Assembly (NCBI GenBank): GCA_021740085.1
Contig: JAIPAL010000001.1
Coordinates: 186,001 to 250,000 of the forward strand
Length of the DNA: 64,000 bases
Direction: 5' to 3'
From: Crocinitomicaceae bacterium
GTDB lineage: Bacteria > Bacteroidota > Bacteroidia > Flavobacteriales_D > Crocinitomicaceae
In this document: piece by piece, positions 1 through 64,000 of the stretch
Layout of the letters: every line of letters starts with the position of its first letter
Position numbering within the stretch: position 1 is the stretch's first letter
Position numbers and translations under genes: made by a program
The notes under the pieces: model-generated
Told to the model about the DNA's origin: nothing
Seen by the model: the letters and a program-made list of their open reading frames with translations, nothing else
Database searches by the model: none

Positions 1-273
1 GGTTTATTGACGCTTCCTATTTCAATATGTTATCAATTAGTAATTCATTTCTTCCCAAAGAAAAATAGGCTAGGGGAGTTTTTACTAGGGCTTATTTTTA
101 GTGGACTCACCATTGGATTGGTTTTTTATGTGTTAAAAATGAAGGAGCCTGTTTTTAAAAAAGAAGACACCCTACTTTTTGTTGATTTCTATAAAGGATT
201 CCTTATGCCAATGCTTTTCTTTCCATTATTATCTTGGTTTACTTTCAAGCCATTTTTCGCAACAAAGAAGTAG
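1..273 (+). CDS. 3' part of an unidentified membrane protein gene
   Basis: The frame is open from base 1, so the gene probably begins before the window; the first possible internal start is TTG at 7. The visible ~90 residues contain about three hydrophobic stretches (roughly residues 1-15, 25-43 and 65-80 from that TTG) separated by a short charged loop, and end in a Lys-Lys tail. I do not recognise a family. It is followed by a 126-bp gap before the desaturase gene. Confidence 0.5.
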   Translation, partial: GLLTLPISICYQLVIHFFPKKNRLGEFLLGLIFSGLTIGLVFYVLKMKEPVFKKEDTLLFVDFYKGFLMPMLFFPLLSWFTFKPFFATKK

Positions 274-399
274 CTCTTACAACTACTAAAGCTCTAACTA
301 AACGAAAGAGGTAGTTTTTCTGCGAACTTATTTCCCTTAAGATCGTTTATAAAAACGTAAAGTATCTTTTTTTATTAACTTTACCTAAATTTTGAATAC

Positions 400-1509
400 A
401 TGTCATACAACAATGTAACTTTTGCCAAGAACCATAACGAAGAATTTTATAAGGTTCTTAGAAAAAGAGTAAGCGAATATTTTAAAACAAAAAACATTTC
501 TCGTCATGCGAATGCGTCTATGGTCATAAAGACGTTCGTGATGTTGATTATTTATATTACACCCCTTGTTTTGCTTCTAACGGTATCAATGCCAATAGGT
601 CTAGTTTTATTGATGTGGTGCATTATGGGGATCGGAATGTCAGGAATAGGCTTGTCTGTTATGCATGATGCTAACCATGGCGCGTACTCAAAAAATGACA
701 AAGTAAACAAAGTTATCGGGAAGGTATTGGTTATTTTAGGTGGCAATGACGTGAATTGGAAAATTCAACACAACGTGCTTCATCATACGTATACCAATAT
801 CACCGGCTTGGATGAGGATATTGAGCCACCAGAAGCAATATTGCGGTTTTCTCCCAATAAAAGAAGGACAGCCCTACACAAGTATCAACACATTTATGCT
901 TGGTTCTTTTATGGATTAATGACTATGTTTTGGTTCATTTCTAAAGATTATAAGCAAGCAAGACGATACAAGAAAATGGGACTTATCGAATCGCAAAGCA
1001 TTACCTATACGAATCATTGGATTACGATAATTGTGGGTAAAATTATTTTTGCTTTTATGTTCATTGTTCTTCCAATATGGCTTTGTGATGCACCTTGGTA
1101 TATTAGCATATTGGGTATTACTATCATGTTGTTTATTTCTGGACTTACTCTTGGCGCGATCTTTCAACCTGCTCATGTTGTTCCAACGTCAAACTATCCA
1201 ATGCCGGATTCATCAGGGAATATTGATGCTGATTGGGCGGTAAATCAATTATATAATACAGCCAACTTTGCTCCAAAAGCGCGTTTATTTTCATGGTATG
1301 TTGGTGGGTTAAATTATCAGGTAGAACATCATTTATTTCCAAACATTTGTCATGTTCATTACCGAAAACTTGCCACTATTGTTAAAGAAACGGCCTTGGA
1401 ATACAAGTTGCCTTATCATTCTTACAAAACATTTGCAGGTGCGCTTATTGAGCATACAAAAATGCTTTATAATTTAGGCCATTACGACAATGCCCCTGCG
1501 ATTCACTAA
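400..1509 (+). CDS. Membrane fatty acid desaturase (acyl-CoA/acyl-lipid, di-iron)
   Basis: Predicted integral-membrane desaturase that introduces a cis double bond into an acyl chain and so tunes membrane fluidity. All three histidine boxes are visible: HDANH at residues 89-93, HNVLHH at 124-129, and QVEHHLFP at 307-314. The Q-x-x-H-H form of the third box is typical of front-end (delta-5/6-like) and related bacterial desaturases. The 369-residue length fits a desaturase without a fused N-terminal cytochrome b5 domain, so electrons must come from a separate donor. Hydrophobic pairs lie at about 45-85 and 205-255. A possible -7 box (TAACTTTA, 376-383) sits just upstream. The regiospecificity cannot be read from the sequence. 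Confidence 0.9.
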   Translation: MSYNNVTFAKNHNEEFYKVLRKRVSEYFKTKNISRHANASMVIKTFVMLIIYITPLVLLLTVSMPIGLVLLMWCIMGIGMSGIGLSVMHDANHGAYSKNDKVNKVIGKVLVILGGNDVNWKIQHNVLHHTYTNITGLDEDIEPPEAILRFSPNKRRTALHKYQHIYAWFFYGLMTMFWFISKDYKQARRYKKMGLIESQSITYTNHWITIIVGKIIFAFMFIVLPIWLCDAPWYISILGITIMLFISGLTLGAIFQPAHVVPTSNYPMPDSSGNIDADWAVNQLYNTANFAPKARLFSWYVGGLNYQVEHHLFPNICHVHYRKLATIVKETALEYKLPYHSYKTFAGALIEHTKMLYNLGHYDNAPAIH

Positions 1510-1519
1510 AATCTAGAAC

Positions 1520-1873
1520 GTGTTCCTTGATGAAATCCGCAATTATTGTCTTTCGTTAAGAGGTACTGAAGAACGTTTTCCATTTGACGAGGTTACTTTA
1601 GTATTTACTGTTGGCAACAAAATTTTTGCCTTAACAGATACGATGGCGTGTAAAAGCATTAATTTAAAATGTGACCCGGAAAAAGCGATTGAATTAAGGG
1701 AAACTTACCAGGCCGTAAAACCAGGTTATCACATGAATAAAAAACATTGGAATACAATTGATTTGAATAGTGACATTCAAAAAGCAGATTTGTTAACACT
1801 CATATCCCATTCCTATGACTTGGTTTTTAATTCTTTGACAAAGAAATTACAACATGAAATTACGACTGGATAA
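1520..1873 (+). CDS. MmcQ/YjbR family protein
   Basis: Small 117-residue protein of the MmcQ/YjbR (DUF419) family, a fold described as CyaY-like and thought to bind DNA; its cellular role is poorly defined. The opening pattern (DEIRNYCLSL) and the later VKPGYHMNKKHWNT segment are characteristic of the family. The start is GTG at 1520, chosen because the family normally begins at this point and no ATG fits. The gene lies 10 bp after the desaturase and its 3' end overlaps the S4-domain gene by 20 bp, so the two are translationally linked. Confidence 0.8.
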   Translation: MFLDEIRNYCLSLRGTEERFPFDEVTLVFTVGNKIFALTDTMACKSINLKCDPEKAIELRETYQAVKPGYHMNKKHWNTIDLNSDIQKADLLTLISHSYDLVFNSLTKKLQHEITTG

Positions 1874-2231
1874 ATTTATTTGGGCTATTCGTATTGCCAA
1901 GACAAGAAGTCTTGCACATGAAGCGATTTCTAAGGGAAAGATAAAAATAAATTTTAAGGATGTAAAACCGTCTTATCAGCCCCAGGTTAATGACATCATA
2001 ACACTTCATCGAAATAGCGCGGTCTTTTCATACAAATTAATTGCACTAACAGATAAACGTATAGGCGCAAAGCTCGTCCAAGATTTTATTGAAAACATCA
2101 CACCACCTGAAGAAATTGAAAAATTTGAACAGTACTTGCTTTCTCAAAAATCATATAGAATAAATGGTGATGGAAAACCATCCAAAAAGGATCGGCGTGA
2201 CCTTGATGAATTCAAGGATAATTTCGAATAA
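1854..2231 (+). CDS. S4-domain RNA-binding protein (Hsp15/HslR-like)
   Basis: A 125-residue protein starting with an S4 RNA-binding fold (MKLRLDKFIWAIRIAKTRS, then the SKGKIKIN turn). This matches the Hsp15/HslR family, which in E. coli binds stalled 50S subunits carrying nascent chains. The C-terminal 40 residues are charged and basic (GDGKPSKKDRRDLDEF), as usual in this family. The start codon lies inside the end of the preceding YjbR-family gene (20-bp overlap), which indicates co-translation. Confidence 0.85.
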   Translation: MKLRLDKFIWAIRIAKTRSLAHEAISKGKIKINFKDVKPSYQPQVNDIITLHRNSAVFSYKLIALTDKRIGAKLVQDFIENITPPEEIEKFEQYLLSQKSYRINGDGKPSKKDRRDLDEFKDNFE

Positions 2232-2278
2232 AAACAAAGCCAATTTCCACTATTCTCCCTATATTAATAATTTATTAA

Positions 2279-2286
2279 TATATTTG
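2279..2286 (+). promoter_or_regulatory. Predicted Bacteroidota -7 promoter box for the porin operon
   Basis: TATATTTG matches the Bacteroidota TAnnTTTG element and lies 21 bp before the start of the FadL-type porin gene. It is preceded by an AT-rich palindromic tract (2265-2280), part of which is repeated upstream of the SGNH gene at 42770. No clear -33 TTTG was identified. Confidence 0.5.
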
Positions 2287-2307
2287 GATATACGCAATTT
2301 AGTATAA

Positions 2308-3540
2308 ATGAAAAGAATTTACCTAGGAACCCTATATTTATTATACTTCGTTTGCAATAACAATGGTTTTTCGCAGGGTTTTCAAGTGAACTTTCAAGGA
2401 CAGCGCCAACAGGGAATGGGATTAGCGGGGACCGCAGCTCCTTTTGATGGCTCCTCGCTTTTTTTTAATCCGGGCTCGTCTGTTTTTTTAAATCAAAATA
2501 GTATTGTAGGTGGTGTTACTCCTGTATTCGGAAATGTTTTATTTATAGACTCTGCTACAAATGCCCCTTATCGATCCACCTCACCTGTTGGCACTCCATT
2601 TTCTTTTTATGCCATGTTTCAATTAAAGCCTGCCGGAAAATTAAAGATGGGGCTTTCAGTAAACACGCCATTTGGCAGTACTGTTCAATATGAAGATAAC
2701 TGGATAGGCCGTTTTGCGTTAACCCGATTAGAATTAAAGGCAATTTTCATACAACCAACATTTGCCTATCGGATCGCGGACCAATTTGGAATTGGAGGAG
2801 GCTTTGTGATAAGTTCTGGGAATGTAAATCTCCAAAAAGACATACCTGTTCAAGACACGAACGGTGTTTATGGCCACGCCGAATTAGCCGGGAAAGCAAT
2901 TGGTTTCGGCTATAACATCGGAATTCATTTTACGCCAAGTAAACAGCTGTCTATTGGCCTTACGTATCGTTCCAAAGTGGCAATGAATCTTCGTGATGGT
3001 GAAGCAACGTTTACTGTTCCGTCGTCTCTTGAAGATAAATTTCCCGCTACATCTTTTACTGGCCGACTGCCACTTCCCTCTGTGACGACCTTGGGATTTT
3101 CATACCATCCATGTAATGCCTTCACGGTTGTATTAGACATAAACAGGGTGGGGTGGAAAGTCTACGATACATTAGCGTTTGATTATGCCACGAATACAAG
3201 TTCTTTGGCGGATACAAAATCTCCAAGATTGTATAAAAACATACTTGCTTTCCGCTTAGGAATGGAGGTAAAGCCAACAAAGAGTTTATCACTTAGATTG
3301 GGCGGAGGGTATGGATTAACGCCTGTTCAATCGGGCTATGTAAGTCCAGAAACGCCAGATGGAATTCGTATATACGGGACATTTGGTCTTGGTTATGAAT
3401 TATCTCAAAAAATCCGGATAGACGCCTCCGTTTATTACACTAAAATCAAACGTTCTGACACGAATCTCGAAACGAATATGAGTGGAACATATACGACGAT
3501 TGCTTTGGCACCAGGACTTTCAATATCTTATAAATGGTAA
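2308..3540 (+). CDS. OmpP1/FadL-family outer membrane transport protein
   Basis: Predicted outer membrane beta-barrel of the OmpP1/FadL/TodX family, which takes up long-chain fatty acids and other hydrophobic compounds. A signal peptide occupies about residues 1-22. The mature N-terminus carries the family hallmarks: QQGMGLAGTAAPFDGSSLFF, then an NPG turn, forming the hatch. The rest alternates beta strands with GIGGGF and LGLGY-type turns and ends in an aromatic-rich strand (SISYKW). The length of 410 residues is normal. Its last 7 bp overlap the next gene, a lipoprotein, so the cluster 2308-7829 is probably one transcript devoted to handling hydrophobic or ester substrates outside the cell. 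Confidence 0.88.
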   Translation: MKRIYLGTLYLLYFVCNNNGFSQGFQVNFQGQRQQGMGLAGTAAPFDGSSLFFNPGSSVFLNQNSIVGGVTPVFGNVLFIDSATNAPYRSTSPVGTPFSFYAMFQLKPAGKLKMGLSVNTPFGSTVQYEDNWIGRFALTRLELKAIFIQPTFAYRIADQFGIGGGFVISSGNVNLQKDIPVQDTNGVYGHAELAGKAIGFGYNIGIHFTPSKQLSIGLTYRSKVAMNLRDGEATFTVPSSLEDKFPATSFTGRLPLPSVTTLGFSYHPCNAFTVVLDINRVGWKVYDTLAFDYATNTSSLADTKSPRLYKNILAFRLGMEVKPTKSLSLRLGGGYGLTPVQSGYVSPETPDGIRIYGTFGLGYELSQKIRIDASVYYTKIKRSDTNLETNMSGTYTTIALAPGLSISYKW

Positions 3541-4916
3541 AGCGCAACTCCTTTTATAAGCAATTATTTTTAGTTTGCCTTTGTGGTATAGCTTTGAGTT
3601 CATGTAAACCAAAGGAAAAATTATCACCAAACTCACCAGGAGAAATTAATCTTCAGCAATTTGTTGCTATTGGTGATGGAAATACTGCCGGGTATATGGA
3701 TGATGCACTGTATCAGTATGGCCAACAAAATTCATTAGGCGCCATTCTACAAACACAACTGCAATTAGTTGGCGCGGGTGAAATATATCTGCCATTAATG
3801 GGAAGCGCTAATATTGGGACCAATTCCAGTTTCTTGTCCAAGCTAATTTTAGGATACAAAACAGATTGCCTTGGAGGAATTGGACTTTCCCCTGTTCGAT
3901 ATGCGCAACAAGGAGAAGTGGCTTCTTTGACAACTTCGGTATATTCTTCCCAAAATAAATATTCAAATTTTGGAGTGCCAGGCTTACGGATGATTGATCT
4001 GGTTTCAACGGCTTTGGGTAACATTAATCTTCCCCAGCACAATGCATTTTTCGCGCGAATGTCAAAGGATCAATTTACTTGGCCCGTTTGGTCTGGGGAC
4101 TGGTCATCCGTTCAAGAGAACATTTTTGATGGAGGGTATCCTACATTTTGTAGCATTTATTTGGGAATAGAGGATGTATTGCCTTATGCGAAAAGTGGTG
4201 CTACGGCGAATCCAATGACTCCATTATTAGGTCTTCCTGGCATTGGATTTGAAGAATCCTTAATCCAATTAAGTGAGCAGCTGTATAGCCAAAATATAAA
4301 AGCCGTGGTCGGGACGATACCAGACATCACTCAAATGCCCTACTTTACTACCATACCATACAATGGTTTAAATTTAGATGAGGCTAATGCAGCATCTTTA
4401 AACCAAATATATGGCCCGCTTGGCTTTAGTTTTACGGTTGGGTCCAACTCCTTCATGATCGAAGATCCTGCTGCCGGTGCTTTTGGTGTGCGTCCAATGG
4501 TGGAAGGAGAATTAATTTTATTAAGTGCTCCTCTTGATTCTATAAAATGTCATCAATATGGAAGCGTTTATCCTTTGAGAGATGAGTTTGTATTAACCTT
4601 AGCGGAACTTCAAGAAATCAGAAATCAAATCCTAGCTTATAATCAAGTTATTCGGCAGCATTCTAATTTTTATGGTTTTGCCATTGCAGAAACTGCAGAT
4701 TTTTATAAAAAGCTAAACGACGGATTTGTTTACAATGGCGTTACGATGTCCGCTAAATTTGTGTCTGGTGGTGCTTATTCTCTTGATGGAATTCATTTAA
4801 ACCCAAAAGGGAATGCCTTACTGGCAAATGTCTTTATTACCGCGATCAACAAAACCTTCAAAGCAACCATTCCTTTGGCGAATGCCTTATTTTATTCATC
4901 CACCTATTTCCCTTAA
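3534..4916 (+). CDS. SGNH/GDSL-hydrolase-like lipoprotein without the usual nucleophile Ser
   Basis: Predicted lipoprotein: signal peptide residues 1-23 with lipobox LSSC and Cys24 as the lipidated residue. The mature part resembles SGNH/GDSL hydrolases common next to FadL porins in Bacteroidota. Block I is at 43-54 (VAIGDGNTAGY), a conserved FGVPGLRM-type segment follows, and the C-terminal Asp-His dyad sits in DGIHLNPKG (D418, H421). In block I the position normally held by catalytic Ser is Gly49 (GDG instead of GDS or GNS). The codon is plain GGA, so this is not a reading-frame effect. The protein may be inactive, a binding protein, or may use another residue. It overlaps the porin by 7 bp. 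Confidence 0.75.
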   Translation: MVKRNSFYKQLFLVCLCGIALSSCKPKEKLSPNSPGEINLQQFVAIGDGNTAGYMDDALYQYGQQNSLGAILQTQLQLVGAGEIYLPLMGSANIGTNSSFLSKLILGYKTDCLGGIGLSPVRYAQQGEVASLTTSVYSSQNKYSNFGVPGLRMIDLVSTALGNINLPQHNAFFARMSKDQFTWPVWSGDWSSVQENIFDGGYPTFCSIYLGIEDVLPYAKSGATANPMTPLLGLPGIGFEESLIQLSEQLYSQNIKAVVGTIPDITQMPYFTTIPYNGLNLDEANAASLNQIYGPLGFSFTVGSNSFMIEDPAAGAFGVRPMVEGELILLSAPLDSIKCHQYGSVYPLRDEFVLTLAELQEIRNQILAYNQVIRQHSNFYGFAIAETADFYKKLNDGFVYNGVTMSAKFVSGGAYSLDGIHLNPKGNALLANVFITAINKTFKATIPLANALFYSSTYFP

Positions 4917-4925
4917 ACTTATACT

Positions 4926-6242
4926 ATGAAGAAATTTACTTTAACAAGCGCATTTTTCGCTCTATTTTTCATCGCTGGCGCTCAACCTTGTACCGGAGGT
5001 CGATATGCCAGTGAGATATTTCCAACCTTTTCGGTGACAAGTAATATTGTTTATGGACAAAATGCGTCATTTACAGGCGCAAACACTTCCTTGAAGCTAG
5101 ATTTTTATGAAGGAATTGGCGATACAGAAACGAATCGTCCATTAATTATTTGGGTGCACGGTGGTAGTTTTCTTGGGGGAACCAAGACCGACATGGATGT
5201 TCAGGCATTATCGAGAAGTTTTGCTCAGAAAGGATATGCATGTGCCTCTATTGATTATAGAACGGGTTTCTTTCCCATCGATTCAGCCAATGCTGTTAAG
5301 GCAGTCGTTCGTGCAGTTCAAGATTTAAAAGGCGCCATTCGATTTTTCTATAAAGATGTGGCTACAGGTACAAATGTCTATAACATTGATACTAATCGAA
5401 TTTATATTGGAGGAAGTTCAGCAGGCGCAATTACTGCGTTGCATGTCGCTTATTTGGATGAGGTTTGTGAAATTTCGGGATATTTGAATCAAACAGTTAT
5501 TAATCAACTCGGAGGCTTAGAAGGTGCCAGCGGAAATCCAGGTTATTCGTCTAAAATACAGGGGGTTATTAATTTGTGTGGGGCTTTAGCAAGGTATTCT
5601 TGGCTTGAATCCGGCGATGTTCCCTTTGTATCTATTCACGGAACCAGTGATGGAACGGTAAAATACAATCGTGGTATAGTTAACCCAGGAACCCCATTGA
5701 TGTATTTAGATGGAAGCAGATTGCTTTTTGATCGTGCCTGCGCTGTCAATGTTCAAAACAACTTTTACACTTTTCCGGGCGCTCCTCACGTGCCATATGC
5801 TGGCGCAAGTGCCAATGCCATCGCTTATATGGATACTACGGATAATTTCATTCGGGATTTTCTAATTGACCAACTTGGTTGCACAAATAGCCCTCTTCAA
5901 GTAGCGAACACTCCTTTGCAAGCAGCGATTTTATACCCAACAAATTATTGTGATGGCTCCCCAGTTAATGAAACTTGTATTGTCGGTATTAATGAAGAAT
6001 CATTAAGTTTCAGCGTAGAACTGTTTCCTAATCCTTCAGAGGGTATCGTTCATCTTCGAACGCAGGAGTTTAATTTTAATCAAGTTGCCGTATTGGACTT
6101 ATTGGGCCGAACTGTTTTAAAAATACAGCCTAATAACCAAGAGGTTATACTTGAATTAAGCCACTTAAGCCCAGGAAACTATCTTGTTACCTATTTATTA
6201 AATAATGGGAGTTATGGAACAAAACAATTGGTGATTCGTTAA
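4926..6242 (+). CDS. Secreted alpha/beta-hydrolase (esterase) with T9SS sorting domain
   Basis: Predicted exported carboxylesterase-like hydrolase. A signal peptide covers residues 1-19. The oxyanion-hole motif HGGSFLGG is at 78-85 and the nucleophile elbow GSSAG at 163-167 (Ser165). A candidate catalytic His lies in PGAPHVPY near residue 290. The last ~75 residues form a type A T9SS C-terminal sorting domain (PNPSEGIVHL, LLGRTVL, SPGNYLVTY, KQLVIR), which directs passage through the outer membrane and release or anchoring at the surface. The gene starts 9 bp after the SGNH-like gene. The substrate is unknown; the porin context suggests ester or lipid breakdown. Confidence 0.88.
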   Translation: MKKFTLTSAFFALFFIAGAQPCTGGRYASEIFPTFSVTSNIVYGQNASFTGANTSLKLDFYEGIGDTETNRPLIIWVHGGSFLGGTKTDMDVQALSRSFAQKGYACASIDYRTGFFPIDSANAVKAVVRAVQDLKGAIRFFYKDVATGTNVYNIDTNRIYIGGSSAGAITALHVAYLDEVCEISGYLNQTVINQLGGLEGASGNPGYSSKIQGVINLCGALARYSWLESGDVPFVSIHGTSDGTVKYNRGIVNPGTPLMYLDGSRLLFDRACAVNVQNNFYTFPGAPHVPYAGASANAIAYMDTTDNFIRDFLIDQLGCTNSPLQVANTPLQAAILYPTNYCDGSPVNETCIVGINEESLSFSVELFPNPSEGIVHLRTQEFNFNQVAVLDLLGRTVLKIQPNNQEVILELSHLSPGNYLVTYLLNNGSYGTKQLVIR

Positions 6243-6257
6243 TTTTGCTTTTAAATA

Positions 6258-7829
6258 ATGATTATGAAAAAATGTTTTCTTTTAGGCTTTTTATTCATCG
6301 GGTTTAATTCGATGGCCCAAACTTGGAGTGGCGAGGTAGCACAAATTTTTTATAACAAATGCACTCAATGTCACCATCCCGGTGGAGGCGGCCCTTTTTC
6401 TTTAATGACCTATCAAGAGGCTTCACCAATGGCTGCGGTAATCGCCCAAGTGGTAAATGATAATTGTATGCCCCCATGGCCACCTGATAACAACTACCAA
6501 CAATATCAACACACTCGATCTTTGTCTCCATTAGATAAAGCCACACTAATAAATTGGATTGCTATTAATGTGCCTGAAGGAAATGCAGCAAGCACGCCGC
6601 CGCCACCAATTTATAACAATAACAATATATTAGGGAACGGAGATCTAACCATCCAAATGCCGACATATATGAGCAAGGCAACGGCAATGGCTGATGACTA
6701 TGTATGTTTCGCTATTCCAACCAACCTTACACAAAATAGAATTATAAAAGCGGTAGAAGTCATTCCTGGCAACCCGGATATTGTTCATCATTGCTTGGTT
6801 TACTATGACCCAACTAGTGCGGAGGTTTCCGACACGGTTGGTGGTAATTGTGCCAGTCCAAGTAGTGCTAATACAAAGCTTATCACTGGTTTCACACCTG
6901 GCGCAACTCCGATGATTTTACCATCTGTAAATCCCTTGAAAATGGGAATTACCATTGGTGCCGGATCCCAAATTTATCTTAACATGCATTATCCCGATGG
7001 TAGTTATGGCTTATTTGATAGCACCAAAGTGATTTTTCATTTTTATCCAGTCGGAACAACGGGGGTAAGGCAAGTTTCAGCGTCCCCAGTAATTGCCGAT
7101 TATATGTTTGCGCTTCCCCCAAATCAGCTAAGCACTTTAGCCGAACAGTATCCAGCGGGAGCTGCGGGAGTTCCCGTTGACTTATCTGTGATTTCTGTAT
7201 TTCCTCACATGCACTTACTAGGAGAATCGATTAAATCATATGCAACAGGGCCTGCAAACGACACCATTAAATTCATTAATATTCCGCATTGGGATTTTCA
7301 CTGGCAAGACTTTTATTATTTTACGCAGCTCAAGCATTTGCCAACGGGTTATACAATTAAGGGAGAGGCTGTTTACGATAATACGGCTCAAAACCCCCAC
7401 AATCCAAATTCACCGCCTCAAACAGTTACCATTGGGTATAACACCACCGATGAGATGTTCATTATTTACTTTCATTATATGCTTTATCAAGCTGGGGATG
7501 AAAACTATGACTTGGAGGCATTAACAAGTTCTAGTTTAGCAGAATATCCTATTGGGAATATTGGATCGGTTATCTGTTACCCCAACCCAATGAGCTCGAA
7601 CGGCACAATCATTTCTCTGGAAGAAACAATTGATGCAAAATCGATGATCTATATCTATGATGGAAAAGGGAATTTAATTCGTAAATTAAATTTTTCAAAT
7701 CTTCATGATACAACATCCGTTTTTTGGGACGGAGCAAACGAAAATAATACACAAGTAACTCCAGGAATATATTATGTGTCTGCGAAAGCAAATGATAAAA
7801 TGATGGCCGGGAAGTTGATTAAGCACTAA
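6258..7829 (+). CDS. T9SS-exported copper monooxygenase-like protein with N-terminal CxxCH site
   Basis: Predicted secreted redox protein. After a signal peptide comes a CTQCHH heme-c type site (C35, C38, H39) in a short domain ending NCMPPWPPD. Next is a region resembling type II copper, ascorbate-dependent monooxygenases (PHM/DBH fold). The candidate copper ligands are the His pair in VHHCLVYYD, the His in LNMHYPDG and the pair in FPHMHLLGE. The C-terminal ~85 residues are a T9SS sorting domain (CYPNPMSSNG, then GIYYVSAKAN and KLIKH). Two in-frame starts exist, ATG 6258 and ATG 6264; the second gives the more typical MKK signal peptide. It lies 15 bp after the esterase and ends the cluster. 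The substrate is unknown. Confidence 0.82.
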   Translation: MIMKKCFLLGFLFIGFNSMAQTWSGEVAQIFYNKCTQCHHPGGGGPFSLMTYQEASPMAAVIAQVVNDNCMPPWPPDNNYQQYQHTRSLSPLDKATLINWIAINVPEGNAASTPPPPIYNNNNILGNGDLTIQMPTYMSKATAMADDYVCFAIPTNLTQNRIIKAVEVIPGNPDIVHHCLVYYDPTSAEVSDTVGGNCASPSSANTKLITGFTPGATPMILPSVNPLKMGITIGAGSQIYLNMHYPDGSYGLFDSTKVIFHFYPVGTTGVRQVSASPVIADYMFALPPNQLSTLAEQYPAGAAGVPVDLSVISVFPHMHLLGESIKSYATGPANDTIKFINIPHWDFHWQDFYYFTQLKHLPTGYTIKGEAVYDNTAQNPHNPNSPPQTVTIGYNTTDEMFIIYFHYMLYQAGDENYDLEALTSSSLAEYPIGNIGSVICYPNPMSSNGTIISLEETIDAKSMIYIYDGKGNLIRKLNFSNLHDTTSVFWDGANENNTQVTPGIYYVSAKANDKMMAGKLIKH

Positions 7830-7857
7830 TTTCCTTTTTCATTTCCTGTAATTTAGT

Positions 7858-7865
7858 TACTTTTG
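7858..7865 (+). promoter_or_regulatory. Predicted -7 box for tRNA-Cys
   Basis: TACTTTTG fits TAnnTTTG and ends 15 bp before the tRNA 5' end, a plausible promoter position. No good -33 element was found. Confidence 0.45.
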
Positions 7866-7880
7866 CAATTAGAAGAACCT

Positions 7881-7951
7881 GGTCTCGTAGCCAAGTGGTT
7901 AGGCACCGGTCTGCAAAACCGTCTACAGCGGTTCGAATCCGCTCGAGACCT
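7881..7951 (+). tRNA. tRNA-Cys (anticodon GCA)
   Basis: Acceptor arms GGTCTCG (7881-7887) and CGAGACC (7944-7950) pair perfectly, followed by discriminator U73, an identity element of tRNA-Cys. The anticodon loop is CTGCAAA with GCA at positions 34-36. The T arm is AGCGG-TTCGAAT-CCGCT. The outermost anticodon-stem pair is a C-U mismatch. CCA is not encoded. Confidence 0.96.
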
Positions 7952-7956
7952 CAACT

Positions 7957-7993
7957 CCCCCTTTTTATATTTTAAGAAGGGGGTTTGGTTTTT
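7957..7993 (+). terminator. Rho-independent terminator after tRNA-Cys
   Basis: Stem CCCCCTT (7957-7963) pairs with AAGGGGG (7977-7983), loop of 13 nt, followed by a T-rich tail interrupted by GG. Confidence 0.75.
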
Positions 7994-8066
7994 AATAAGC
8001 CTATCAAAAAGACATCAAGAATTTACTTTGATAGATTAAAAAAGTTTAACTTAGAGAAAAAGCAAG

Positions 8067-8864
8067 ATGGGAATTATCAATGCATTTGTGAATCAGATTG
8101 GGCGAGAAGCTGGACGGGACGCATATAGGGGCGTCAAGAATTCTTCTGGGTCATCTCATTCACCAAATTTAGGATTTAACGATCAATTTCTTGAGAAAGT
8201 AAGCTCGTTTAAACGGTTGCCAAATGACAATGACACACTATTAAATATAGTAAATTATGTTGAAGAGGCTGAAAACATAAGCGTAGAGAATTTTGATTGG
8301 TTCGATGTTTTTACTGAATTAGACAATAAGATTGAATTTTGTCAACGGGAGTTGGCAGAAGACTGTCAAGAAAAACTTCGATTAATAGACACGCAAAATG
8401 CATTGACCTTCCATAAAAAACTAGAAATACATCAGTCATTTATTCAGGAAATAATTAGTGACAGAAAAGTAGAGTTGTCTTCTAAGCGAAATTTTATTTC
8501 GGGAATATTATTTTCTTTTGTGTTCATTAATCCAATTTATTATAAGGTTTCCAAGGACCGAATTTTTATGACATTTCTAGTGGGAATGATCATTTTTGGT
8601 TTGTCTTATCTCGGTTTTTTCTTTAGTTTTTCAAGCGAGGCCATGAAAATCCCGAAGCAAAACACACCCGAAGCGATGCGTGCTATGAAAACATTGGGCG
8701 TTCTATTTTTTAGTTTAGCAGGAATTCTTTACTTAAGAATTGTTTATAATGGGATAAAAAGGTGCAATCTGGACAACAATTCAATAAGCGCTAAAGAGGC
8801 GAGCTTAGAATATTATACCTTGTATTTAAGTCAATTGAAAAACAACAGGCACTTAGAGAACTAA
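8067..8864 (+). CDS. Conserved hypothetical membrane protein
   Basis: A 265-residue protein. It opens with a segment (MGIINAFVNQIGREAGRDAY) that I recognise as the start of an uncharacterised Flavobacteriia protein family. Residues ~35-145 are soluble and mostly helical or charged. Three hydrophobic helices follow at about 147-162, 169-190 and 208-226, then a charged C-terminal tail. No catalytic motif is visible. Its 3' end overlaps the 3' end of the convergent gpmI gene by 12 bp. I cannot assign a function. Confidence 0.7.
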   Translation: MGIINAFVNQIGREAGRDAYRGVKNSSGSSHSPNLGFNDQFLEKVSSFKRLPNDNDTLLNIVNYVEEAENISVENFDWFDVFTELDNKIEFCQRELAEDCQEKLRLIDTQNALTFHKKLEIHQSFIQEIISDRKVELSSKRNFISGILFSFVFINPIYYKVSKDRIFMTFLVGMIIFGLSYLGFFFSFSSEAMKIPKQNTPEAMRAMKTLGVLFFSLAGILYLRIVYNGIKRCNLDNNSISAKEASLEYYTLYLSQLKNNRHLEN

Positions 8865-10358
8865 ATCTTTGCCCGTCATTTCCTTGGATTTCTCAATTCC
8901 TAATCTCCCTAGAATTGTGGGAGCAACATCAGCTAAGCGCCCTTTTCTTAGGACGATGCCTTTTTCTTTTGTAATTAATATTACAGGTACAGGATTTAGG
9001 CTATGAGCTGTATTTGGAGAACCATCCGGATTAATTGCCATATCGGCATTTCCATGATCAGCAATAATTAAAAACTCATAGCCGTATTGCAGGCCCACTT
9101 CAACCACTTTTTGTAGGCAGTTATCAATCGTTTCAACCGCTTTTACGATGGCGCTAAAAACACCTGTGTGTCCAACCATATCAGGATTAGCGAAATTTAA
9201 ACAGATAAAATCAGGCGTTTCATTATTAATGTGATCAATCAACTTATCTCGCACTATCAAGGCACTCATTTCCGGTTGAAGATCATAGGTCGCTACTTTT
9301 GGTGATGCTACCATAATTCTAATCTCCTTTTTAAAAGCCTCTTCTCTTCCCCCGTTAAAAAAATAGGTAACATGCGGATATTTTTCGGTCTCGGCAATTC
9401 TTACTTGGCTCAAACCTGCTTCTGATATTATTTGACCTAAGGTATTAACGAGGTTTTCCTTCTGAAAAATGACAGGTATATTTTCAAAAGCATCATCGTA
9501 ATTGGTCATTGTACAATAATAAAGCGATAGCGGGGACATGTCGAATGTTGGGAAGCTCTCTTGTGTCAAAACTTTTGTTATCTCTCTGGGCCTATCTGTT
9601 CGGAAATTAAAAGAAATGACCACATCACCGGTTTCTATTAAGCCATTTTTATCTAAAAGAATCGGCTCTAGAAATTCATCGGTAATACCTGACAGGTATT
9701 GTTCCTTGATACTATCAGAAGCAGATTCAGAAGCGATTCCTACACCATTGACCAATAAATCATATGCTTTTTTAATACGTTCCCAGCGATTATCTCTGTC
9801 CATGGCAAAATAACGACCGATCACACTGGCTATTTTTGCACCATAAGGCGCGCAAATAGAGGCAGTTTCTGTAATAAATCCATGGCCACTTGTTGGGTCA
9901 CAATCGCGGCCATCTGTAAATGCATGGATATAAGAAGTTTTTACTCCTTGTTGATGTGCAAATGCACAAAGCGCATGCAAGTGTTTCTCGGAGCTATGGA
10001 CTCCACCATTCGAAACTAATCCAATAAAATGCAATTTGCAGTTTCTACTTTTTACTTCTTCAAAAGCAGTTAATAAAATAGGATTTAGAAAAAAGTCTCC
10101 CTCAAGAATAGACTTGTTTATGCGGGTTAACTCTTGGTAAACAATTCTTCCAGCGCCAATATTTAGATGTCCCACTTCTGAATTTCCCATTTGTCCATCG
10201 GGTAATCCAACGTCTTCACCGCCTGCAATTAATTGCGAGTGTGGATAGCTCAAGAATAAGGAATCCATGAAGGGGGTTTTAGATTGCGCAATGGCATCTG
10301 CCTTTGAACCATCTCCAATTCCCCATCCATCTAATATGATTAGGCCAACTTTATTCAT
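8853..10358 (-). CDS. gpmI: 2,3-bisphosphoglycerate-independent phosphoglycerate mutase
   Basis: Glycolytic/gluconeogenic enzyme interconverting 3- and 2-phosphoglycerate through a phosphoserine intermediate, using two Mn ions. Visible hallmarks are the N-terminal metal-binding LIILDGWGIG, phospho-accepting Ser60 in GQMGNSEVGH, the substrate-binding segments HAFTDGRDCDP and GRYFAMDRDNRWER, and the C-terminal ADHGNADM metal site. The 501-residue length is standard. It is the last gene of a tightly packed minus-strand unit and its start overlaps the histidine kinase stop by 4 bp, an unusual partner for a glycolytic gene. Confidence 0.97.
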   Translation of the reverse strand: MNKVGLIILDGWGIGDGSKADAIAQSKTPFMDSLFLSYPHSQLIAGGEDVGLPDGQMGNSEVGHLNIGAGRIVYQELTRINKSILEGDFFLNPILLTAFEEVKSRNCKLHFIGLVSNGGVHSSEKHLHALCAFAHQQGVKTSYIHAFTDGRDCDPTSGHGFITETASICAPYGAKIASVIGRYFAMDRDNRWERIKKAYDLLVNGVGIASESASDSIKEQYLSGITDEFLEPILLDKNGLIETGDVVISFNFRTDRPREITKVLTQESFPTFDMSPLSLYYCTMTNYDDAFENIPVIFQKENLVNTLGQIISEAGLSQVRIAETEKYPHVTYFFNGGREEAFKKEIRIMVASPKVATYDLQPEMSALIVRDKLIDHINNETPDFICLNFANPDMVGHTGVFSAIVKAVETIDNCLQKVVEVGLQYGYEFLIIADHGNADMAINPDGSPNTAHSLNPVPVILITKEKGIVLRKGRLADVAPTILGRLGIEKSKEMTGKDLVL

Positions 10359-11251
10359 GTATGCAATACAATTTGAAAATTCGCTCCTGTAGGGAGATTT
10401 TCAACACAATTAATTCTACCATTATGCAATTCTGTGAATTGCTTTACTAGGTATAAGCCAAGTCCGCTTCCTTTTTGAGTTCTTGTTTCTTCGTTCCCGA
10501 TACGGTAAAATTTATTAAAAATTTGTTCCCTTTGCGCCAGTTGAATACCCGGACCGCTATCTTTCACACCAAAAACAAAGGAGTTGCCGTCTTGGTGGCA
10601 ATAAAGGATAATATTCGAATCAACACCTGCATATTTGATAGCATTCTCTAATAGATTAATAATTATTACCTCCATCATAAAACGATCAGCATTCAGTTCT
10701 GCGTCCTCAACAGGTTGGAATTCGATGAAAGACTTTCCATGTATTTTGTGGTAACGATCAATGATTTCCTGGCAAAAAACAGAAAAAATAAACAGTGATT
10801 TTTCTGGCTTTAGCGATTTGTTTTCCAAATTCGCCGCCTGTAAAATATTTTCAATCATTAATTCTAACCTTTTATTTTCTTCCAAAGCCTTATTAAGTAA
10901 TTCGTTTCTTTTGTCAACGGTTAATGCGTGTTTAAGTAGTGTTTGAACAAGAATCTTAATCGAAGCGATAGGCGTCTTTAATTCATGCGTAATGGATAAA
11001 ATAAAATTGGTTTGTCTAAGTGACAATTGAATGTCCTTTTGAATTGATTTGCGAATCCTCCAAATTCCATAGATCAACAAGGCGAAAAAGACAAGTCCTT
11101 CACCTAGAATCATTAATACGCGCCTTTCAGAAACAGCACTATTCAATTCAACGAGTTGACTCAGCTCAATTAAATGGTATCCCCACCATAAAAATTGTAG
11201 GACAACGTAGCTACTTAAAAGAATAAAAAATAAGTTTGTTCTGGTTTTCAT
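10355..11251 (-). CDS. Orphan sensor histidine kinase
   Basis: Membrane-bound HisKA/HATPase kinase of 298 residues. Two transmembrane helices (about 7-26 and 46-66) flank a very short periplasmic loop. Then come the H-box SITHELKTPIAS (phospho-acceptor His89), N-box LLENAIKYA, G1 box DSGPGI, the F-box region FNKFYR, and G2 box GSGLGLYLVKQ. There is no HAMP or PAS domain. The tiny sensor region suggests it senses within the membrane or through a partner; no response regulator lies in the window. It overlaps gpmI (4 bp) and the antiporter (1 bp). Confidence 0.93.
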   Translation of the reverse strand: MKTRTNLFFILLSSYVVLQFLWWGYHLIELSQLVELNSAVSERRVLMILGEGLVFFALLIYGIWRIRKSIQKDIQLSLRQTNFILSITHELKTPIASIKILVQTLLKHALTVDKRNELLNKALEENKRLELMIENILQAANLENKSLKPEKSLFIFSVFCQEIIDRYHKIHGKSFIEFQPVEDAELNADRFMMEVIIINLLENAIKYAGVDSNIILYCHQDGNSFVFGVKDSGPGIQLAQREQIFNKFYRIGNEETRTQKGSGLGLYLVKQFTELHNGRINCVENLPTGANFQIVLHT

Positions 11252-13485
11252 TATTCGGAATCTGATTCTTTGTTTTTCTTAAAGATACTTCCAACTTCCT
11301 TCCCAATTTTTTGAATCGTTTCCACACCAAGACCAATGGCATTTCCTGATACGTCTTCATAAGTGGAAAATAAATTTTCTTTTTCTTGCCCTGGATAAAT
11401 GACAACAGTATCATTTTCAGGATACGCTTTTTCTACCCGTGAAAGGAAACCATCTAATTCCGAGGTAAATGAAACAGCCCCAAAACGAGCGGCACATATG
11501 ACTATTAAATCATGAGTGTTTTTAGAGGACTTCAAAAAGAGATCATCAAGTTCCTCGATTTCCTCGTGTTGCATCGTGGTTTCTAATTTATTTACCTCCC
11601 CCACTTTAAGAAGGCGCTCATAAGTAGCCAGTGACCCATATAATTTAATGTCTATCTTCAACTCTTTCGCTACGCGTAGAATTCGTGCTGCCCAGAGATT
11701 AAATGCAGGATCTAACTCTGCCAGTTTAGGGCTTACCAAAACCAATTTTCTGTAATTAATAGATGTTTTGTCTAATTGACAAAAGAAGATGGTCTTTTCA
11801 CAGACATCTAATAAGTGCTGTCGATCGTCTCCAATTAAACGATTTAAGAACGTTAATTTTTTACTGTCGTTCAGCATTACTAAATCGGCAACGAGTTCTT
11901 TTGACACCCTAGAAATACCAGAAGACAAATTTAGATCAATCGTGGCGATCGTATTAAGTTTCATTTCATGACCAGCAAAGTGCTTCATTATTTCTTCTAA
12001 TGACTTTCTCGATTTGCGAATTAAGCGTTCCGCATCTTCATTATTTGGTTGTACACTTACAACCGAAATCGGGTTAATCACCCTTAAATCACTAATAAGT
12101 GCTGCAAAATCTAATAAGGTTTCATTTCCTTTCAATTCCGTCATAGAGACAAGAACGTGTTGATTTCTTAAGCGAGTTTCATTTTGTTCGTCTTCATTAT
12201 TCTCAGCCATTTCTTGCAACAATTTCTTTCCTGCCATTTCTGTAACAAAAGAGGCCACCATGCAAGTGATCAAAATCAATAAGATTGTTCCGTTTAGCAC
12301 GTTTTTATCTAGTAATCTAATTGGCTCTATAATTAAGTTTTTAAGTGCCGCGGCTTCAACTTCCTTTTGATTAAGAATCGTATTGTAACCAACCATTATA
12401 ATAGCGAGCGTGGCAGCAGCATGGGATGTGCTCAATCCGTAAATTACACTGCGTTCTGATTTTCTGAGTTTAAAAATGAACGAGGTTACAAATGCCGCTA
12501 ACCACTTACTAAAAATAGCGAAGGTTGTTAATACACCGGCAATGATTAATGGCCAACTTCCCTGAAAAAACGCCCGGTAATCAACCACCATTCCTACAGA
12601 AATCAAGAAGAATGGAATGAACAAAGAGTTCCCGATAAAGTCAATTCGATTCATTAAAATGGAATTGTGAGGAATCAATTTATTAAGAACTAGTCCTGCG
12701 ACAAAGGCGCCAATGATGTGTTCTACTCCTGCCATTTCAGCTAGAAAGGCCGAAAAAAAGATAATGGATAACACGAAAATATATTGAGAAGTTTTCTCAC
12801 TATCTAATTTGCTAAAAAACCAACGAGCAATTTTAGGAATGAAATAAAACATTATCAAGGAAAATATAGTAAGTGAGGTAATCAGTCTTACCCAAAAGGA
12901 GATGTCCAAACTACCTTTTGTTGAACTAGAGATAATAGCTAGAATTATCAAAACAGCCGTATCGGTTAATATCGTTCCCCCGACAGCAATAGCCACAGCG
13001 GGATGTTTTGATAATCCATATTTACTTATGATTGGGTAAGCAACCAAGGTGTGGGTTGCAAACATACTTGCCGTCAGCAAACTAGCTGTAGGACTTAAGT
13101 GTAATACCCAATAACAAATTGGGTATCCAAGTGTAATGGGAATGATAAAGGTAAGTACGCCAAAAGTTAAGCTTTTTGACCAATACCGTTTAAATTGGGT
13201 AAAATCTAATTCTAAACCCGCCATGAACATAATATAAAGAAGTCCAATGGTTGCAAACAATTTAATAGACCCCTCTGGGTCCATTGTGTTTTTCCCGAGT
13301 AGTCCTAAGCCCAGCGGCCCAATTAAAACGCCAGAAAGAATTAAGCCAATGATGGCCGGGATCTTAACTTTACGCAGAATAATGGGGGATAGTAAAATAA
13401 TGAAGAGCATCAGTGAAAAGATCAACACTGGATTTTGGAGTGGCAGGTGAAATGCTTTCAGTAAATGTTCAAAAAAGTAATTCAT
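11251..13485 (-). CDS. CPA2-type cation:proton antiporter with cytosolic C-terminal domain
   Basis: Predicted inner-membrane Na+(K+)/H+ antiporter. The first ~415 residues hold about 12-13 helices with CPA2-type features: LIMFMAGLELDF, an unwound-helix GTILTDTAVLI with the ion-binding Asp, and the AEMAGVEHIIGAFVAGLVL segment. The remaining ~330 residues are soluble and resemble universal-stress-protein-like regulatory domains (the LRNQHVLVSMTELKGNETLLDFAALI start). The length of 744 is normal for Bacteroidota members. It shares one base with the deacetylase stop and one with the kinase start, so the kinase may respond to ion or pH stress (inference). Confidence 0.9.
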   Translation of the reverse strand: MNYFFEHLLKAFHLPLQNPVLIFSLMLFIILLSPIILRKVKIPAIIGLILSGVLIGPLGLGLLGKNTMDPEGSIKLFATIGLLYIMFMAGLELDFTQFKRYWSKSLTFGVLTFIIPITLGYPICYWVLHLSPTASLLTASMFATHTLVAYPIISKYGLSKHPAVAIAVGGTILTDTAVLIILAIISSSTKGSLDISFWVRLITSLTIFSLIMFYFIPKIARWFFSKLDSEKTSQYIFVLSIIFFSAFLAEMAGVEHIIGAFVAGLVLNKLIPHNSILMNRIDFIGNSLFIPFFLISVGMVVDYRAFFQGSWPLIIAGVLTTFAIFSKWLAAFVTSFIFKLRKSERSVIYGLSTSHAAATLAIIMVGYNTILNQKEVEAAALKNLIIEPIRLLDKNVLNGTILLILITCMVASFVTEMAGKKLLQEMAENNEDEQNETRLRNQHVLVSMTELKGNETLLDFAALISDLRVINPISVVSVQPNNEDAERLIRKSRKSLEEIMKHFAGHEMKLNTIATIDLNLSSGISRVSKELVADLVMLNDSKKLTFLNRLIGDDRQHLLDVCEKTIFFCQLDKTSINYRKLVLVSPKLAELDPAFNLWAARILRVAKELKIDIKLYGSLATYERLLKVGEVNKLETTMQHEEIEELDDLFLKSSKNTHDLIVICAARFGAVSFTSELDGFLSRVEKAYPENDTVVIYPGQEKENLFSTYEDVSGNAIGLGVETIQKIGKEVGSIFKKNKESDSE

Positions 13486-14093
13486 TACGACAAAGTTTTA
13501 AATTGATAACCTTGCTTAATAATTGAGTTAATTAAAGAGGGCAACACCTCTTTCGTTCGTTCATTTGCCTTTACATTGTCGTGAAAAACAAGGATGTCAC
13601 CACCTTTTATTTTTCGTGATTTAGAAATAATTTCGCGAGCACTTAAGGACTTGTCAAAATCATAGGACATCCAGGTCCAGAGTATTATTTTATACCCAAG
13701 TTCGCGTAGTTTTTTCGATTGTGACAAACGAATTTTTCCATAAGGAGGCCTAAAAAGCTTGCTATCAATCAATGCTGCACTCTGTTCAATTGATTCAAGA
13801 TACGTTTCGCTTTTTGTTTTCCATCCATTTTCATGATACATGGTATGGTTCCCAATCGAATGCCCCTCTCCAACTATTTGTTGGATAAGTTCGGGGGATT
13901 TAAGTGCTTTTTCTCCCAAACAAAAAAACGAGGCTTTGATGTCATGTTTTTTAAGTAGCCCCAAAATATAAGGGGTTGATTCTGGCGTAGGGCCATCATC
14001 AAAAGTTAAGTAAACAACATCATTTTCAGGCCCTTTCCAAATCCAATTTGGAAATAGTAATTGTATCAACTGTGGGCTTGAAAAGAATCTCAT
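13485..14093 (-). CDS. Polysaccharide deacetylase (NodB domain)
   Basis: Carbohydrate esterase family 4-type deacetylase of 202 residues. Motif 1 is TFDDGP (Asp32, Asp33), motif 2 GHSIGNHT (metal His78 and His83), motif 3 FRPPYGKI, motif 4 the LWTWMSYDFD stretch, and motif 5 DILVFHDN with the catalytic-base His. No signal peptide is evident, so it may act in the cytosol or at the membrane, possibly on a lipid-linked or peptidoglycan sugar. It lies 1 bp downstream of the DUF2723 glycosyltransferase, suggesting joint action on an envelope glycan. Confidence 0.9.
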   Translation of the reverse strand: MRFFSSPQLIQLLFPNWIWKGPENDVVYLTFDDGPTPESTPYILGLLKKHDIKASFFCLGEKALKSPELIQQIVGEGHSIGNHTMYHENGWKTKSETYLESIEQSAALIDSKLFRPPYGKIRLSQSKKLRELGYKIILWTWMSYDFDKSLSAREIISKSRKIKGGDILVFHDNVKANERTKEVLPSLINSIIKQGYQFKTLS

Positions 14094-14094
14094 T

Positions 14095-17000
14095 TTAATT
14101 GGGGAGCATTAATGTTTCTTTGTCCTTAATTATATTATCAGGAGTCGTTACCGGCGCCTTCTTTTTTTCTTTAGGAAGATAATTGTAATGTTCACCAATT
14201 GCAGTAGAGTTAATTAACAAGTTATTGAAAAGACTTCCATATCTTCCCGCTCCGCTCGCGGCAGATTCATCATTGTCACTCGCTAATTGCTCTAACTCAT
14301 TCATTAATTTCGGAATTATTCGCTTATAAACCGACGAGATGGCTTTATTTATGCGCAAAGAAAGTGCTCCGTTTTTATTGCCCATTGGCCCCATTATAGT
14401 ACTTCGAATTTTAAAGCAAGCATCGAGTGCCGCAAACAAGTCCTCTATATTATCAGGTTTTGTACAAATCCGGACATCTGTATGACTGAAATAATTAAAA
14501 ATACTTTCGTAATTAGCCATCAATTTCAAGCCAAGTGCCTCCCCCTTTTTCTTGTTGCCCGCTAAGAAGTATAACTGAACGTATTCATGCAAGGTACCGC
14601 TGCACATAGGCCGAATTTCCTTGTCTTGAAACATGAATTTTTGATGTTCGCCATTTATACTAAGGCTCGACATGGGGTCAAAACCATTTACCTCACCAAC
14701 ATCCAGCACGTTTTCTAGTGGCATTTTATTCAATGAAAAATCAAGTAATTCAATCGCTTTATTTTTCATTCCTTTATTTAAGTATTGTTCTGCCAATAAT
14801 AGAAAATTAACTCTGTATTGAATGGTATGCCTTCTCGCATAATAATCCGTTAAGACATTCGCTTTATTCATTTCCCCATAAAGGTAGGTCTTTGTGAGGT
14901 TTTTGTACATTTTCGCAAGGTTATAGAACGTTGGTTCCGTCCTTAAAGGACTTAGCTCATAGGCCATTCCAACTTGTTTAACATAACCACTGCTTAATAG
15001 CGCAATTGAAAAAGAAGATCCTCGATTACTTGAAAAGTAAATTCCCCTTTTCCAATCGTTGTTCGCGACAATGTCCATCATCATTATTTCGTCTCTTGTT
15101 AAAGCTTGGTCTTTTTCGGGATTAAATTCAAATTCAATTAAATTAGGACAAACTTTTAGATCACTATTTTTTAACACACCTGAAGCCACCGCATTTTTTT
15201 TATTGACTTTTAGCGTGAATCGAGAAGAGGGGAAAAACGCAGTTTTATCTCCGGACTCATTAACAAAGACATTTTCATCATCCCTAGTAAATGCCATTGC
15301 TTCGGTAAAGTCACATGATTGCCAAGGCTTCTCAAAATCCTGTAATAATTGCTTCAATTCCTCAGCAACCTTGTCATCAATAGTAATTGAACCCTTCTGA
15401 GCACCTTGTAATAAAACGATTAATCCGTCATATTTTTTGGTGATATTATTTAATAGCTTCGTTGTATCAGTTGACAACAAGTCCATTTTTATTTTCTCAA
15501 ATTCCGCATTATTTGCCACATTTTTTAGTGAAATTCCAGGTAAATAACCAGCCATTTTAGCGTTGAAATAGCGAATTGCGTCAACACTTGTTTTCGGGTT
15601 GTTTTTAATCCGCATTGAAATCACCTTTTCTATCATCGGCTTAGGTGAGCCACTAAGATACAATGTAAGTAAAGGAATGAAATAAATTTGATCGGTATTT
15701 CCTGCATACATTAATATCTGGTCCTCTCGAAACTTTATTGGAAGCGCTTCTGATTCGTAGGCTTTCATTTTCATTTGATTTGTGTACCAATCGGTGCCCA
15801 TTAATGAAAGATTACAAACACGGACATCCGTTCTTATGCCTTCCACCTCTTGAAGGTACCATAATGGGAAGGTGTCATTGTCTCCGTTTGTAAAAATTAT
15901 CCCATTTTTTTCACATGAAGACAAATAATTATATGCTAAATCACGTGCAGAAGTTTTTCCGCTTCGATTGTGATCATCCCATCCTTGAGTCCCCATAATT
16001 ACCGGAACACATAGCCCAAGTAAAGCCATCGTTATAGCAGCAGTGTTTTCAGACTTCATCCTGTTTTTCAACAAAAATGCCCCACCAACAAGTAGCAACA
16101 CCATGACAGAAATAAACAGGCAGGTTATTGTGTTAACAAAAGTTTCTCCACCGACCACATCAATCATTACGGTGATAGCCAAAGCAATACCTGCTAGCAG
16201 AACAATTTTCTTTAAATCCTCTTTTTTGAAACGCATCACGGCATCATAAAGGGCGTAAACTCCAATCCCAATCCACATCGCAAAAAAGTAAAAAGATCCT
16301 GCATAGGCATAATCCCGTTCTCTAGGCTCAAGTGGCTTTTGATTTAAATAAACAAGAATAGCGAGTCCTGTAAAAAGGAATGCCAATAAGATAATTAAGG
16401 CGTCTTTTGGTGCACGATAAAAATGAAAAAATAAGCCAATAAGTGCAAATATTAATGGAAGCAAGAAAAATCTATTGTGAGAAGGATTCTCTGTTGAGTA
16501 ATGCGGCGCAAACTCTTGACTTCCTAGTCGGGCGGTATCAATTATATCAAATCCGGACAGCCAATTTCCCCTCATATTGTCACCATGTCCCTGAATATCA
16601 TTTTGTCTACCGGCGAAATTCCACATAAAATACCTTAAATACATCCAATTGACTTGATATCGGAAGAAGAAGGTTAAGTTTTCTGAAAATGTAGGTAAGC
16701 GTTTTCCATCTCTTCCGATATCAGTTCCTTTGTCTTCGTTCGCATCATATCCAGACCAATTTTCGTAACCTTGTTGATGCCCACCATTTCCTTCAGAGTG
16801 CATTCTAGGAAAAACGGTCTCTTGGGAATAGGCTGTTACAGCCCCTTTTCGAATGGAGCTATTACTTTCAAAATATTTTTCCTTTATTTCGTAAAATCCT
16901 TGGTGTTTCGAAATCCAGGCTTTTGCATCTTTTTCTTTTTCAAAACCCTTAATATCCACGCCATCTTCTTGTACAACAAAACGTTGAATAAAATTTGGAC

Positions 17001-18147
17001 TTAAATCGCCCCACCCATCTTTTGAGGTTAATTGTGGACCATTTTCTGAATCGACCTCACCAAGGCGATAAGAGTTCCAATATTGCCCTTTTAAAAGAGG
17101 AACACTTCCGTATTGTTCCCTGTTTAAATAGGAGCGAAGTGTGACAAGGTTTTCAGGGTTATTTTCATCTAATGGCGTATTAGCATTAGAGCGAATTACG
17201 ATAACAGCAAATGATCCATAACCGATAAGTAAAAACAAAAGCCCCATAGTGGCATTATAAAGAATCGTCTTCGATTTTTTTCTAGCGTATAGAACACAAA
17301 TTGTAAACCCACCGATTAATATTAGAAAAAAGAAAATCGTTCCCGAAAAAAACGGTGCTCCAAGGCTATTTACAAACAATACTTCAAAGCTAGATGCAAG
17401 AGAAATAGTACCTGGAATTACACCTACCTGAATAAAACCTAAGGTAAAAAGCGCAATGACACTCGTTAAAAAGATACCCATGCCAGTTGTTTTTTCACGC
17501 ACCCTAAAATAAACTATAAAACAAATGGAAGGAATAACAAGAATACACAATAAGTGAACACCAATGGCAAGACCGAGTAAGAACATAATGAGCAATAACC
17601 ATTTGTTTGGAGTGCTAAAACTAGAGCCCAAAACAGATTGGTTTTCCATCATTTCTTCATCCCACTTAAGTGCCGCCCAAAATACAATCGCTGTGAATAA
17701 CGAAGCCATTGCATACACCTCTCCCTCAACAGCTGAAAACCAAAATGAATCAGAAAAAGTATAGGAAAGAGCTCCTATTGCCGCAGCAGAAAAGACAGCT
17801 ATTTTGTCCCCTTCGCTTAGTTCGCTTTTGTGCTTTAAAACTAGTTTTTTAAGTAAGAGCGTCAATGACCAAAACATGAAAAGGATGGTTAAAGAAGACG
17901 AAATAGCGGACAATGAATTAATCAAAACAGCCACATTTTCTGGAGCTGCATAAAATGAAAACACCCTACCCAATAGCATAAACAAGGGCGCGCCTGGAGG
18001 GTGCCCAACCTCTAATTTGTATGCTGCTGTAATATATTCCCCACAATCCCATAAACTAACGGTGTCCTCAAGGGTGAGTAGGTAGACAATCGTTGCAATT
18101 GCAAACACTCCCCAACCTAAGTAAGTATTCCATTTTGAATAATTCAT
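14095..18147 (-). CDS. DUF2723 (TMEM260-like) membrane glycosyltransferase
   Basis: Large protein of 1350 residues. The N-terminal half is the DUF2723 fold: many transmembrane helices plus the luminal/periplasmic signature WDCGEYITAAYKLEVGHPPGAP at about residues 34-55, where an acidic residue is placed as in GT-C glycosyltransferases. The human DUF2723 member TMEM260 is an O-mannosyltransferase, so a protein or glycan O-glycosyltransferase role is likely; donor and acceptor are unknown. Further helices lie at about 565-735, and the soluble C-terminal ~600 residues include helical repeat-like segments. First gene of a minus-strand unit running through gpmI. Confidence 0.85.
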   Translation of the reverse strand: MNYSKWNTYLGWGVFAIATIVYLLTLEDTVSLWDCGEYITAAYKLEVGHPPGAPLFMLLGRVFSFYAAPENVAVLINSLSAISSSLTILFMFWSLTLLLKKLVLKHKSELSEGDKIAVFSAAAIGALSYTFSDSFWFSAVEGEVYAMASLFTAIVFWAALKWDEEMMENQSVLGSSFSTPNKWLLLIMFLLGLAIGVHLLCILVIPSICFIVYFRVREKTTGMGIFLTSVIALFTLGFIQVGVIPGTISLASSFEVLFVNSLGAPFFSGTIFFFLILIGGFTICVLYARKKSKTILYNATMGLLFLLIGYGSFAVIVIRSNANTPLDENNPENLVTLRSYLNREQYGSVPLLKGQYWNSYRLGEVDSENGPQLTSKDGWGDLSPNFIQRFVVQEDGVDIKGFEKEKDAKAWISKHQGFYEIKEKYFESNSSIRKGAVTAYSQETVFPRMHSEGNGGHQQGYENWSGYDANEDKGTDIGRDGKRLPTFSENLTFFFRYQVNWMYLRYFMWNFAGRQNDIQGHGDNMRGNWLSGFDIIDTARLGSQEFAPHYSTENPSHNRFFLLPLIFALIGLFFHFYRAPKDALIILLAFLFTGLAILVYLNQKPLEPRERDYAYAGSFYFFAMWIGIGVYALYDAVMRFKKEDLKKIVLLAGIALAITVMIDVVGGETFVNTITCLFISVMVLLLVGGAFLLKNRMKSENTAAITMALLGLCVPVIMGTQGWDDHNRSGKTSARDLAYNYLSSCEKNGIIFTNGDNDTFPLWYLQEVEGIRTDVRVCNLSLMGTDWYTNQMKMKAYESEALPIKFREDQILMYAGNTDQIYFIPLLTLYLSGSPKPMIEKVISMRIKNNPKTSVDAIRYFNAKMAGYLPGISLKNVANNAEFEKIKMDLLSTDTTKLLNNITKKYDGLIVLLQGAQKGSITIDDKVAEELKQLLQDFEKPWQSCDFTEAMAFTRDDENVFVNESGDKTAFFPSSRFTLKVNKKNAVASGVLKNSDLKVCPNLIEFEFNPEKDQALTRDEIMMMDIVANNDWKRGIYFSSNRGSSFSIALLSSGYVKQVGMAYELSPLRTEPTFYNLAKMYKNLTKTYLYGEMNKANVLTDYYARRHTIQYRVNFLLLAEQYLNKGMKNKAIELLDFSLNKMPLENVLDVGEVNGFDPMSSLSINGEHQKFMFQDKEIRPMCSGTLHEYVQLYFLAGNKKKGEALGLKLMANYESIFNYFSHTDVRICTKPDNIEDLFAALDACFKIRSTIMGPMGNKNGALSLRINKAISSVYKRIIPKLMNELEQLASDNDESAASGAGRYGSLFNNLLINSTAIGEHYNYLPKEKKKAPVTTPDNIIKDKETLMLPN

Positions 18148-18291
18148 AAACTATTATTTATCGTTAATTATACCTTTCAATGGTTGCGAATTTAGGAATA
18201 TTAATGTATCCTAATATAGTTTTTACCAATAAAAATTTAAACAATTTAGCATCCTTTTTATCTATATAGTTTAAAATTTAAATTAAGTTAT

Positions 18292-18299
18292 TAAATTTG
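18292..18299 (+). promoter_or_regulatory. Predicted -7 box for tRNA-Gln
   Basis: TAAATTTG fits TAnnTTTG and ends 10 bp before the tRNA 5' end. Confidence 0.5.
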
Positions 18300-18309
18300 C
18301 CATCGCGAA

Positions 18310-18382
18310 TGACCCATGGTGTAACTGGCAACACAACTGATTTTGGTTCAGTAGAGTCTAGGTTCGAGCCCTAGTGGGTCAA
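18310..18382 (+). tRNA. tRNA-Gln (anticodon TTG)
   Basis: Acceptor arms TGACCCA (18310-18316) and TGGGTCA (18375-18381) pair fully; the U1-A72 pair is typical of bacterial tRNA-Gln. The anticodon stem-loop is ACTGA-TTTTGGT-TCAGT with TTG at 34-36. T loop TTCGAGC. Discriminator A; CCA is not encoded. Confidence 0.95.
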
Positions 18383-18397
18383 CACTTAAAAACAACT

Positions 18398-18432
18398 AAA
18401 CCCTTGAAAACATTATGTTTCAAGGGTTTTTT
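18398..18432 (+). terminator. Rho-independent terminator after tRNA-Gln
   Basis: A perfect 12-bp stem AAACCCTTGAAA (18398-18409) / TTTCAAGGGTTT (18418-18429) with an 8-nt loop, ending in a T tract. Strong candidate. Confidence 0.88.
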
Positions 18433-18721
18433 GTTTGGTTGTAATTTTCTTTTGAATCAATTTCTTTGACCGGTAACGATAAAGAATCGGAGATGGAAGC
18501 TAGCCTACTTAAAGAGATTAACGGATACGATTTTTATCTGCCAGTTTCATGCACTCTTTCAAGTTTTCTGCTCACATCAAAAACAGAAGTATTAACAGTC
18601 TCCCATTTTTAATCAAATACAATGGTGATTTTATTGTCTTGTTAGGATTAAATAAATTCGCATCCTATTGGCAATAGATATTATTGGCTTTTAGGTGACT
18701 TAAATATGGTAATTTTGTTTT
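18433..18721. other. Intergenic stretch with no supported gene
   Basis: About 290 bp between the tRNA-Gln terminator and the thiL promoter. The only reading frame of note is a 39-codon ATG frame (18493-18612, plus strand) with no recognisable family or signal. I see no repeat, RNA structure or attachment-site remnant. Confidence 0.4.
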
Positions 18722-18751
18722 TTTGAAGCATATTTAATAACTATAACTTTA
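18722..18751 (+). promoter_or_regulatory. Predicted thiL promoter
   Basis: TTTG at 18722-18725 and TAACTTTA at 18744-18751, spaced 18 bp, match the Bacteroidota TTTG/TAnnTTTG layout apart from the last base. The start codon is only 6 bp after the -7 box, so the transcript would have almost no leader. Confidence 0.5.
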
Positions 18752-18757
18752 GGTCTA

Positions 18758-19783
18758 ATGTCATCTAGTAAAACAAGCAACATTGATTCTCTTGGGGAAT
18801 TTGGTTTAATTGAAAGATTAACTTCCGATTTTAATATAAAAAACCGCACGTCTTTATTAGGTGTTGGAGACGATTGTGCCATTATTGAATTAAATGACAA
18901 GGAGTCATTATTAATGACAACCGACCTGTTAGTGGAAGGTGTTCATTTTAATTTGATGTATGTGCCACTAAAACATTTAGGGTATAAAGCTGTCGCGATT
19001 AACGTCTCTGATATTTGTGCAATGAATGGTCGGGCTGAGCAAATAACTGTTTCCATTGCTGTTTCTAGTAAATTTCCTGTGGAAGCTCTTGAAGAATTAT
19101 ATGCGGGTATTAATTTAGCTTGTGATACTTTTCATGTTGATTTAGTTGGGGGCGACATGAGCGCTGCTTATGCTGGCTTAACGATATCAATAACGGCTAT
19201 TGGACGCGTGGATAATAATATAATAACGCGGCGGTCTGGCGCAAATTCCAAAGACATCATTATGGTTACTGGTAGTTTAGGAGCGTCTTATATGGGCCTC
19301 CAAATTTTGGAAAGAGAAAATGAGGTTTTTAAAGCAAATTCAAACGTTCAACCAGAACTTGATGGTTATGACACCTTGATTCAACGCCAATTAAAACCTG
19401 AGGCGAGGCATGATATGGTAGAATTGTTTGGGCAATTAGGTGTTGTTCCAACATCGATGATCGATGTGTCGGATGGTTTAGCTTCGGACATTTTTCATTT
19501 ATGTGCAAAAAGTGGTCTGGGCTGTCAATTATTTGAAGAAAAAATCCCAATGGATGACAAAACAAAGTTAACAGCAATAGAATTTAATATTTCACCAATA
19601 ACGTGCGCGTTAAATGGAGGGGAAGATTATGAGCTGTTATTCACAATAAAGCAAGAAGATTTTGATAAGGTTGCTGGGAATCCGAATCTCACGCCTATCG
19701 GTTACATGACCAGTAAAGAGGACGGCAGGAACTTGGTTGATGCGAATAATGAATTAATACCTCTTAAGGCGCAGGGGTGGTAA
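18758..19783 (+). CDS. thiL: Thiamine-monophosphate kinase
   Basis: ATP-dependent phosphorylation of thiamine monophosphate to thiamine diphosphate, the last step of cofactor biosynthesis. The protein belongs to the PurM/AIR-synthetase fold. Visible features are EFGLIERL near the N-terminus, the LLGVGDDCAII metal/ATP loop at about 34-44, MTTDLLVEGVHF, the VNVSDICAMNG-type segment, GGDMSA, SMIDVSDGLASD, and the C-terminal NGGEDYELLFT. The 341-residue length is typical. No TPP riboswitch is visible upstream. The gene is alone on its strand and converges with the SPOR gene, with a 5-bp gap. Confidence 0.95.
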   Translation: MSSSKTSNIDSLGEFGLIERLTSDFNIKNRTSLLGVGDDCAIIELNDKESLLMTTDLLVEGVHFNLMYVPLKHLGYKAVAINVSDICAMNGRAEQITVSIAVSSKFPVEALEELYAGINLACDTFHVDLVGGDMSAAYAGLTISITAIGRVDNNIITRRSGANSKDIIMVTGSLGASYMGLQILERENEVFKANSNVQPELDGYDTLIQRQLKPEARHDMVELFGQLGVVPTSMIDVSDGLASDIFHLCAKSGLGCQLFEEKIPMDDKTKLTAIEFNISPITCALNGGEDYELLFTIKQEDFDKVAGNPNLTPIGYMTSKEDGRNLVDANNELIPLKAQGW

Positions 19784-19788
19784 AGAAC

Positions 19789-20157
19789 TTAATCTATACG
19801 AGGCAATTTAATGGTCGTTTTATGAATAACACTAATCGTATATTCCCCTTGGATTTTCGACCTTATTTTTTCCGCCGAAACTAAAGTTCTAAAGTCACCA
19901 ACCATTAAATTAAAATTAGGATTCTCAAAAACCATGTAAACAGGTATTTTGGGATAAGAAGTTAAAAACTTGTTCTTAGCGTCATCTACTACGCTTTTAT
20001 TATTATCAAAACAAATCTGGATACGATACCCGGACATAGACGTAAACTCTGACCTATAAGAAGCAACCAAAGGCTCAAAAGACTCCGCGCCTCTTACTGA
20101 AATTTGCGCACCGCATAGAGTTGAAAAAGCCAAAAACAAAAACATAATACCTTTCAT
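19789..20157 (-). CDS. Secreted SPOR-domain protein
   Basis: A 122-residue protein with an N-terminal signal peptide (about 1-18, ending at CGAQ). The remainder reads as a SPOR-like domain: GYRIQICFDNNKSVVDDAKN, a PKIPVYMVFENPNFNLMVGDF strand pair, then an SAEKIRSKIQGEYT helix. SPOR domains bind denuded peptidoglycan glycan strands. In Bacteroidota, small stand-alone SPOR proteins of this layout are common and uncharacterised. It is divergent from actA. Confidence 0.78.
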   Translation of the reverse strand: MKGIMFLFLAFSTLCGAQISVRGAESFEPLVASYRSEFTSMSGYRIQICFDNNKSVVDDAKNKFLTSYPKIPVYMVFENPNFNLMVGDFRTLVSAEKIRSKIQGEYTISVIHKTTIKLPRID

Positions 20158-20174
20158 TTAATTTTATTTGTAAA

Positions 20175-20182
20175 CAAAAATA
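20175..20182 (-). promoter_or_regulatory. Predicted -7 box for the SPOR-domain gene
   Basis: On the minus strand TATTTTTG (TAnnTTTG) lies 17 bp before the ATG at 20157. Confidence 0.4.
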
Positions 20183-20336
20183 AGAATTCACCCCTACATA
20201 AAAACAGGCTAACGTTTTTTGATATAAACAAATCCTTATTTAGAATGACTTTAAATTAGGTTTTTTTGTCACAAAATTGTCATGAAACAACTCTATTTAT
20301 CTAATTTTACGCTCGATAAAATGCAACTATAAGGCA

Positions 20337-20364
20337 TTGGTAAGGTAAGAAATTAGTAACTTTT
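20337..20364 (+). promoter_or_regulatory. Predicted promoter of the act-cox operon
   Basis: TTG at 20337-20339 and TAACTTTT at 20357-20364, 17 bp apart, precede the actA ATG (20368) by only 3 bp. A real promoter here would give a leaderless or near-leaderless mRNA. It is a weak match at the last base of the -7 box. Confidence 0.35.
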
Positions 20365-20367
20365 TTC

Positions 20368-21714
20368 ATGAAAATATCTAATATTCAAAGGGTTAAGCGC
20401 ACAAAAATAAGGTTAATAGCCATATTTTCTTTTTTTGTTTTTCTATTTCCAACTAGTTTATTGGCTGATGGTGGAGGATTATTCAAGGCAAAATGTGCCA
20501 CTTGTCATCAACCGCACAAAAATGGAACTGGCCCAAAATTATTTGAAGCCAGAAAACGATGGGAAGCAGCTGGAGAAGGTGATTTAATAGTTGAATGGGT
20601 AAAAAATAACGCAAAATTACGTGCGAGCGGAAAGTCTGCACGAGCTAAAGAAGTTTTTGAGCAATACAAAGGCTCAGTAATGACGGCCTTTACAGATTTA
20701 AAGGACGAGGAAGTTATATCAATTCTTGATTGGGTAGATGCGCAACCTGATCCAGCGGCAGCCGCCGCAGTTGGGACAGGGAATGTCACTGATGGGGCTT
20801 CGGAAACAACCGAAGAGGAAGAGGGTGGCAACATGTGGATGTGGATTATTCTAAGCACCATCTTTATTACAATCATCTTATCTGTTGGGGGAGTTAGGCG
20901 TCAATTAAAAATTTCTGCCGGAGAGAGTTCTACGCAAGATGATCAATCCTATTTGTCTGAATTCAAAACGTGGGCTTGGAAATATAGACTTCCTTTTGGT
21001 TTAGGTGTTTTAGTTCTTGTTTTATCTATTATTGTCACATTGTTCCAAGGTTTGTATCGGATTAATGTGGTTGAAAACTATCAGCCGTCTCAACCTATTG
21101 TGTTTCCTCACGACAGACACGCAGGAGTAAATGGCATAGATTGTAAGTATTGTCACAATTCAGTTACTAAATCTAAGTCTGCAGGTATTCCTACGGTTAA
21201 TGTATGTATGAATTGTCACAAACAAATCAGTGGAGAAGGCAAGCCTTTTGCAGGAGAAATCAAGAAAATTTACGCTGCTGCAGGTTGGGATCCTTCCGTA
21301 CCTGGAAGATATACCGGAAAAACGAAACCAATTGTTTGGAATAAAGTGCACGCATTGCCAGACCATGTTTATTTTAATCACTCCCAACACGTTGTTGTTG
21401 GCGGAATTGATTGTAAACAATGTCACGGTGATATGACAAAAATGAATGAAGCTGTAAAGGTTCAGCCGGTTGCTGAACTTAATAAGATCGAAGGAAATAT
21501 TAAATTGACGAAACCCACTTTAACAATGGGTTGGTGCATTGAGTGCCATGGAGCTAAAAATGTTTCTTTAGGTGATGGTAAAAATGGATATTATGACGAG
21601 ATACATCGCCGTTTAAGAGATAATGACAAGTCATTATACAAAAAGTATTTAAAAGATGGTAAAGTGAGCGTTAGTGAGTTGGGTGGTTGGGAATGCGCAA
21701 AATGCCATTATTAA
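20368..21714 (+). CDS. actA: Alternative complex III subunit ActA, multiheme cytochrome c (six CxxCH)
   Basis: Heme subunit of the quinol:electron-acceptor oxidoreductase ACIII, which replaces the bc1 complex. A signal/anchor segment spans about residues 14-34. An N-terminal class I cytochrome c-like domain follows with CATCH (43-47) and distal MTAF. Two hydrophobic helices lie at about 153-172 and 207-232. The periplasmic part has the expected five c-type sites: CKYCH (from C259), CMNCH (from C280), CKQCH, CIECH and CAKCH near the C-terminus. The pentaheme part is ActA as in Rhodothermus and Flavobacterium; the added N-terminal monoheme domain makes six sites. First gene of actABCDEF-coxBA. 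Confidence 0.93.
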   Translation: MKISNIQRVKRTKIRLIAIFSFFVFLFPTSLLADGGGLFKAKCATCHQPHKNGTGPKLFEARKRWEAAGEGDLIVEWVKNNAKLRASGKSARAKEVFEQYKGSVMTAFTDLKDEEVISILDWVDAQPDPAAAAAVGTGNVTDGASETTEEEEGGNMWMWIILSTIFITIILSVGGVRRQLKISAGESSTQDDQSYLSEFKTWAWKYRLPFGLGVLVLVLSIIVTLFQGLYRINVVENYQPSQPIVFPHDRHAGVNGIDCKYCHNSVTKSKSAGIPTVNVCMNCHKQISGEGKPFAGEIKKIYAAAGWDPSVPGRYTGKTKPIVWNKVHALPDHVYFNHSQHVVVGGIDCKQCHGDMTKMNEAVKVQPVAELNKIEGNIKLTKPTLTMGWCIECHGAKNVSLGDGKNGYYDEIHRRLRDNDKSLYKKYLKDGKVSVSELGGWECAKCHY

Positions 21715-21738
21715 TAATTAGGTCATAGTCAGAAAAAC

Positions 21739-24700
21739 ATGGGAATGGCAAGAAAATATTGGAAAGGACTTGAAGAACTAAAGGAAACGACTGAGTTCAT
21801 CAAGCATAAAGAGAACGAATTTCCTACACAACAAACGGTAGAGGCATTTTTATCAAATGATAAACTTGATGAGACCTCAACTGGAAGAAGGGATTTTCTA
21901 AAGTTTTTAGGGTTCTCTGTTGCTGCGGCAACATTGGCCGCATGTGAAGCCCCGGTCACCAAGGCTGTACCTTATGTGGTAAAACCTGAAAATGTTACCC
22001 CAGGTATGGCTACTTGGTATGCGTCAACCTACTACGATGGTGCTTCATATGCAAGTATACTTGTTAAAACACGCGAAGGGCGCCCTATTTTTATCAAAGG
22101 AAATAAGGATTTCGGTTTAACGCAGGGTGCTGTTAATCCACAAATTATTGCATCAATTTTAGGGTTGTATGATAGTGCACGATTAATTGGACCGACAGAA
22201 AATGGTAAATTAGTCTCTTGGTCTTCTGTTGATTCTTCCATTTCAAAAGCACTTAAATCGGCAAAAACAGTAAGTTTACTATCAAACAGTATTATAAGTC
22301 CGACCTTACAAAAACAAATTGACGAAATGTCAGCGGCAATGGCTGCTAATGGTCAAATATTGAATCACATTCAATACGATGCTATTTCTTATTCTGCCAT
22401 ACGTCAAGCAAATGAGCAAAACTTTGGTGCAGCAATTATCCCGAGTTATGATTTCTCGAAAGCAAAAACAATTATTAGTTTAGGCGCTGATTTCTTAGGA
22501 ACTTGGTTAATGGCTAATCAATATGTTCAGCAATATGGATTAACTAGAAATCCTGATTCAAAATGGATGTCTAAGCATTTCCAATTCGAATCTTTTATGT
22601 CTTTGTCAGGGTCTAATGCTGATTACAGAGGCATGATCAAGCCTTCAGAACAAGCTGCGGTTCTTTCCTTCTTGATTAAAGGCTTAGGTGGAAATTGTGC
22701 TGTGGCTTCAACGCTAAACACACCAACAAAAAGTATAGCGGATCAAGCCTTAAAGTCATTGAAAAGCTCGAAGCAAAGTTCTTTGGTTGTTTGTGGTTCT
22801 AATAACGTAAGTCTTCAATTACTGACAAATCAATTAAATCAATTGTTGGGTAGTTACGGAACAACCATTGACTTAACCAACGACGTTAAATTATTTAAGT
22901 CTGAAGATGCTAAAGTTATTAAGCTTGCTAATGACGTTATTTCAGGTAAAGGTCCAGATGCCATGCTTTTTATGGGTGTAAATCCAGTTTATTCTTTACC
23001 AAATGGTGAAGCTTTTGGAAAAGCATTGAAGAAGATTAAGACAACGGTTTCATTTTCTGGATTTGCTGATGAAACAGCAAGTTTATGTTCGTATGTATGT
23101 CCAGATCACCATGCGCTTGAATCTTGGTTAGATTATCAACCAACAAACAATCATTATGCAATTGCGCAGCCTACTATACGACCAATTCACAATACAGCTT
23201 CCGTTATTGAAACGTTTTCTGTTTGGTCTGGTAAATCAATTCGTTTAGGGAAAGATTCGTCAACAGCTTACGATTTGATAAAATCAAATTATTCTGAGCG
23301 TTTCCCTCTAGGAGACTTTGCTTATTCAACGCATAATAGTTGTGAAACTGTACCAGGAAACTTGAACGTATTAACTCCATTTAAAAATGGTGTTCTCGGC
23401 AAATTGCCATCTGCAGGTGCCTTAGAAGTGGTTTTATATCAAAAAGGGGCTATTGGAAACGGTCAGCATGCAAGCAATCCTTGGTTGCAAGAAATGCCAG
23501 ATCCAATTACAAAAGCTACTTGGGATAATTACATCACGATGAATCCTGTTGAAATGAAACAGCAAGGTTTTGTTACTACGTATGACCAAGAACATGGTCT
23601 AAACTTGGCTACGGTTAGTGTAAATGGCAAGAAAGTAACATTACCAGTATTTCCATTACCAGGTCAGGCCTTAAATACAGTAGGTATTGCTCTCGGTTAT
23701 GGGCGTGGTGCTAATGGTGAAGCTATTGGTAAAGCCGCTTTTCAAACAAAAGAATACGGTGGACACGATTTAGATGAGAAAGGAGGCTTAAAGCCAATTG
23801 GTGCGAATGTGTACCATTTTGTTTCTACTGAGAATGGTAATTTACAGTTTGATACAACAGGAAGTTTAGCGAAAGCAGAGGGAATGTATGCAATTGCTTC
23901 AACGCAAATTCATCATACAGTGATGGGACGTCATTCAATTGTTAGAGAGACAACGCTTCCGATCTTTACTTCAAAAGGGAAAGAAGCTTACAATCCAGCA
24001 CATACACTTCAGAAATTAAATAAAGAAGGACATCACGAAGATGTTCCGAATAGTGAATTCGATTTATGGGATGCTCATCCTGTTGAAAAAATAGGACATC
24101 GATGGGGAATGACAATTGATTTGTCTTCTTGCATCGGTTGCGGTTCTTGTTTAATTGCTTGTCAGTCAGAGAATAATGTTCCTGTTGTAGGCAAGGATGA
24201 AGTAAGACGAGGACGGGAAATGCATTGGTTACGGATAGATCGTTATTTTGCTTCGGATGAAGAAGCTACAATTGGTCAACGAAAAGACAAGGATACATTT
24301 AGCTATGACAAGGCAGAAATTGCTGCAGAAAATCCTAAAGTGATCCACATGCCAATGATGTGTCAACATTGTAATCATGCGCCTTGCGAAACAGTTTGTC
24401 CTGTATTAGCAACAACCCATAGTAACGAAGGCTTAAATCAAATGACTTATAATCGTTGTATCGGAACAAGGTATTGTGCAAACAATTGCCCATACAAGGT
24501 GCGACGATTCAATTGGTTTGAATACCCATCATATAAGAAGTTTACAGAAGTAAATCCTGCTCAGGATGATTTAGGAAGAATGGTTTTGAACCCTGACGTG
24601 ACTGTAAGAACGAGAGGAGTAATGGAGAAATGTTCTTTCTGTGTTCAGCGAATTCAATCGACTAAATTAGTAGCGAAGAAAGAGTCTAGAATGATAAATG

Positions 24701-24954
24701 ATGGCGAGTTTGCCACTGCTTGTTCGGATGCTTGCCCTACCAATGCGATTGTAGTGGGTGACTGGAATGATTTTAAATCGTCGGTTTATTCAAGTTCTAA
24801 AAATGATAGGTCATACCAGGCTTTAGAAGAAGTTGGTGCTAAACCAAATGTTTGGTACAAAGTAAAAGTTAGAAACGAGGATAATGAGTTGCTATCAAGT
24901 TTACAAAAAGAGAAACCTGTAGCGCACCACGAAGGAAAAAAAGCACATCATTAA
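21739..24954 (+). CDS. actB: Alternative complex III subunit ActB (molybdopterin-like domain plus iron-sulfur domain)
   Basis: Periplasmic iron-sulfur subunit of ACIII, 1071 residues. It fuses a molybdopterin-oxidoreductase-like domain (ActB1), which in characterised ACIII lacks the Mo cofactor, to a ferredoxin-like domain (ActB2). A twin-arginine signal (GRRDFLKFLG, about residues 53-62) is followed by LAAC, a possible lipobox, implying Tat export of the folded protein. The C-terminal quarter has four Cys clusters: CIGCGSCLIAC, CQHCNHAPCETVC, the CIGTRYCANNC segment, and CSFC with CSDACP. ATG at 21739 or 21745 could be the start. Confidence 0.95.
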   Translation: MGMARKYWKGLEELKETTEFIKHKENEFPTQQTVEAFLSNDKLDETSTGRRDFLKFLGFSVAAATLAACEAPVTKAVPYVVKPENVTPGMATWYASTYYDGASYASILVKTREGRPIFIKGNKDFGLTQGAVNPQIIASILGLYDSARLIGPTENGKLVSWSSVDSSISKALKSAKTVSLLSNSIISPTLQKQIDEMSAAMAANGQILNHIQYDAISYSAIRQANEQNFGAAIIPSYDFSKAKTIISLGADFLGTWLMANQYVQQYGLTRNPDSKWMSKHFQFESFMSLSGSNADYRGMIKPSEQAAVLSFLIKGLGGNCAVASTLNTPTKSIADQALKSLKSSKQSSLVVCGSNNVSLQLLTNQLNQLLGSYGTTIDLTNDVKLFKSEDAKVIKLANDVISGKGPDAMLFMGVNPVYSLPNGEAFGKALKKIKTTVSFSGFADETASLCSYVCPDHHALESWLDYQPTNNHYAIAQPTIRPIHNTASVIETFSVWSGKSIRLGKDSSTAYDLIKSNYSERFPLGDFAYSTHNSCETVPGNLNVLTPFKNGVLGKLPSAGALEVVLYQKGAIGNGQHASNPWLQEMPDPITKATWDNYITMNPVEMKQQGFVTTYDQEHGLNLATVSVNGKKVTLPVFPLPGQALNTVGIALGYGRGANGEAIGKAAFQTKEYGGHDLDEKGGLKPIGANVYHFVSTENGNLQFDTTGSLAKAEGMYAIASTQIHHTVMGRHSIVRETTLPIFTSKGKEAYNPAHTLQKLNKEGHHEDVPNSEFDLWDAHPVEKIGHRWGMTIDLSSCIGCGSCLIACQSENNVPVVGKDEVRRGREMHWLRIDRYFASDEEATIGQRKDKDTFSYDKAEIAAENPKVIHMPMMCQHCNHAPCETVCPVLATTHSNEGLNQMTYNRCIGTRYCANNCPYKVRRFNWFEYPSYKKFTEVNPAQDDLGRMVLNPDVTVRTRGVMEKCSFCVQRIQSTKLVAKKESRMINDGEFATACSDACPTNAIVVGDWNDFKSSVYSSSKNDRSYQALEEVGAKPNVWYKVKVRNEDNELLSSLQKEKPVAHHEGKKAHH

Positions 24955-24971
24955 TAGTAAATTGATTTAGC

Positions 24972-26360
24972 ATGCAAAAAGAAGCAGCGATAAGAGAACC
25001 ACTCATACTTGGTCATAAAAGTTACCACGATGTAACGGAGGATGTTTGCCGGCCAATTGAAGACAAAGCCCCAAGAATGTGGTATGTGCTATTTGGTATA
25101 GCACTTATTATTGCCTTGTATGGCATTGGTTGTATTGTTTATTTATTAGGGACTGGTATCGGAGTTTGGGGTTTAAATAAAACAATTGGTTGGGCTTGGG
25201 ATATTACTAATTTTGTTTGGTGGGTAGGAATTGGTCACGCGGGCACCCTTATTTCAGCAGTATTATTATTGTTTAGACAAAAATGGAGAATGGCAATTAA
25301 CCGTTCTGCAGAAGCAATGACCATTTTCGCAGTATTTATGGCGGGTCTTTTCCCATTGATTCACATGGGTCGTTTGTGGGTTGGATATTGGGTACTACCT
25401 CTTCCAAATCAATTTGGATCTCTTTGGGTGAACTTTAACTCCCCATTACTTTGGGACGTTTTTGCAATCTCTACTTATCTATCCGTTTCATTGGTGTTTT
25501 GGTATATTGGACTTATCCCAGATTTTGCAACAATAAGAGACCGTGCTAAAAAACCAGTTTCTAAAAAAATGTACTCTATCTTGTCTTTCGGCTGGTCTGG
25601 AGGCGCAAAAAATTGGAATAGATTTGAAACAGTATCCCTTGTTTTGGCAGGATTGGCTACGCCTTTAGTATTTTCTGTTCACTCAATTGTATCTTTTGAC
25701 TTTGCTACTTCTATTGTTCCTGGGTGGCACACTACAATTTTCCCTCCTTACTTTGTTGCAGGAGCTGTGTTTTCAGGTTTTGCAATGGTTCAGACATTGA
25801 TGTTGGTTATGCGTAAGGCAATGGGGCTTGAGGCATATATTCATACAAAACACGTTGAATACATGAATATTGTAATTATGGTGACGGGCTCTATTGTGGG
25901 TACAGCCTATATTACTGAGTTATTTATTTCATGGTATTCTGGTGTTGAATACGAAGCATACGCATTTTTAAATAGAGCAACTGGTCCTTATTGGTGGGCA
26001 TATTGGTCCATGATGACTTGTAATGTTATTTCACCACAATTAATGTGGATCAGAAAACTAAGAAGAAGTTTATTATTTACCTTCTTCATTTCAATTGTTG
26101 TAAATATTGGAATGTGGTTCGAACGTTACGTGATTATTGTAACATCCATTCACCGCGATTACCTTCCTTCGGCTTGGAGTATGCATTATCCTAGTCATAT
26201 AGATATTGGTGTTTATATCGGTACAATTGGTATTTTCTTTGTTTTCTTTTTATTATTTGCTAGGTACTTCCCTGTTTTAGCACTTAATGAAATCAAAACA
26301 ATTTTAAAGGGTTCGGGACAATCGTATAAAGAGGCTCCAGATTATCATAAACATCATTAA
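24972..26360 (+). CDS. actC: Alternative complex III subunit ActC (NrfD-like quinol-site membrane protein)
   Basis: Integral membrane subunit of the NrfD/PsrC family, 462 residues and about ten helices. ActC and ActF carry the quinol-binding and proposed proton-pathway residues in ACIII. Features include an N-terminal EPLILGHKSYHDVTEDVC stretch, WWVGIGHAGTLISA in the second helix pair, PLIHMGRLW, SVHSIVSFDFATSIVPGWH, and a C-terminal ERYVIIVTSIHRDYLPS segment. It starts 17 bp after actB. Confidence 0.96.
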   Translation: MQKEAAIREPLILGHKSYHDVTEDVCRPIEDKAPRMWYVLFGIALIIALYGIGCIVYLLGTGIGVWGLNKTIGWAWDITNFVWWVGIGHAGTLISAVLLLFRQKWRMAINRSAEAMTIFAVFMAGLFPLIHMGRLWVGYWVLPLPNQFGSLWVNFNSPLLWDVFAISTYLSVSLVFWYIGLIPDFATIRDRAKKPVSKKMYSILSFGWSGGAKNWNRFETVSLVLAGLATPLVFSVHSIVSFDFATSIVPGWHTTIFPPYFVAGAVFSGFAMVQTLMLVMRKAMGLEAYIHTKHVEYMNIVIMVTGSIVGTAYITELFISWYSGVEYEAYAFLNRATGPYWWAYWSMMTCNVISPQLMWIRKLRRSLLFTFFISIVVNIGMWFERYVIIVTSIHRDYLPSAWSMHYPSHIDIGVYIGTIGIFFVFFLLFARYFPVLALNEIKTILKGSGQSYKEAPDYHKHH

Positions 26361-26374
26361 TAATTATTGTTGCG

Positions 26375-26911
26375 ATGACAGAAAAAGTAATTTATGTAAT
26401 GTACGATGACGAAGAGGTCTTAAAAGATGGCGCTAAGACTCTTGTTTCTAAAGGGATAAAAATTGCGGATGTTTTTAGTCCTTTTCCAATTCACGGAATT
26501 GATCCAATTATTGGCGTGAAAAACACACGTCTAGGAATCATGGCGTTTTTGTATGGACTTACAGGCCTTATGTTAGCGACTGTAGGAATGCGTTTCTTTA
26601 TGGTAACTGATTGGCCGATGAATATCGGTGGGAAACCGAACTTTAGCTATTTAGAAAACATGTTGGCTTTTGTTCCAGTTACTTTTGAATTTACGGTTCT
26701 TTGCGCAGCACACGGTATGGTAATAACCTACCTATTAGCTAATAAAACGTTGCCAGGTATGCCAGCTCACAATCCTGATCCACGTACCACTGATGATCGA
26801 TTTGTTATGGAAATTAGATTGTCTGACAATCACCAATCAAGCGAAAATGAGATTGATGAGTTACTGAAAAATACTGGATTTGTCGAAATCGATAAAAAAG
26901 AAGTTAATTAA
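26375..26911 (+). CDS. actD: Alternative complex III subunit ActD (DUF3341)
   Basis: Small membrane subunit of 178 residues. The cytosolic N-terminal domain (YVMYDDEEVLKDGAKTLVSKG) is followed by the DUF3341 signature segment FSPFPIHGIDPIIGVK (about 36-51), then two transmembrane helices (about 56-75 and 100-122) and a charged C-terminal tail. It sits in the standard position between ActC and ActE. Confidence 0.95.
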   Translation: MTEKVIYVMYDDEEVLKDGAKTLVSKGIKIADVFSPFPIHGIDPIIGVKNTRLGIMAFLYGLTGLMLATVGMRFFMVTDWPMNIGGKPNFSYLENMLAFVPVTFEFTVLCAAHGMVITYLLANKTLPGMPAHNPDPRTTDDRFVMEIRLSDNHQSSENEIDELLKNTGFVEIDKKEVN

Positions 26912-26930
26912 GCGAATTAATAATAGAAAG

Positions 26931-27677
26931 ATGAGAAGAACGCTAATTTTTGGAACGTATATTACAGCACTAACAATTACCTTGTTCGTTTTGGGATCTT
27001 GCGTTTCAGATCCAGATAGCTCCGGATTGGAATACATGCCGGATATGTATAGAGCACCATCGATTGAGGTGTATGTCGATAATGGTGAAATTAGAGGAAA
27101 GCGGTTTCCAAAATATAAAACAGCTTTGTCTGCATTGACCCCACCAAATAATTCCATTCCTTATTATGGAAAAGGCGACAGCATGTTGGTAAAACTTATG
27201 TTGCCATATGCTAGAAAAGCAAATATTCTATTTAGAGAATCCCACGGATTATATGGCTTTAATTTTAGCATGTTCGATGAATACGCGCTTGCGATTAACG
27301 ATAAAAATCCATTTCTTTTAACGAACAAAAATAGTGAAGAAATGTTTCTAAAAGGAAAAGAATTATATACCGCTATGTGTCAGCATTGTCATGGTGAAAA
27401 AGGAGACGGAATGGGCCCAATGGTTATGAGTGGTGCGTATCTAGGTGTGCCAGCTTACGCTGAGCGATCAGCTCTTTCTGATGGTCAAATTTTTTATTCT
27501 ATCTATTATGGTAAAGGAATGATGGGTGCTCATAATTCATTAGTAACTAAAAAGGAAATTTGGACCTTGGTACATTATGTGCGTCAATTTCAAAATCCTG
27601 ATTACGGCAAGTTTGACAAGAATGGAAATCCGAAATCATTAGTAAAAATGGATTCAACAGTAACAAAAACGAAATAA
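26931..27677 (+). CDS. actE: Alternative complex III subunit ActE, monoheme cytochrome c lipoprotein
   Basis: Monoheme cytochrome c subunit of 248 residues. The start is placed at ATG 26931 (MRRTLIF), because a signal peptide with lipobox LGSC follows directly; the longer frame from 26880 would begin inside actD and bury the signal. The conserved GLEYMPDMYRAPS segment follows, then the heme site CQHCHGEKGDGMGP near residue 158 and a candidate distal Met in GKGMMGAH. It likely receives electrons from ActA and passes them toward the oxidase. It starts 19 bp after actD. Confidence 0.94.
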   Translation: MRRTLIFGTYITALTITLFVLGSCVSDPDSSGLEYMPDMYRAPSIEVYVDNGEIRGKRFPKYKTALSALTPPNNSIPYYGKGDSMLVKLMLPYARKANILFRESHGLYGFNFSMFDEYALAINDKNPFLLTNKNSEEMFLKGKELYTAMCQHCHGEKGDGMGPMVMSGAYLGVPAYAERSALSDGQIFYSIYYGKGMMGAHNSLVTKKEIWTLVHYVRQFQNPDYGKFDKNGNPKSLVKMDSTVTKTK

Positions 27678-27685
27678 TTTAAGTT

Positions 27686-28873
27686 ATGGAATTTAAAATT
27701 ACAAAAGCGGCTAAAAATACAATTCTTTATGTTGTGCTTACTGGTCTTCTGCTGCTAATAATTGGCCTTATTTCAGGGTATAACGACCCGCATTTTGTTA
27801 CGAGATTACTAACGAATGGATTGATTAATGGATTTTTCTTTTTTGCTTTAGGACTTGGCGCATTATTTTTCCTCGCTTTAAATTATGCAACGGAATCAGG
27901 TTGGTATGCCTCTGTTAAAAGAGTTATTGAAGCTGTAGCTGGCTTTCTGCCTTATGGAATGGGTTTATTGGGTTTATTCTTGTTAATAATTACTCTTTTT
28001 GATGGAGCACACATTTATATTTGGATGGATAGCGAAGTGGTTAAACACGACGAAATAATTCAGGGTAAAACAGCTTATCTTAATGTTTGGTTTTTTTGGA
28101 TTAGAACATTGATTTATTTCACAACTTACTTCTTATTCCTTAGAGGATTCAAAAGACGGTCATTGGAAGAGGATGAACGCGGTGGAACTGATCTTCATTT
28201 CAAAAATTATAAAAAAGGGGCTACGTTTTTAGTTTTCTTTGCTGTTTTTAGTTCTACTTCCGCATGGGACTGGTTAATGTCTATTGATGTGCACTGGTTC
28301 TCAACTTTATATGGTTGGTATACATTCGCTGGTATGTGGTGTTCTTCTATGGTGGTGTTAGTAATTACTACCATGTATTTAAAAAAACTGGGTTACTTAC
28401 CTAAAGTAAATGAATCTCATATTCACGATTTAGGAAAGTGGACTTTTGCTACGTCCTTTTTATGGTCGTACTTGTGGTTTTCTCAATTTATGCTGATCTG
28501 GTATGCAAACATTGGAGAAGAAGTTACCTATTATGCTATGCGAATCGAAAACTTTAAGTTCTTGTATTTCGCTATGTTTATTATAAATTTTGCTTTTCCG
28601 ATGTTGATTTTAATGTCTCGTGATGCGAAAAGAAATTTTGGTATTTTAACATTTGTTGGACTTATAATCTTAACCGGTCATTGGTTGGATGTTTATATAA
28701 TGGTTTCTGCGGGCTCTCTTGGCGCAAATGCTACCATTGGATTCATCGAAGTTGGAATGGCTCTAATGGTGCTTGGTTCTTTTGTCTTTGTAATACTTAG
28801 AAACCTTACGAAAGCATCTTTAACCCCTGTGAATCACCCGTTCCTTGACGAAAGTATTCACCACGATATTTGA
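27686..28873 (+). CDS. actF: Alternative complex III subunit ActF (NrfD-like membrane protein)
   Basis: Second NrfD-related membrane subunit of ACIII, 395 residues with about ten helices. Recognisable segments are the first helix (ILYVVLTGLLLLIIGLISGY), the TSAWDWLMSIDVHWFSTLYGWYTFAG loop, KWTFATSFLWSYLWFSQFMLIWYAN, and GHWLDVYIMVSAG. It lies 8 bp after actE and 21 bp before coxB, linking quinol oxidation to the terminal oxidase in one transcript. Confidence 0.95.
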   Translation: MEFKITKAAKNTILYVVLTGLLLLIIGLISGYNDPHFVTRLLTNGLINGFFFFALGLGALFFLALNYATESGWYASVKRVIEAVAGFLPYGMGLLGLFLLIITLFDGAHIYIWMDSEVVKHDEIIQGKTAYLNVWFFWIRTLIYFTTYFLFLRGFKRRSLEEDERGGTDLHFKNYKKGATFLVFFAVFSSTSAWDWLMSIDVHWFSTLYGWYTFAGMWCSSMVVLVITTMYLKKLGYLPKVNESHIHDLGKWTFATSFLWSYLWFSQFMLIWYANIGEEVTYYAMRIENFKFLYFAMFIINFAFPMLILMSRDAKRNFGILTFVGLIILTGHWLDVYIMVSAGSLGANATIGFIEVGMALMVLGSFVFVILRNLTKASLTPVNHPFLDESIHHDI

Positions 28874-28894
28874 TAAAAGATAATTAAAGAAGAA

Positions 28895-30118
28895 ATGGAA
28901 AGTAAATTGATTATTTTAATAGCAGTTATTTTAGGAATTGTAGCCTTGGCTCAATTAGTTCGTGTTTATGAATTATCCTCTAAGCTTCGTAACAGTTCAG
29001 AATGTGAAATTCCCAACCGGGATAATTTCTTGAATGCAAGGATATTATTATTCTTTATGATCTTTCAGTTTTTAGGCCTTATTTATTTAATGCTAAAATA
29101 TGGTTATACCGGCCTTGGTGAAGCAGCTTCAATTGAAGGGGTAGAAACAGATTGGTTGTTAAACTTGAATTTTGTAATTATTCTTATTGTATTTTTTATA
29201 AGCAATTTCCTGTTATTTTATTTTTGCTTTAAATACGTTCGAAAGCCAGGCGTAAAGGCGTATTATTACCCTCATAATAATAAATTAGAAATGATTTGGA
29301 CAATTGTCCCTGCACTTGTAATGGCAGTAATTATTATACTAGGACTTAAATCTTGGAATAAATTAACAGCAATTTCAGGCGATGATGCAGTTATAATAGA
29401 ACTTTTCTCTAAGCAGTTTGACTGGACGGCTAGATACGCTGGGGCGGATAATATCTTGGGCCGCCATGACTACAAATTGACAGCTGATAATAATGAGTTA
29501 GCTCTTGTAACAACAAATACAATTGATTCATCAATCCGTATTATGTTAGAAGGTCCTTCAGGAATAGAAGCAATCCAACGGATTTTAAATAATAGAGACA
29601 CCGTTATCAATGATTCCACAACAAATGTTTTGCGTACTGAGTTATCAAGAAAAGAAAGGTTATTAAGGTTGTTGTTTCAAATGAAAGGGCACCACTCAAA
29701 AGCTAAAGACAAGTCTGTTTGGGATGACATTATCCAAAGAGACACACTTTACCTGTGTGTGGATCAACCGTACGAATTCAATTTTAGAGCAAAAGACGTT
29801 TTGCACTCTGCTTACTTTCCACAATTTCGAGCACAAATGAATAATGTTCCCGGCATGACCACACGAACGAAATTTACGCCTATATTAACGACGGATCAAA
29901 TGCGAAAGAAGATGAACGATCCTAAGTTTAATTTCGTTTTGTTGTGTAACAAAATTTGTGGTGGAGCGCATTACAAAATGAAAATGATTATCGTTGTAAA
30001 AGATAAAAAATCATATGATAGTTGGATGAAGCAAAAGTCTAAAGACACGTTCAGGGCAAAGTATTTTCCCGCTATAGCTGAGGCTGCACCAGTTAATCCA
30101 GCTCCGGCAAAAATGTAA
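28895..30118 (+). CDS. coxB: Cytochrome c oxidase subunit II (CuA)
   Basis: CuA-bearing subunit that accepts electrons for the heme-copper oxidase. It has an N-terminal helix (3-21) and two further helices near 48-66 and 90-112, then a helix at ~135-152 leading to the periplasmic cupredoxin domain. The CuA site is the His in DVLHSAYFPQF plus C-NKI-C-GGA-H-YK-M. The Glu usually found between the two cysteines (CxExC) is Lys here. At 407 residues it is longer than minimal CoxB, partly from an insert (about 215-280) between the first cupredoxin strands. It is downstream of actF. Confidence 0.94.
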   Translation: MESKLIILIAVILGIVALAQLVRVYELSSKLRNSSECEIPNRDNFLNARILLFFMIFQFLGLIYLMLKYGYTGLGEAASIEGVETDWLLNLNFVIILIVFFISNFLLFYFCFKYVRKPGVKAYYYPHNNKLEMIWTIVPALVMAVIIILGLKSWNKLTAISGDDAVIIELFSKQFDWTARYAGADNILGRHDYKLTADNNELALVTTNTIDSSIRIMLEGPSGIEAIQRILNNRDTVINDSTTNVLRTELSRKERLLRLLFQMKGHHSKAKDKSVWDDIIQRDTLYLCVDQPYEFNFRAKDVLHSAYFPQFRAQMNNVPGMTTRTKFTPILTTDQMRKKMNDPKFNFVLLCNKICGGAHYKMKMIIVVKDKKSYDSWMKQKSKDTFRAKYFPAIAEAAPVNPAPAKM

Positions 30119-30162
30119 AACATATACTTCAAAAGAATAATTATTAATATAAATTTTTCAAA

Positions 30163-31977
30163 ATGGCTTCAGTAGCACACGACGAACACAACCACGCTGA
30201 CCTACATCATGGGGATCACCACCATGAAGAAGGATTTGTTTCAAAATACATTTTTAGTCAAGATCATAAGATGATTGGCAAGCAGTTTTTAATGACTGCC
30301 GTATTTATGGGAATTGTTGCCATGTTGTTGTCTGTATTGTTTAGAATACAATTAGCATGGCCGGGTGAAAGTTCTGATTTTTTATCATTCTTTTTAGGCG
30401 AACAATGGGCACCTAATGGGGTCTTAAAGGAAGACATGTATCTTGGATTAGTAACAATACATGGTACAATCATGGTGTTTTTCCTACTTACCGGTGGTTT
30501 GTCGGGTACCTTTTCAAACATTCTTATTCCACTACAACTTGGGGCAAGGGACATGGCTTCCGGCTTTCTTAACATGCTTTCTTATTGGTTCTTTTTGATC
30601 TCTTCATTAATCATGCTTTATTCATTGTTCATTTCTACTGGCCCCGCAATGGCTGGTTGGACAATTTATCCGCCACTTTCCGCATTGCCTCAAGCGATGT
30701 CCGGATCTGGCATGGGAATGACACTCTGGCTTATTTCTATGGCGATATTCATCGCTGGTTCATTAATAGGAAGTTTGAATTACATAGTAACAGTTATTAA
30801 TTTAAGAACCCAAGGAATGACTATGACAAGAATGCCACTAACTATATGGACATTCTTTGTTACTGCTATTCTTGGTGTACTTTCTTTCCCGGTATTACTT
30901 TCTGCAGCATTATTATTAATGATGGATAGATTGGCAGGAACAAGTTTTTTCTTGTCAGACATTATTGTTAATGGTGAAATGCTAGCTAATCACGGTGGTT
31001 CTCCAATTTTGTTTCAGCACCTTTTCTGGTTCCTTGGCCACCCTGAGGTGTATATCGTTTTATTGCCTGCACTGGGGTTATCGTCAGAAATTATATCAAC
31101 GAATTCTAGGAAACCAATTTTTGGATATAAGGCAATGATTGGTTCTATTTTGGCAATTGGATTTCTATCATTTATTGTTTGGGGCCACCACATGTTTATT
31201 ACAGGGATGAATCCATTTTTGGGTAGTGTTTTTGTTTTTACCACCCTCTTAATAGCCATTCCTTCTGCTGTTAAAGTATTTAATTATTTAACAACTTTGT
31301 GGAAAGGCTCGCTAATTTTTACCCCAGCAATGCTCTTCGCAGTGGCCCTCGTGTCTACTTTTGTTACAGGTGGTGTAACGGGAATAATTTTAGCTGACTC
31401 CGCTTTGGATATTGCTATTCACGATACGTACTTCGTAGTGGCACACTTCCACATCGTTATGGGAATGTCGGCTGTATTCGGAATGTTTGCAGGTGTGTAT
31501 CATTGGTTCCCTAAAATGTACGGACGCATGATGAATCTTCGCTTAGGGTATGTTCATTTCTGGATAACGCTAGTTGGTGCCTACGGTGTTTTCTTTCCAA
31601 TGCATTTTGTTGGATTAGCGGGTGCACCAAGACGTTATTATGACTCTTCTTCATTTGGCGACTTTAACGAGACTTCTTATAATATGATAATGGATTTGAA
31701 TGTTGTCATCACCATCTTTGCGATCCTAGCAGCCGTAGGTCAATTGGTTTTCTTATTCAATTTCTTTTATAGTATTTTTAGAGGGCCAAAAGCCCCCCAA
31801 AATCCTTGGAATTCAACCACCTTAGAATGGACAACACCCGTAGAACATATCCACGGAAATTGGCCAGGCGATCTTCCAACTGTTTACCGTTGGCCGTACG
31901 ATTATTCTAAGCCGGGTTCGGATGTTGATTTCATTCCTCAGAATGTTCCATTGGCTGATGGCGAAGAGGAGCATTAA
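30163..31977 (+). CDS. coxA: Cytochrome c oxidase subunit I
   Basis: Catalytic heme-copper oxidase subunit reducing O2 to water and pumping protons. It is 604 residues with 12 or more helices. Ligand motifs are TIHGTIMVFF (low-spin heme His), FWFLGHPEVYIVLLP (CuB His and cross-linked Tyr), WGHHMF (CuB His pair), and VAHFHIVMG (heme His residues). The GHPEVYI sequence marks A-type oxidases. The N-terminal tail is unusually His-rich (HDEHNHADLHHGDHHHEEG, residues 5-23), which may bind copper. It closes the operon; no coxC, coxD or heme-assembly gene follows. Confidence 0.96.
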   Translation: MASVAHDEHNHADLHHGDHHHEEGFVSKYIFSQDHKMIGKQFLMTAVFMGIVAMLLSVLFRIQLAWPGESSDFLSFFLGEQWAPNGVLKEDMYLGLVTIHGTIMVFFLLTGGLSGTFSNILIPLQLGARDMASGFLNMLSYWFFLISSLIMLYSLFISTGPAMAGWTIYPPLSALPQAMSGSGMGMTLWLISMAIFIAGSLIGSLNYIVTVINLRTQGMTMTRMPLTIWTFFVTAILGVLSFPVLLSAALLLMMDRLAGTSFFLSDIIVNGEMLANHGGSPILFQHLFWFLGHPEVYIVLLPALGLSSEIISTNSRKPIFGYKAMIGSILAIGFLSFIVWGHHMFITGMNPFLGSVFVFTTLLIAIPSAVKVFNYLTTLWKGSLIFTPAMLFAVALVSTFVTGGVTGIILADSALDIAIHDTYFVVAHFHIVMGMSAVFGMFAGVYHWFPKMYGRMMNLRLGYVHFWITLVGAYGVFFPMHFVGLAGAPRRYYDSSSFGDFNETSYNMIMDLNVVITIFAILAAVGQLVFLFNFFYSIFRGPKAPQNPWNSTTLEWTTPVEHIHGNWPGDLPTVYRWPYDYSKPGSDVDFIPQNVPLADGEEEH

Positions 31978-32007
31978 ACAGCTAGAGAAAGCTTTTTGGC
32001 GGTGAGA

Positions 32008-32586
32008 TCATTGGAGTGACTTTAGCTCTCGCTCGATGATTTCCATTTCTTTATAAAAGCCTTCTCCAAAAGCTCTAATTAATGGTGCCTTCAAGAATCG
32101 GTATACAGGGATGGCTAATTTTTCACCACAGATACATGCTGGAGCACAAATTTTCCATTCATCAAAATTTATCGCGGTATAATCATTGATTTTTTTAAGC
32201 CTAATGGGATATAAATGACAAGACAAAGGTTTTAAATTTGATATTTCCCCCGCTAGATGAGCTGTTTCAATGGCGCATTTAGCAATGTTATTCGCGTCGT
32301 AGTGCACAAACACACATTCTTTATTATTAATTAATGATGTAACGGGTTCGTTTTCAATGTCATTATAAGAAACCCCTTGCTTTTTGACAGCAGCAATTCC
32401 CTCTTCTCGCATGAATGGCGTTATCTTTTCAAGATTTTCATTTAAAAGAGTCACCTCCTCTTTTTTTAATGGAGCTCCTGCATCTCCTTCAATACAACAA
32501 GCGCCTTTACAAGCATTTAAATCACACACGAATTTTCTTTCAAAAACGGCTGATGAAATAATTTTATCTTCTATTTCAATTAACAT
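32008..32586 (-). CDS. DUF3109 family protein
   Basis: A 192-residue cytosolic protein of the DUF3109 family, uncharacterised but common in Bacteroidota. Cys-rich motifs suggest a metal or Fe-S site: CDLNACKGACC near the N-terminus (C21, C26, C30, C31), CHLYPIR in the middle and CAPACICG toward the end. The pattern resembles YkgJ-type zinc/iron-chelating proteins. It is divergent from rimP, sharing the 32587-32703 intergenic region. Confidence 0.85.
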   Translation of the reverse strand: MLIEIEDKIISSAVFERKFVCDLNACKGACCIEGDAGAPLKKEEVTLLNENLEKITPFMREEGIAAVKKQGVSYNDIENEPVTSLINNKECVFVHYDANNIAKCAIETAHLAGEISNLKPLSCHLYPIRLKKINDYTAINFDEWKICAPACICGEKLAIPVYRFLKAPLIRAFGEGFYKEMEIIERELKSLQ

Positions 32587-32620
32587 ATTGCAAATGTACT
32601 AGCTATTTAATTGATTATTG

Positions 32621-32651
32621 TTTGTCAGTTATAAATAAAGGTATATCTTTG
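32621..32651 (+). promoter_or_regulatory. Consensus promoter of rimP-nusA-infB
   Basis: TTTG (32621-32624), exactly 19 bp spacer, TATCTTTG (32644-32651): a textbook Bacteroidota housekeeping promoter. Transcription would start near 32655-32658, leaving a leader of about 47 nt that contains the hairpin at 32673-32692. Confidence 0.85.
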
Positions 32652-32672
32652 TACAATAATAGAGATATAAGT

Positions 32673-32699
32673 GAGGGGACGAAAGTCCCCTCTTTTTTT
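32673..32699 (+). promoter_or_regulatory. Terminator-like hairpin in the rimP leader (candidate attenuator)
   Basis: GAGGGGAC (32673-32680), GAAA tetraloop (32681-32684), GTCCCCTC (32685-32692): a perfect 8-bp GC-rich stem capped by a stable GNRA loop, then seven T (32693-32699). The rimP ATG follows 4 bp later. It lies downstream of the promoter, so it can act either as an intrinsic terminator/attenuator or by masking the start region. Confidence 0.7.
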
Positions 32700-32703
32700 G
32701 CCA

Positions 32704-33180
32704 ATGATTAACAAAGAGAAGGTAATAGCGCTAGTCGAAGAAAGAATGAATGAATTAAACAATGGTTTATACATTGTTGAATTAACAATTTCTGCTGCCA
32801 ATAGCATTCATGTGGAGATCGATAAAATTGTCGGAGGCGTAACGGTTACGGATTGTGTTTCTGTTTCTAGAAACGTTGAGCACAATTTAGATAGAGACGA
32901 AGAAGACTTTGAATTACATGTTTCTTCCGCAGGTTTAGACAAGCCATTAAGGCATATTAATCAGTATATAAAAAATATTGGACGACGTGTCGAAATAGTA
33001 CGGAAAGATGGCGAAAAACTGGAAGGGGAAATTATTAAAATAACAGATGACACGATGATTATAAAAGATCAAGTGTCAAAACAACTAGAAAATAAAAAGA
33101 AAAAAGTGTTAGTGGAAGAAGTGACGGAAGTTCATTTCTCGGATGTAAAGGAATCTAAAATTGTAATATCTTTTAAATGA
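32704..33180 (+). CDS. rimP: Ribosome maturation factor RimP
   Basis: RimP assists 30S subunit assembly. The start is set at ATG 32704 (MINKEKVIALVEERM), giving 158 residues. A longer frame from GTG 32671 would translate through the terminator-like hairpin into a non-conserved stretch, so it is rejected. Features are the N-terminal alpha/beta domain (HVEIDKIVGGVTVTDCVSVSR), DYELHVSSAGLDKPL-type RimP signature (here EDFELHVSSAGLDKPL, about residues 77-92), and a C-terminal SH3-like domain. It heads the classic rimP-nusA-infB operon, 6 bp before nusA. Confidence 0.95.
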   Translation: MINKEKVIALVEERMNELNNGLYIVELTISAANSIHVEIDKIVGGVTVTDCVSVSRNVEHNLDRDEEDFELHVSSAGLDKPLRHINQYIKNIGRRVEIVRKDGEKLEGEIIKITDDTMIIKDQVSKQLENKKKKVLVEEVTEVHFSDVKESKIVISFK

Positions 33181-33186
33181 TAATTT

Positions 33187-34422
33187 ATGAATAGTATTGA
33201 ACTTGTTGACTCCTTCTTGGAGTTTAAGGACTTAAAAAATATTGACAAACAAACCATGCAACACATTTTAGAAGATGTGTTCAGAGCGATGTTTAAGAAG
33301 AAATTTGAAACCGATGAGCACATTGACATCATCGTTAATATTGATAAAGGTGATGTGCAAATTTTCTTGAACAAGGAAATTGTTGATGACGGTGAAGTGG
33401 AAGATCCGAATACTGAAATAGCTTATTCAGATGCGATTAAAATTGAACCAGATTTCGAAATTGGGGAGGAAGTAACGGAAGAGTTTAAATTCGCCGATTT
33501 TGGAAGAAGAAATATTTTATCGCTACGTCAGAATTTAATCTCAAGAATCCTCGAGCTTGAAAAAGATCACTTGTATAAAAAATATAAAGAACGTGTTGGT
33601 GAGATTGTAACTGGTGAGGTTTATCAGGTTTGGAAAAAAGAAATTCTTGTAATGGACGATGACCAAAATGAATTGTTATTGCCAAAATCAGAACAAATTC
33701 CTGCGGACTTCTTCAAAAAAGGAGAAACCGTTCGTGCTGTTGTTTCTAAAGTTGATATGCGGAATAGCACTCCAGTAATCATACTCTCTCGTACCGCTCC
33801 TGAATTTTTGGAACGTCTTTTTGAATTGGAAGTTCCTGAAGTATTTGACGGTCTCATTACCATTAAGAAAATTGTTCGTGAGCCAGGAGAAAGAGCAAAA
33901 GTTGCCGTGGAATCGTATGATGACCGTGTGGATCCTGTTGGCGCTTGTGTTGGAATGAAAGGATCTAGAATTCATGGTATTGTACGTGAATTAAGAAACG
34001 AAAACATAGACGTTATTAATTATACATCTAATAATCAACTACTTATTCAGCGTGCGCTTTCTCCAGCAAAAATATCTTCCTTAGAGATAAATGAAGAAGA
34101 AAAACGGGTGAAGGTTTATTTAAAGCCGGATCAAGTTTCCTTAGCAATCGGAAAAGGTGGGAATAATATTAAGTTGGCTGGAAAGCTTTGTGGATACGAT
34201 ATTGATGTTTACAGAGACGGTGAAGTGGATATCGAAGATGTGGATTTAGAAGAATTTGTTGATGAAATAGATAGCTGGATTATTGACGAATTAAAAGCAA
34301 TTGGTTGTGATACTGCTAAATCAGTACTAGAAATTGGAGCCGAGGATCTTTTAAAACGAACAGACTTAGAAAAAGAAACAATTGACGAGGTATTCCGCAT
34401 CTTGAAAGCGGAATTTGAATAA
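33187..34422 (+). CDS. nusA: Transcription termination/antitermination factor NusA
   Basis: RNA polymerase-binding elongation factor. Domains in order: N-terminal RNAP-binding domain (about 1-130), S1 domain (about 138-205, starting GEIVTGEVYQVWKKE), then two KH domains (GACVGMKGSRIHGIVREL and VSLAIGKGGNNIKLAGKL). A short helical C-terminal region contains one helix-hairpin-helix-like repeat (AIGCDTAKSVLEIG). At 411 residues it lacks the second acidic repeat of E. coli NusA, as in most bacteria outside Gammaproteobacteria. Confidence 0.97.
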   Translation: MNSIELVDSFLEFKDLKNIDKQTMQHILEDVFRAMFKKKFETDEHIDIIVNIDKGDVQIFLNKEIVDDGEVEDPNTEIAYSDAIKIEPDFEIGEEVTEEFKFADFGRRNILSLRQNLISRILELEKDHLYKKYKERVGEIVTGEVYQVWKKEILVMDDDQNELLLPKSEQIPADFFKKGETVRAVVSKVDMRNSTPVIILSRTAPEFLERLFELEVPEVFDGLITIKKIVREPGERAKVAVESYDDRVDPVGACVGMKGSRIHGIVRELRNENIDVINYTSNNQLLIQRALSPAKISSLEINEEEKRVKVYLKPDQVSLAIGKGGNNIKLAGKLCGYDIDVYRDGEVDIEDVDLEEFVDEIDSWIIDELKAIGCDTAKSVLEIGAEDLLKRTDLEKETIDEVFRILKAEFE

Positions 34423-34456
34423 TTTATTATAATATTTTTTGAAAGAAAACTGATTT

Positions 34457-37210
34457 ATGGCTGGAAAACCAATACGATTAGGAAAAGCAGCAAGTGAATT
34501 GAATGTTGGACTCCCTTCATTGGTGGAGTTTTTGGAGTCAAAAGGGGTGAAAATTGATTCAAGTCCTAATTCAAAACTGGAACCTGAACATTTTGACTTG
34601 TTATGCAAAGAGTTTGCGGCTGATCAAAGTATGAAAGAACAGTCCAAAGGACCGGCTTTTCGCGAAAGACGTGAATCACTTTCTTTAAAAGATGTTAGAG
34701 AGGGCGAAAAAGTAATCGATAAGCCGAAGGCTGATGATGAAGATGAGGCGGATATCAATTTAGATGAAATTAAAAGGCAGGTTTTTAGTGCGCCGATTGT
34801 CCCTGAAGTAATTGTTGTTCCTCCGGTTATTGTTGAAAAACCAGCAGAAATCGCAACGCCCGTTGTTCCTGAACCGATTAAAAAAGAAAAAGAAGTATCG
34901 GTTCAAGTTGTTGGAAAAATAGATTTGGATGCCTTAAATCAGAAAACGAGGCCTGACAAGAAAAAAGTAGTGGCAGAAACGCCCCAAGAAGCTGTTGTAG
35001 CTCCTAAAATTGAAGAAGAAGTAATTGCTCCAATAGAGCCAGTTATTGATGTAAAAGAAGATGCTGCACCAATAGTTATCGAAACAATTCGAAGTGAACG
35101 GAAAGTATTAACAGGCCCTGTTGTATTAGGAAAAATAGAATTGCCGGTCGAAAAACCAAAATCTCCTTCCGTTCAGTCAGAATCTGCGAACAGCAAAAGA
35201 AAACGTAAAAGAATTAAAAAGGTGGATGCACCAACTGCTTCACCAAGCACTGCTGGACAATCACCGGCCTCCTCTTCTAAAGCTCCCATCGTTCAAAAGA
35301 AAGAGATTTCTGAACGGGATATTCAAAAAGAAATTAAAGACACCCTTGCTCGCTTATCGAATAAAGGGGGAAAATCAAAGTCGTCTAAAAACAGGCGGAT
35401 AAAAAGAGATTCCTTTGCTCAAAAACGTCAAGAAGAAATTGAACAGGCGGAAGCAGATGAGAAAATCATTAAGCTGACGGAATTCGTTACAGTATCTGAA
35501 TTAGCTAGCATGATGAGCGTTCAGCCTACACAGGTTATTTCTGTGTGTATGTCATTGGGTATTTTCGCTTCCATTAATCAACGTTTAGATGCGGAAACAA
35601 TACAGATTGTTGCTGAAGAATTTGGATTTGAAACGGAATTCGTTTCTGCGGAAGTACAAGAATCCATTATTATGGAGGAAGATGCTCCAGAAGATTTGAT
35701 TACAAGACCTCCAATTATTACGGTGATGGGTCACGTCGATCATGGTAAAACATCTTTACTTGATAGGATTCGTAATGCTAATGTTACCGAAGGCGAGGCT
35801 GGAGGAATCACGCAGCATATTGGCGCCTATTCATTAGTACTGAAGGACGACCGAAAACTTACATTTCTTGATACACCAGGTCACGAAGCATTTACGGCGA
35901 TGAGAGCTAGGGGTGCGCAAGTTACTGATGTGGCTATTATTATTGTTGCAGCGGATGATGACGTTATGCCGCAAACAAAAGAGGCCATCTCTCATGCTCA
36001 AGCAGCAAATGTTCCAATGATTTTTGCAATTAATAAAATTGATAAAGCAGGAGCGAATCCTGATAAAATAAAAGAACAGCTTTCCCAAATGAATATCTTG
36101 GTGGAAGATTGGGGGGGTAAATACCAATGTCAAGAAATCTCTGCTCGTCAAAATATAAATATTGAAGAGTTATTAGATAAAGTGTTGCTTGAAGCGGATG
36201 TTTTAGAACTTACAGCTAATCCTAAAAAGAATGCGATTGGGACTGTTATTGAGTCCTCATTAGATAAAGGAAAAGGGTATGTAACTAACATGCTTGTTCA
36301 AGCGGGAACGATGAAAATTGGAGATGCCATTTTAGTGGGTCGTCATTTTGGAAAAGTAAGGGCGATGCAAGATGAACATGGAAATTCTATTTCGGAAGCC
36401 GGACCATCTCAACCCGTTTCGGTTCTAGGAATAAATGGCGCTCCGAGTGCAGGTGACAAATTCAATGTCCTCGACGACGAAAAAGAAGCGAAATCTATCG
36501 CTACTAAGCGGGAACAATTGTTCCGTGAGCAAGGACTTAGAACGACGAAACACATTACCTTGGATGAAATTGGTAGACGATTGGCTATCGGTGATTTCAA
36601 GGAACTTAACATTATTGTTAAAGGTGATGTGGATGGATCGATTGAAGCCTTATCGGATGCCTTGATTAATTTGTCAACAGAAGAAATCCAAGTAAATATA
36701 ATCCACAAAGGGGTAGGTGCCATCACTGAGGCCGATGTTAATTTAGCTTCTGCTTCTGATGCGATAATTATTGGCTTCCAAGTTAGACCCTCTATTGGAG
36801 CTCGCAAATTAGCAGAGACCGAACAAATTGACATCCGACTTTATTCCATTATTTATAAAGCAATTGAGGAAATAAAATCCGCTATGGAGGGAATGTTATC
36901 TCCGGATATTGAAGAAAAAGTACTGGGTTCTGCCGAAATTCGTGAAACATTTGATATTACAAAAGTCGGAACAATCGCAGGATGTTATGTACTTGACGGA
37001 AGCATCAAAAGGACTTCTAAGGTGCGCGTGATTCGTGATGGAATTGTAATTCATTCCGGTGTTCTTGGATCTTTAAAGCGATTCAAAGACGATGTCAAAG
37101 AAGTTAAAAACAACTATGAATGTGGTTTAAACATTGATAAATTTGATGCTATTCAAATTGGTGATGTTATTGAGGCATACGAAGAAGTAGAAGTGGCTAG
37201 AAAACTGTAA
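34457..37210 (+). CDS. infB: Translation initiation factor IF-2
   Basis: GTPase that positions initiator tRNA on the 30S subunit. The 917-residue protein has an N-terminal helical region (KPIRLGKAASELNVGLPSLV) and a low-complexity charged linker to about residue 330. The IF2_N-type domain follows (TEFVTVSELASMM). The G domain has G1 GHVDHGKT (425-432), G3 DTPGHEAF and G4 NKID. Domains II-IV come next, ending GDVIEAYEEVEVARKL. It starts 34 bp after nusA. A weak hairpin with TTTT follows its stop. Confidence 0.98.
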   Translation: MAGKPIRLGKAASELNVGLPSLVEFLESKGVKIDSSPNSKLEPEHFDLLCKEFAADQSMKEQSKGPAFRERRESLSLKDVREGEKVIDKPKADDEDEADINLDEIKRQVFSAPIVPEVIVVPPVIVEKPAEIATPVVPEPIKKEKEVSVQVVGKIDLDALNQKTRPDKKKVVAETPQEAVVAPKIEEEVIAPIEPVIDVKEDAAPIVIETIRSERKVLTGPVVLGKIELPVEKPKSPSVQSESANSKRKRKRIKKVDAPTASPSTAGQSPASSSKAPIVQKKEISERDIQKEIKDTLARLSNKGGKSKSSKNRRIKRDSFAQKRQEEIEQAEADEKIIKLTEFVTVSELASMMSVQPTQVISVCMSLGIFASINQRLDAETIQIVAEEFGFETEFVSAEVQESIIMEEDAPEDLITRPPIITVMGHVDHGKTSLLDRIRNANVTEGEAGGITQHIGAYSLVLKDDRKLTFLDTPGHEAFTAMRARGAQVTDVAIIIVAADDDVMPQTKEAISHAQAANVPMIFAINKIDKAGANPDKIKEQLSQMNILVEDWGGKYQCQEISARQNINIEELLDKVLLEADVLELTANPKKNAIGTVIESSLDKGKGYVTNMLVQAGTMKIGDAILVGRHFGKVRAMQDEHGNSISEAGPSQPVSVLGINGAPSAGDKFNVLDDEKEAKSIATKREQLFREQGLRTTKHITLDEIGRRLAIGDFKELNIIVKGDVDGSIEALSDALINLSTEEIQVNIIHKGVGAITEADVNLASASDAIIIGFQVRPSIGARKLAETEQIDIRLYSIIYKAIEEIKSAMEGMLSPDIEEKVLGSAEIRETFDITKVGTIAGCYVLDGSIKRTSKVRVIRDGIVIHSGVLGSLKRFKDDVKEVKNNYECGLNIDKFDAIQIGDVIEAYEEVEVARKL

Positions 37211-37224
37211 AACCGATTGGTTTT
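37208..37224 (+). terminator. Weak hairpin at the end of the rimP-nusA-infB operon
   Basis: TAAAACC GATT GGTTTTA forms a 7-bp AT-rich stem that begins at the infB stop codon, with its T-rich 3' arm as the only tail. Marginal as an intrinsic terminator. Confidence 0.3.
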
Positions 37225-37322
37225 ATTGATTCGTTTAGTGCTATTTTGTCAGTTTGAAGTAGCTAAAAGATAAACTATAGATTATTATTCTTAATTTTAC
37301 AATTCAATTAATCTTTAATATT

Positions 37323-37514
37323 ATGGGTAAATTCGGTCCTTTAGAAATATTTTTAGTGTTAGCAGTGGTGCTACTTTTATTTGGTGGTAAAAAAATACCT
37401 GAACTAATGAAAGGAATTGGTAAAGGAATTAAAGAGTTTAAAGATGCCTCTAAGGGCGAGGATAAAACCGAACCTGCAGAAAAGTCCGCCGAAACCAAAA
37501 TTGAGCAAAAGTAA
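37323..37514 (+). CDS. tatA: Sec-independent translocase subunit TatA
   Basis: A 63-residue twin-arginine translocase pore subunit. A short N-terminal transmembrane helix ([20 protein letters not shown]) is followed by the conserved [18 protein letters not shown] amphipathic helix and a charged tail. Tat export is relevant here because ActB carries a twin-arginine signal. It ends 3 bp before gatA, so the two are probably co-transcribed. Confidence 0.95.
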
Positions 37515-37517
37515 ATT

Positions 37518-38927
37518 ATGTACGCTTCAATCGGTGATGTTAGGCTGAGAATTCAGTCTGGTGAAACGGTGTTTTCAATTGTTGAACATTATCTTGCTAA
37601 GATTGAGGAACAGAAAGACTTGAATGCTTTTATTGAAGTTTTTACCGAGGATGTCTCCGCCCAAGCACTTGAAGTTGATCGAAAAATAAAGGCCGGAACA
37701 GCTGGCCCGCTCGCAGGGGTGGTTATCGGGATCAAAGACAATATCTGTTATAGTAATCACCAAGTTTCTGCCTCATCAAAAATTCTTGCAGGTTTTGAGT
37801 CGCTCTATACCTCCACCGCATTACAACGTTTATTAGATCAAGACGCTGTTGTGATTGGTCGCCTTAATTGCGATGAGTTTGCCATGGGGAGCTCCAATGA
37901 AACCTCCGTTTTTGGCCCGGTAAAAAATAATTTCAATAAAGCATATGTTTCTGGCGGTTCTTCCGGCGGTTCCGCTGTGGCGGTTTCTGCAGGATTGTGT
38001 ACAGCCGCTCTTGGAAGTGATACCGGTGGATCGGTGCGTCAACCTGCTTCTTGGACAGGCACTTTTGGAATAAAACCTACCTACGGAAGAATTAGTAGAT
38101 ACGGGCTTATTGCCTACGCTTCGTCATTTGACCAGATAGGGGCGTTTACGAATAGTCTTGACGATGCCGCTTTGTTATATACAATTATGGCTGGCCATGA
38201 TCAAATGGACGCAACTACATCAACCTTACCGGTCAGTGAGGAGAATACTATCAATGGAAAGAACTTGCGAATTGGGATGCTAACAGAATGTTTCGAACAT
38301 ACTGGATTAGATCCTGAAATTAAAAATGAAATGAATAAATTCGTCGCAGAACTTTCCAATAAGGGCATAGAAATAATCCCCATAAGTTTTCCGTATTTAG
38401 ACTATATCGTCCCGACGTATTATGTATTAACCACGGCAGAGGCATCGTCTAACTTATCGCGTTTTGATGGCGTGCACTACGGTTATCGAAGCAAAATCGC
38501 TAAAGGAGTGGAGGAAACCTATGTTTTATCCCGTTCTGAAGGATTTGGCTCAGAAGTTAAAAGACGCATAATGACAGGGACGTATGTATTGTCATCTGGG
38601 TATTATGATGCGTATTATACGAAAGCTCAAAAGGTACGTCGTGTAATGAAAAATGCCACAGATGCTTTTTTTAGTGAGGTGGATCTTATACTCTTGCCAA
38701 CAACTCCAACGACTGCATTTGAAATTGGATCGATAAAAGACCCTATTCAAATGTATCTCCAAGATATTTTTACGGTTCATGCCAACATCACTGGTAACCC
38801 CGCCATAAGTGTTCCCTTTAAATTGCATTCCAATGGAATGCCTTATGGCATTCAAATAATGGCAGATAGATTTAATGAAGACAAAATGTTTGCATTTGCT
38901 AAATTCATAGAGGAGATTAAAAAATGA
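37518..38927 (+). CDS. gatA: Glutamyl-tRNA(Gln) amidotransferase subunit A
   Basis: Amidase subunit of GatCAB, which converts Glu-tRNA(Gln) to Gln-tRNA(Gln) with ammonia released from glutamine. The amidase-signature catalytic triad is visible: Lys73 in GIKDNIC, cis-Ser148 in SGGSSGGSA and nucleophile Ser172 in GSDTGGSVRQP. The C-terminal part contains the family's GNPAISVPF and GMPYGIQIMA. The 469-residue length is normal. gatB and gatC are not in this window. It overlaps the transglycosylase gene by 4 bp. Confidence 0.96.
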   Translation: MYASIGDVRLRIQSGETVFSIVEHYLAKIEEQKDLNAFIEVFTEDVSAQALEVDRKIKAGTAGPLAGVVIGIKDNICYSNHQVSASSKILAGFESLYTSTALQRLLDQDAVVIGRLNCDEFAMGSSNETSVFGPVKNNFNKAYVSGGSSGGSAVAVSAGLCTAALGSDTGGSVRQPASWTGTFGIKPTYGRISRYGLIAYASSFDQIGAFTNSLDDAALLYTIMAGHDQMDATTSTLPVSEENTINGKNLRIGMLTECFEHTGLDPEIKNEMNKFVAELSNKGIEIIPISFPYLDYIVPTYYVLTTAEASSNLSRFDGVHYGYRSKIAKGVEETYVLSRSEGFGSEVKRRIMTGTYVLSSGYYDAYYTKAQKVRRVMKNATDAFFSEVDLILLPTTPTTAFEIGSIKDPIQMYLQDIFTVHANITGNPAISVPFKLHSNGMPYGIQIMADRFNEDKMFAFAKFIEEIKK

Positions 38928-40420
38928 AAAAAAGATTGTCCATTTTGCTGTTTTTGTTCGTTTCGCTTGTTTCCTTTTCGCAACGGACCTCCCCACTTTC
39001 TAAGCCCTCTGATTCGCTTAATCCCATTGCTTTTATTAATACGGTGCAGCAGAGTTTGAATTTGTTTTATTCCGACTACGCCAATCAATCGGTTTATGAT
39101 TCCATTATTGCCGCTTTAAAATATGAACCGGCGGATCTTCCGACTTTTTCTGATGATGTTTATTGTCAACGGCTAGAGGACATGAGTGAACACAGTCCGT
39201 TTCACATGGATTGTAACCCGACGACTTTAGCAACGCTGAAGTTTTTTGTCGCTCAACGTAGAGGATTTACGCGAATTGTTTTGGGTAGGTCCAAATTGTA
39301 TTTTGAAATGTTCGAAGAGAAACTAGCGGAATATGGCTTGCCGCTTGAATTGCGTTATTTAGCAGTTATTGAAAGTGGCTTAAGGCCCCAAGTTAAATCA
39401 AAAGCTGGCGCATTGGGATTATGGCAATTTATGTATAAAACAGGCTTGTATTATGGCTTAGTGGAAGATTCTTATATTGATGAAAGAATGGATCCAGATA
39501 AAGCTACGGATGCGGCATGTCGTTTTTTAAAAAAACTATACGGAATCTATGGCGATTGGAATTTATCGCTCGCTGCTTATAATGCCGGCCCAGGAAATGT
39601 GAATAAAGCCATTGTAAGGTCAGGCAATAAAAAAACATATTGGGAAGTAAGGCCTTATTTGCCAACAGAAACGCAAGGATACGTCCCGAACTTTATTGCA
39701 GCAGCCTATATGTTGACCTATCATGCGGAGCATAATATTATTCCAATGGATGCTAAAATTCACAATGCTCAGTTGGATTCCATGTGTGTAAAGCAAGGGG
39801 TTCATATGGAAACTATTGCAAACGTAGTTGATTGGGACCTGAATGAAATAAAAGAGTTGAATCCTATCTATAAATCATCCTTTATTCCTAAATCTGAAAA
39901 GGGAAGATGTGTTACGGGGCCATTAGAAAAAATAAACCTGTTAGTGGGCCTTGAAGACTCGCTCTATAAAGTTGAAAATGACAAGTATCACCGAATTAAC
40001 ACACCCAATATAGTTACCCCATTCGCCATTGATTCAGTCATAACAAAAGATTCCTCGGTGGTTGATACTATTAATGCGAATTATCAATATTATAAAGTGA
40101 AAGCCGGAGACAATATTAAAATTATTGCGCAAAAGTATGGAGTCGAAATCGAAAAATTATTGGAATGGAATGGCTTGAGAACAACGAATATTTACATAGG
40201 CCAACGCTTGACCATTAAGGCGAAACCAAAACCTGTTGTCCAACCAAAACCACCGGCGAAACCAACAGTACCAGCAAAAAAATATTATACAGTCAAAAAA
40301 GGAGAAACTTTTAGTAAAATAGCCCAAAAACATAACCTATCATCGGCCCAACTGAAAAAATTAAATCCTGGAATTAATATTAATACCATTCATGTTGGAC
40401 AGCGTTTACGAGTTAAGTAA
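38924..40420 (+). CDS. Lytic murein transglycosylase with two LysM domains (MltD-like)
   Basis: Predicted periplasmic enzyme cleaving peptidoglycan glycan strands. A signal peptide covers about 1-19. The SLT domain has the catalytic Glu150 in AVIESGLRPQ, then GALGLWQFM and SLAAYNAGPGNV. Two LysM peptidoglycan-binding modules lie at the C-terminus (about 385-430 starting YYKVKAGDN, and 452-498 starting YYTVKKGET), joined by a Pro/Lys-rich linker. The length of 498 residues is typical of Bacteroidota MltD-like proteins. The start codon overlaps the gatA stop by 4 bp. Confidence 0.93.
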   Translation: MKKRLSILLFLFVSLVSFSQRTSPLSKPSDSLNPIAFINTVQQSLNLFYSDYANQSVYDSIIAALKYEPADLPTFSDDVYCQRLEDMSEHSPFHMDCNPTTLATLKFFVAQRRGFTRIVLGRSKLYFEMFEEKLAEYGLPLELRYLAVIESGLRPQVKSKAGALGLWQFMYKTGLYYGLVEDSYIDERMDPDKATDAACRFLKKLYGIYGDWNLSLAAYNAGPGNVNKAIVRSGNKKTYWEVRPYLPTETQGYVPNFIAAAYMLTYHAEHNIIPMDAKIHNAQLDSMCVKQGVHMETIANVVDWDLNEIKELNPIYKSSFIPKSEKGRCVTGPLEKINLLVGLEDSLYKVENDKYHRINTPNIVTPFAIDSVITKDSSVVDTINANYQYYKVKAGDNIKIIAQKYGVEIEKLLEWNGLRTTNIYIGQRLTIKAKPKPVVQPKPPAKPTVPAKKYYTVKKGETFSKIAQKHNLSSAQLKKLNPGININTIHVGQRLRVK

Positions 40421-40454
40421 ATTAATTTAAACGACTATTGCTTTTTATTCAACT

Positions 40455-41213
40455 ATGCCAACAATCACTGCTGCAATTATTACTTATAATGAAGAACGAA
40501 ATATTCAACGCTGTTTGGATTCGTTGAAAAATTGTGTGGATGATATTTTGGTACTTGACTCCTTTTCAACCGACAACACACTTGCTATTTGCAAAGAAAA
40601 CAATGTTCGTGTTATCCAACATGATTGGATGGGCTATTCAAAATCGAAAAACTACTTAAATACCTTTATTACAAGCGATTTAATTTTTTCCATTGATGCC
40701 GATGAGTCACTCAGTGAGGAACTACAGGCGGAAATAAATAACCTGAGAAGTACGGGAGCGCTAGCTTTTTATGCTGTTAACAGAATAACGAATTATTGTG
40801 GCACGTGGATCAAGCATTCTGGGTGGTTTCCAGATGTCAAAGTGCGGATTAGCCCTCGGGAGAAAACCTTGTGGGACGGGGAAATTGTACACGAAGAGTT
40901 GCTGCTTCCTGAAGGGGAAAAAATTAGTGGTTTAAACGGACTTTTAGCGCATTATTCGTATTATTCTCAGGTGGAACACAGACAAAGAGCCGATCAATAC
41001 TCAAGGCTGACCGCAATAAAATATAGGAAGCAAGGAAAAAAAGCATCTGTTGTTAAACCATACGTCAGTGGGGCAGTTCGTTTTTTGAAAATGTTCCTTT
41101 GGCAAAAGGGATTTTTAGACGGAAAAAGTGGTTGGGTAATTGCGAAGATAAGCGCTCAATCAAATATTTATAAATACAAAGAATTAAGGAGATTAATTAG
41201 TGAAAACAAGTGA
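40455..41213 (+). CDS. Glycosyltransferase family 2 (LPS core type)
   Basis: GT-A fold transferase of 252 residues of the WaaE/KdtX-like group. The N-terminal nucleotide-binding part starts TITAAIITYNEERNIQRCLDSL. Asp residues in VLDSFSTDNT and the metal-binding DAD in FSIDADESL (about residue 77) are as expected. Later segments WFPDVKVRISPR and WDGEIVHEEL match the family. Likely role: adding a sugar to the lipopolysaccharide core. Its 3' end overlaps the next glycosyltransferase by 14 bp. Confidence 0.9.
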   Translation: MPTITAAIITYNEERNIQRCLDSLKNCVDDILVLDSFSTDNTLAICKENNVRVIQHDWMGYSKSKNYLNTFITSDLIFSIDADESLSEELQAEINNLRSTGALAFYAVNRITNYCGTWIKHSGWFPDVKVRISPREKTLWDGEIVHEELLLPEGEKISGLNGLLAHYSYYSQVEHRQRADQYSRLTAIKYRKQGKKASVVKPYVSGAVRFLKMFLWQKGFLDGKSGWVIAKISAQSNIYKYKELRRLISENK

Positions 41214-42204
41214 CATAAAACGAATTATTGTTTCACGAACGGACAGTATCGGAGATGTAATCTTGACCTTGCCATTGTGTGTTTGGATAAAGAAACAATT
41301 CCCAGAAGCAACTTTGGTTTTCTTAGCAAGGAGCTACACGATTCCAGTGGTTTCTTGTTTTCTACCTGTTGATGAAATATTGGATTGGGATCTTCTTTCT
41401 AATTTGCCCTCAGCAGAAAAAAATGAACGGATCAAATCGGATTGTATTATTCATGTCTTTCCTAACTCAGAAATTGCTTCCCTCGCCAAAAAAGCTAAAA
41501 TACCAGTCAGGATAGGCACGTCCCACAGAACATTTCATTTTTTGACTTGTAATTATAAAATAAATTTCAGTCGAAAAAATTCCCTTCTACATGAAGCTCA
41601 GTTAAATTTTGAATTAGCACGCCCTTTAGGTTTAAAAGCCATTCCTTCATTGGAGGAATTGATGGATCAAAGCGCGAATTTCATTGTTCCTGTCAATACC
41701 TTCCCAAGTCCAATAGCTAAAATAGAGCTGAGTCAGGCAATCGTGTTACACCCAAAATCGCAAGGAAGCGCCTTGGAATGGCCCATTGAAAAATACCTTG
41801 AATTAGCAAATGAATGGGTTAAATCCGGAAAAGTGGTGCTAATTACAGGCACAGAGGCGGAAGGCTTACTGATAAGAGAACGTTTTACTTTCTCCTCTCA
41901 ATTAATTGACGTAACAGGACAACTTTCTTTGTCTCAAATGATTTCGCTTTTATCTGAAGTCAAAGTCGCAGTGGCTTGTTCAACCGGACCCATTCATATT
42001 AAATCCATTATTGGAGGAAATTCAATCGCGCTGTTTGCAAGCCGTCGTCCCATTCATCCTGGCCGTTGGCGTCCGCTAGGTTTACATTCAAAGGTCATGG
42101 TCTTTGACGAAAATTGTCCGGGATGTAAAAAAACTAAAAGTTGCCGTTGCCTAGAAAATATTAGCGTTGAAAGTGTCCTAAAAAACCTCCATGAATTTTT
42201 TTAA
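41200..42204 (+). CDS. Glycosyltransferase family 9 (heptosyltransferase-like)
   Basis: GT-B fold transferase of 334 residues in the ADP-heptose:LPS heptosyltransferase family. The start is GTG 41200, inside the end of the GT2 gene. Features are IIVSRTDSIGDVILTLPL at the N-terminus, a C-terminal nucleotide-sugar site with LHPKSQGSALEWPIEKY, and the ACSTGPIHIKS motif. Near the end is a Cys-rich CPGCKKTKSCRC segment. Its last 44 bp are repeated at 46247-46290, with a different stop codon (TAG instead of TAA), marking a recombination scar. Confidence 0.9.
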   Translation: MKTSDIKRIIVSRTDSIGDVILTLPLCVWIKKQFPEATLVFLARSYTIPVVSCFLPVDEILDWDLLSNLPSAEKNERIKSDCIIHVFPNSEIASLAKKAKIPVRIGTSHRTFHFLTCNYKINFSRKNSLLHEAQLNFELARPLGLKAIPSLEELMDQSANFIVPVNTFPSPIAKIELSQAIVLHPKSQGSALEWPIEKYLELANEWVKSGKVVLITGTEAEGLLIRERFTFSSQLIDVTGQLSLSQMISLLSEVKVAVACSTGPIHIKSIIGGNSIALFASRRPIHPGRWRPLGLHSKVMVFDENCPGCKKTKSCRCLENISVESVLKNLHEFF

Positions 42205-42347
42205 AATAGCGCGTTTCTTTCAGAAACACTATTTTTTATTAGCCTTTTCAGCAGGCCTCATTTCTTATACACTTCCTTACTCCAATCAAAAGAAAGGATT
42301 GCTTTGTGTTTTTATTTCCCTAGCCGTTTTGCTGGCTTACAATGCGC
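42161..42347 (+). repeat. Left copy of a 187-bp direct repeat (GT9 end plus UbiA-like start)
   Basis: Aligned without gaps to 46247-46433 with 8 mismatches that I counted by eye. It covers the last 44 bp of the intact GT9 gene and the first ~157 bp of the UbiA-like gene, whose start lies 14 bp inside the GT9 end. Homology stops abruptly at about 42347. Confidence 0.92.
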
Positions 42348-42352
42348 AGTAA
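42191..42352 (+). pseudogene. Truncated 5' copy of the UbiA-like membrane protein gene
   Basis: Encodes 53 residues matching residues 1-52 of the intact protein at 46277 apart from three substitutions (F/S at 4, K/R at 5, F/Y at 9), then ends at a TAA created by the junction (42350-42352). It keeps the 14-bp overlap with the GT9 gene, which suggests this was the ancestral gene order before the insertion. Confidence 0.88.
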
Positions 42353-42485
42353 CTTTAAGTGTTGCTTGGAACTGTTGCTCTGATGGATAATACTCTAATT
42401 CGATAAAGGCAAGGTGATACTCATGCGCTTGGCTCGTTCCAAAAATGGATAGCAGTACGAAGAAGAGTAAGGTCTTTAATTTCAT
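42348..42485 (-). pseudogene. 5' fragment of a DUF6702-like secreted protein gene
   Basis: On the minus strand, ATG at 42485 opens a clear coding sequence: a signal peptide (MKLKTLLFFVLLSIFGTSQA) then HEYHLAFIELEYYPSEQQFQ, resembling the start of the DUF6702 family of Bacteroidota. After ~46 codons it runs into the inverted UbiA-like fragment and soon stops. The 3' two-thirds of the gene is missing. It is divergent from the fragment at 42514. Confidence 0.65.
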
Positions 42486-42500
42486 GGGCTTTAAAATTAC

Positions 42501-42508
42501 TATATTTG
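42501..42508 (+). promoter_or_regulatory. -7 box of the truncated lipoprotein gene
   Basis: TATATTTG fits TAnnTTTG and lies 5 bp before the ATG at 42514. Confidence 0.45.
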
Positions 42509-42513
42509 ACCCA

Positions 42514-42699
42514 ATGTCACAACGATTTTGCTACCTGATTTTATCTTGTCTTTTTCTATGCGCTTCTTGTGTTGAGGAAAAGGTTGACGAGGGGTTAAGA
42601 GCCGGCGATTTGCTTTTTCAGGATTTGGATTGCGGTCCGATGTGTAATGCGATTGAAACAGTAACCGAAGGGGTGAACGGCATGGATTTTTCACTTTAA
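42514..42699 (+). pseudogene. 5' fragment of a YiiX/YebB-like (NlpC/P60-type) lipoprotein gene
   Basis: 61 residues from ATG 42514; an earlier in-frame start at 42445 lies upstream of the promoter box and overlaps the divergent fragment. A lipoprotein signal ends at CASC. The segment LRAGDLLFQDLDCGPMCNAI is the N-terminal signature of YiiX/YebB-like cysteine hydrolases. The frame ends GMDFSL-stop exactly where the family continues with a conserved FSH, so the gene is cut at about 42695 and the catalytic domain is missing. Confidence 0.68.
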
Positions 42700-42769
42700 G
42701 TACGAATTTTAATAATTTATTAATAAATCATACGCGTTTTTTATTTTTCTTTGGGTTAAACTCATTACC

Positions 42770-44317
42770 ATGAAAAAATTCATTCTTGTATTTTCTTTTT
42801 TCTTCGTACTTAACAACGGGATAATTGCTCAATGCCAGCCCCCTTCCTCGGTTGCTTCAAGCCCAAACATGATTTACTATGCGGGAGGTTCTTGCATGTT
42901 CTATGATTCTTTGTGCAATTTGTTGCTTTCCGTTCCTGCAGTAGAGGCTTCCTGGTCTTGTTCTCCAGCAACTGCAAAATGGGTCGTGGTATCCCCATCC
43001 AACGGCGGTTATTATGAATTTCCGAATTATTCCAACAACAACCCACAGATTAATTTTGATCAATACATGCGTCCCTTTTGGAGTGCTGATACCATTTATA
43101 ACGAACTTATTTTCCTAAACGGGGCAGGTACTTCTGCAAAATTAATGTTCACCCCAACGCAAATTTTATCGGTAAAAAACTATAACCAAACGATTACGTA
43201 CACCCAAGGTACGGATTACACCTTGAACGGTAATACGCTTACCCAATTGAATCCGGCCATGTCATCATCGGTTTCTCTGACTGTTGGCAGTGGATTGCAA
43301 AACAAGCAACATACTTCATGGATAAATGTTACATACAAACCTAGTAGAAGCGATTGGTCTATTAGTAATAATTTCACGTATCGAGGGTCGCAGCTTCCCA
43401 AAACCATGGCCAAGTTAAACAGCGGACAACCTGTGAAAATGCAAGCCATTGGCATGTCCATCACCGCCGGATTGAACGTGAGTGGTTTTGCAGGAGATCC
43501 CAACAACTTTACGCCAACGTTCCCTTATATGCACAGCTATATCGACATGCTTGGCCAACGTTTAAATCAAGTATTTCCCGGACCTATTACCATCTACAAC
43601 AGCTCTTGTGGAGGCAAAATGGCGGCATGGGTTGATACGTATTGCCCGGCACTGGTAAATCCGAATAATCCTGATTTAGTATTCATTGATATGGGGATGA
43701 ATGACATTTGGGGAACTAGCGCAGTGGCTTTCAAAAACAGCATTCAATCGGCCATGAATAAAATGAAACAGCATAATCCCAATGTAGAATTTGTGCTTAT
43801 AGGTAATATGCTCCCGGATGTATCAGGTATGGGAGCTCCTGCGAATGGTGCGGTAGATATGTATGGATTTCGAACGCAGTATTTGAATATGGATACCGTA
43901 GGGGTGGTGTTTTTTGATATGACTTCCATTAGCGACAGCATATACGACCGTAAAGGAGCATACCAATGCACGGCAAATTCCCTGCATCCGAACGATTATC
44001 TTGCGCGTTGGTATGCCCAAGGTTTGTTTCAAATGTTCAACAACACTAACGTAAGCGGTATACCTGGCACATTGAACCTGGACGCTGTAACGTGTTTTCC
44101 GAATCCTAGCGAAGGAGTATTGATGGTTGATTTAGGTTTTTCACCAACAGCTCCCGTTGATGTAACGGTATTCGATCTATTGGGACAGGTTGTTTATGAG
44201 GGAAAACAATTCCAGCAAAAGCAGCAATTTGATTTTTCGAGGCTCCCAAAAGGAAATTTTAATATGCAATTAGGTAAATCTTCCAAGAAGCAACAAGTTT
44301 CATTCATAATTAAATAG
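42770..44317 (+). CDS. T9SS-exported SGNH/GDSL hydrolase
   Basis: A 515-residue secreted hydrolase. Signal peptide 1-20. Residues ~25-200 form a beta-rich N-terminal region including an Ig-like or X2-like segment (TQILSVKNYNQTITYTQGTD). The SGNH domain has the complete set: Ser230 in AIGMSITAG, Gly in the NSSCGGKM block, Asn311 in DMGMNDIWG, and the Asp/His block SLHPND with His406. The last ~75 residues are a T9SS sorting domain (CFPNPSEGVLMVDL, LLGQVVYEG, SFIIK). Likely an esterase acting on acetylated glycans. It is 2 bp before the beta-helix gene, so the two form one unit. Confidence 0.87.
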   Translation: MKKFILVFSFFFVLNNGIIAQCQPPSSVASSPNMIYYAGGSCMFYDSLCNLLLSVPAVEASWSCSPATAKWVVVSPSNGGYYEFPNYSNNNPQINFDQYMRPFWSADTIYNELIFLNGAGTSAKLMFTPTQILSVKNYNQTITYTQGTDYTLNGNTLTQLNPAMSSSVSLTVGSGLQNKQHTSWINVTYKPSRSDWSISNNFTYRGSQLPKTMAKLNSGQPVKMQAIGMSITAGLNVSGFAGDPNNFTPTFPYMHSYIDMLGQRLNQVFPGPITIYNSSCGGKMAAWVDTYCPALVNPNNPDLVFIDMGMNDIWGTSAVAFKNSIQSAMNKMKQHNPNVEFVLIGNMLPDVSGMGAPANGAVDMYGFRTQYLNMDTVGVVFFDMTSISDSIYDRKGAYQCTANSLHPNDYLARWYAQGLFQMFNNTNVSGIPGTLNLDAVTCFPNPSEGVLMVDLGFSPTAPVDVTVFDLLGQVVYEGKQFQQKQQFDFSRLPKGNFNMQLGKSSKKQQVSFIIK

Positions 44318-44319
44318 CT

Positions 44320-46221
44320 ATGAAATTATTCACTCCGATTTTGTGTTGCTTGGTGCTTGTAACGGCAAGAGCAACCACCTATTACGTTTCTCCCAGTGGC
44401 TCGAATACCAACGGCCTCTCTCCAGCAACAGCGTGGACAAGTTTAACAAGTGTGAATAATTTTACCTTTAGTGCGGGTGATTCCATATTATTTAAAGGAA
44501 ATACAACGTTCAGTGGCTATTTAGAAATCACGCAACAGGATGCGAATAATTTTAACCTCCCGTTGTATTTCGGAAGTTTCGATCAAGGGGTCGCTACGAT
44601 TCTCACGCCGAATACTCTAAATTGCGGTTTTAAGGCAACCAATGTACAAGGTGTTCGACTTGAAAACCTCATTTTTCAAGGACCGGGCGCGCAAACCGCA
44701 TCGAATAAAGACGGGGTCTTGTTTTATACGAATTTAGCAAGCGGATACCTAAAGAATATTCGATTGAAAAATGTCAATGTCAATGGCTTTGGTTTTTGTG
44801 GGATTCGCTTTTATTCGGAATGGTCTGCCAATGTAAACTCTGGATACAGAAATGTGCTGATCGATAGCTGTATCGTGCACGATTGCCGCGAAAATGGCAT
44901 TGTGAGTATTGCTTATGATGATCAAAATTATACTACCTATCAACATTACGGGTTTCAAATAAAAAAATGCCGTATATATAATATCACTGGATATTCGGCG
45001 AATAGCCACAAAGGAAGCGGAATTGTACTTTCACAAATTGATTCTGTGTTAATCGAGCGTTGTGAGGTCTTCAATAACGGCGCGTTGAATACGGCTTGCG
45101 GTGGACCAGGAGGAATATGGGTGTATGCTGCCAATGGGGTTACCATCCAACATAACGAAAGCCACCATAATAAATCAGGATCAGGGAACGGTTGTGATGG
45201 TCTTGGCTTTGACCTAGACGGAGGAACGACCAATTCATTAGTCCAATATAATTACTCGCATGACAACGACGGTGCGGGGTATTTACTCGGTAATTTCCCT
45301 GGAGCAAGGCCATGGGGAAACAATGTGGTGAGGTATAATTACAGCGTGAACGATGCAAGAACCAACAATAGTCCAGTTACGCTTTTTACAGCACCCGGCA
45401 CCCAATGGAACGGTTTGCGGTTTCATAATAATACGGTGGTTGTGACCAATAGTCCGAATAACAACTATCCTAGTTTTTCGGCCTTTCAAATGACCGATTA
45501 TGGAACACAAATGACGGGTGTAGAGTGTTATAACAATATTTTTTTAACTCAAGGACTGCCGGTGATTGACGTGCCTGCCACCTTTATAAATCAAAATCCG
45601 GCCTTTATTGGTAATTTATATTGGGCCGGAGGAGGTGCTACGACGTTTGTATACGGAAACACCTTCAATTCATTAAGCAGCTTCCGAAGTGCAGGGGTAA
45701 ATTGTGAGCATATTCAAAATGCGAATTACGGGTTCGAAGCAGATCCACTATTGCCCAATATTTTATCTCCGGCACCAACGCTTTATCCTCAAGTGACAGA
45801 GATGCTTTCGTCGTATGCTATTATCAATACCTCTCCAATGATGAATGCAGCGGTTAATATGTCGGCGTTGTTTGGATTCGGTAATGGATCAAAAGATTAT
45901 TATGGAAATATGGTGCCGAACAGCCAAGCTCCCGAAATCGGTGCAGAGGAAGGGTATTTTATCAATGTGGGATTACCGGGCTTGGCCCCAAGTGATGGGA
46001 TTCGTTTGGTGCAGAATCCAGTGGTTTCAACCGTCAGGCTACATGTGGATTCCAAATGGTATGGAAGCGATTATGCGGTTTTAGATGTTTTAGGCAACGT
46101 GGTAGCAAAAGGAATGTTGCAAGGTGAGGATGAAGAAATCGATGTCTCTGAATTTTCAGATGGTATGTATTTTATTGCGGTAAAACGGCATTCTTTTGGT
46201 TTAAAGTTTATTAAGGATTGA
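44320..46221 (+). CDS. T9SS-exported right-handed parallel beta-helix protein
   Basis: A 633-residue secreted protein. A signal peptide (about 1-18) is followed by the pectate-lyase-like opening TYYVSPSGSNTNGLSPATAW and FSAGDSILFKGNTTFSG. Parallel beta-helix coils with GIRFYS, NGIVSI, GIVLSQ and SGSGNGCDGLGFD steps span about 100-400, as in carbohydrate lyases and glycosidases. The C-terminal ~75 residues are a T9SS-like sorting domain (VQNPVVSTVRLHV, LDVLGNVVAKG, DGMYFIAVK). Together with the SGNH esterase it may form a small secreted polysaccharide-degrading pair. Confidence 0.85.
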   Translation: MKLFTPILCCLVLVTARATTYYVSPSGSNTNGLSPATAWTSLTSVNNFTFSAGDSILFKGNTTFSGYLEITQQDANNFNLPLYFGSFDQGVATILTPNTLNCGFKATNVQGVRLENLIFQGPGAQTASNKDGVLFYTNLASGYLKNIRLKNVNVNGFGFCGIRFYSEWSANVNSGYRNVLIDSCIVHDCRENGIVSIAYDDQNYTTYQHYGFQIKKCRIYNITGYSANSHKGSGIVLSQIDSVLIERCEVFNNGALNTACGGPGGIWVYAANGVTIQHNESHHNKSGSGNGCDGLGFDLDGGTTNSLVQYNYSHDNDGAGYLLGNFPGARPWGNNVVRYNYSVNDARTNNSPVTLFTAPGTQWNGLRFHNNTVVVTNSPNNNYPSFSAFQMTDYGTQMTGVECYNNIFLTQGLPVIDVPATFINQNPAFIGNLYWAGGGATTFVYGNTFNSLSSFRSAGVNCEHIQNANYGFEADPLLPNILSPAPTLYPQVTEMLSSYAIINTSPMMNAAVNMSALFGFGNGSKDYYGNMVPNSQAPEIGAEEGYFINVGLPGLAPSDGIRLVQNPVVSTVRLHVDSKWYGSDYAVLDVLGNVVAKGMLQGEDEEIDVSEFSDGMYFIAVKRHSFGLKFIKD

Positions 46222-46246
46222 TATAACCTTCGTATAATGAGTTAGC

Positions 46247-46433
46247 TTAGCGTCGCAAGTGTCCTAAAAAACCTCCATGAATTTTTCTAGAATAGCGCGT
46301 TACTTTCAGAAACACTATTTTTTATTAGCCTTCTCAGCAGGCCTCATTTCTTATACACTTCCTTACTCCAATCAAAAGAAAGGATTGCTTTGTGTTTTTA
46401 TTTCCCTAGCCGTTTTACTGGCTTACAATGCAC
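46247..46433 (+). repeat. Right copy of the 187-bp direct repeat
   Basis: Matches 42161-42347 with 8 differences. It begins with a remnant of the GT9 3' end that keeps the reading frame and ends in TAG (46288-46290), then continues into the intact UbiA-like gene. The altered stop codon and the synonymous and non-synonymous changes show that the two copies have diverged. Confidence 0.92.
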
Positions 46434-47071
46434 ATAAGCTTTTTAAGTGGCTGCGCGAGGAAGGCTCATACGCAGGTCTTCAATCCAAACGTTTTCTTCC
46501 TACACGCATCTTATTTTTTGTGGCAACGCTTGCCTTTTTATGGCTAGGTATTTTACTCGATTTTCGTTGGAATGAATACTTTCTGCTCAGTATCTTATTA
46601 TTACTTTCCCTTTCCTATTCCTTTCTTCGTCCCCAACTCAGCATTAGGAGTATTCCGTATTTAAAGTCTTTTTTTATTGCCTTGTCTTGGACCAGCTTGT
46701 GTTGCGCTTTGCCAATGAGCTATTCGAATAAGGCGATTTACAATGGAAGTTTTTTCTTTATTCTTTTCTATGCGCTTGCGGTTTCGTCCGATTACAGGGA
46801 TTTACGCATTGACCCTATTGAATTAAAAACAATCCCTCAAGTAGTACCCAGAAAAGCCTTGCTTGTACTTATATTTTCATGCTTGCTTGCCTTTGTTGCT
46901 TTCAACCTCTATTTCTTTGGCACCCTATTCTTTATCGCTGCCATACTTTCTTCGTTGGCTTTTCTCTACTATTTATTTCAATATTTTGTCTTGAAAAAGG
47001 AACTTAATACGGATCGAACCTTGCTCGTTTTTGGACTCTCAGCATTCATTTTGCAAGTTTATTTCCGTTAA
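46277..47071 (+). CDS. UbiA-prenyltransferase-like membrane protein
   Basis: A 264-residue protein with about eight or nine hydrophobic helices. Features matching the UbiA superfamily are a central IPYLKSFFIALSWTS segment (127-141) and an Asp-rich loop DYRDLRID (172-179) in the position of the second Asp motif. The first Asp-rich motif is degenerate (AYNAHKLFKW, 49-58, with no NDxxD), so catalytic activity is doubtful. The 5' part is duplicated at 42191. It is probably ancestrally co-translated with the GT9 gene. Confidence 0.65.
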   Translation: MNFSRIARYFQKHYFLLAFSAGLISYTLPYSNQKKGLLCVFISLAVLLAYNAHKLFKWLREEGSYAGLQSKRFLPTRILFFVATLAFLWLGILLDFRWNEYFLLSILLLLSLSYSFLRPQLSIRSIPYLKSFFIALSWTSLCCALPMSYSNKAIYNGSFFFILFYALAVSSDYRDLRIDPIELKTIPQVVPRKALLVLIFSCLLAFVAFNLYFFGTLFFIAAILSSLAFLYYLFQYFVLKKELNTDRTLLVFGLSAFILQVYFR

Positions 47072-47089
47072 TCTGCCAGTAGATTTAGT

Positions 47090-47097
47090 TATCTTTG
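47090..47097 (+). promoter_or_regulatory. Predicted -7 box for leuS
   Basis: TATCTTTG is a strong TAnnTTTG match, 20 bp before the leuS start. No TTTG lies at the expected -33 spacing. Confidence 0.6.
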
Positions 47098-47117
47098 TGC
47101 CTTGAATATAGGACAAT

Positions 47118-49895
47118 ATGGAAATTGATTTTCAAGCAATAGATAAAAAGTGGCAGTTGTATTGGTTGGAAAACCACAGCAATAAAGTAGTGGAGGACGC
47201 TAATAAACCGAAGTACTATGTCTTAGATATGTTCCCATATCCTTCGGGTGCGGGACTTCATGTTGGGCATCCTTTAGGATACATTGCTTCCGATATCTAT
47301 GCCAGGTATAAGCGCTTGAAAGGGTTCAATGTGTTGCATCCAATGGGATATGATTCATTTGGATTACCCGCAGAACAATATGCGATTCAAACCGGCCAGC
47401 ATCCTGCGATTACTACCGAACAAAATATTGCCAGATATAGACAGCAACTAGATCGTTTAGGGTTTTCTTACGATTGGACCAGGCAGGTAAAAACATCCTC
47501 GCCTGATTATTACCGCTGGACGCAATGGATTTTTAAACAGTTCTTTAATGCGTATTACAATACCGCTTCTGACAAAGCCTGTCCAATGGAGGAATTAATC
47601 GCAGCGTTTTCAAAGAATGGAAATCAAGGCGTGACTGCTTTCTCGGATTATGACAAGATGTTCACGGCGGAAGAATGGAATCAATATAATGACATTGAAC
47701 AAGAAGAGGTACTGCAATCATATCGCCTGGCTTTTTTATCGGAAACATGGGTGAATTGGTGCCCAAAGCTAGGGACGGTGTTGGCAAATGACGAAATTAT
47801 AAGTGGATTATCCGTCCGTGGAAGTCATCCGGTGGAACAAAAGAAAATGATGCAATGGTCCATGCGAATCAAGGCATATGCAGACCGCCTTCTGTCTGGC
47901 TTAGATGAGCTGGATTGGTCAGATGCGATAAAAGAACAACAACGCAATTGGATCGGTAAATCCGAAGGGGCCACCGTCTTTTTTGATGTAGAGGGACACG
48001 ATGAACTAGCTCTTGAGATTTTTACAACAAGGCCCGACACCTTATTTGGGGTGACTTTTATGGTGCTGGCTCCTGAACATCCTTTTTTAGCACAAATTGT
48101 TACGGAAGAACACCAAGAGGCGGTCAAAAACTATCAGTTAAGCGTTTCCAAAAGAACGGAGCGTGATCGCCAAGCAGATGTTCATCATATTTCAGGTGTT
48201 TTTACGGGTGCATTTGTAATTCACCCCTTCAACAAAACCAGCATTCCTATTTGGACCGCCGACTATGTCTTGTCAACTTATGGGACTGGAGCCGTTATGT
48301 CTGTTCCTTGTGGTGACCAAAGAGATTACAGCTTCGCGAAGCATTTCAATTTACCGATCATCAATGTGTTTCAAGGCATTGATATAGCTGAAGAGGCATA
48401 CGGAGAAAAAGTAGGGATTATTGAGAATTCCAGCTTCTTAGACGGATTAGAAATTAAAGAAGCGATTACCATTGCTTGTCAAAAAATTGAAGAAGCAAAT
48501 CGAGGAAATAGAAAAGTGAATTTTCGACTTCGAGATGCCGTGTTTTCAAGACAACGGTATTGGGGAGAACCTTTCCCGGTCTATTATGAAAATGGCATTC
48601 CAAAAATGATTGCGGACGAAAACCTTCCCATTGAACTTCCGAATGTGGATGCGTATTTACCTACTGAATCCGGAGAACCGCCTTTGGCTCGTTCAAAAAA
48701 GGAAGACTGGAACTTCTTTCAAGGAGATCGGATGGAATACAACACGATGCCTGGTTGGGCAGGGAGTTCGTGGTATTTTCTACGTTATTTAGACCCAGAA
48801 AACAACGACTCTTTTGTTGGGAAAGACAAAGTAGCGTATTGGAAAAACGTGGACTTGTACATTGGAGGCAACGAGCACGCTACGGGACACCTCTTGTATG
48901 CCCGTTTTTGGACTAAATTCCTCTACGATATGGGCTTCATTCCTTTTAATGAGCCATTCAAGAAATTGATTAATCAAGGAATGATTTTGGGGCGAAGTAG
49001 CTTCGTTTATAGAATCAAAGGGGAAAACACCTTCGTTTCTTTGAATAAAAAGAAGGACTACCCCACCGATCAACTTCATGTGGACGTTAACTTGGTGGAC
49101 AATGATAAATTGAATCTCCAGGAGTTCAAAAATTGGTTACCTGAATACAATGATGCCACCTTCATTCTTGAAGATGACGGAACGTATTGCTGCGGTTTTG
49201 AGGTGGAAAAGATGTCAAAATCTAAATTCAATGTGCAAACGCCTGACGCCCTCGTTGAGAAGTTTGGCGCCGACACCCTTAGAATGTACGAAATGTTCTT
49301 GGGTCCATTGGAACAAAGCAAACCGTGGGACACAAAAGGAATTACAGGAGTCCATGGATTTTTGAAAAAAACAACTCGCTTGTTTATGGATGCAACTGGT
49401 TCGTGGAGCACCTTAGCCGAAGATCCAACAAAAGAAATGTGGAAAGTGCTTCACAAAACGATTCGCAAAATACAAGATGAGTTGGATCGCTACTCATTTA
49501 ACACGGTGGTGTCTACTTTAATGATTGCTGTTAATGAATTAACAGAGTTGAAATGTAATCACAAACAAATCCTGCAGCCCTTATTAGTCTTACTCTCTCC
49601 GTATGCCCCGCATACCGCGGAAGAGCTGTGGGAAAAACTAGGCCTTCCATCGGGCGGATGTGCCTTGGCAAGTTTTCCAGTGTACGATGAAGCCATGTTA
49701 ATTGAAGCAAGCTATGAATATCCCATATCTTTTAATGGAAAAATGCGCTTCATCCAATCCATTGACCTGCATCTTCAAGAAAATGAGGTCATAGAACTAA
49801 TCATGGGACTCGAAAACACCCAAAAACACTTAGAAGGAAAAACCCCGAAAAAAGTGATTTTTGTTAAGGGGAAAATTATAAATATTGTGTGCTGA
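47118..49895 (+). CDS. leuS: Leucyl-tRNA synthetase
   Basis: Charges tRNA-Leu with leucine. Class I signatures: the HIGH-type motif HVGH at 48-51 (GAGLHVGHPLGY) and KMSKS at 698-702. The editing domain (CP1) lies in between, with TTRPDTLFGVTFMVLAPEHP and TGAVMSVPCGDQRD, where the Asp discharges mischarged tRNA. At 925 residues it is longer than E. coli LeuRS (860); part of the excess is an insert around residues 157-195. Essential housekeeping gene marking the left edge of the accessory region. Confidence 0.98.
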   Translation: MEIDFQAIDKKWQLYWLENHSNKVVEDANKPKYYVLDMFPYPSGAGLHVGHPLGYIASDIYARYKRLKGFNVLHPMGYDSFGLPAEQYAIQTGQHPAITTEQNIARYRQQLDRLGFSYDWTRQVKTSSPDYYRWTQWIFKQFFNAYYNTASDKACPMEELIAAFSKNGNQGVTAFSDYDKMFTAEEWNQYNDIEQEEVLQSYRLAFLSETWVNWCPKLGTVLANDEIISGLSVRGSHPVEQKKMMQWSMRIKAYADRLLSGLDELDWSDAIKEQQRNWIGKSEGATVFFDVEGHDELALEIFTTRPDTLFGVTFMVLAPEHPFLAQIVTEEHQEAVKNYQLSVSKRTERDRQADVHHISGVFTGAFVIHPFNKTSIPIWTADYVLSTYGTGAVMSVPCGDQRDYSFAKHFNLPIINVFQGIDIAEEAYGEKVGIIENSSFLDGLEIKEAITIACQKIEEANRGNRKVNFRLRDAVFSRQRYWGEPFPVYYENGIPKMIADENLPIELPNVDAYLPTESGEPPLARSKKEDWNFFQGDRMEYNTMPGWAGSSWYFLRYLDPENNDSFVGKDKVAYWKNVDLYIGGNEHATGHLLYARFWTKFLYDMGFIPFNEPFKKLINQGMILGRSSFVYRIKGENTFVSLNKKKDYPTDQLHVDVNLVDNDKLNLQEFKNWLPEYNDATFILEDDGTYCCGFEVEKMSKSKFNVQTPDALVEKFGADTLRMYEMFLGPLEQSKPWDTKGITGVHGFLKKTTRLFMDATGSWSTLAEDPTKEMWKVLHKTIRKIQDELDRYSFNTVVSTLMIAVNELTELKCNHKQILQPLLVLLSPYAPHTAEELWEKLGLPSGGCALASFPVYDEAMLIEASYEYPISFNGKMRFIQSIDLHLQENEVIELIMGLENTQKHLEGKTPKKVIFVKGKIINIVC

Positions 49896-49938
49896 TAAAA
49901 TTGCATCATTCGGCAATGCCCTCTTCGTCCTGGATTAT

Positions 49939-50631
49939 TTATCCATTAAATTTATCATTATTCCAATTAGTTGGGTTGTTTATAATATAAGTTGAAATGT
50001 TGTTGTATTCCGTTTCATTTCGGATGATGTGGTCATGGTAATTGGGTTGAAAAAAATGATTATTTCGATTGTATTTTGGGATTTCCGATTGTTTTTCGTC
50101 CAAAAAATCATCAATTTTTGAATTAACCGCCGATTTGAAACCCGCAATAAATGATGAAATGGATCTTGGCAAACGCACGGGTGGATGGCGTTTTATATCG
50201 CGGAATTGGTGGTCATCCAACCGTAGAGACGCACGGCCGTGCGTCTGTACGGTTGGATCATCAATCGTTCCCCCCCCAACGGTCGTTCCCCCATCAATCG
50301 TTCCCCCAACGGTCGTTCCCCCAACGGGCCATCCACCATCCATCATTTTCCCACGATTTTTGTTTTGAATTTCAACGATGGCGTGTAAATGATTGGGCAT
50401 TAAAATAAATTGGTGTAAAATCAATTCATCACGAATTTCAAATGAACGAAACCATTCCTGGACAACGATTTCGCCAAAATCTGACAATTTCATTTCCGCA
50501 CTTACAATTTCACCCAAATTGCAGGCTCTATTTTGTGTTACGATGGTCAAAAAATAATGCGCATCGGCCGAATAATCCCAATTGGGTTTTCGGTGCGATT
50601 GGATGCGGTATTTATTTTTGTAATTATCCAT
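49939..50631 (-). CDS. REP-associated tyrosine transposase (RAYT) with an in-frame repeat insert
   Basis: Y1/HUH single-strand transposase of the IS200/REP-associated family, 230 residues. The HUH motif is MPNHLHAIVEI (His81, His83). The N-terminal HRKPNWDYSADAHYFLTIVTQNR and C-terminal HDHIIRNETEYNNISTYIINNP segments are standard. Residues ~94-141 are non-family: a Gly-Gly-Thr/Val tract followed by DPTVQTHGRASLRLDD. This stretch is encoded by tandem 15-bp units (50260-50322) and by a REP-like palindrome (50215-50258). The insert sits in a region that is variable in RAYTs, so the enzyme may remain active. Confidence 0.9.
   Translation of the reverse strand: MDNYKNKYRIQSHRKPNWDYSADAHYFLTIVTQNRACNLGEIVSAEMKLSDFGEIVVQEWFRSFEIRDELILHQFILMPNHLHAIVEIQNKNRGKMMDGGWPVGGTTVGGTIDGGTTVGGGTIDDPTVQTHGRASLRLDDHQFRDIKRHPPVRLPRSISSFIAGFKSAVNSKIDDFLDEKQSEIPKYNRNNHFFQPNYHDHIIRNETEYNNISTYIINNPTNWNNDKFNG
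50215..50258. repeat. REP-like palindrome inside the RAYT gene
   Basis: A 44-nt inverted repeat with 21 of 22 positions paired. Arms are ATCCAACCGTA-G-AGACGCACGG and its complement CCGTGCGTCT-G-TACGGTTGGAT; the single mismatch is G50226-G50247. The core (GTAGAGACGCACGG) resembles dispersed REP elements associated with RAYT genes. Confidence 0.85.
50260..50322. repeat. Tandem 15-bp repeats inside the RAYT gene
   Basis: Alternating units ATCAATCGTTCCCCC (50260-50277 with three extra C, and 50293-50307) and AACGGTCGTTCCCCC (50278-50292 and 50308-50322). The unit length is a multiple of three, so the minus-strand gene stays open and gains GGTTVGGTID-type repeats. Confidence 0.85.
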
Positions 50632-50706
50632 TATATAAATTGCTGTGGTAACAAACCCTTTTTTAAGGGGTGAGTTTGGTTTGTGTGTTGGGTGGTACTT
50701 TAAATT

Positions 50707-51099
50707 TTAGTATTTAAACTTGAAAGGAAATTGGCTATTTTTAATTGTTGTTGTTTCTGTGATTATTTCATTCATTAAAATTCTACCACTCCCAAAGAGA
50801 TCAAATAAACAGAACACCAACATAGTTCCAATGGAAAGGATATGGAGTATCCTGTGAATATTAGGGATGAACGCTCCATATTTCTTCTCAAGAAAGAACA
50901 CTTTCTTCTCATAGAAAAGAATGACCACAATTATCAATAGAGCAATAGATGGCTCCAGGATTTGGTAATCTAATTTAAATGCTACGTAACAAAAGGTTAT
51001 AAGAGGGGAAGCAATTAATAAGATCATTATCATCAAACTACTTTGAATTAAAGAAATACGATGAATATGGTTCTTTTCTTCTAACAAGGATGTTTTCAT
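50707..51099 (-). CDS. Small hypothetical membrane protein
   Basis: 130 residues. Three hydrophobic stretches (about 20-42, 48-65 and 84-104) follow a charged N-terminus (MKTSLLEEKNHIHR); the C-terminus is short and polar. No family recognised. It lies upstream of and on the same strand as the RAYT gene, 75 bp apart, with a weak AT-rich hairpin (50655-50671) between them. It could be accessory cargo or simply a lineage-specific gene. Confidence 0.55.
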   Translation of the reverse strand: MKTSLLEEKNHIHRISLIQSSLMIMILLIASPLITFCYVAFKLDYQILEPSIALLIIVVILFYEKKVFFLEKKYGAFIPNIHRILHILSIGTMLVFCLFDLFGSGRILMNEIITETTTIKNSQFPFKFKY

Positions 51100-51388
51100 A
51101 ATTCCATTCTTTAGTTGGTGTATAAATAACTTATTTGTTAAACCTTTATAGGCCTAATTGTTACATCATGAATATTCCGAATTAATATTAGGCATTTTGC
51201 CGGATTAGTTCTTCCTATACCTATTGTTAAATGACTTTTCATGTTTTTGAGGATATAGATGATTGGTTTGAAACATTGGTTATCAGTATATCATTAGGTC
51301 AACAACAATGCATTAAATTAATTTAAGATGTTATGAATAAGCAAATTAGATGAGTATGAGGAAGGGGGCTATGGCAATCTTTGTGTTA
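51100..51388. other. Intergenic region, no gene seen
   Basis: About 290 bp between two divergent genes, very AT-rich. It must hold the promoter of the minus-strand membrane protein gene, but no convincing TAnnTTTG element stands out there. No repeat or RNA structure was noticed. Confidence 0.35.
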
Positions 51389-51396
51389 TATTTTTG
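51389..51396 (+). promoter_or_regulatory. Predicted -7 box for the M48-TPR gene
   Basis: TATTTTTG (TAnnTTTG) lies 22 bp before ATG 51419 and inside the longer frame from 51350, which supports the shorter start. Confidence 0.4.
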
Positions 51397-51418
51397 TATA
51401 TTAGCACAAAAATTTATT

Positions 51419-52576
51419 ATGAGATTAAGTTTATTTTTTATAATCTCCACATTCTATATAAGCGCACAGGGCACTTTTTCATGTGGATACAATCATTCAA
51501 CGGAACCGAGCTTATGTGATTTTGTTGCAAACAAAACATATATCAGTAATCAAATGGTGGTAGATAAAATTAATACAATGGTTAATTCTATTGCATTACC
51601 TCAAAATTTTATTTTAGTAGAGTGTGACAATATAAATAATGCCTTTGCATATGTAAAAAATGGAACGAGATACATTATAATTGATGATCAATGGATTAGA
51701 TCAATAGAAGGTAATAATTGGTTTATTACAGGAATATTAGCTCATGAAATCGGACATCATCTTTGTGGTCATACAATAAGTAATGGCTATGTAAGTTTAG
51801 AAGACAAACGAAAAAGAGAGTTAGAAGCTGATAAGTTTGCGGGATTTATTTTGAAAGCAATAGGAGCTACCCAAGACCAATCTCTAATAGCAATTAATTC
51901 GATAGTTCCAGTTGATTTTGACGATTCCCGAAGTACCCATCCAACAAAATCAAAACGAATTGAAGCGATTAAACAAGGATATAATAATTCCAATAGTGAA
52001 TTAAAAACTAATACCATTTCTCAGTTGTCAAGCGCAAAAACAGCCGAAAGCTATTTTAACGACGCCATAGCTATTGTTAAAGAGCCATCATATGAAGTAA
52101 ACCAACAAACTCTTGAAAGATCAATAGTGCCATGTAAAAAGGCTCTTGAACTAAATTCAAATTTTTTTGACGCCTATTTTCATTTGGCATGTATTTATCA
52201 AGCACTTGGAACCAAATTAACTCAGAATAGGAAATATTATTATAATTTGGCATTTGAAAATTATAGTAAAGCATTTAGAATAGATGCAAGTTCCTCTGGT
52301 GTTTATAATAATGCTGGTATGTTATATGCGCAATATGGCTATGATTACAGCGATTATAATTCTTATCAAAATGCAATAAATTGTTATAACTCATCAATCA
52401 GATTGGAACCTGAGAGCGGTGCTGCATATTTGAACAGGGGAATTGCATTCTTAAATATTGGTTATCAATTTAGACAACCAACTTTACCATCAGCATGTAA
52501 TGATTTTTATAAATCATGTTCATTAGGAGAGTCACGTGGATGCGATCAATATAACCGTGCTTGTGGGAGACGATAG
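51419..52576 (+). CDS. Secreted M48-like metallopeptidase with TPR-like C-terminus
   Basis: The start is set at ATG 51419, where a clean signal peptide begins (MRLSLFFIISTFYISAQG); a frame opening at 51350 adds residues before the promoter box. The peptidase domain has the zinc motif HEIGHH in LAHEIGHHLCGHT, with the third ligand in ELEADKFAGF. The SRSTHPTKSKRIEAIKQGY segment is typical of M48 enzymes. The rest (from about residue 200) is helical with TPR-like repeats (ALELNSNFFDAYFHLACIYQALG, YNNAGMLYAQYG, AAYLNRGIAFLNIGY). Likely a periplasmic protease. It faces the trypsin-like protease gene convergently. Confidence 0.82.
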   Translation: MRLSLFFIISTFYISAQGTFSCGYNHSTEPSLCDFVANKTYISNQMVVDKINTMVNSIALPQNFILVECDNINNAFAYVKNGTRYIIIDDQWIRSIEGNNWFITGILAHEIGHHLCGHTISNGYVSLEDKRKRELEADKFAGFILKAIGATQDQSLIAINSIVPVDFDDSRSTHPTKSKRIEAIKQGYNNSNSELKTNTISQLSSAKTAESYFNDAIAIVKEPSYEVNQQTLERSIVPCKKALELNSNFFDAYFHLACIYQALGTKLTQNRKYYYNLAFENYSKAFRIDASSSGVYNNAGMLYAQYGYDYSDYNSYQNAINCYNSSIRLEPESGAAYLNRGIAFLNIGYQFRQPTLPSACNDFYKSCSLGESRGCDQYNRACGRR

Positions 52577-52715
52577 TTTTTTCTAATCAAATCACCACCA
52601 TGACATTGTTCAACCTTTCCCACCTCCTATACTTCCCCCTTGTTTTGTAAAAATACCCTAAACGATTCTCTATATCCGATGGAGTTTTTTGTGCTTGCTT
52701 TGCGGTGATAGTTGG

Positions 52716-53705
52716 TTAAAGAGACCGAACAGCCCGAACAGAGTAAGTATTGATGTACCCAGCTTGTATCATTGCTCCACCCTTGAAGAAAGCCTTACCC
52801 CACGCGCCGCCGTTACCGACCTTTGTAGAACTCCAATACCAGCCAGAAGCAAAACCCACAATTTTGTCCCTGTTTAAATACATATTAGTTTGTTCTTCTT
52901 TAGTTGGTAATCTCCAACCATTTCCTAAAGCAGCACAAGCTTTATTTGCGTCAGGCCAATTCATAAGTGATGGAAAATCATTCTGTGCAACCTCAAGATT
53001 TCCTATTCTAATAGGTTTGCCTATTATTGAGGATGAATTTGGCACATCTTTAGGTTTTTTCGAAGGAATTAAATTCGACAATGCCATTGGTGTATTTTTT
53101 TTATAATCTAAAAGTATTTGAAGATAGGATTTTGGTATTGCGAAGTTTAAATTTTGGCCATCTGTTAGTTGTGAGACAGAAATCCCAAGTAATTCGCCAT
53201 TTGAATTTAAAACAGGTCCACCACTACTACCTGGCGATATGGAGGCTGTCATTTGGAGTAATTTAATTCCTTCAAAATCTCTCATTCCACTAATAATTCC
53301 ATCGGAAATTGTTGCTGGAAGGCCTCGAGGACTTCCAATCACATAAACTTTTTGCCCAATTGAAGCCGTGGTCACTGCCAATTTTATTACTGGTTTGTTA
53401 AGTGTTGAGACTTTAAGCAATATTAAATCAACAGTTTTATCAATACCTACATACCCATCAATTTTATACTCCTTATCGGAATTATTTAAATAACAACTTG
53501 CATTCGTAGCTCCCTCCATAACATGATAATTTGTTGCAATAATATTTGGAGCAACAAAAAATCCTGAGCCTTGAGATCCATCATCTGTTATGATGGTAAC
53601 AGTTGAGTTAACAGTGTTTTTATAAATTAGAGAAGCATCTTGCGAAAACAACTGGTTAAATGGGCTTAAAGCACAAATTAAACTTAAAAGTATTATAGTT
53701 CTCAT
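52716..53705 (-). CDS. Secreted trypsin-like serine protease with C-terminal DUF1566 domain
   Basis: 329 residues. A signal peptide ends near residue 21 (LFSQ). The S1C protease domain has the full triad: His61 in ATNYHVMEG, Asp93 in KTVDLILLK, and Ser161 in SPGSSGGPV. There is no PDZ domain. Instead, after a Lys/Pro-rich linker, residues ~245-329 form a DUF1566-like (Lcl C-terminal) module with WPDANKACAALGNGWRLPT and SSGWYWSST-type motifs, a C-lectin-like fold found in surface proteins. A DegP-type catalytic domain with a lectin-like tail may recognise a surface ligand. Downstream of hsdR on the same strand. Confidence 0.85.
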   Translation of the reverse strand: MRTIILLSLICALSPFNQLFSQDASLIYKNTVNSTVTIITDDGSQGSGFFVAPNIIATNYHVMEGATNASCYLNNSDKEYKIDGYVGIDKTVDLILLKVSTLNKPVIKLAVTTASIGQKVYVIGSPRGLPATISDGIISGMRDFEGIKLLQMTASISPGSSGGPVLNSNGELLGISVSQLTDGQNLNFAIPKSYLQILLDYKKNTPMALSNLIPSKKPKDVPNSSSIIGKPIRIGNLEVAQNDFPSLMNWPDANKACAALGNGWRLPTKEEQTNMYLNRDKIVGFASGWYWSSTKVGNGGAWGKAFFKGGAMIQAGYINTYSVRAVRSL

Positions 53706-53715
53706 ATTCTCATGT

Positions 53716-53858
53716 TTATTTATAAATTACTGTCCGTATTCCTGCACTGATATCCAATAACCAACCAAAAAGCATTTCTTTTTCTTCTTCTGATGTCGTT
53801 CTAAATTGATTAGAATCCGCGCAGTGACTTATAAGGTGGTTAATAGTGTTTTATTCAT
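53716..53858 (-). pseudogene. Possible small or frameshifted gene downstream of hsdR
   Basis: On the minus strand a coding-looking frame runs LISHCADSNQFRTTSEEEKEMLFGWLLDISAGIRTVIYK (split here: 5' half up to RTTSE, 3' half EEKEMLFGWLLDIS and on) to a TAA at 53716-53718. The ATG at 53858 is in another frame (MNKTLLTTL-stop), so either a frameshift separates start and body, or the true start is a rare codon. Family unknown. Confidence 0.3.
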
Positions 53859-53872
53859 TTTTAAATTAGAAT

Positions 53873-56296
53873 TTAAGCTACTTCATACAAATACTTCTGG
53901 AACTCAATAAAAAGTTTTCGAATGTCTCCTCCATCGCCGAGAATCTCTTTTGCATCCTCCAACGATTGATATTTGTTTCTGAGTAGGATTGGTAATTTTT
54001 CTATGTCAAGTTCATCAACGCCAGATTCAACGTATTTACTTAATACAAATGCGATGAATTCCTTTTGTTTGTCGTCTAATATGGCAAAGATTGTTGCTTG
54101 TGCTGCTGCTACTCGTTCTTCTCTGGTTAGTGAGCTGTAATTGCCATTAAACACATATTCCAATACATCAAACAAATCACTTTTTTCCATATTAACTAAT
54201 GATTGAACGATCAACAAATCACTTTTAGGAAATCCTGCAGCATCTAATTTTTCTAACAATATTTTTCTTGTATTTGGTTTGCTCCATTGTTTTCTTAATT
54301 CTGCTTCGTTTTTGAAAAGATTTGGCAATTCGCCAAATAGATTATTCAAAAATTGCTCTGCTGAAATTGGTTTTCCATCAGCTAAAAATGAAGTCGAAAT
54401 CATTGATTGTATTTCTCGTTCTTTACCATCACGCAATTTTATTTTAACCTTCTTTTTCTTACTGCAGTTACAGAATAATTCACCGCAAATATCGCACGGT
54501 TCTTTACCTGGTTTCTCACATTCACAAGGCCTTTGATTGCAAATTTCACACGGTTGTTTTGGTTGTTTTGGTTTATCTGGTTCTGGTTCTAATGGTTCGC
54601 CATCCCACTCTGGGTCTGCAAAATGATGGTAGGCATCTACAAAATCATAAATCGTAAAAAACTCTTTACCATCAAACAAACGTGTGCCTCGCCCTACAAT
54701 TTGCTTAAACTCTATCATAGAATTTACTGGTCGCATTAAAACAATATTGCGAATGTTTCTTGCATCTACACCCGTTGATAATTTTTGCGAAGTAGTTAAT
54801 ATAGTTGGAATCGTTTTTTCGTTGTCTTGAAACTCTCTCAAAAACTGTTCGCCTATTTCGCCATCGTTGGCGGTAACACGCACACAATAATTTGGGTTGG
54901 TGCTTGTTTTGAATTGATTGATCAAATCACGCACTGCGGCCGCGTGGTCTTGGGTAGCACAAAAAATAATAGCTTTTTCTTTCTGATTGGCTTCGTCCAT
55001 GTAAATTTGAACTCTTTTTGCCTCTCTTGCCTTTATTTCTATAATTCGATTAAAATCAGCTTCTTTATAAGTTCTGCCTTCTTCAATTTCGCCTTCCATG
55101 ACTTGGTCATCGCTGGTAAAGATATATTCATCCAACGTAGTTTGAATACGCTTTACTTTAAAAGGAGTCAGGAAACCATCGTTAATGCCTTCTTTCAACG
55201 AATAAATATAAACCGGATCGCCAAAGTATTTGTAGGTGTCTACGTTATCTACTCGTTTCGGAGTAGCTGTCAAACCCAACTGAACTGCTGGCGAAAAATA
55301 ATTCAAAATACCTCTCCAATTTCCTTCATCGTTTGCACCACCGCGGTGACACTCATCTATAATGATAAAATCAAAATAGTCGGTTGGATATTGTCCGAAG
55401 TTGTATAGTTCACTACCATATTCAATAAGAGATTCGGCTGCCAAAGAAATGGGTTGCGATGTTTCTGTCTTCTTTGAAACTTTAGCATTGGTCATAAAGG
55501 TTTGGAAAATGGTAAAGAAGATACTTCCGTTAGTAGGAACACTTCCTTTTTTACTTATTTCCTTCGGACTAATTCTTACCAAAGCATCTTCTGGAAAGGC
55601 AGAAAAAGAGTTAAAAGCTTGGTTTGCCAATATGTTTCTATCGGCTAAAAATAATATTCTTGGTCTGCGACTGCCATCGCGCTTTAAGTTCCAACGTGTT
55701 TCAAATAATTTCCAAGCAATTTGAAAAGCAATGGCCGTTTTTCCAGTACCAGTAGCAAGGGTTAATAAAATACGTTGTTTGCCTTGCGCTATGGCTTCAA
55801 CGGTTCTTTGAACAGCAATTTCTTGGTAGTATCGTAATTGCCAAGTGCCACTTTTATTTTCAAAGGGAACATTGGTAAACTTTTCTCTCCAATGATTTTG
55901 GTCAGAAAAAGTTTTATTCCACAATTCCTCTGGGGTAAGGTAATTATCGACCAATCCTTCTGTGCCCGTAAGCATACAAATGCTGTAAATCTCGTTTCCG
56001 TTGGTACTATATGCAGTTTCAAGTTTTAATTTCTCTGCATAAATTTTTGCTTGCGCAACTCCTTCTCCAACCGCTAGATTAATGCTTTTGGCTTCAATCA
56101 CAGCTAGTTTAACACCTTTATAAACCAAGATGTAATCAGCAATCATTGGTGTTGCACGACGACCACCAGTTTGAATTTTACCGTCGGTAATCTTTGCATG
56201 TTGCTCACGAAGGATTTTTGAACCTTCAACAACGCCCCAACCGCAAGCCTTTAGCTTTGGGTCAATAAGGTTTGCCCTTGTATCTGCTTCGTTCAT
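53873..56296 (-). CDS. hsdR: Type I restriction enzyme, R subunit
   Basis: Translocating restriction subunit of 807 residues, similar to the EcoEI-type (type IB) group. The N-terminal PD-(D/E)XK nuclease has Asp54, Glu68 and Lys70 (LAVIEAKS). The SF2 helicase motor has Walker A ATGTGKT (181-187) and DECH box (314-317), with motif VI near QIVGRGTRLF. Around residues 580-615 lies a Cys-rich stretch with paired CxxC/CxC motifs (PCEICNQRPCECE, PCDICGELFCNC), probably zinc-binding. A C-terminal helical domain binds the M/S core. It starts 1 bp after the accessory nuclease gene. Confidence 0.96.
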   Translation of the reverse strand: MNEADTRANLIDPKLKACGWGVVEGSKILREQHAKITDGKIQTGGRRATPMIADYILVYKGVKLAVIEAKSINLAVGEGVAQAKIYAEKLKLETAYSTNGNEIYSICMLTGTEGLVDNYLTPEELWNKTFSDQNHWREKFTNVPFENKSGTWQLRYYQEIAVQRTVEAIAQGKQRILLTLATGTGKTAIAFQIAWKLFETRWNLKRDGSRRPRILFLADRNILANQAFNSFSAFPEDALVRISPKEISKKGSVPTNGSIFFTIFQTFMTNAKVSKKTETSQPISLAAESLIEYGSELYNFGQYPTDYFDFIIIDECHRGGANDEGNWRGILNYFSPAVQLGLTATPKRVDNVDTYKYFGDPVYIYSLKEGINDGFLTPFKVKRIQTTLDEYIFTSDDQVMEGEIEEGRTYKEADFNRIIEIKAREAKRVQIYMDEANQKEKAIIFCATQDHAAAVRDLINQFKTSTNPNYCVRVTANDGEIGEQFLREFQDNEKTIPTILTTSQKLSTGVDARNIRNIVLMRPVNSMIEFKQIVGRGTRLFDGKEFFTIYDFVDAYHHFADPEWDGEPLEPEPDKPKQPKQPCEICNQRPCECEKPGKEPCDICGELFCNCSKKKKVKIKLRDGKEREIQSMISTSFLADGKPISAEQFLNNLFGELPNLFKNEAELRKQWSKPNTRKILLEKLDAAGFPKSDLLIVQSLVNMEKSDLFDVLEYVFNGNYSSLTREERVAAAQATIFAILDDKQKEFIAFVLSKYVESGVDELDIEKLPILLRNKYQSLEDAKEILGDGGDIRKLFIEFQKYLYEVA

Positions 56297-56297
56297 A

Positions 56298-57224
56298 TTA
56301 ATTTTTGAAGAGTTTAAAACTTACCTGATAGCGATAAAATTCAATATTGTTAGTTACTGATAAAGCTCGTTTAATTCGTAGGTCATCTTCTAATGCAATG
56401 ATGATTCCCTTAACTTCTTGATTGGCTTCAGCTAATTCTTCTTTTACGTAACCCATATAGCGTTGAATTTGCCCAACAACATTGTCACTTGCTCTTCCCT
56501 TTTTGAGTTCTACCACTAATAAGGTTTTTTTGTCTTTGCTTACCGCTAAAATATCAATAGGACCTGTATCACTTGGGTATTGCTGCCCAAGTAATACGCC
56601 ATCTTCTTGATAGATGTCGTATTTACTTCCTAATTCGGTTTGATTCCAATTTTGGACTAAAAAATCTTCTAAGTGTTTTTCTAATGCAAATACTGATGGA
56701 TCCTCAATGGTTGGATCATTTGAAATGATGGTTGGGGGCCTAACATTACCTATTAGCTGTTCTATTTCTTCGGCATATTGAGTAATCTGAGCAGATGTAC
56801 CTGTTGAGCCTGTTGAGTTTTTAAGTTCTTGCGACATCATTGAACGCTCAATAAACACGGGAAACCATTTTACACTCCTTCTGTGAGGTAAATCGGTATT
56901 GGGCTGATAGATGTAATCAGAAATCACTTCTCCTACATAGTAGCTGCCCTGGCCATCGGGACAAATAACCACATCTCCTTTCTTAATTCCTTTGCAAACC
57001 GTCCATAACATGCCACAAGCCAAGCCGGCGGCTATTTTAGTCTTATCGTTGTGTAATTTTAACCAAATATCTCTAAACTTTGCGTTAAACTCTCGCCAAT
57101 TTTCAGGTAGTTCTTGGCTAAGGTCTTGCATAATTCCATAATCTGCACCTATGAAATTATCATCATAACACGCCTTGGCATAAATGCTTTTGGCTCCTAA
57201 TATCACTCTAAAATAACTTTTCAT
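56298..57224 (-). CDS. Accessory PUA/EVE-like reader plus PD-(D/E)XK nuclease within the type I RM operon
   Basis: 308 residues. The N-terminal ~125 residues contain KKGDVVICPDGQGSYYVGEV and LPHRRSVKWF, a pattern I associate with the PUA/EVE-like domains of Mrr/McrBC-type modification-dependent restriction enzymes. After a linker (130-175), the C-terminal part resembles NucS-type (DUF91) nucleases: Asp224 in GPIDILAV, Glu239 and Lys241 in LLVVELKKG, and GQIQRYMGYV. It overlaps hsdS by 4 bp and ends 1 bp before hsdR, so it is co-translated with the RM genes. It may be a second effector or a type IV-like module. Confidence 0.72.
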   Translation of the reverse strand: MKSYFRVILGAKSIYAKACYDDNFIGADYGIMQDLSQELPENWREFNAKFRDIWLKLHNDKTKIAAGLACGMLWTVCKGIKKGDVVICPDGQGSYYVGEVISDYIYQPNTDLPHRRSVKWFPVFIERSMMSQELKNSTGSTGTSAQITQYAEEIEQLIGNVRPPTIISNDPTIEDPSVFALEKHLEDFLVQNWNQTELGSKYDIYQEDGVLLGQQYPSDTGPIDILAVSKDKKTLLVVELKKGRASDNVVGQIQRYMGYVKEELAEANQEVKGIIIALEDDLRIKRALSVTNNIEFYRYQVSFKLFKN

Positions 57225-58378
57225 ATCTCTACTGTTTTTGTTTTCAACTCACCAGCGAACGCCTTTTGCAAAATCGATTTTTTCAACTCTTCTAAATCAT
57301 TTATTTTTTGCTGATAAATAGCTTGTAATTTTTTAGTTTCAGCACTTAATGCCTCAAGTTTATTCACAACTGTTTCTTGTTCATTTAGCGAAGGAAAAGG
57401 AATTGGGATTTTATTGAGCATTGTCTGATTTAATTTTGGTTGTGCCATTCCACTTACAAAATCATCTAACTTAATTGAGTTTAGATATAATTCAACAAAC
57501 TTTTGACTAACAATATTATTAAATCTCAAAACGTGAGCGTGATTATTAACCCAAGTTTTTCCCGAAATTGAAAATGCAATTGGATAAGTTCTTGCCAAAA
57601 GATTTGCACCATCTTCTGAAACACAAAGTAAATCTTCTTCAAATAAATAATCGGCAACGTAATCAACTATCCCAGATGCTCCATAATATGGGATTGAACC
57701 TTCAATCCTAACGTTCTTTGTTATTGGAACTCTTTTACTATCCAAATTTTCTGAAATCTCATTTAATGTTTTTGTTTCCCAATTTTCATTCTCAAATACC
57801 CCTTGTAAATAACTTTCAAAAAGTTCTTTGGAGTTTTTTAGGTTTTGTTCGGCATTGGCTTTTGCTTTTGCTATGGCGGCAAAGGCTTCATCTAATATGG
57901 CTACGATACGTTGTTGTTCGGATATTGGTGGTAGCAAAATTGGGAAATTTCTAACTGTTCCAACATTTAAGTTTCCTACACCAGAACCACTTATACTTTT
58001 TTTCGCAAGCCTTTTAATGAAATCAGAATTTAGATAATGTTTTAAATAATAACTATTTAATACACGTTTATCAACCTTAATCAAAGTAAGACTTACGAAT
58101 ACGCTAAATTCAATATCATCTTCAATTACTGCCGCTTCTCCATAACTACCAACTCTTGTATAAAGTATGTCTCCTACTAATGGCTTATTGTTTTTAGTAA
58201 GTTCGTTATGAGTTTTTTCAGTTACATAATTATACCCACTCCAAATTATTTTTCCATCTTTAACATTTTTCGCTGAAAGAAAAGGTATGCCATCACTAAC
58301 ATATTGAGGTTTTGCAGCAACCCCACAAGTAATTAATTCACATACTTCATCAAGATTTTGTTCTACCCAATTTATCAT
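57221..58378 (-). CDS. hsdS: Type I restriction-modification specificity subunit S
   Basis: DNA recognition subunit of 385 residues with two target-recognition domains, each followed by a conserved coiled helix. The first half-repeat ends ILLPPISEQQRIVAILDEAF followed by AIAKAKANAEQNLKNSKELF (about 150-190). The second ends PFPSLNEQETVVNKLEAL and DLEELKKSILQKAFAGEL at the C-terminus. The recognition sequence should be bipartite but cannot be predicted here. It overlaps hsdM by 4 bp upstream and the nuclease gene by 4 bp downstream. Confidence 0.95.
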   Translation of the reverse strand: MINWVEQNLDEVCELITCGVAAKPQYVSDGIPFLSAKNVKDGKIIWSGYNYVTEKTHNELTKNNKPLVGDILYTRVGSYGEAAVIEDDIEFSVFVSLTLIKVDKRVLNSYYLKHYLNSDFIKRLAKKSISGSGVGNLNVGTVRNFPILLPPISEQQRIVAILDEAFAAIAKAKANAEQNLKNSKELFESYLQGVFENENWETKTLNEISENLDSKRVPITKNVRIEGSIPYYGASGIVDYVADYLFEEDLLCVSEDGANLLARTYPIAFSISGKTWVNNHAHVLRFNNIVSQKFVELYLNSIKLDDFVSGMAQPKLNQTMLNKIPIPFPSLNEQETVVNKLEALSAETKKLQAIYQQKINDLEELKKSILQKAFAGELKTKTVEI

Positions 58379-59829
58379 ATAAGTTCCAAAATTGAGTTTA
58401 AAATATCAGCACTTTCACTATCTAATGCTTTCATTTGCTCCAAAATTTCTTGCGGTTGGCGTAAAGCGGCTTCTTCTTTCTTGTTGGGGTTTTTGGCACT
58501 AAGGTCCACTTCGGCTCCGCTCAGTGTCCCTACATCTATGCTCCATGAGTTCTCGCTGTCTGCTTTTGTTTTTTGTAATTCAATAAAGTCAGCTAAATCT
58601 TTTTCGTTAAGGGCGTTAGTCTTTCCTAAGTTTCTATCTAAGTTCAGTTGGTAGTACCATACTTTTTTGGTAGCACTTCCTTTTTCAAAAAACAAGACTA
58701 CGGTTTTTACACCAGCACCCGTAAAAGTACCACCAGGCAAATCTAAAACGGTGTGCAAGTTGCAACTTTCTAACAATTCTTTACGCAATGCCACAGAAGC
58801 ATTATCGGTATTACTCAAAAAGGTGTTTTTAATTACGATAGCAGCCTTACCACCCGCTTTTAGTATTTTAATAAAGTGCTGTAAAAATAAGGAAGCGGTT
58901 TCACCTGTTTTAATTGGGAAGTTTTGTTGTACTTCAGCACGTTCTTTACCACCAAATGGAGGGTTAGCCAATATAATATCGTAACGGTCTTTTTCTTGTA
59001 TGTCGGCTAAGTTTTCAGCAAGGGTATTGGTATGCACAATGTTGGGTGCTTCAATGCCGTGAAAAATCATATTCATTGTGCCAATAATATAGGCTAATGA
59101 CTTTTTCTCTTTACCGTAAAAGGTTCTTTTCTGTAAAATTTCTACGTCGGTAGTCGTTAGTTTTTTGCTGTTTTGCAAATAGCTAAACGCTTCACATAGG
59201 AAACCAGCACTACCAACCGCACCATCGTATATTTTATTTCCTATTTCTGGAGCAACCACTTTTACAATAGTAGTAATTAATGGTCTTGGCGTGTAGTACT
59301 CACCACCATTACGCCCAGCATTGCCCATGTTCTGTATTTTGGACTCATACAAATGGCTCATTTCGTGCTTTTCAGCGTGGGTACGGAAACGCAATTCGTC
59401 AATGCGGTTAATTACTTCACGTAGATTATAACCACTTTGTATGCGGTTTTTTAGTTCGCTAAATATCTCACCCACTTTATATTCAATTGTATCTGCACTA
59501 ACGGCATCTGCCTTGAATTTTTTAAGGTATGGAAATAGTTGAATGTTTACAAAATCGGCAAGGTCATCGCCAGTTAAAGCGGCGTGGTGATCAATCTTAC
59601 CATCTGCACCTTTTGGAGCGGCCCAAACATTCCATTGGTACTCGGCATCAATAAGTGGCTTGTATTGTTTCCCAGTTAATTCAGCAGCGGTTGCTTTATC
59701 ATTTTCTAAATCATCTAAGTACTTTAAGAACAACACCCAAGAGGTTTGTTCTACGTAATCTAACTCACTTCCACACCCCGCATCTTTGTGCAGAATATCA
59801 TCAACATTTTTAAAGGTTTGTTCGAACAT
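58375..59829 (-). CDS. hsdM: Type I restriction-modification methyltransferase subunit M
   Basis: N6-adenine methyltransferase of 484 residues. The N-terminal helical HsdM_N domain starts FEQTFKNVDDILHKDAGCGS. The SAM-binding motif I reads DGAVGSAGFL (about 202-211, a variant of DPAxGTGGF) and the catalytic motif IV NPPF is at 289-292. The MGNAGRNGGEYYTPRP loop before motif I is the usual HsdM feature. First gene of the operon hsdM-hsdS-nuclease-hsdR. A -7-like box lies 13 bp upstream. Confidence 0.96.
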   Translation of the reverse strand: MFEQTFKNVDDILHKDAGCGSELDYVEQTSWVLFLKYLDDLENDKATAAELTGKQYKPLIDAEYQWNVWAAPKGADGKIDHHAALTGDDLADFVNIQLFPYLKKFKADAVSADTIEYKVGEIFSELKNRIQSGYNLREVINRIDELRFRTHAEKHEMSHLYESKIQNMGNAGRNGGEYYTPRPLITTIVKVVAPEIGNKIYDGAVGSAGFLCEAFSYLQNSKKLTTTDVEILQKRTFYGKEKKSLAYIIGTMNMIFHGIEAPNIVHTNTLAENLADIQEKDRYDIILANPPFGGKERAEVQQNFPIKTGETASLFLQHFIKILKAGGKAAIVIKNTFLSNTDNASVALRKELLESCNLHTVLDLPGGTFTGAGVKTVVLFFEKGSATKKVWYYQLNLDRNLGKTNALNEKDLADFIELQKTKADSENSWSIDVGTLSGAEVDLSAKNPNKKEEAALRQPQEILEQMKALDSESADILNSILELI

Positions 59830-59842
59830 TTATTTTTTTTGT

Positions 59843-59850
59843 TAAAGTTA
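59843..59850 (-). promoter_or_regulatory. Possible -7 box for the hsd operon
   Basis: TAACTTTA on the minus strand, 13 bp before the hsdM ATG; a TTTG lies 14 bp further upstream, a shorter spacing than usual. Confidence 0.35.
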
Positions 59851-60125
59851 GAATTTTATTAGAACAAAGCCTTATTCCATTCCCGCTCTCAAACCTCTCC
59901 ACCAGCCCAAAATCATAATCCTATTTGTTCTTTAATCAATTACCCGCAAATTAGAACAATAAGATTAACCCCACCAAGCGCTTGACCTGAGTTGTCAAAC
60001 TATTTTTTGAGTAGAGTTCGGTTGACAGCACTTTTTGAAGGTCAAAGCACTTCCTTCTAATTTATCTTGGCGGTATTATCTCGCAACGGAGAAGTGTCTT
60101 TAAACACACTCAAAAAAATAAAGAC
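59851..60125. other. Intergenic region between hsdM and engB
   Basis: About 275 bp separating divergent units. I see no gene, tRNA, repeat or attachment-site-like duplication here; it marks the right edge of the accessory region. Confidence 0.4.
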
Positions 60126-60133
60126 TACCTTTG
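60126..60133 (+). promoter_or_regulatory. Predicted -7 box for engB
   Basis: TACCTTTG matches TAnnTTTG and ends 4 bp before the ATG at 60138, implying a leaderless or nearly leaderless transcript. Confidence 0.5.
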
Positions 60134-60137
60134 ATTT

Positions 60138-60734
60138 ATGAAAATTAAATCGGTTTCTTTTGTTGTTTCTAATACAGACCACAAAAAATGTCCTGATGAT
60201 GGCTTGCCGGAGTTTGCTTTTATTGGAAGGTCGAATGTGGGAAAGTCTTCCCTGATTAACCTATTAACAGGGCAGAAAAAACTCGCAAAAATATCATCAA
60301 CCCCCGGAAAGACGCAATTGATAAATCATTTTGTCATCAACGATGAATGGTATTTAGTCGATTTGCCAGGGTATGGCTATGCCAAAGCATCTAAGTCTGC
60401 CCGGTCTACGTGGGAGAAGTTTATCGCGGATTACCTCACGAAAAGAAAAACCTTGATGAATATTTTTGTCCTCTTGGATTCCCGCTTAGAGCCTCAAAAA
60501 ATTGACATGGAATTCATTAACTGGTGCGGGGAAAAACAACTTCCTTTTGTGATGGTTTTTACAAAAATTGATAAATTATCAAGTTCTGCGCTTCAAAAAA
60601 ACTTGCTAAAATTCAAAAAAGAAATGTTAAAGACATGGGAGGAATTGCCCCCGATTTATACCACATCGAGTGTCTCAGGATTTGGTAATGAACCAATATT
60701 AAATTATATAAGTCAAATTCTAAGCATGTCTTAG
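60138..60734 (+). CDS. engB: Ribosome biogenesis GTPase EngB/YsxC
   Basis: Essential TrmE-Era-EngA-EngB-family GTPase needed for 50S subunit assembly, 198 residues. G1 is GRSNVGKSSL (30-39), switch I TPGKTQLINHF with G2 Thr, G3 DLPGYGYAKAS, G4 TKID and G5 TSSVSGFG. The length is standard. It is a core gene on the right side of the accessory region; yebC follows 55 bp later under its own promoter. Confidence 0.97.
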   Translation: MKIKSVSFVVSNTDHKKCPDDGLPEFAFIGRSNVGKSSLINLLTGQKKLAKISSTPGKTQLINHFVINDEWYLVDLPGYGYAKASKSARSTWEKFIADYLTKRKTLMNIFVLLDSRLEPQKIDMEFINWCGEKQLPFVMVFTKIDKLSSSALQKNLLKFKKEMLKTWEELPPIYTTSSVSGFGNEPILNYISQILSMS

Positions 60735-60742
60735 GTTTTCTC

Positions 60743-60773
60743 TTGACTTTCAAACTTGAAATTTTTAACTTTG
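60743..60773 (+). promoter_or_regulatory. Predicted yebC promoter
   Basis: TTG (60743-60745), 20-bp spacer, TAACTTTG (60766-60773): a good match to the Bacteroidota consensus, 16 bp before the ATG at 60790. Confidence 0.7.
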
Positions 60774-60789
60774 ACAAAATTGTAATAGA

Positions 60790-61500
60790 ATGGGAAGAGC
60801 GTTTGAATACCGACGAGCAGCAAAGGAAAAAAGATGGGACAAGATGTCCAAAATTTTTCCTAAATTAGGAAAAGCCATTACCATGGCGGCAAAGGAAGGG
60901 GGCATGGATCCAGCTACCAATGCAAAACTACGGACTGCGATTCAGAACGCGAAGTCTGAAAACATGCCAAAAGACAATATCGACGCCGCTATAAAAAGAG
61001 CCGCTCAAAAAGATATTGCCTCGTTCACCGAAGTGAATTATGAAGGCAAAGGCCCACACGGCGTTCTCGTTTTTGTGGAATGTGCCACCGATAATCCAAC
61101 ACGGACCGTCGCAAACGTGAAGTCCTACTTTAATAAAGCCAATGGTGGAATCGTTCCTACTGGATCCCTTGAATTTATGTTTGAACGCAAAAGCGTCTTC
61201 GAAATCAATATCACGGAAAATATAGATCCTGAAATGTTAGAGCTCGATTTAATTGATGCGGGCTGTCAAGAAATAGAAGTGGAAGAGGGTCAACTCTTCG
61301 TATATGGCGATTATTCAGCCTTCGGCACCTTGTCAAAAGCCTTAGAAGATTTGCAAATAGAGGTTCAAAAATCCAGTTTAAGTCGCTTTGCTACAACGCC
61401 TGTTGAATTCACAGAAGAACAAATGGTGGATATTGAAAAAATGCTCGATAAAATTGAGGATGATGACGATATTCAGCAAGTCTTTACAAACATTGCTTAA
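60790..61500 (+). CDS. YebC/PmpR family protein
   Basis: Member of the YebC/PmpR/TACO1 family (236 residues), originally described as DNA-binding regulators and more recently linked to translation of difficult (proline-rich) sequences. The N-terminus starts [16 protein letters not shown], a variant of the family's AGHSKWxNIxxRK region. [32 protein letters not shown] and YEGKGPHGV are all conserved family segments. The acidic C-terminal domain ends normally. The genus-typical function cannot be decided from sequence. Confidence 0.95.
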
Positions 61501-61558
61501 TTTAGTGTTCAATATACTAAATAGCTATTTTTTTAGTTACCGCAATTGATTTTTTTTA

Positions 61559-64000
61559 ATGAGTATTTTTAGACAGCTTTCTTTATTACTAATCTTAACA
61601 GCTATTTTAGTGGCCTGTTCTACGGAGAAAAACACTTTCCTCAATAGAACATTTCATGGAATGACCGCCAAATACAACGGTCATTTTAATGCGGAAGAAC
61701 TCCTTAATCAAGCGCTGTTAACCTATGGGAATAGCCGGAAGGAAGATTTCTATGACTTATTGCCAATCACGCCTTTACCCAACGAAACGGAAGTAAAAGG
61801 GATGTATCCTTCCATTGATACCGCGATTGTGAAATGTTCGAAGGTGATCAAGAACCATTCTATGCCAAGCACGGAGGACATGAGCATGAAAGAGGCGGAA
61901 CACAACAAATGGATTGATGAAAATTGGATTACGGTTGGAAAAGCGATGTTTTATAGAAGAGATTATGATAAAGCATTAAAAAACTTCCAATTCGTGAAGC
62001 GATTTTTTCAAAAGGATCCATCTCGATATATAGCAGAATTGTGGATGGCTCGAATTTACATTGAGCAAAACAAGTTTTCGGAAGCGAAACTTTTGCTAGA
62101 TGAACTCCAGGAAACAGCGCTTGTTCAAAAAAAGAGTTCCCTGAAAAGTGTCTTGGCACTATTTAAAAAGAAAGACCCAACGGTAGAAGTGGCGCCTAAA
62201 ATGTCTAAAGGCTTACAGTTGGAAATTTTTAAGACGCAAGCGGATCTAGCTGTCAAAAGAAAGCAATTTGGGGAAGCGGCCTTCTCGCTGACAAATGCTG
62301 TTGCCAAATCGAATAACAAACAAGACAAAGCCCGCCTTCATTTTATTCTGGGTCAAATTTACCAGCAGAGTGGTCAAATTGATTCGGCACAATATAATTA
62401 TTCAAAAGCGCTATCTGCTTCAGCACTTTATGAAGTGTCTTTTAATGCAAGACTGAATAGAGCCATGCTAGGAAATAACAGTAAGTTGAGCAAAGGCCTT
62501 GATAAAATGTTAAAGGACGCCAAAAATGCGCCCTTTAAAGATCAAATTTATTATGCAAAAGCAGCCTTGGAAATGAATCGAGGGAACAGCAGCTTGGCGA
62601 AAAACTATTACACGAATTCTGCCTTTTACTCCACCACGAATAAACGTCAAAAAGCACTATCCTACGAGAAATTAGGAGATATTTCGTTTGATGAAAAATC
62701 CTACATTAACGCGCAAAAATATTACGATTCTTGTGTGCGAAGCATGCCTGACATCTACACGAATTCGGAACAAGTTAAGTCAAAGGCAGTTAAATTACTG
62801 GATTTAGTTAATGCGCTTGAAAAATCAATCTACGAAGATAGTGTGCAACGAATTGCTAAAATGCCGGAAAAAGCGCAGACAGAATTCCTTAAGCAGCTAA
62901 TCAAAAACATGAAGGAGGAAGAACAAAAGCGGAAAGAAGCAGAAGCCGCCAAGTTACTAGCCTTGCAAGCTCAATCGAACACGAACCAAAACGGGTCGAC
63001 CAACAAATGGTATTTCAACAATCAGAAATTGAAAGAGGAAGGCTTTAATGAATTCCGGAAAATGTGGGGGGACAGAGAAGATAAAGACGATTGGAGACGA
63101 TCCAGTAAAATTGTTTTCACGGAATTCAAAGAAGACGATGAAAACAAAGAAGACACCAACCTTGTAGCACAAGTAATTGACGAAGCGGTCGATGAATATA
63201 CCGTGGAAGGATTGAGAAAGAAATTACCATTAACAGATAGTCTTTTTGAGATCTCGGTAGTAGCAGAAATTGAAGCGCTGTATACTTCGGGAGTTCTATT
63301 TAAAGAGCTACTGAATGAAAATGAGTTAGCGATGGCTCAATTCCAAAAAATATTGGCTAAAAAGAGAAGTAGCAACACCGATCTTTCCGCCGCTTTTCAA
63401 TTGTATAAATTGAATGAGAACAATGGCTCAGGGGCTAAATATAAAGAGTATATCGTAAAGAATTATCCTAATTCTGATGTCGCCAATTATTTCAAAGACC
63501 CTGACTTTTTTGTGAAGCAAAAAGAAGGAAGAATAGCCGCTCAAAAAGATTATGTAGGCCTTGTGGAAAGATATGAAAAGAAAGAGTATCAGGCGGTTTA
63601 CGATGCTTCAGAGTTAATTGTCGTTGGAGATAAATCAAATGCCCTTCGAGCTGAATACATGTTGCTAAATGTGTTGGCCGCGGGACAATTAACAGAAGAT
63701 AAAAAATCCTTACTTCCAAAATTAACAAGGATTATAGACGAAAAACCAGGTACGCTACAAGCTATTAGGGCAAAGGAAATGATTGATATAATCAATAATG
63801 GAATTTCAAAAAATGAGCCCTTACCAACTCCCAAGCCAAGCATGTTTGTATATAATGATGCCGTAACGCAATTCGTGATGATTCTAATGGATGAAGAGGA
63901 AGATGTCAACGATGCAAAAAATGACATTTCCGACTTTACAGCGAAGAAATATAAAAACATAAAATTAAAAGTTCAAAGCAAATTAACCCTTAAAGAAACC
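61559..64000 (+). CDS. sprE: T9SS periplasmic lipoprotein PorW/SprE (5' part, runs off the window)
   Basis: Open from ATG 61559 to the last base (814 codons, no stop), so the 3' end lies outside. Lipoprotein signal with Cys in LVACSTEK near residue 20. The NTFLNRTFHGMTAKYNGHFNA segment is the N-terminal hallmark of PorW/SprE, and NKWYFNNQKLKEEGFNEF with WGDREDKDDWRRSS is the conserved central signature. In between are TPR-like helical repeats (about 130-420) and a Lys/Glu-rich coiled stretch. SprE/PorW is needed for T9SS secretion and gliding in Flavobacterium and secretion in Porphyromonas; it would serve the T9SS cargo proteins in this window. Confidence 0.9.
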   Translation, partial: MSIFRQLSLLLILTAILVACSTEKNTFLNRTFHGMTAKYNGHFNAEELLNQALLTYGNSRKEDFYDLLPITPLPNETEVKGMYPSIDTAIVKCSKVIKNHSMPSTEDMSMKEAEHNKWIDENWITVGKAMFYRRDYDKALKNFQFVKRFFQKDPSRYIAELWMARIYIEQNKFSEAKLLLDELQETALVQKKSSLKSVLALFKKKDPTVEVAPKMSKGLQLEIFKTQADLAVKRKQFGEAAFSLTNAVAKSNNKQDKARLHFILGQIYQQSGQIDSAQYNYSKALSASALYEVSFNARLNRAMLGNNSKLSKGLDKMLKDAKNAPFKDQIYYAKAALEMNRGNSSLAKNYYTNSAFYSTTNKRQKALSYEKLGDISFDEKSYINAQKYYDSCVRSMPDIYTNSEQVKSKAVKLLDLVNALEKSIYEDSVQRIAKMPEKAQTEFLKQLIKNMKEEEQKRKEAEAAKLLALQAQSNTNQNGSTNKWYFNNQKLKEEGFNEFRKMWGDREDKDDWRRSSKIVFTEFKEDDENKEDTNLVAQVIDEAVDEYTVEGLRKKLPLTDSLFEISVVAEIEALYTSGVLFKELLNENELAMAQFQKILAKKRSSNTDLSAAFQLYKLNENNGSGAKYKEYIVKNYPNSDVANYFKDPDFFVKQKEGRIAAQKDYVGLVERYEKKEYQAVYDASELIVVGDKSNALRAEYMLLNVLAAGQLTEDKKSLLPKLTRIIDEKPGTLQAIRAKEMIDIINNGISKNEPLPTPKPSMFVYNDAVTQFVMILMDEEEDVNDAKNDISDFTAKKYKNIKLKVQSKLTLKET

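Follow-up and report, generated by a model that had tools for sequence, protein, structure and literature searches.

Insertion of congener DNA into overlapping GT9 and UbiA-like genes of a Crocinitomicaceae bacterium, probably by an illegitimate event with a long target duplication

Results

Two copies of a gene junction

The window, by which we mean the whole analysed stretch of 64,000 nucleotides, lies on contig C85, which is 313,980 bp long and belongs to a MAG of 2.41 Mb in 101 contigs that is 87.6% complete (genome G000). The comparisons were based on MAG assemblies, one genome per species, and the closest relative is G006 (~92% nucleotide identity). The window carries a whole GT9 (heptosyltransferase-like) gene (41200..42204, plus strand; Pfam PF01075, E=1.9e-17; 91.6% amino acid identity to G006), which runs into a truncated UbiA-like gene of 53 codons (42191..42352, plus strand) whose stop codon comes from donor DNA. 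Further downstream, a C-terminal remnant of GT9, a 13-codon tail with its own TAG at 46288-46290 (46252..46290, plus strand), overlaps the whole gene of a UbiA-like membrane protein (46277..47071, plus strand; PF01040, E=1.9e-4, a value below the cut-off; 78% amino acid identity to G006).

The left (42161..42347) and right (46247..46433) copies of this junction, both on the plus strand, are direct repeats of 187 bp with 8 mismatches and a spacing of 4086 bp. A repeat search of the window recovered them as 196 bp at 94% with the same spacing of 4086, and blastn as 203 bp at 93.6% (E ~1e-86). An earlier sequence-only reading had described this repeat, with a full GT9 and a cut UbiA-like gene on the left and a GT9 remnant ending in TAG and a full UbiA-like gene on the right; the repeat search bore out its size and spacing, and the reading frames agree with its account of the genes. 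The mismatch at 42346 falls in donor-derived sequence, so the true host differences between the copies number seven.

The inserted DNA

Nucleotide alignments to the donor loci showed that the donor-derived DNA extends in full from 42346 to 46246 (plus strand). Two truncated, divergent genes, missed by the earlier reading, make up its first 350 bp. One is a 5' fragment of a donor DUF6702 gene (42346..42485, minus strand; 95.5% nucleotide identity to G001 over 42342-42697), the full G001 version of which matches PF20420 (E=5.2e-20). The other is a YiiX-like (Peptidase_C92) donor gene (42445..42699, plus strand; the full donor gene matches PF05708, E=8.7e-23) that has lost 450 bp, or 150 codons, in frame. 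This loss is bounded by two GATTTTTCAC repeats, and the 10-bp direct repeat GATTTTTCAC lies in the alignment at the deletion joint (42685..42694).

Two intact genes follow on the plus strand. The first encodes a GDSL/SGNH hydrolase with a T9SS type A sorting domain (42770..44317; PF13472, E=1.1e-10; PF18962, E=9.1e-9; 99-100% amino acid identity in G001 and G100). The second encodes a repeat protein that appears to be beta-helix-like (44320..46221; 99% amino acid identity in G001, G100 and G048), with a T9SS sorting domain (PF18962, E=1.2e-6) that scores above the Pfam cut-off and below that of NCBIfam. The claim that the enclosed DNA codes for two intact T9SS-exported proteins is thus upheld by two intact open reading frames with sorting domains, their export being putative; the description of the pair as polysaccharide-degrading gained no support and stays putative only. 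A PDB sequence search with both exported proteins gave no match, and a single-sequence AlphaFold model of 44320-46218 (mean pLDDT 41) was too poor for fold searches. About 100 T9SS sorting domains were counted in this 87.6% complete, 2.4-Mb assembly, which would amount to a large outlay on exported proteins.

No integrase, transposase or replication gene was present among the open reading frames of the insert (42350-46246), no inverted repeats were found at the insert, and searches of plasmid and phage collections with the insert gave no match.

The empty site and the donor locus

In G006 the GT9 gene (L027 7669-8673) and the UbiA-like gene (6888-7682) overlap by 14 bp, with no insert between them. 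Positions 7510-13559 of L027 align to window positions 42361-36314 and positions 4066-7712 to 49893-46247, so that both window repeats fall on one and the same stretch of G006. In at least five further congeners (L028-L031 and L008) the UbiA-like gene directly follows GT9. The single-copy empty site of G006 and this adjacency in the congeners show that the window gained DNA; insertion had been the earlier proposal, and the direct overlap of GT9 with the UbiA-like gene, for which relatives were to be checked, is exactly what G006 displays. A separate 10-kb stretch of the window (49894-60093), with a type I restriction-modification cluster and a REP-type transposase-like open reading frame, is also missing from G006, between leuS and engB, and no flanking duplication was seen around it.

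The gene pair of the window is 99.3% identical in nucleotides to that of G001, 99.2% to that of G100 and ~98% to that of G048; the named relatives with the same pair are Cryomorphaceae/Flavobacteriales MAGs. In these three genomes the source locus has the order M1-DUF6702-YiiX-[pair]-MTase, with whole DUF6702 and YiiX genes and a TylF-like methyltransferase (MTase), and in six congeners YiiX is directly followed by MTase without the pair. No full-length YiiX of the donor type was found in the genome of the window; apart from the fragment, it has just one remote paralogue, on C79. The near identity of the pair, the whole donor genes in the congeners and the lack of a full-length YiiX of its own show that the insert was laterally acquired from a congener near G001 and G100, and the proposal that it is DNA from a diverged relative accordingly holds (99.2-99.3% nucleotide identity of the donor block to G001/G100).

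Comparison of the three source loci (L083-L085) showed that the pair block is mostly 97-100% identical among them, with an 85-94% patch within the GDSL gene of G048, that its flanks are 60-90% identical, and that identity shifts sharply at the block edges. By this pattern, recombination at the YiiX locus has recently spread the pair block between species of the genus.

The two joints

At the left joint (42342..42345) the alignment places four bases, ATGC, common to the host UbiA-like gene and the donor DUF6702 gene (ATGCRCA with one mismatch; host TTACAATGCACATAAGC, donor AAATCATGCGCAGTAAC, window TTACAATGCGCAGTAAC). At the right joint (46242..46259) donor TTAGC is followed by host TTAGCGTCGCAAG, a run of 13 bp common to donor G100 and the host, and TTAGC stands twice in the window as a 5-bp stutter (donor GAGTTAGCGTCGCAAGAAA, host as in G006 ATATTAGCGTCGCAAGTGT, window GAGTTAGCTTAGCGTCGCAAGTGT). 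The chance of a 13-bp common run at a fixed point is ~5e-7, and that of the 4-bp left joint is ~0.025, which taken alone is near chance level. Alignment of the donor sequence past each joint gave no extended similarity to the host. Both joints are illegitimate, formed at microhomology between host and donor DNA, and the host sequence restarts ~185-190 bp upstream of the point at which it was left.

Divergence of the two copies

Identity between the two repeat copies is 96%, and they differ by 14-16% from G006. Both derive from the host lineage, given this mutual identity and the only ~52% and ~31% amino acid identity of the GT9 and UbiA proteins of G001 to those of the window. Polarisation of the differences with G006 left five that could be decided: the left copy has the derived state at four of them, the right copy at one. 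In the left copy the changes at 42201 (TTC to TTT) and 42204 (TAG to TAA) are silent in GT9, and in the cut UbiA fragment the same two changes give S to F and R to K. A changed stop codon and two amino acid replacements of this kind, silent in the gene in use and missense only in the dead fragment, are what would be expected under relaxed selection after a duplication. The earlier reading had taken the stop codon and the amino acid changes as evidence for a junction copy from a diverged relative; they match relaxed selection instead, and both copies are host-lineage sequence. At 42168-42170, by contrast, Ala is replaced by Glu in GT9 itself, a gene still used.

Two clocks were applied to the seven differences. 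The donor block, with 5 window-specific neutral changes in ~890 neutral sites (an estimated count), predicts ~2 copy differences in ~190 bp against the 7 observed (P=0.006; conditional P=0.038). The pseudogene fragment, with 5 changes in 348 sites, agrees with the observed count (P=0.45). Later recombination could have renewed the donor block, which makes its clock uncertain. Part of the divergence of the copies fits relaxed selection, and some of it could predate the insertion.

Similar insertions in the genome and genus

A direct-repeat scan, which by design selects for repeats, covered 927 kb of the same genome and returned two more insertions with target duplication, each corresponding to a single copy in G006. 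The second insertion (C85:153914-155114, with repeat copies at 153914-154039/154991-155114; L140:13914-15114) has a duplication of about 125-137 bp (single copy in G006 at C26:11607-11743); it lies in a divergent promoter, with an ECF sigma factor on one side and a divergent gene on the other, and its cargo is a protein of 229 aa that has a signal peptide and belongs to no known family. The third (C74:29750-30554, with repeat copies at 29750-29804/30500-30554; L176:9750-10554) has a 55-bp duplication (single copy in G006 at C84:3959-4013); it is bordered by the end of an ABC-F-like gene and by PhoD, and its cargo is a lipoprotein of 174 aa. At both sites each copy is nearest to G006 on the side that serves its own intact gene.

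In G071, G041 and G094 (L086, L087 and L090) a homologous GDSL/beta-helix pair (~62% amino acid identity) separates patatin from VOC, and a duplication of 59-70 bp from the end of the patatin gene surrounds it; patatin and VOC are adjacent without the pair in 26 of the 30 loci examined. With two more cases in the same genome and the patatin/VOC case in three congeners, the process is seen to recur. No flanking duplication was found at the YiiX/MTase and VOC/pair sites of the same gene pair, so target duplication is not universal.

Several repeats from the scan were rejected as insertion duplications: those at C85:17396/19330/28232 and C79:7277/9792 are intergenic repeat elements, that at C85:297954/298516 is a tandem gene duplication, and that at C33:4218/4815 lies within a single open reading frame. 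Further repeats on C9, C68, C75, C23, C14 and C28 were left out of the case count. The elements on C79 (7277-7430 and 9792-9947; L171) are two 155-bp intergenic repeats at 87% identity with ends that resemble inverted TACCACAA/TTGTGGTA, and are possibly a MITE-like element. Those on C85 (17396-17604, 19305-19540 and 28207-28327) are three intergenic copies with a GGGATTACGC...GCGTGATCCC hairpin, near small lipoprotein-like genes.

Discussion

We consider the structure of this locus to be probably the product of an illegitimate insertion with a long target duplication, most likely by template switching of the MMBIR kind, followed by drift of the two copies. A piece of a congener's chromosome, from within DUF6702 through YiiX, the GDSL gene and the beta-helix-like gene to just beyond it, would have entered the lineage and been joined illegitimately into the overlapping GT9 and UbiA-like genes. 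The likeliest route would be template switching onto the incoming DNA in replication or repair, with a switch into donor DNA at the four bases ATGC within UbiA and a return to the host at the 13-bp match with its 5-bp stutter, which lies ~185-190 bp upstream within the tail of GT9. In MMBIR, return behind the point of collapse gives a duplication (Hastings et al. 2009, PMC2621351). A return point behind the departure point would here put the GT9/UbiA junction on both sides of the insert and leave both host genes whole. Extra switches within this one event may also account for the 5-bp stutter and for the 10-bp joint at the YiiX deletion. Given the 14-bp overlap of GT9 and UbiA, a plain insertion would break one of the two genes and only a junction-duplicating insertion would spare both; selection would retain such products, and the gene pair itself may be useful to its new host. 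The useless half of each copy would later have drifted, and other strains may have contributed by some exchange. No match to Ku was found in this 87.6% complete MAG, which removes one alternative, end joining, and nothing more; no ComEC homologue was found in the same assembly.

The insertion might instead have arisen in another strain and arrived by homologous or homology-facilitated recombination; one repeat copy, or a part of it, would then be the allele of a different strain, and each copy would be a strain hybrid rather than a product of drift. The excess of the seven copy differences over the donor-block prediction speaks for such exchange, as do the left copy at C85:154 kb, which matches G006 for ~70 bp and then strongly diverges, the two patatin copies of G094, which resemble alleles of different species, and the movement of the donor block between species with abrupt changes of identity at its edges. 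However, exchange between strains leaves the first formation of the two illegitimate joints unexplained, and the location of four of the five polarised differences on one copy is in line with relaxed selection, so that we regard this course of events as rather unlikely. Far less probable is the Campbell-like integration proposed from the sequence alone, in which a circle carrying the insert and a diverged GT9/UbiA junction entered by a single crossover within the 187-bp repeat. The shape of the product, direct repeats around an insert, is right for it, but a donor species whose GT9 and UbiA proteins are so distant could not provide a copy with 96% identity, both illegitimate joints would already have to exist on the circle, and the insert has neither an integrase, transposase or replication gene nor a counterpart in plasmid and phage collections. 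The joints, moreover, consist of host/donor microhomology, which a Campbell crossover does not make, and this part of the earlier reading is not sustained. The junction copy could possibly have come from a donor within the host's own species, and in a weaker form of that proposal one flank may later have been swapped with the allele of another strain.

An assembly chimera, in which contigs of two species were fused, appears to us the least probable source of the structure. A MAG of 101 contigs and the presence of G001-like species in similar waters lend it some plausibility, but the 4 and 13 bp common to the two sides of the joints are less than assembly overlaps usually need, the eight differences between the copies form a biologically sensible pattern, a deletion and private substitutions set the donor part apart, and two further such sites lie elsewhere in the assembly.

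Insertion with long target duplication, to which template switching would give rise here, was reportedly described in Helicobacter pylori by Nobusato et al. in 2000 (Gene 259:99). Other reports describe such insertions in H. pylori, which comparison of related genomes brings to light and which lie within long direct duplications of the target with no evident transposase, as often accompanied by restriction-modification genes (PMC1643837, PMC3154945, PMC2749054). The present insert belongs to this class by its structure: the gained DNA is absent from the close relative G006, where the target is intact, the target is duplicated as direct repeats of 187-190 bp at 96%, and neither a transposase reading frame nor inverted repeats are present at the insert. 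Cargo and taxon differ, since the frequent, non-obligatory link to restriction-modification genes is replaced by GDSL and beta-helix-like T9SS proteins (the type I cluster ~10 kb away is a separate insertion), and here the host is a member of the Bacteroidota, and it is known which locus the DNA came from and where the two joints lie. Like MMBIR products (Hastings et al. 2009, PMC2621351), the insert has microhomology at its joints (4 bp left, 13 bp right, 10 bp internal), several discontinuities and a duplication on return behind the departure point; MMBIR was put forward mainly for human copy number changes, whereas here the second template would be DNA arriving from another species. Homology-facilitated illegitimate recombination (PMC3240628, PMC5361080) likewise adds foreign DNA with an illegitimate joint but requires one homologous donor end, and neither end is homologous to the target in this case. 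Campbell integration also leaves an insert flanked by direct target repeats, but no circle, integrase or segment of common homology was seen in the donor, and the joints are illegitimate.

Gene gain in bacteria is mostly ascribed to phages, plasmids, transposons or flanking homology. The locus described here appears to be a recent cross-species gain of two genes, resolved to the base, by a freshwater bacterium from another species of its genus without any of these, at two overlapping genes where only a junction-duplicating insertion would be tolerable. With a known donor, an empty site, defined joints and two more cases in ~0.93 Mb, a cheap genome-wide test becomes possible, in which accessory genes are screened for a gene junction repeated directly on both sides. 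We tentatively suggest that, in this freshwater Flavobacteriales genus, illegitimate insertion with long target duplication may regularly bring genes for exported proteins from other species into tight operons, filtered by selection for whole flanking genes.
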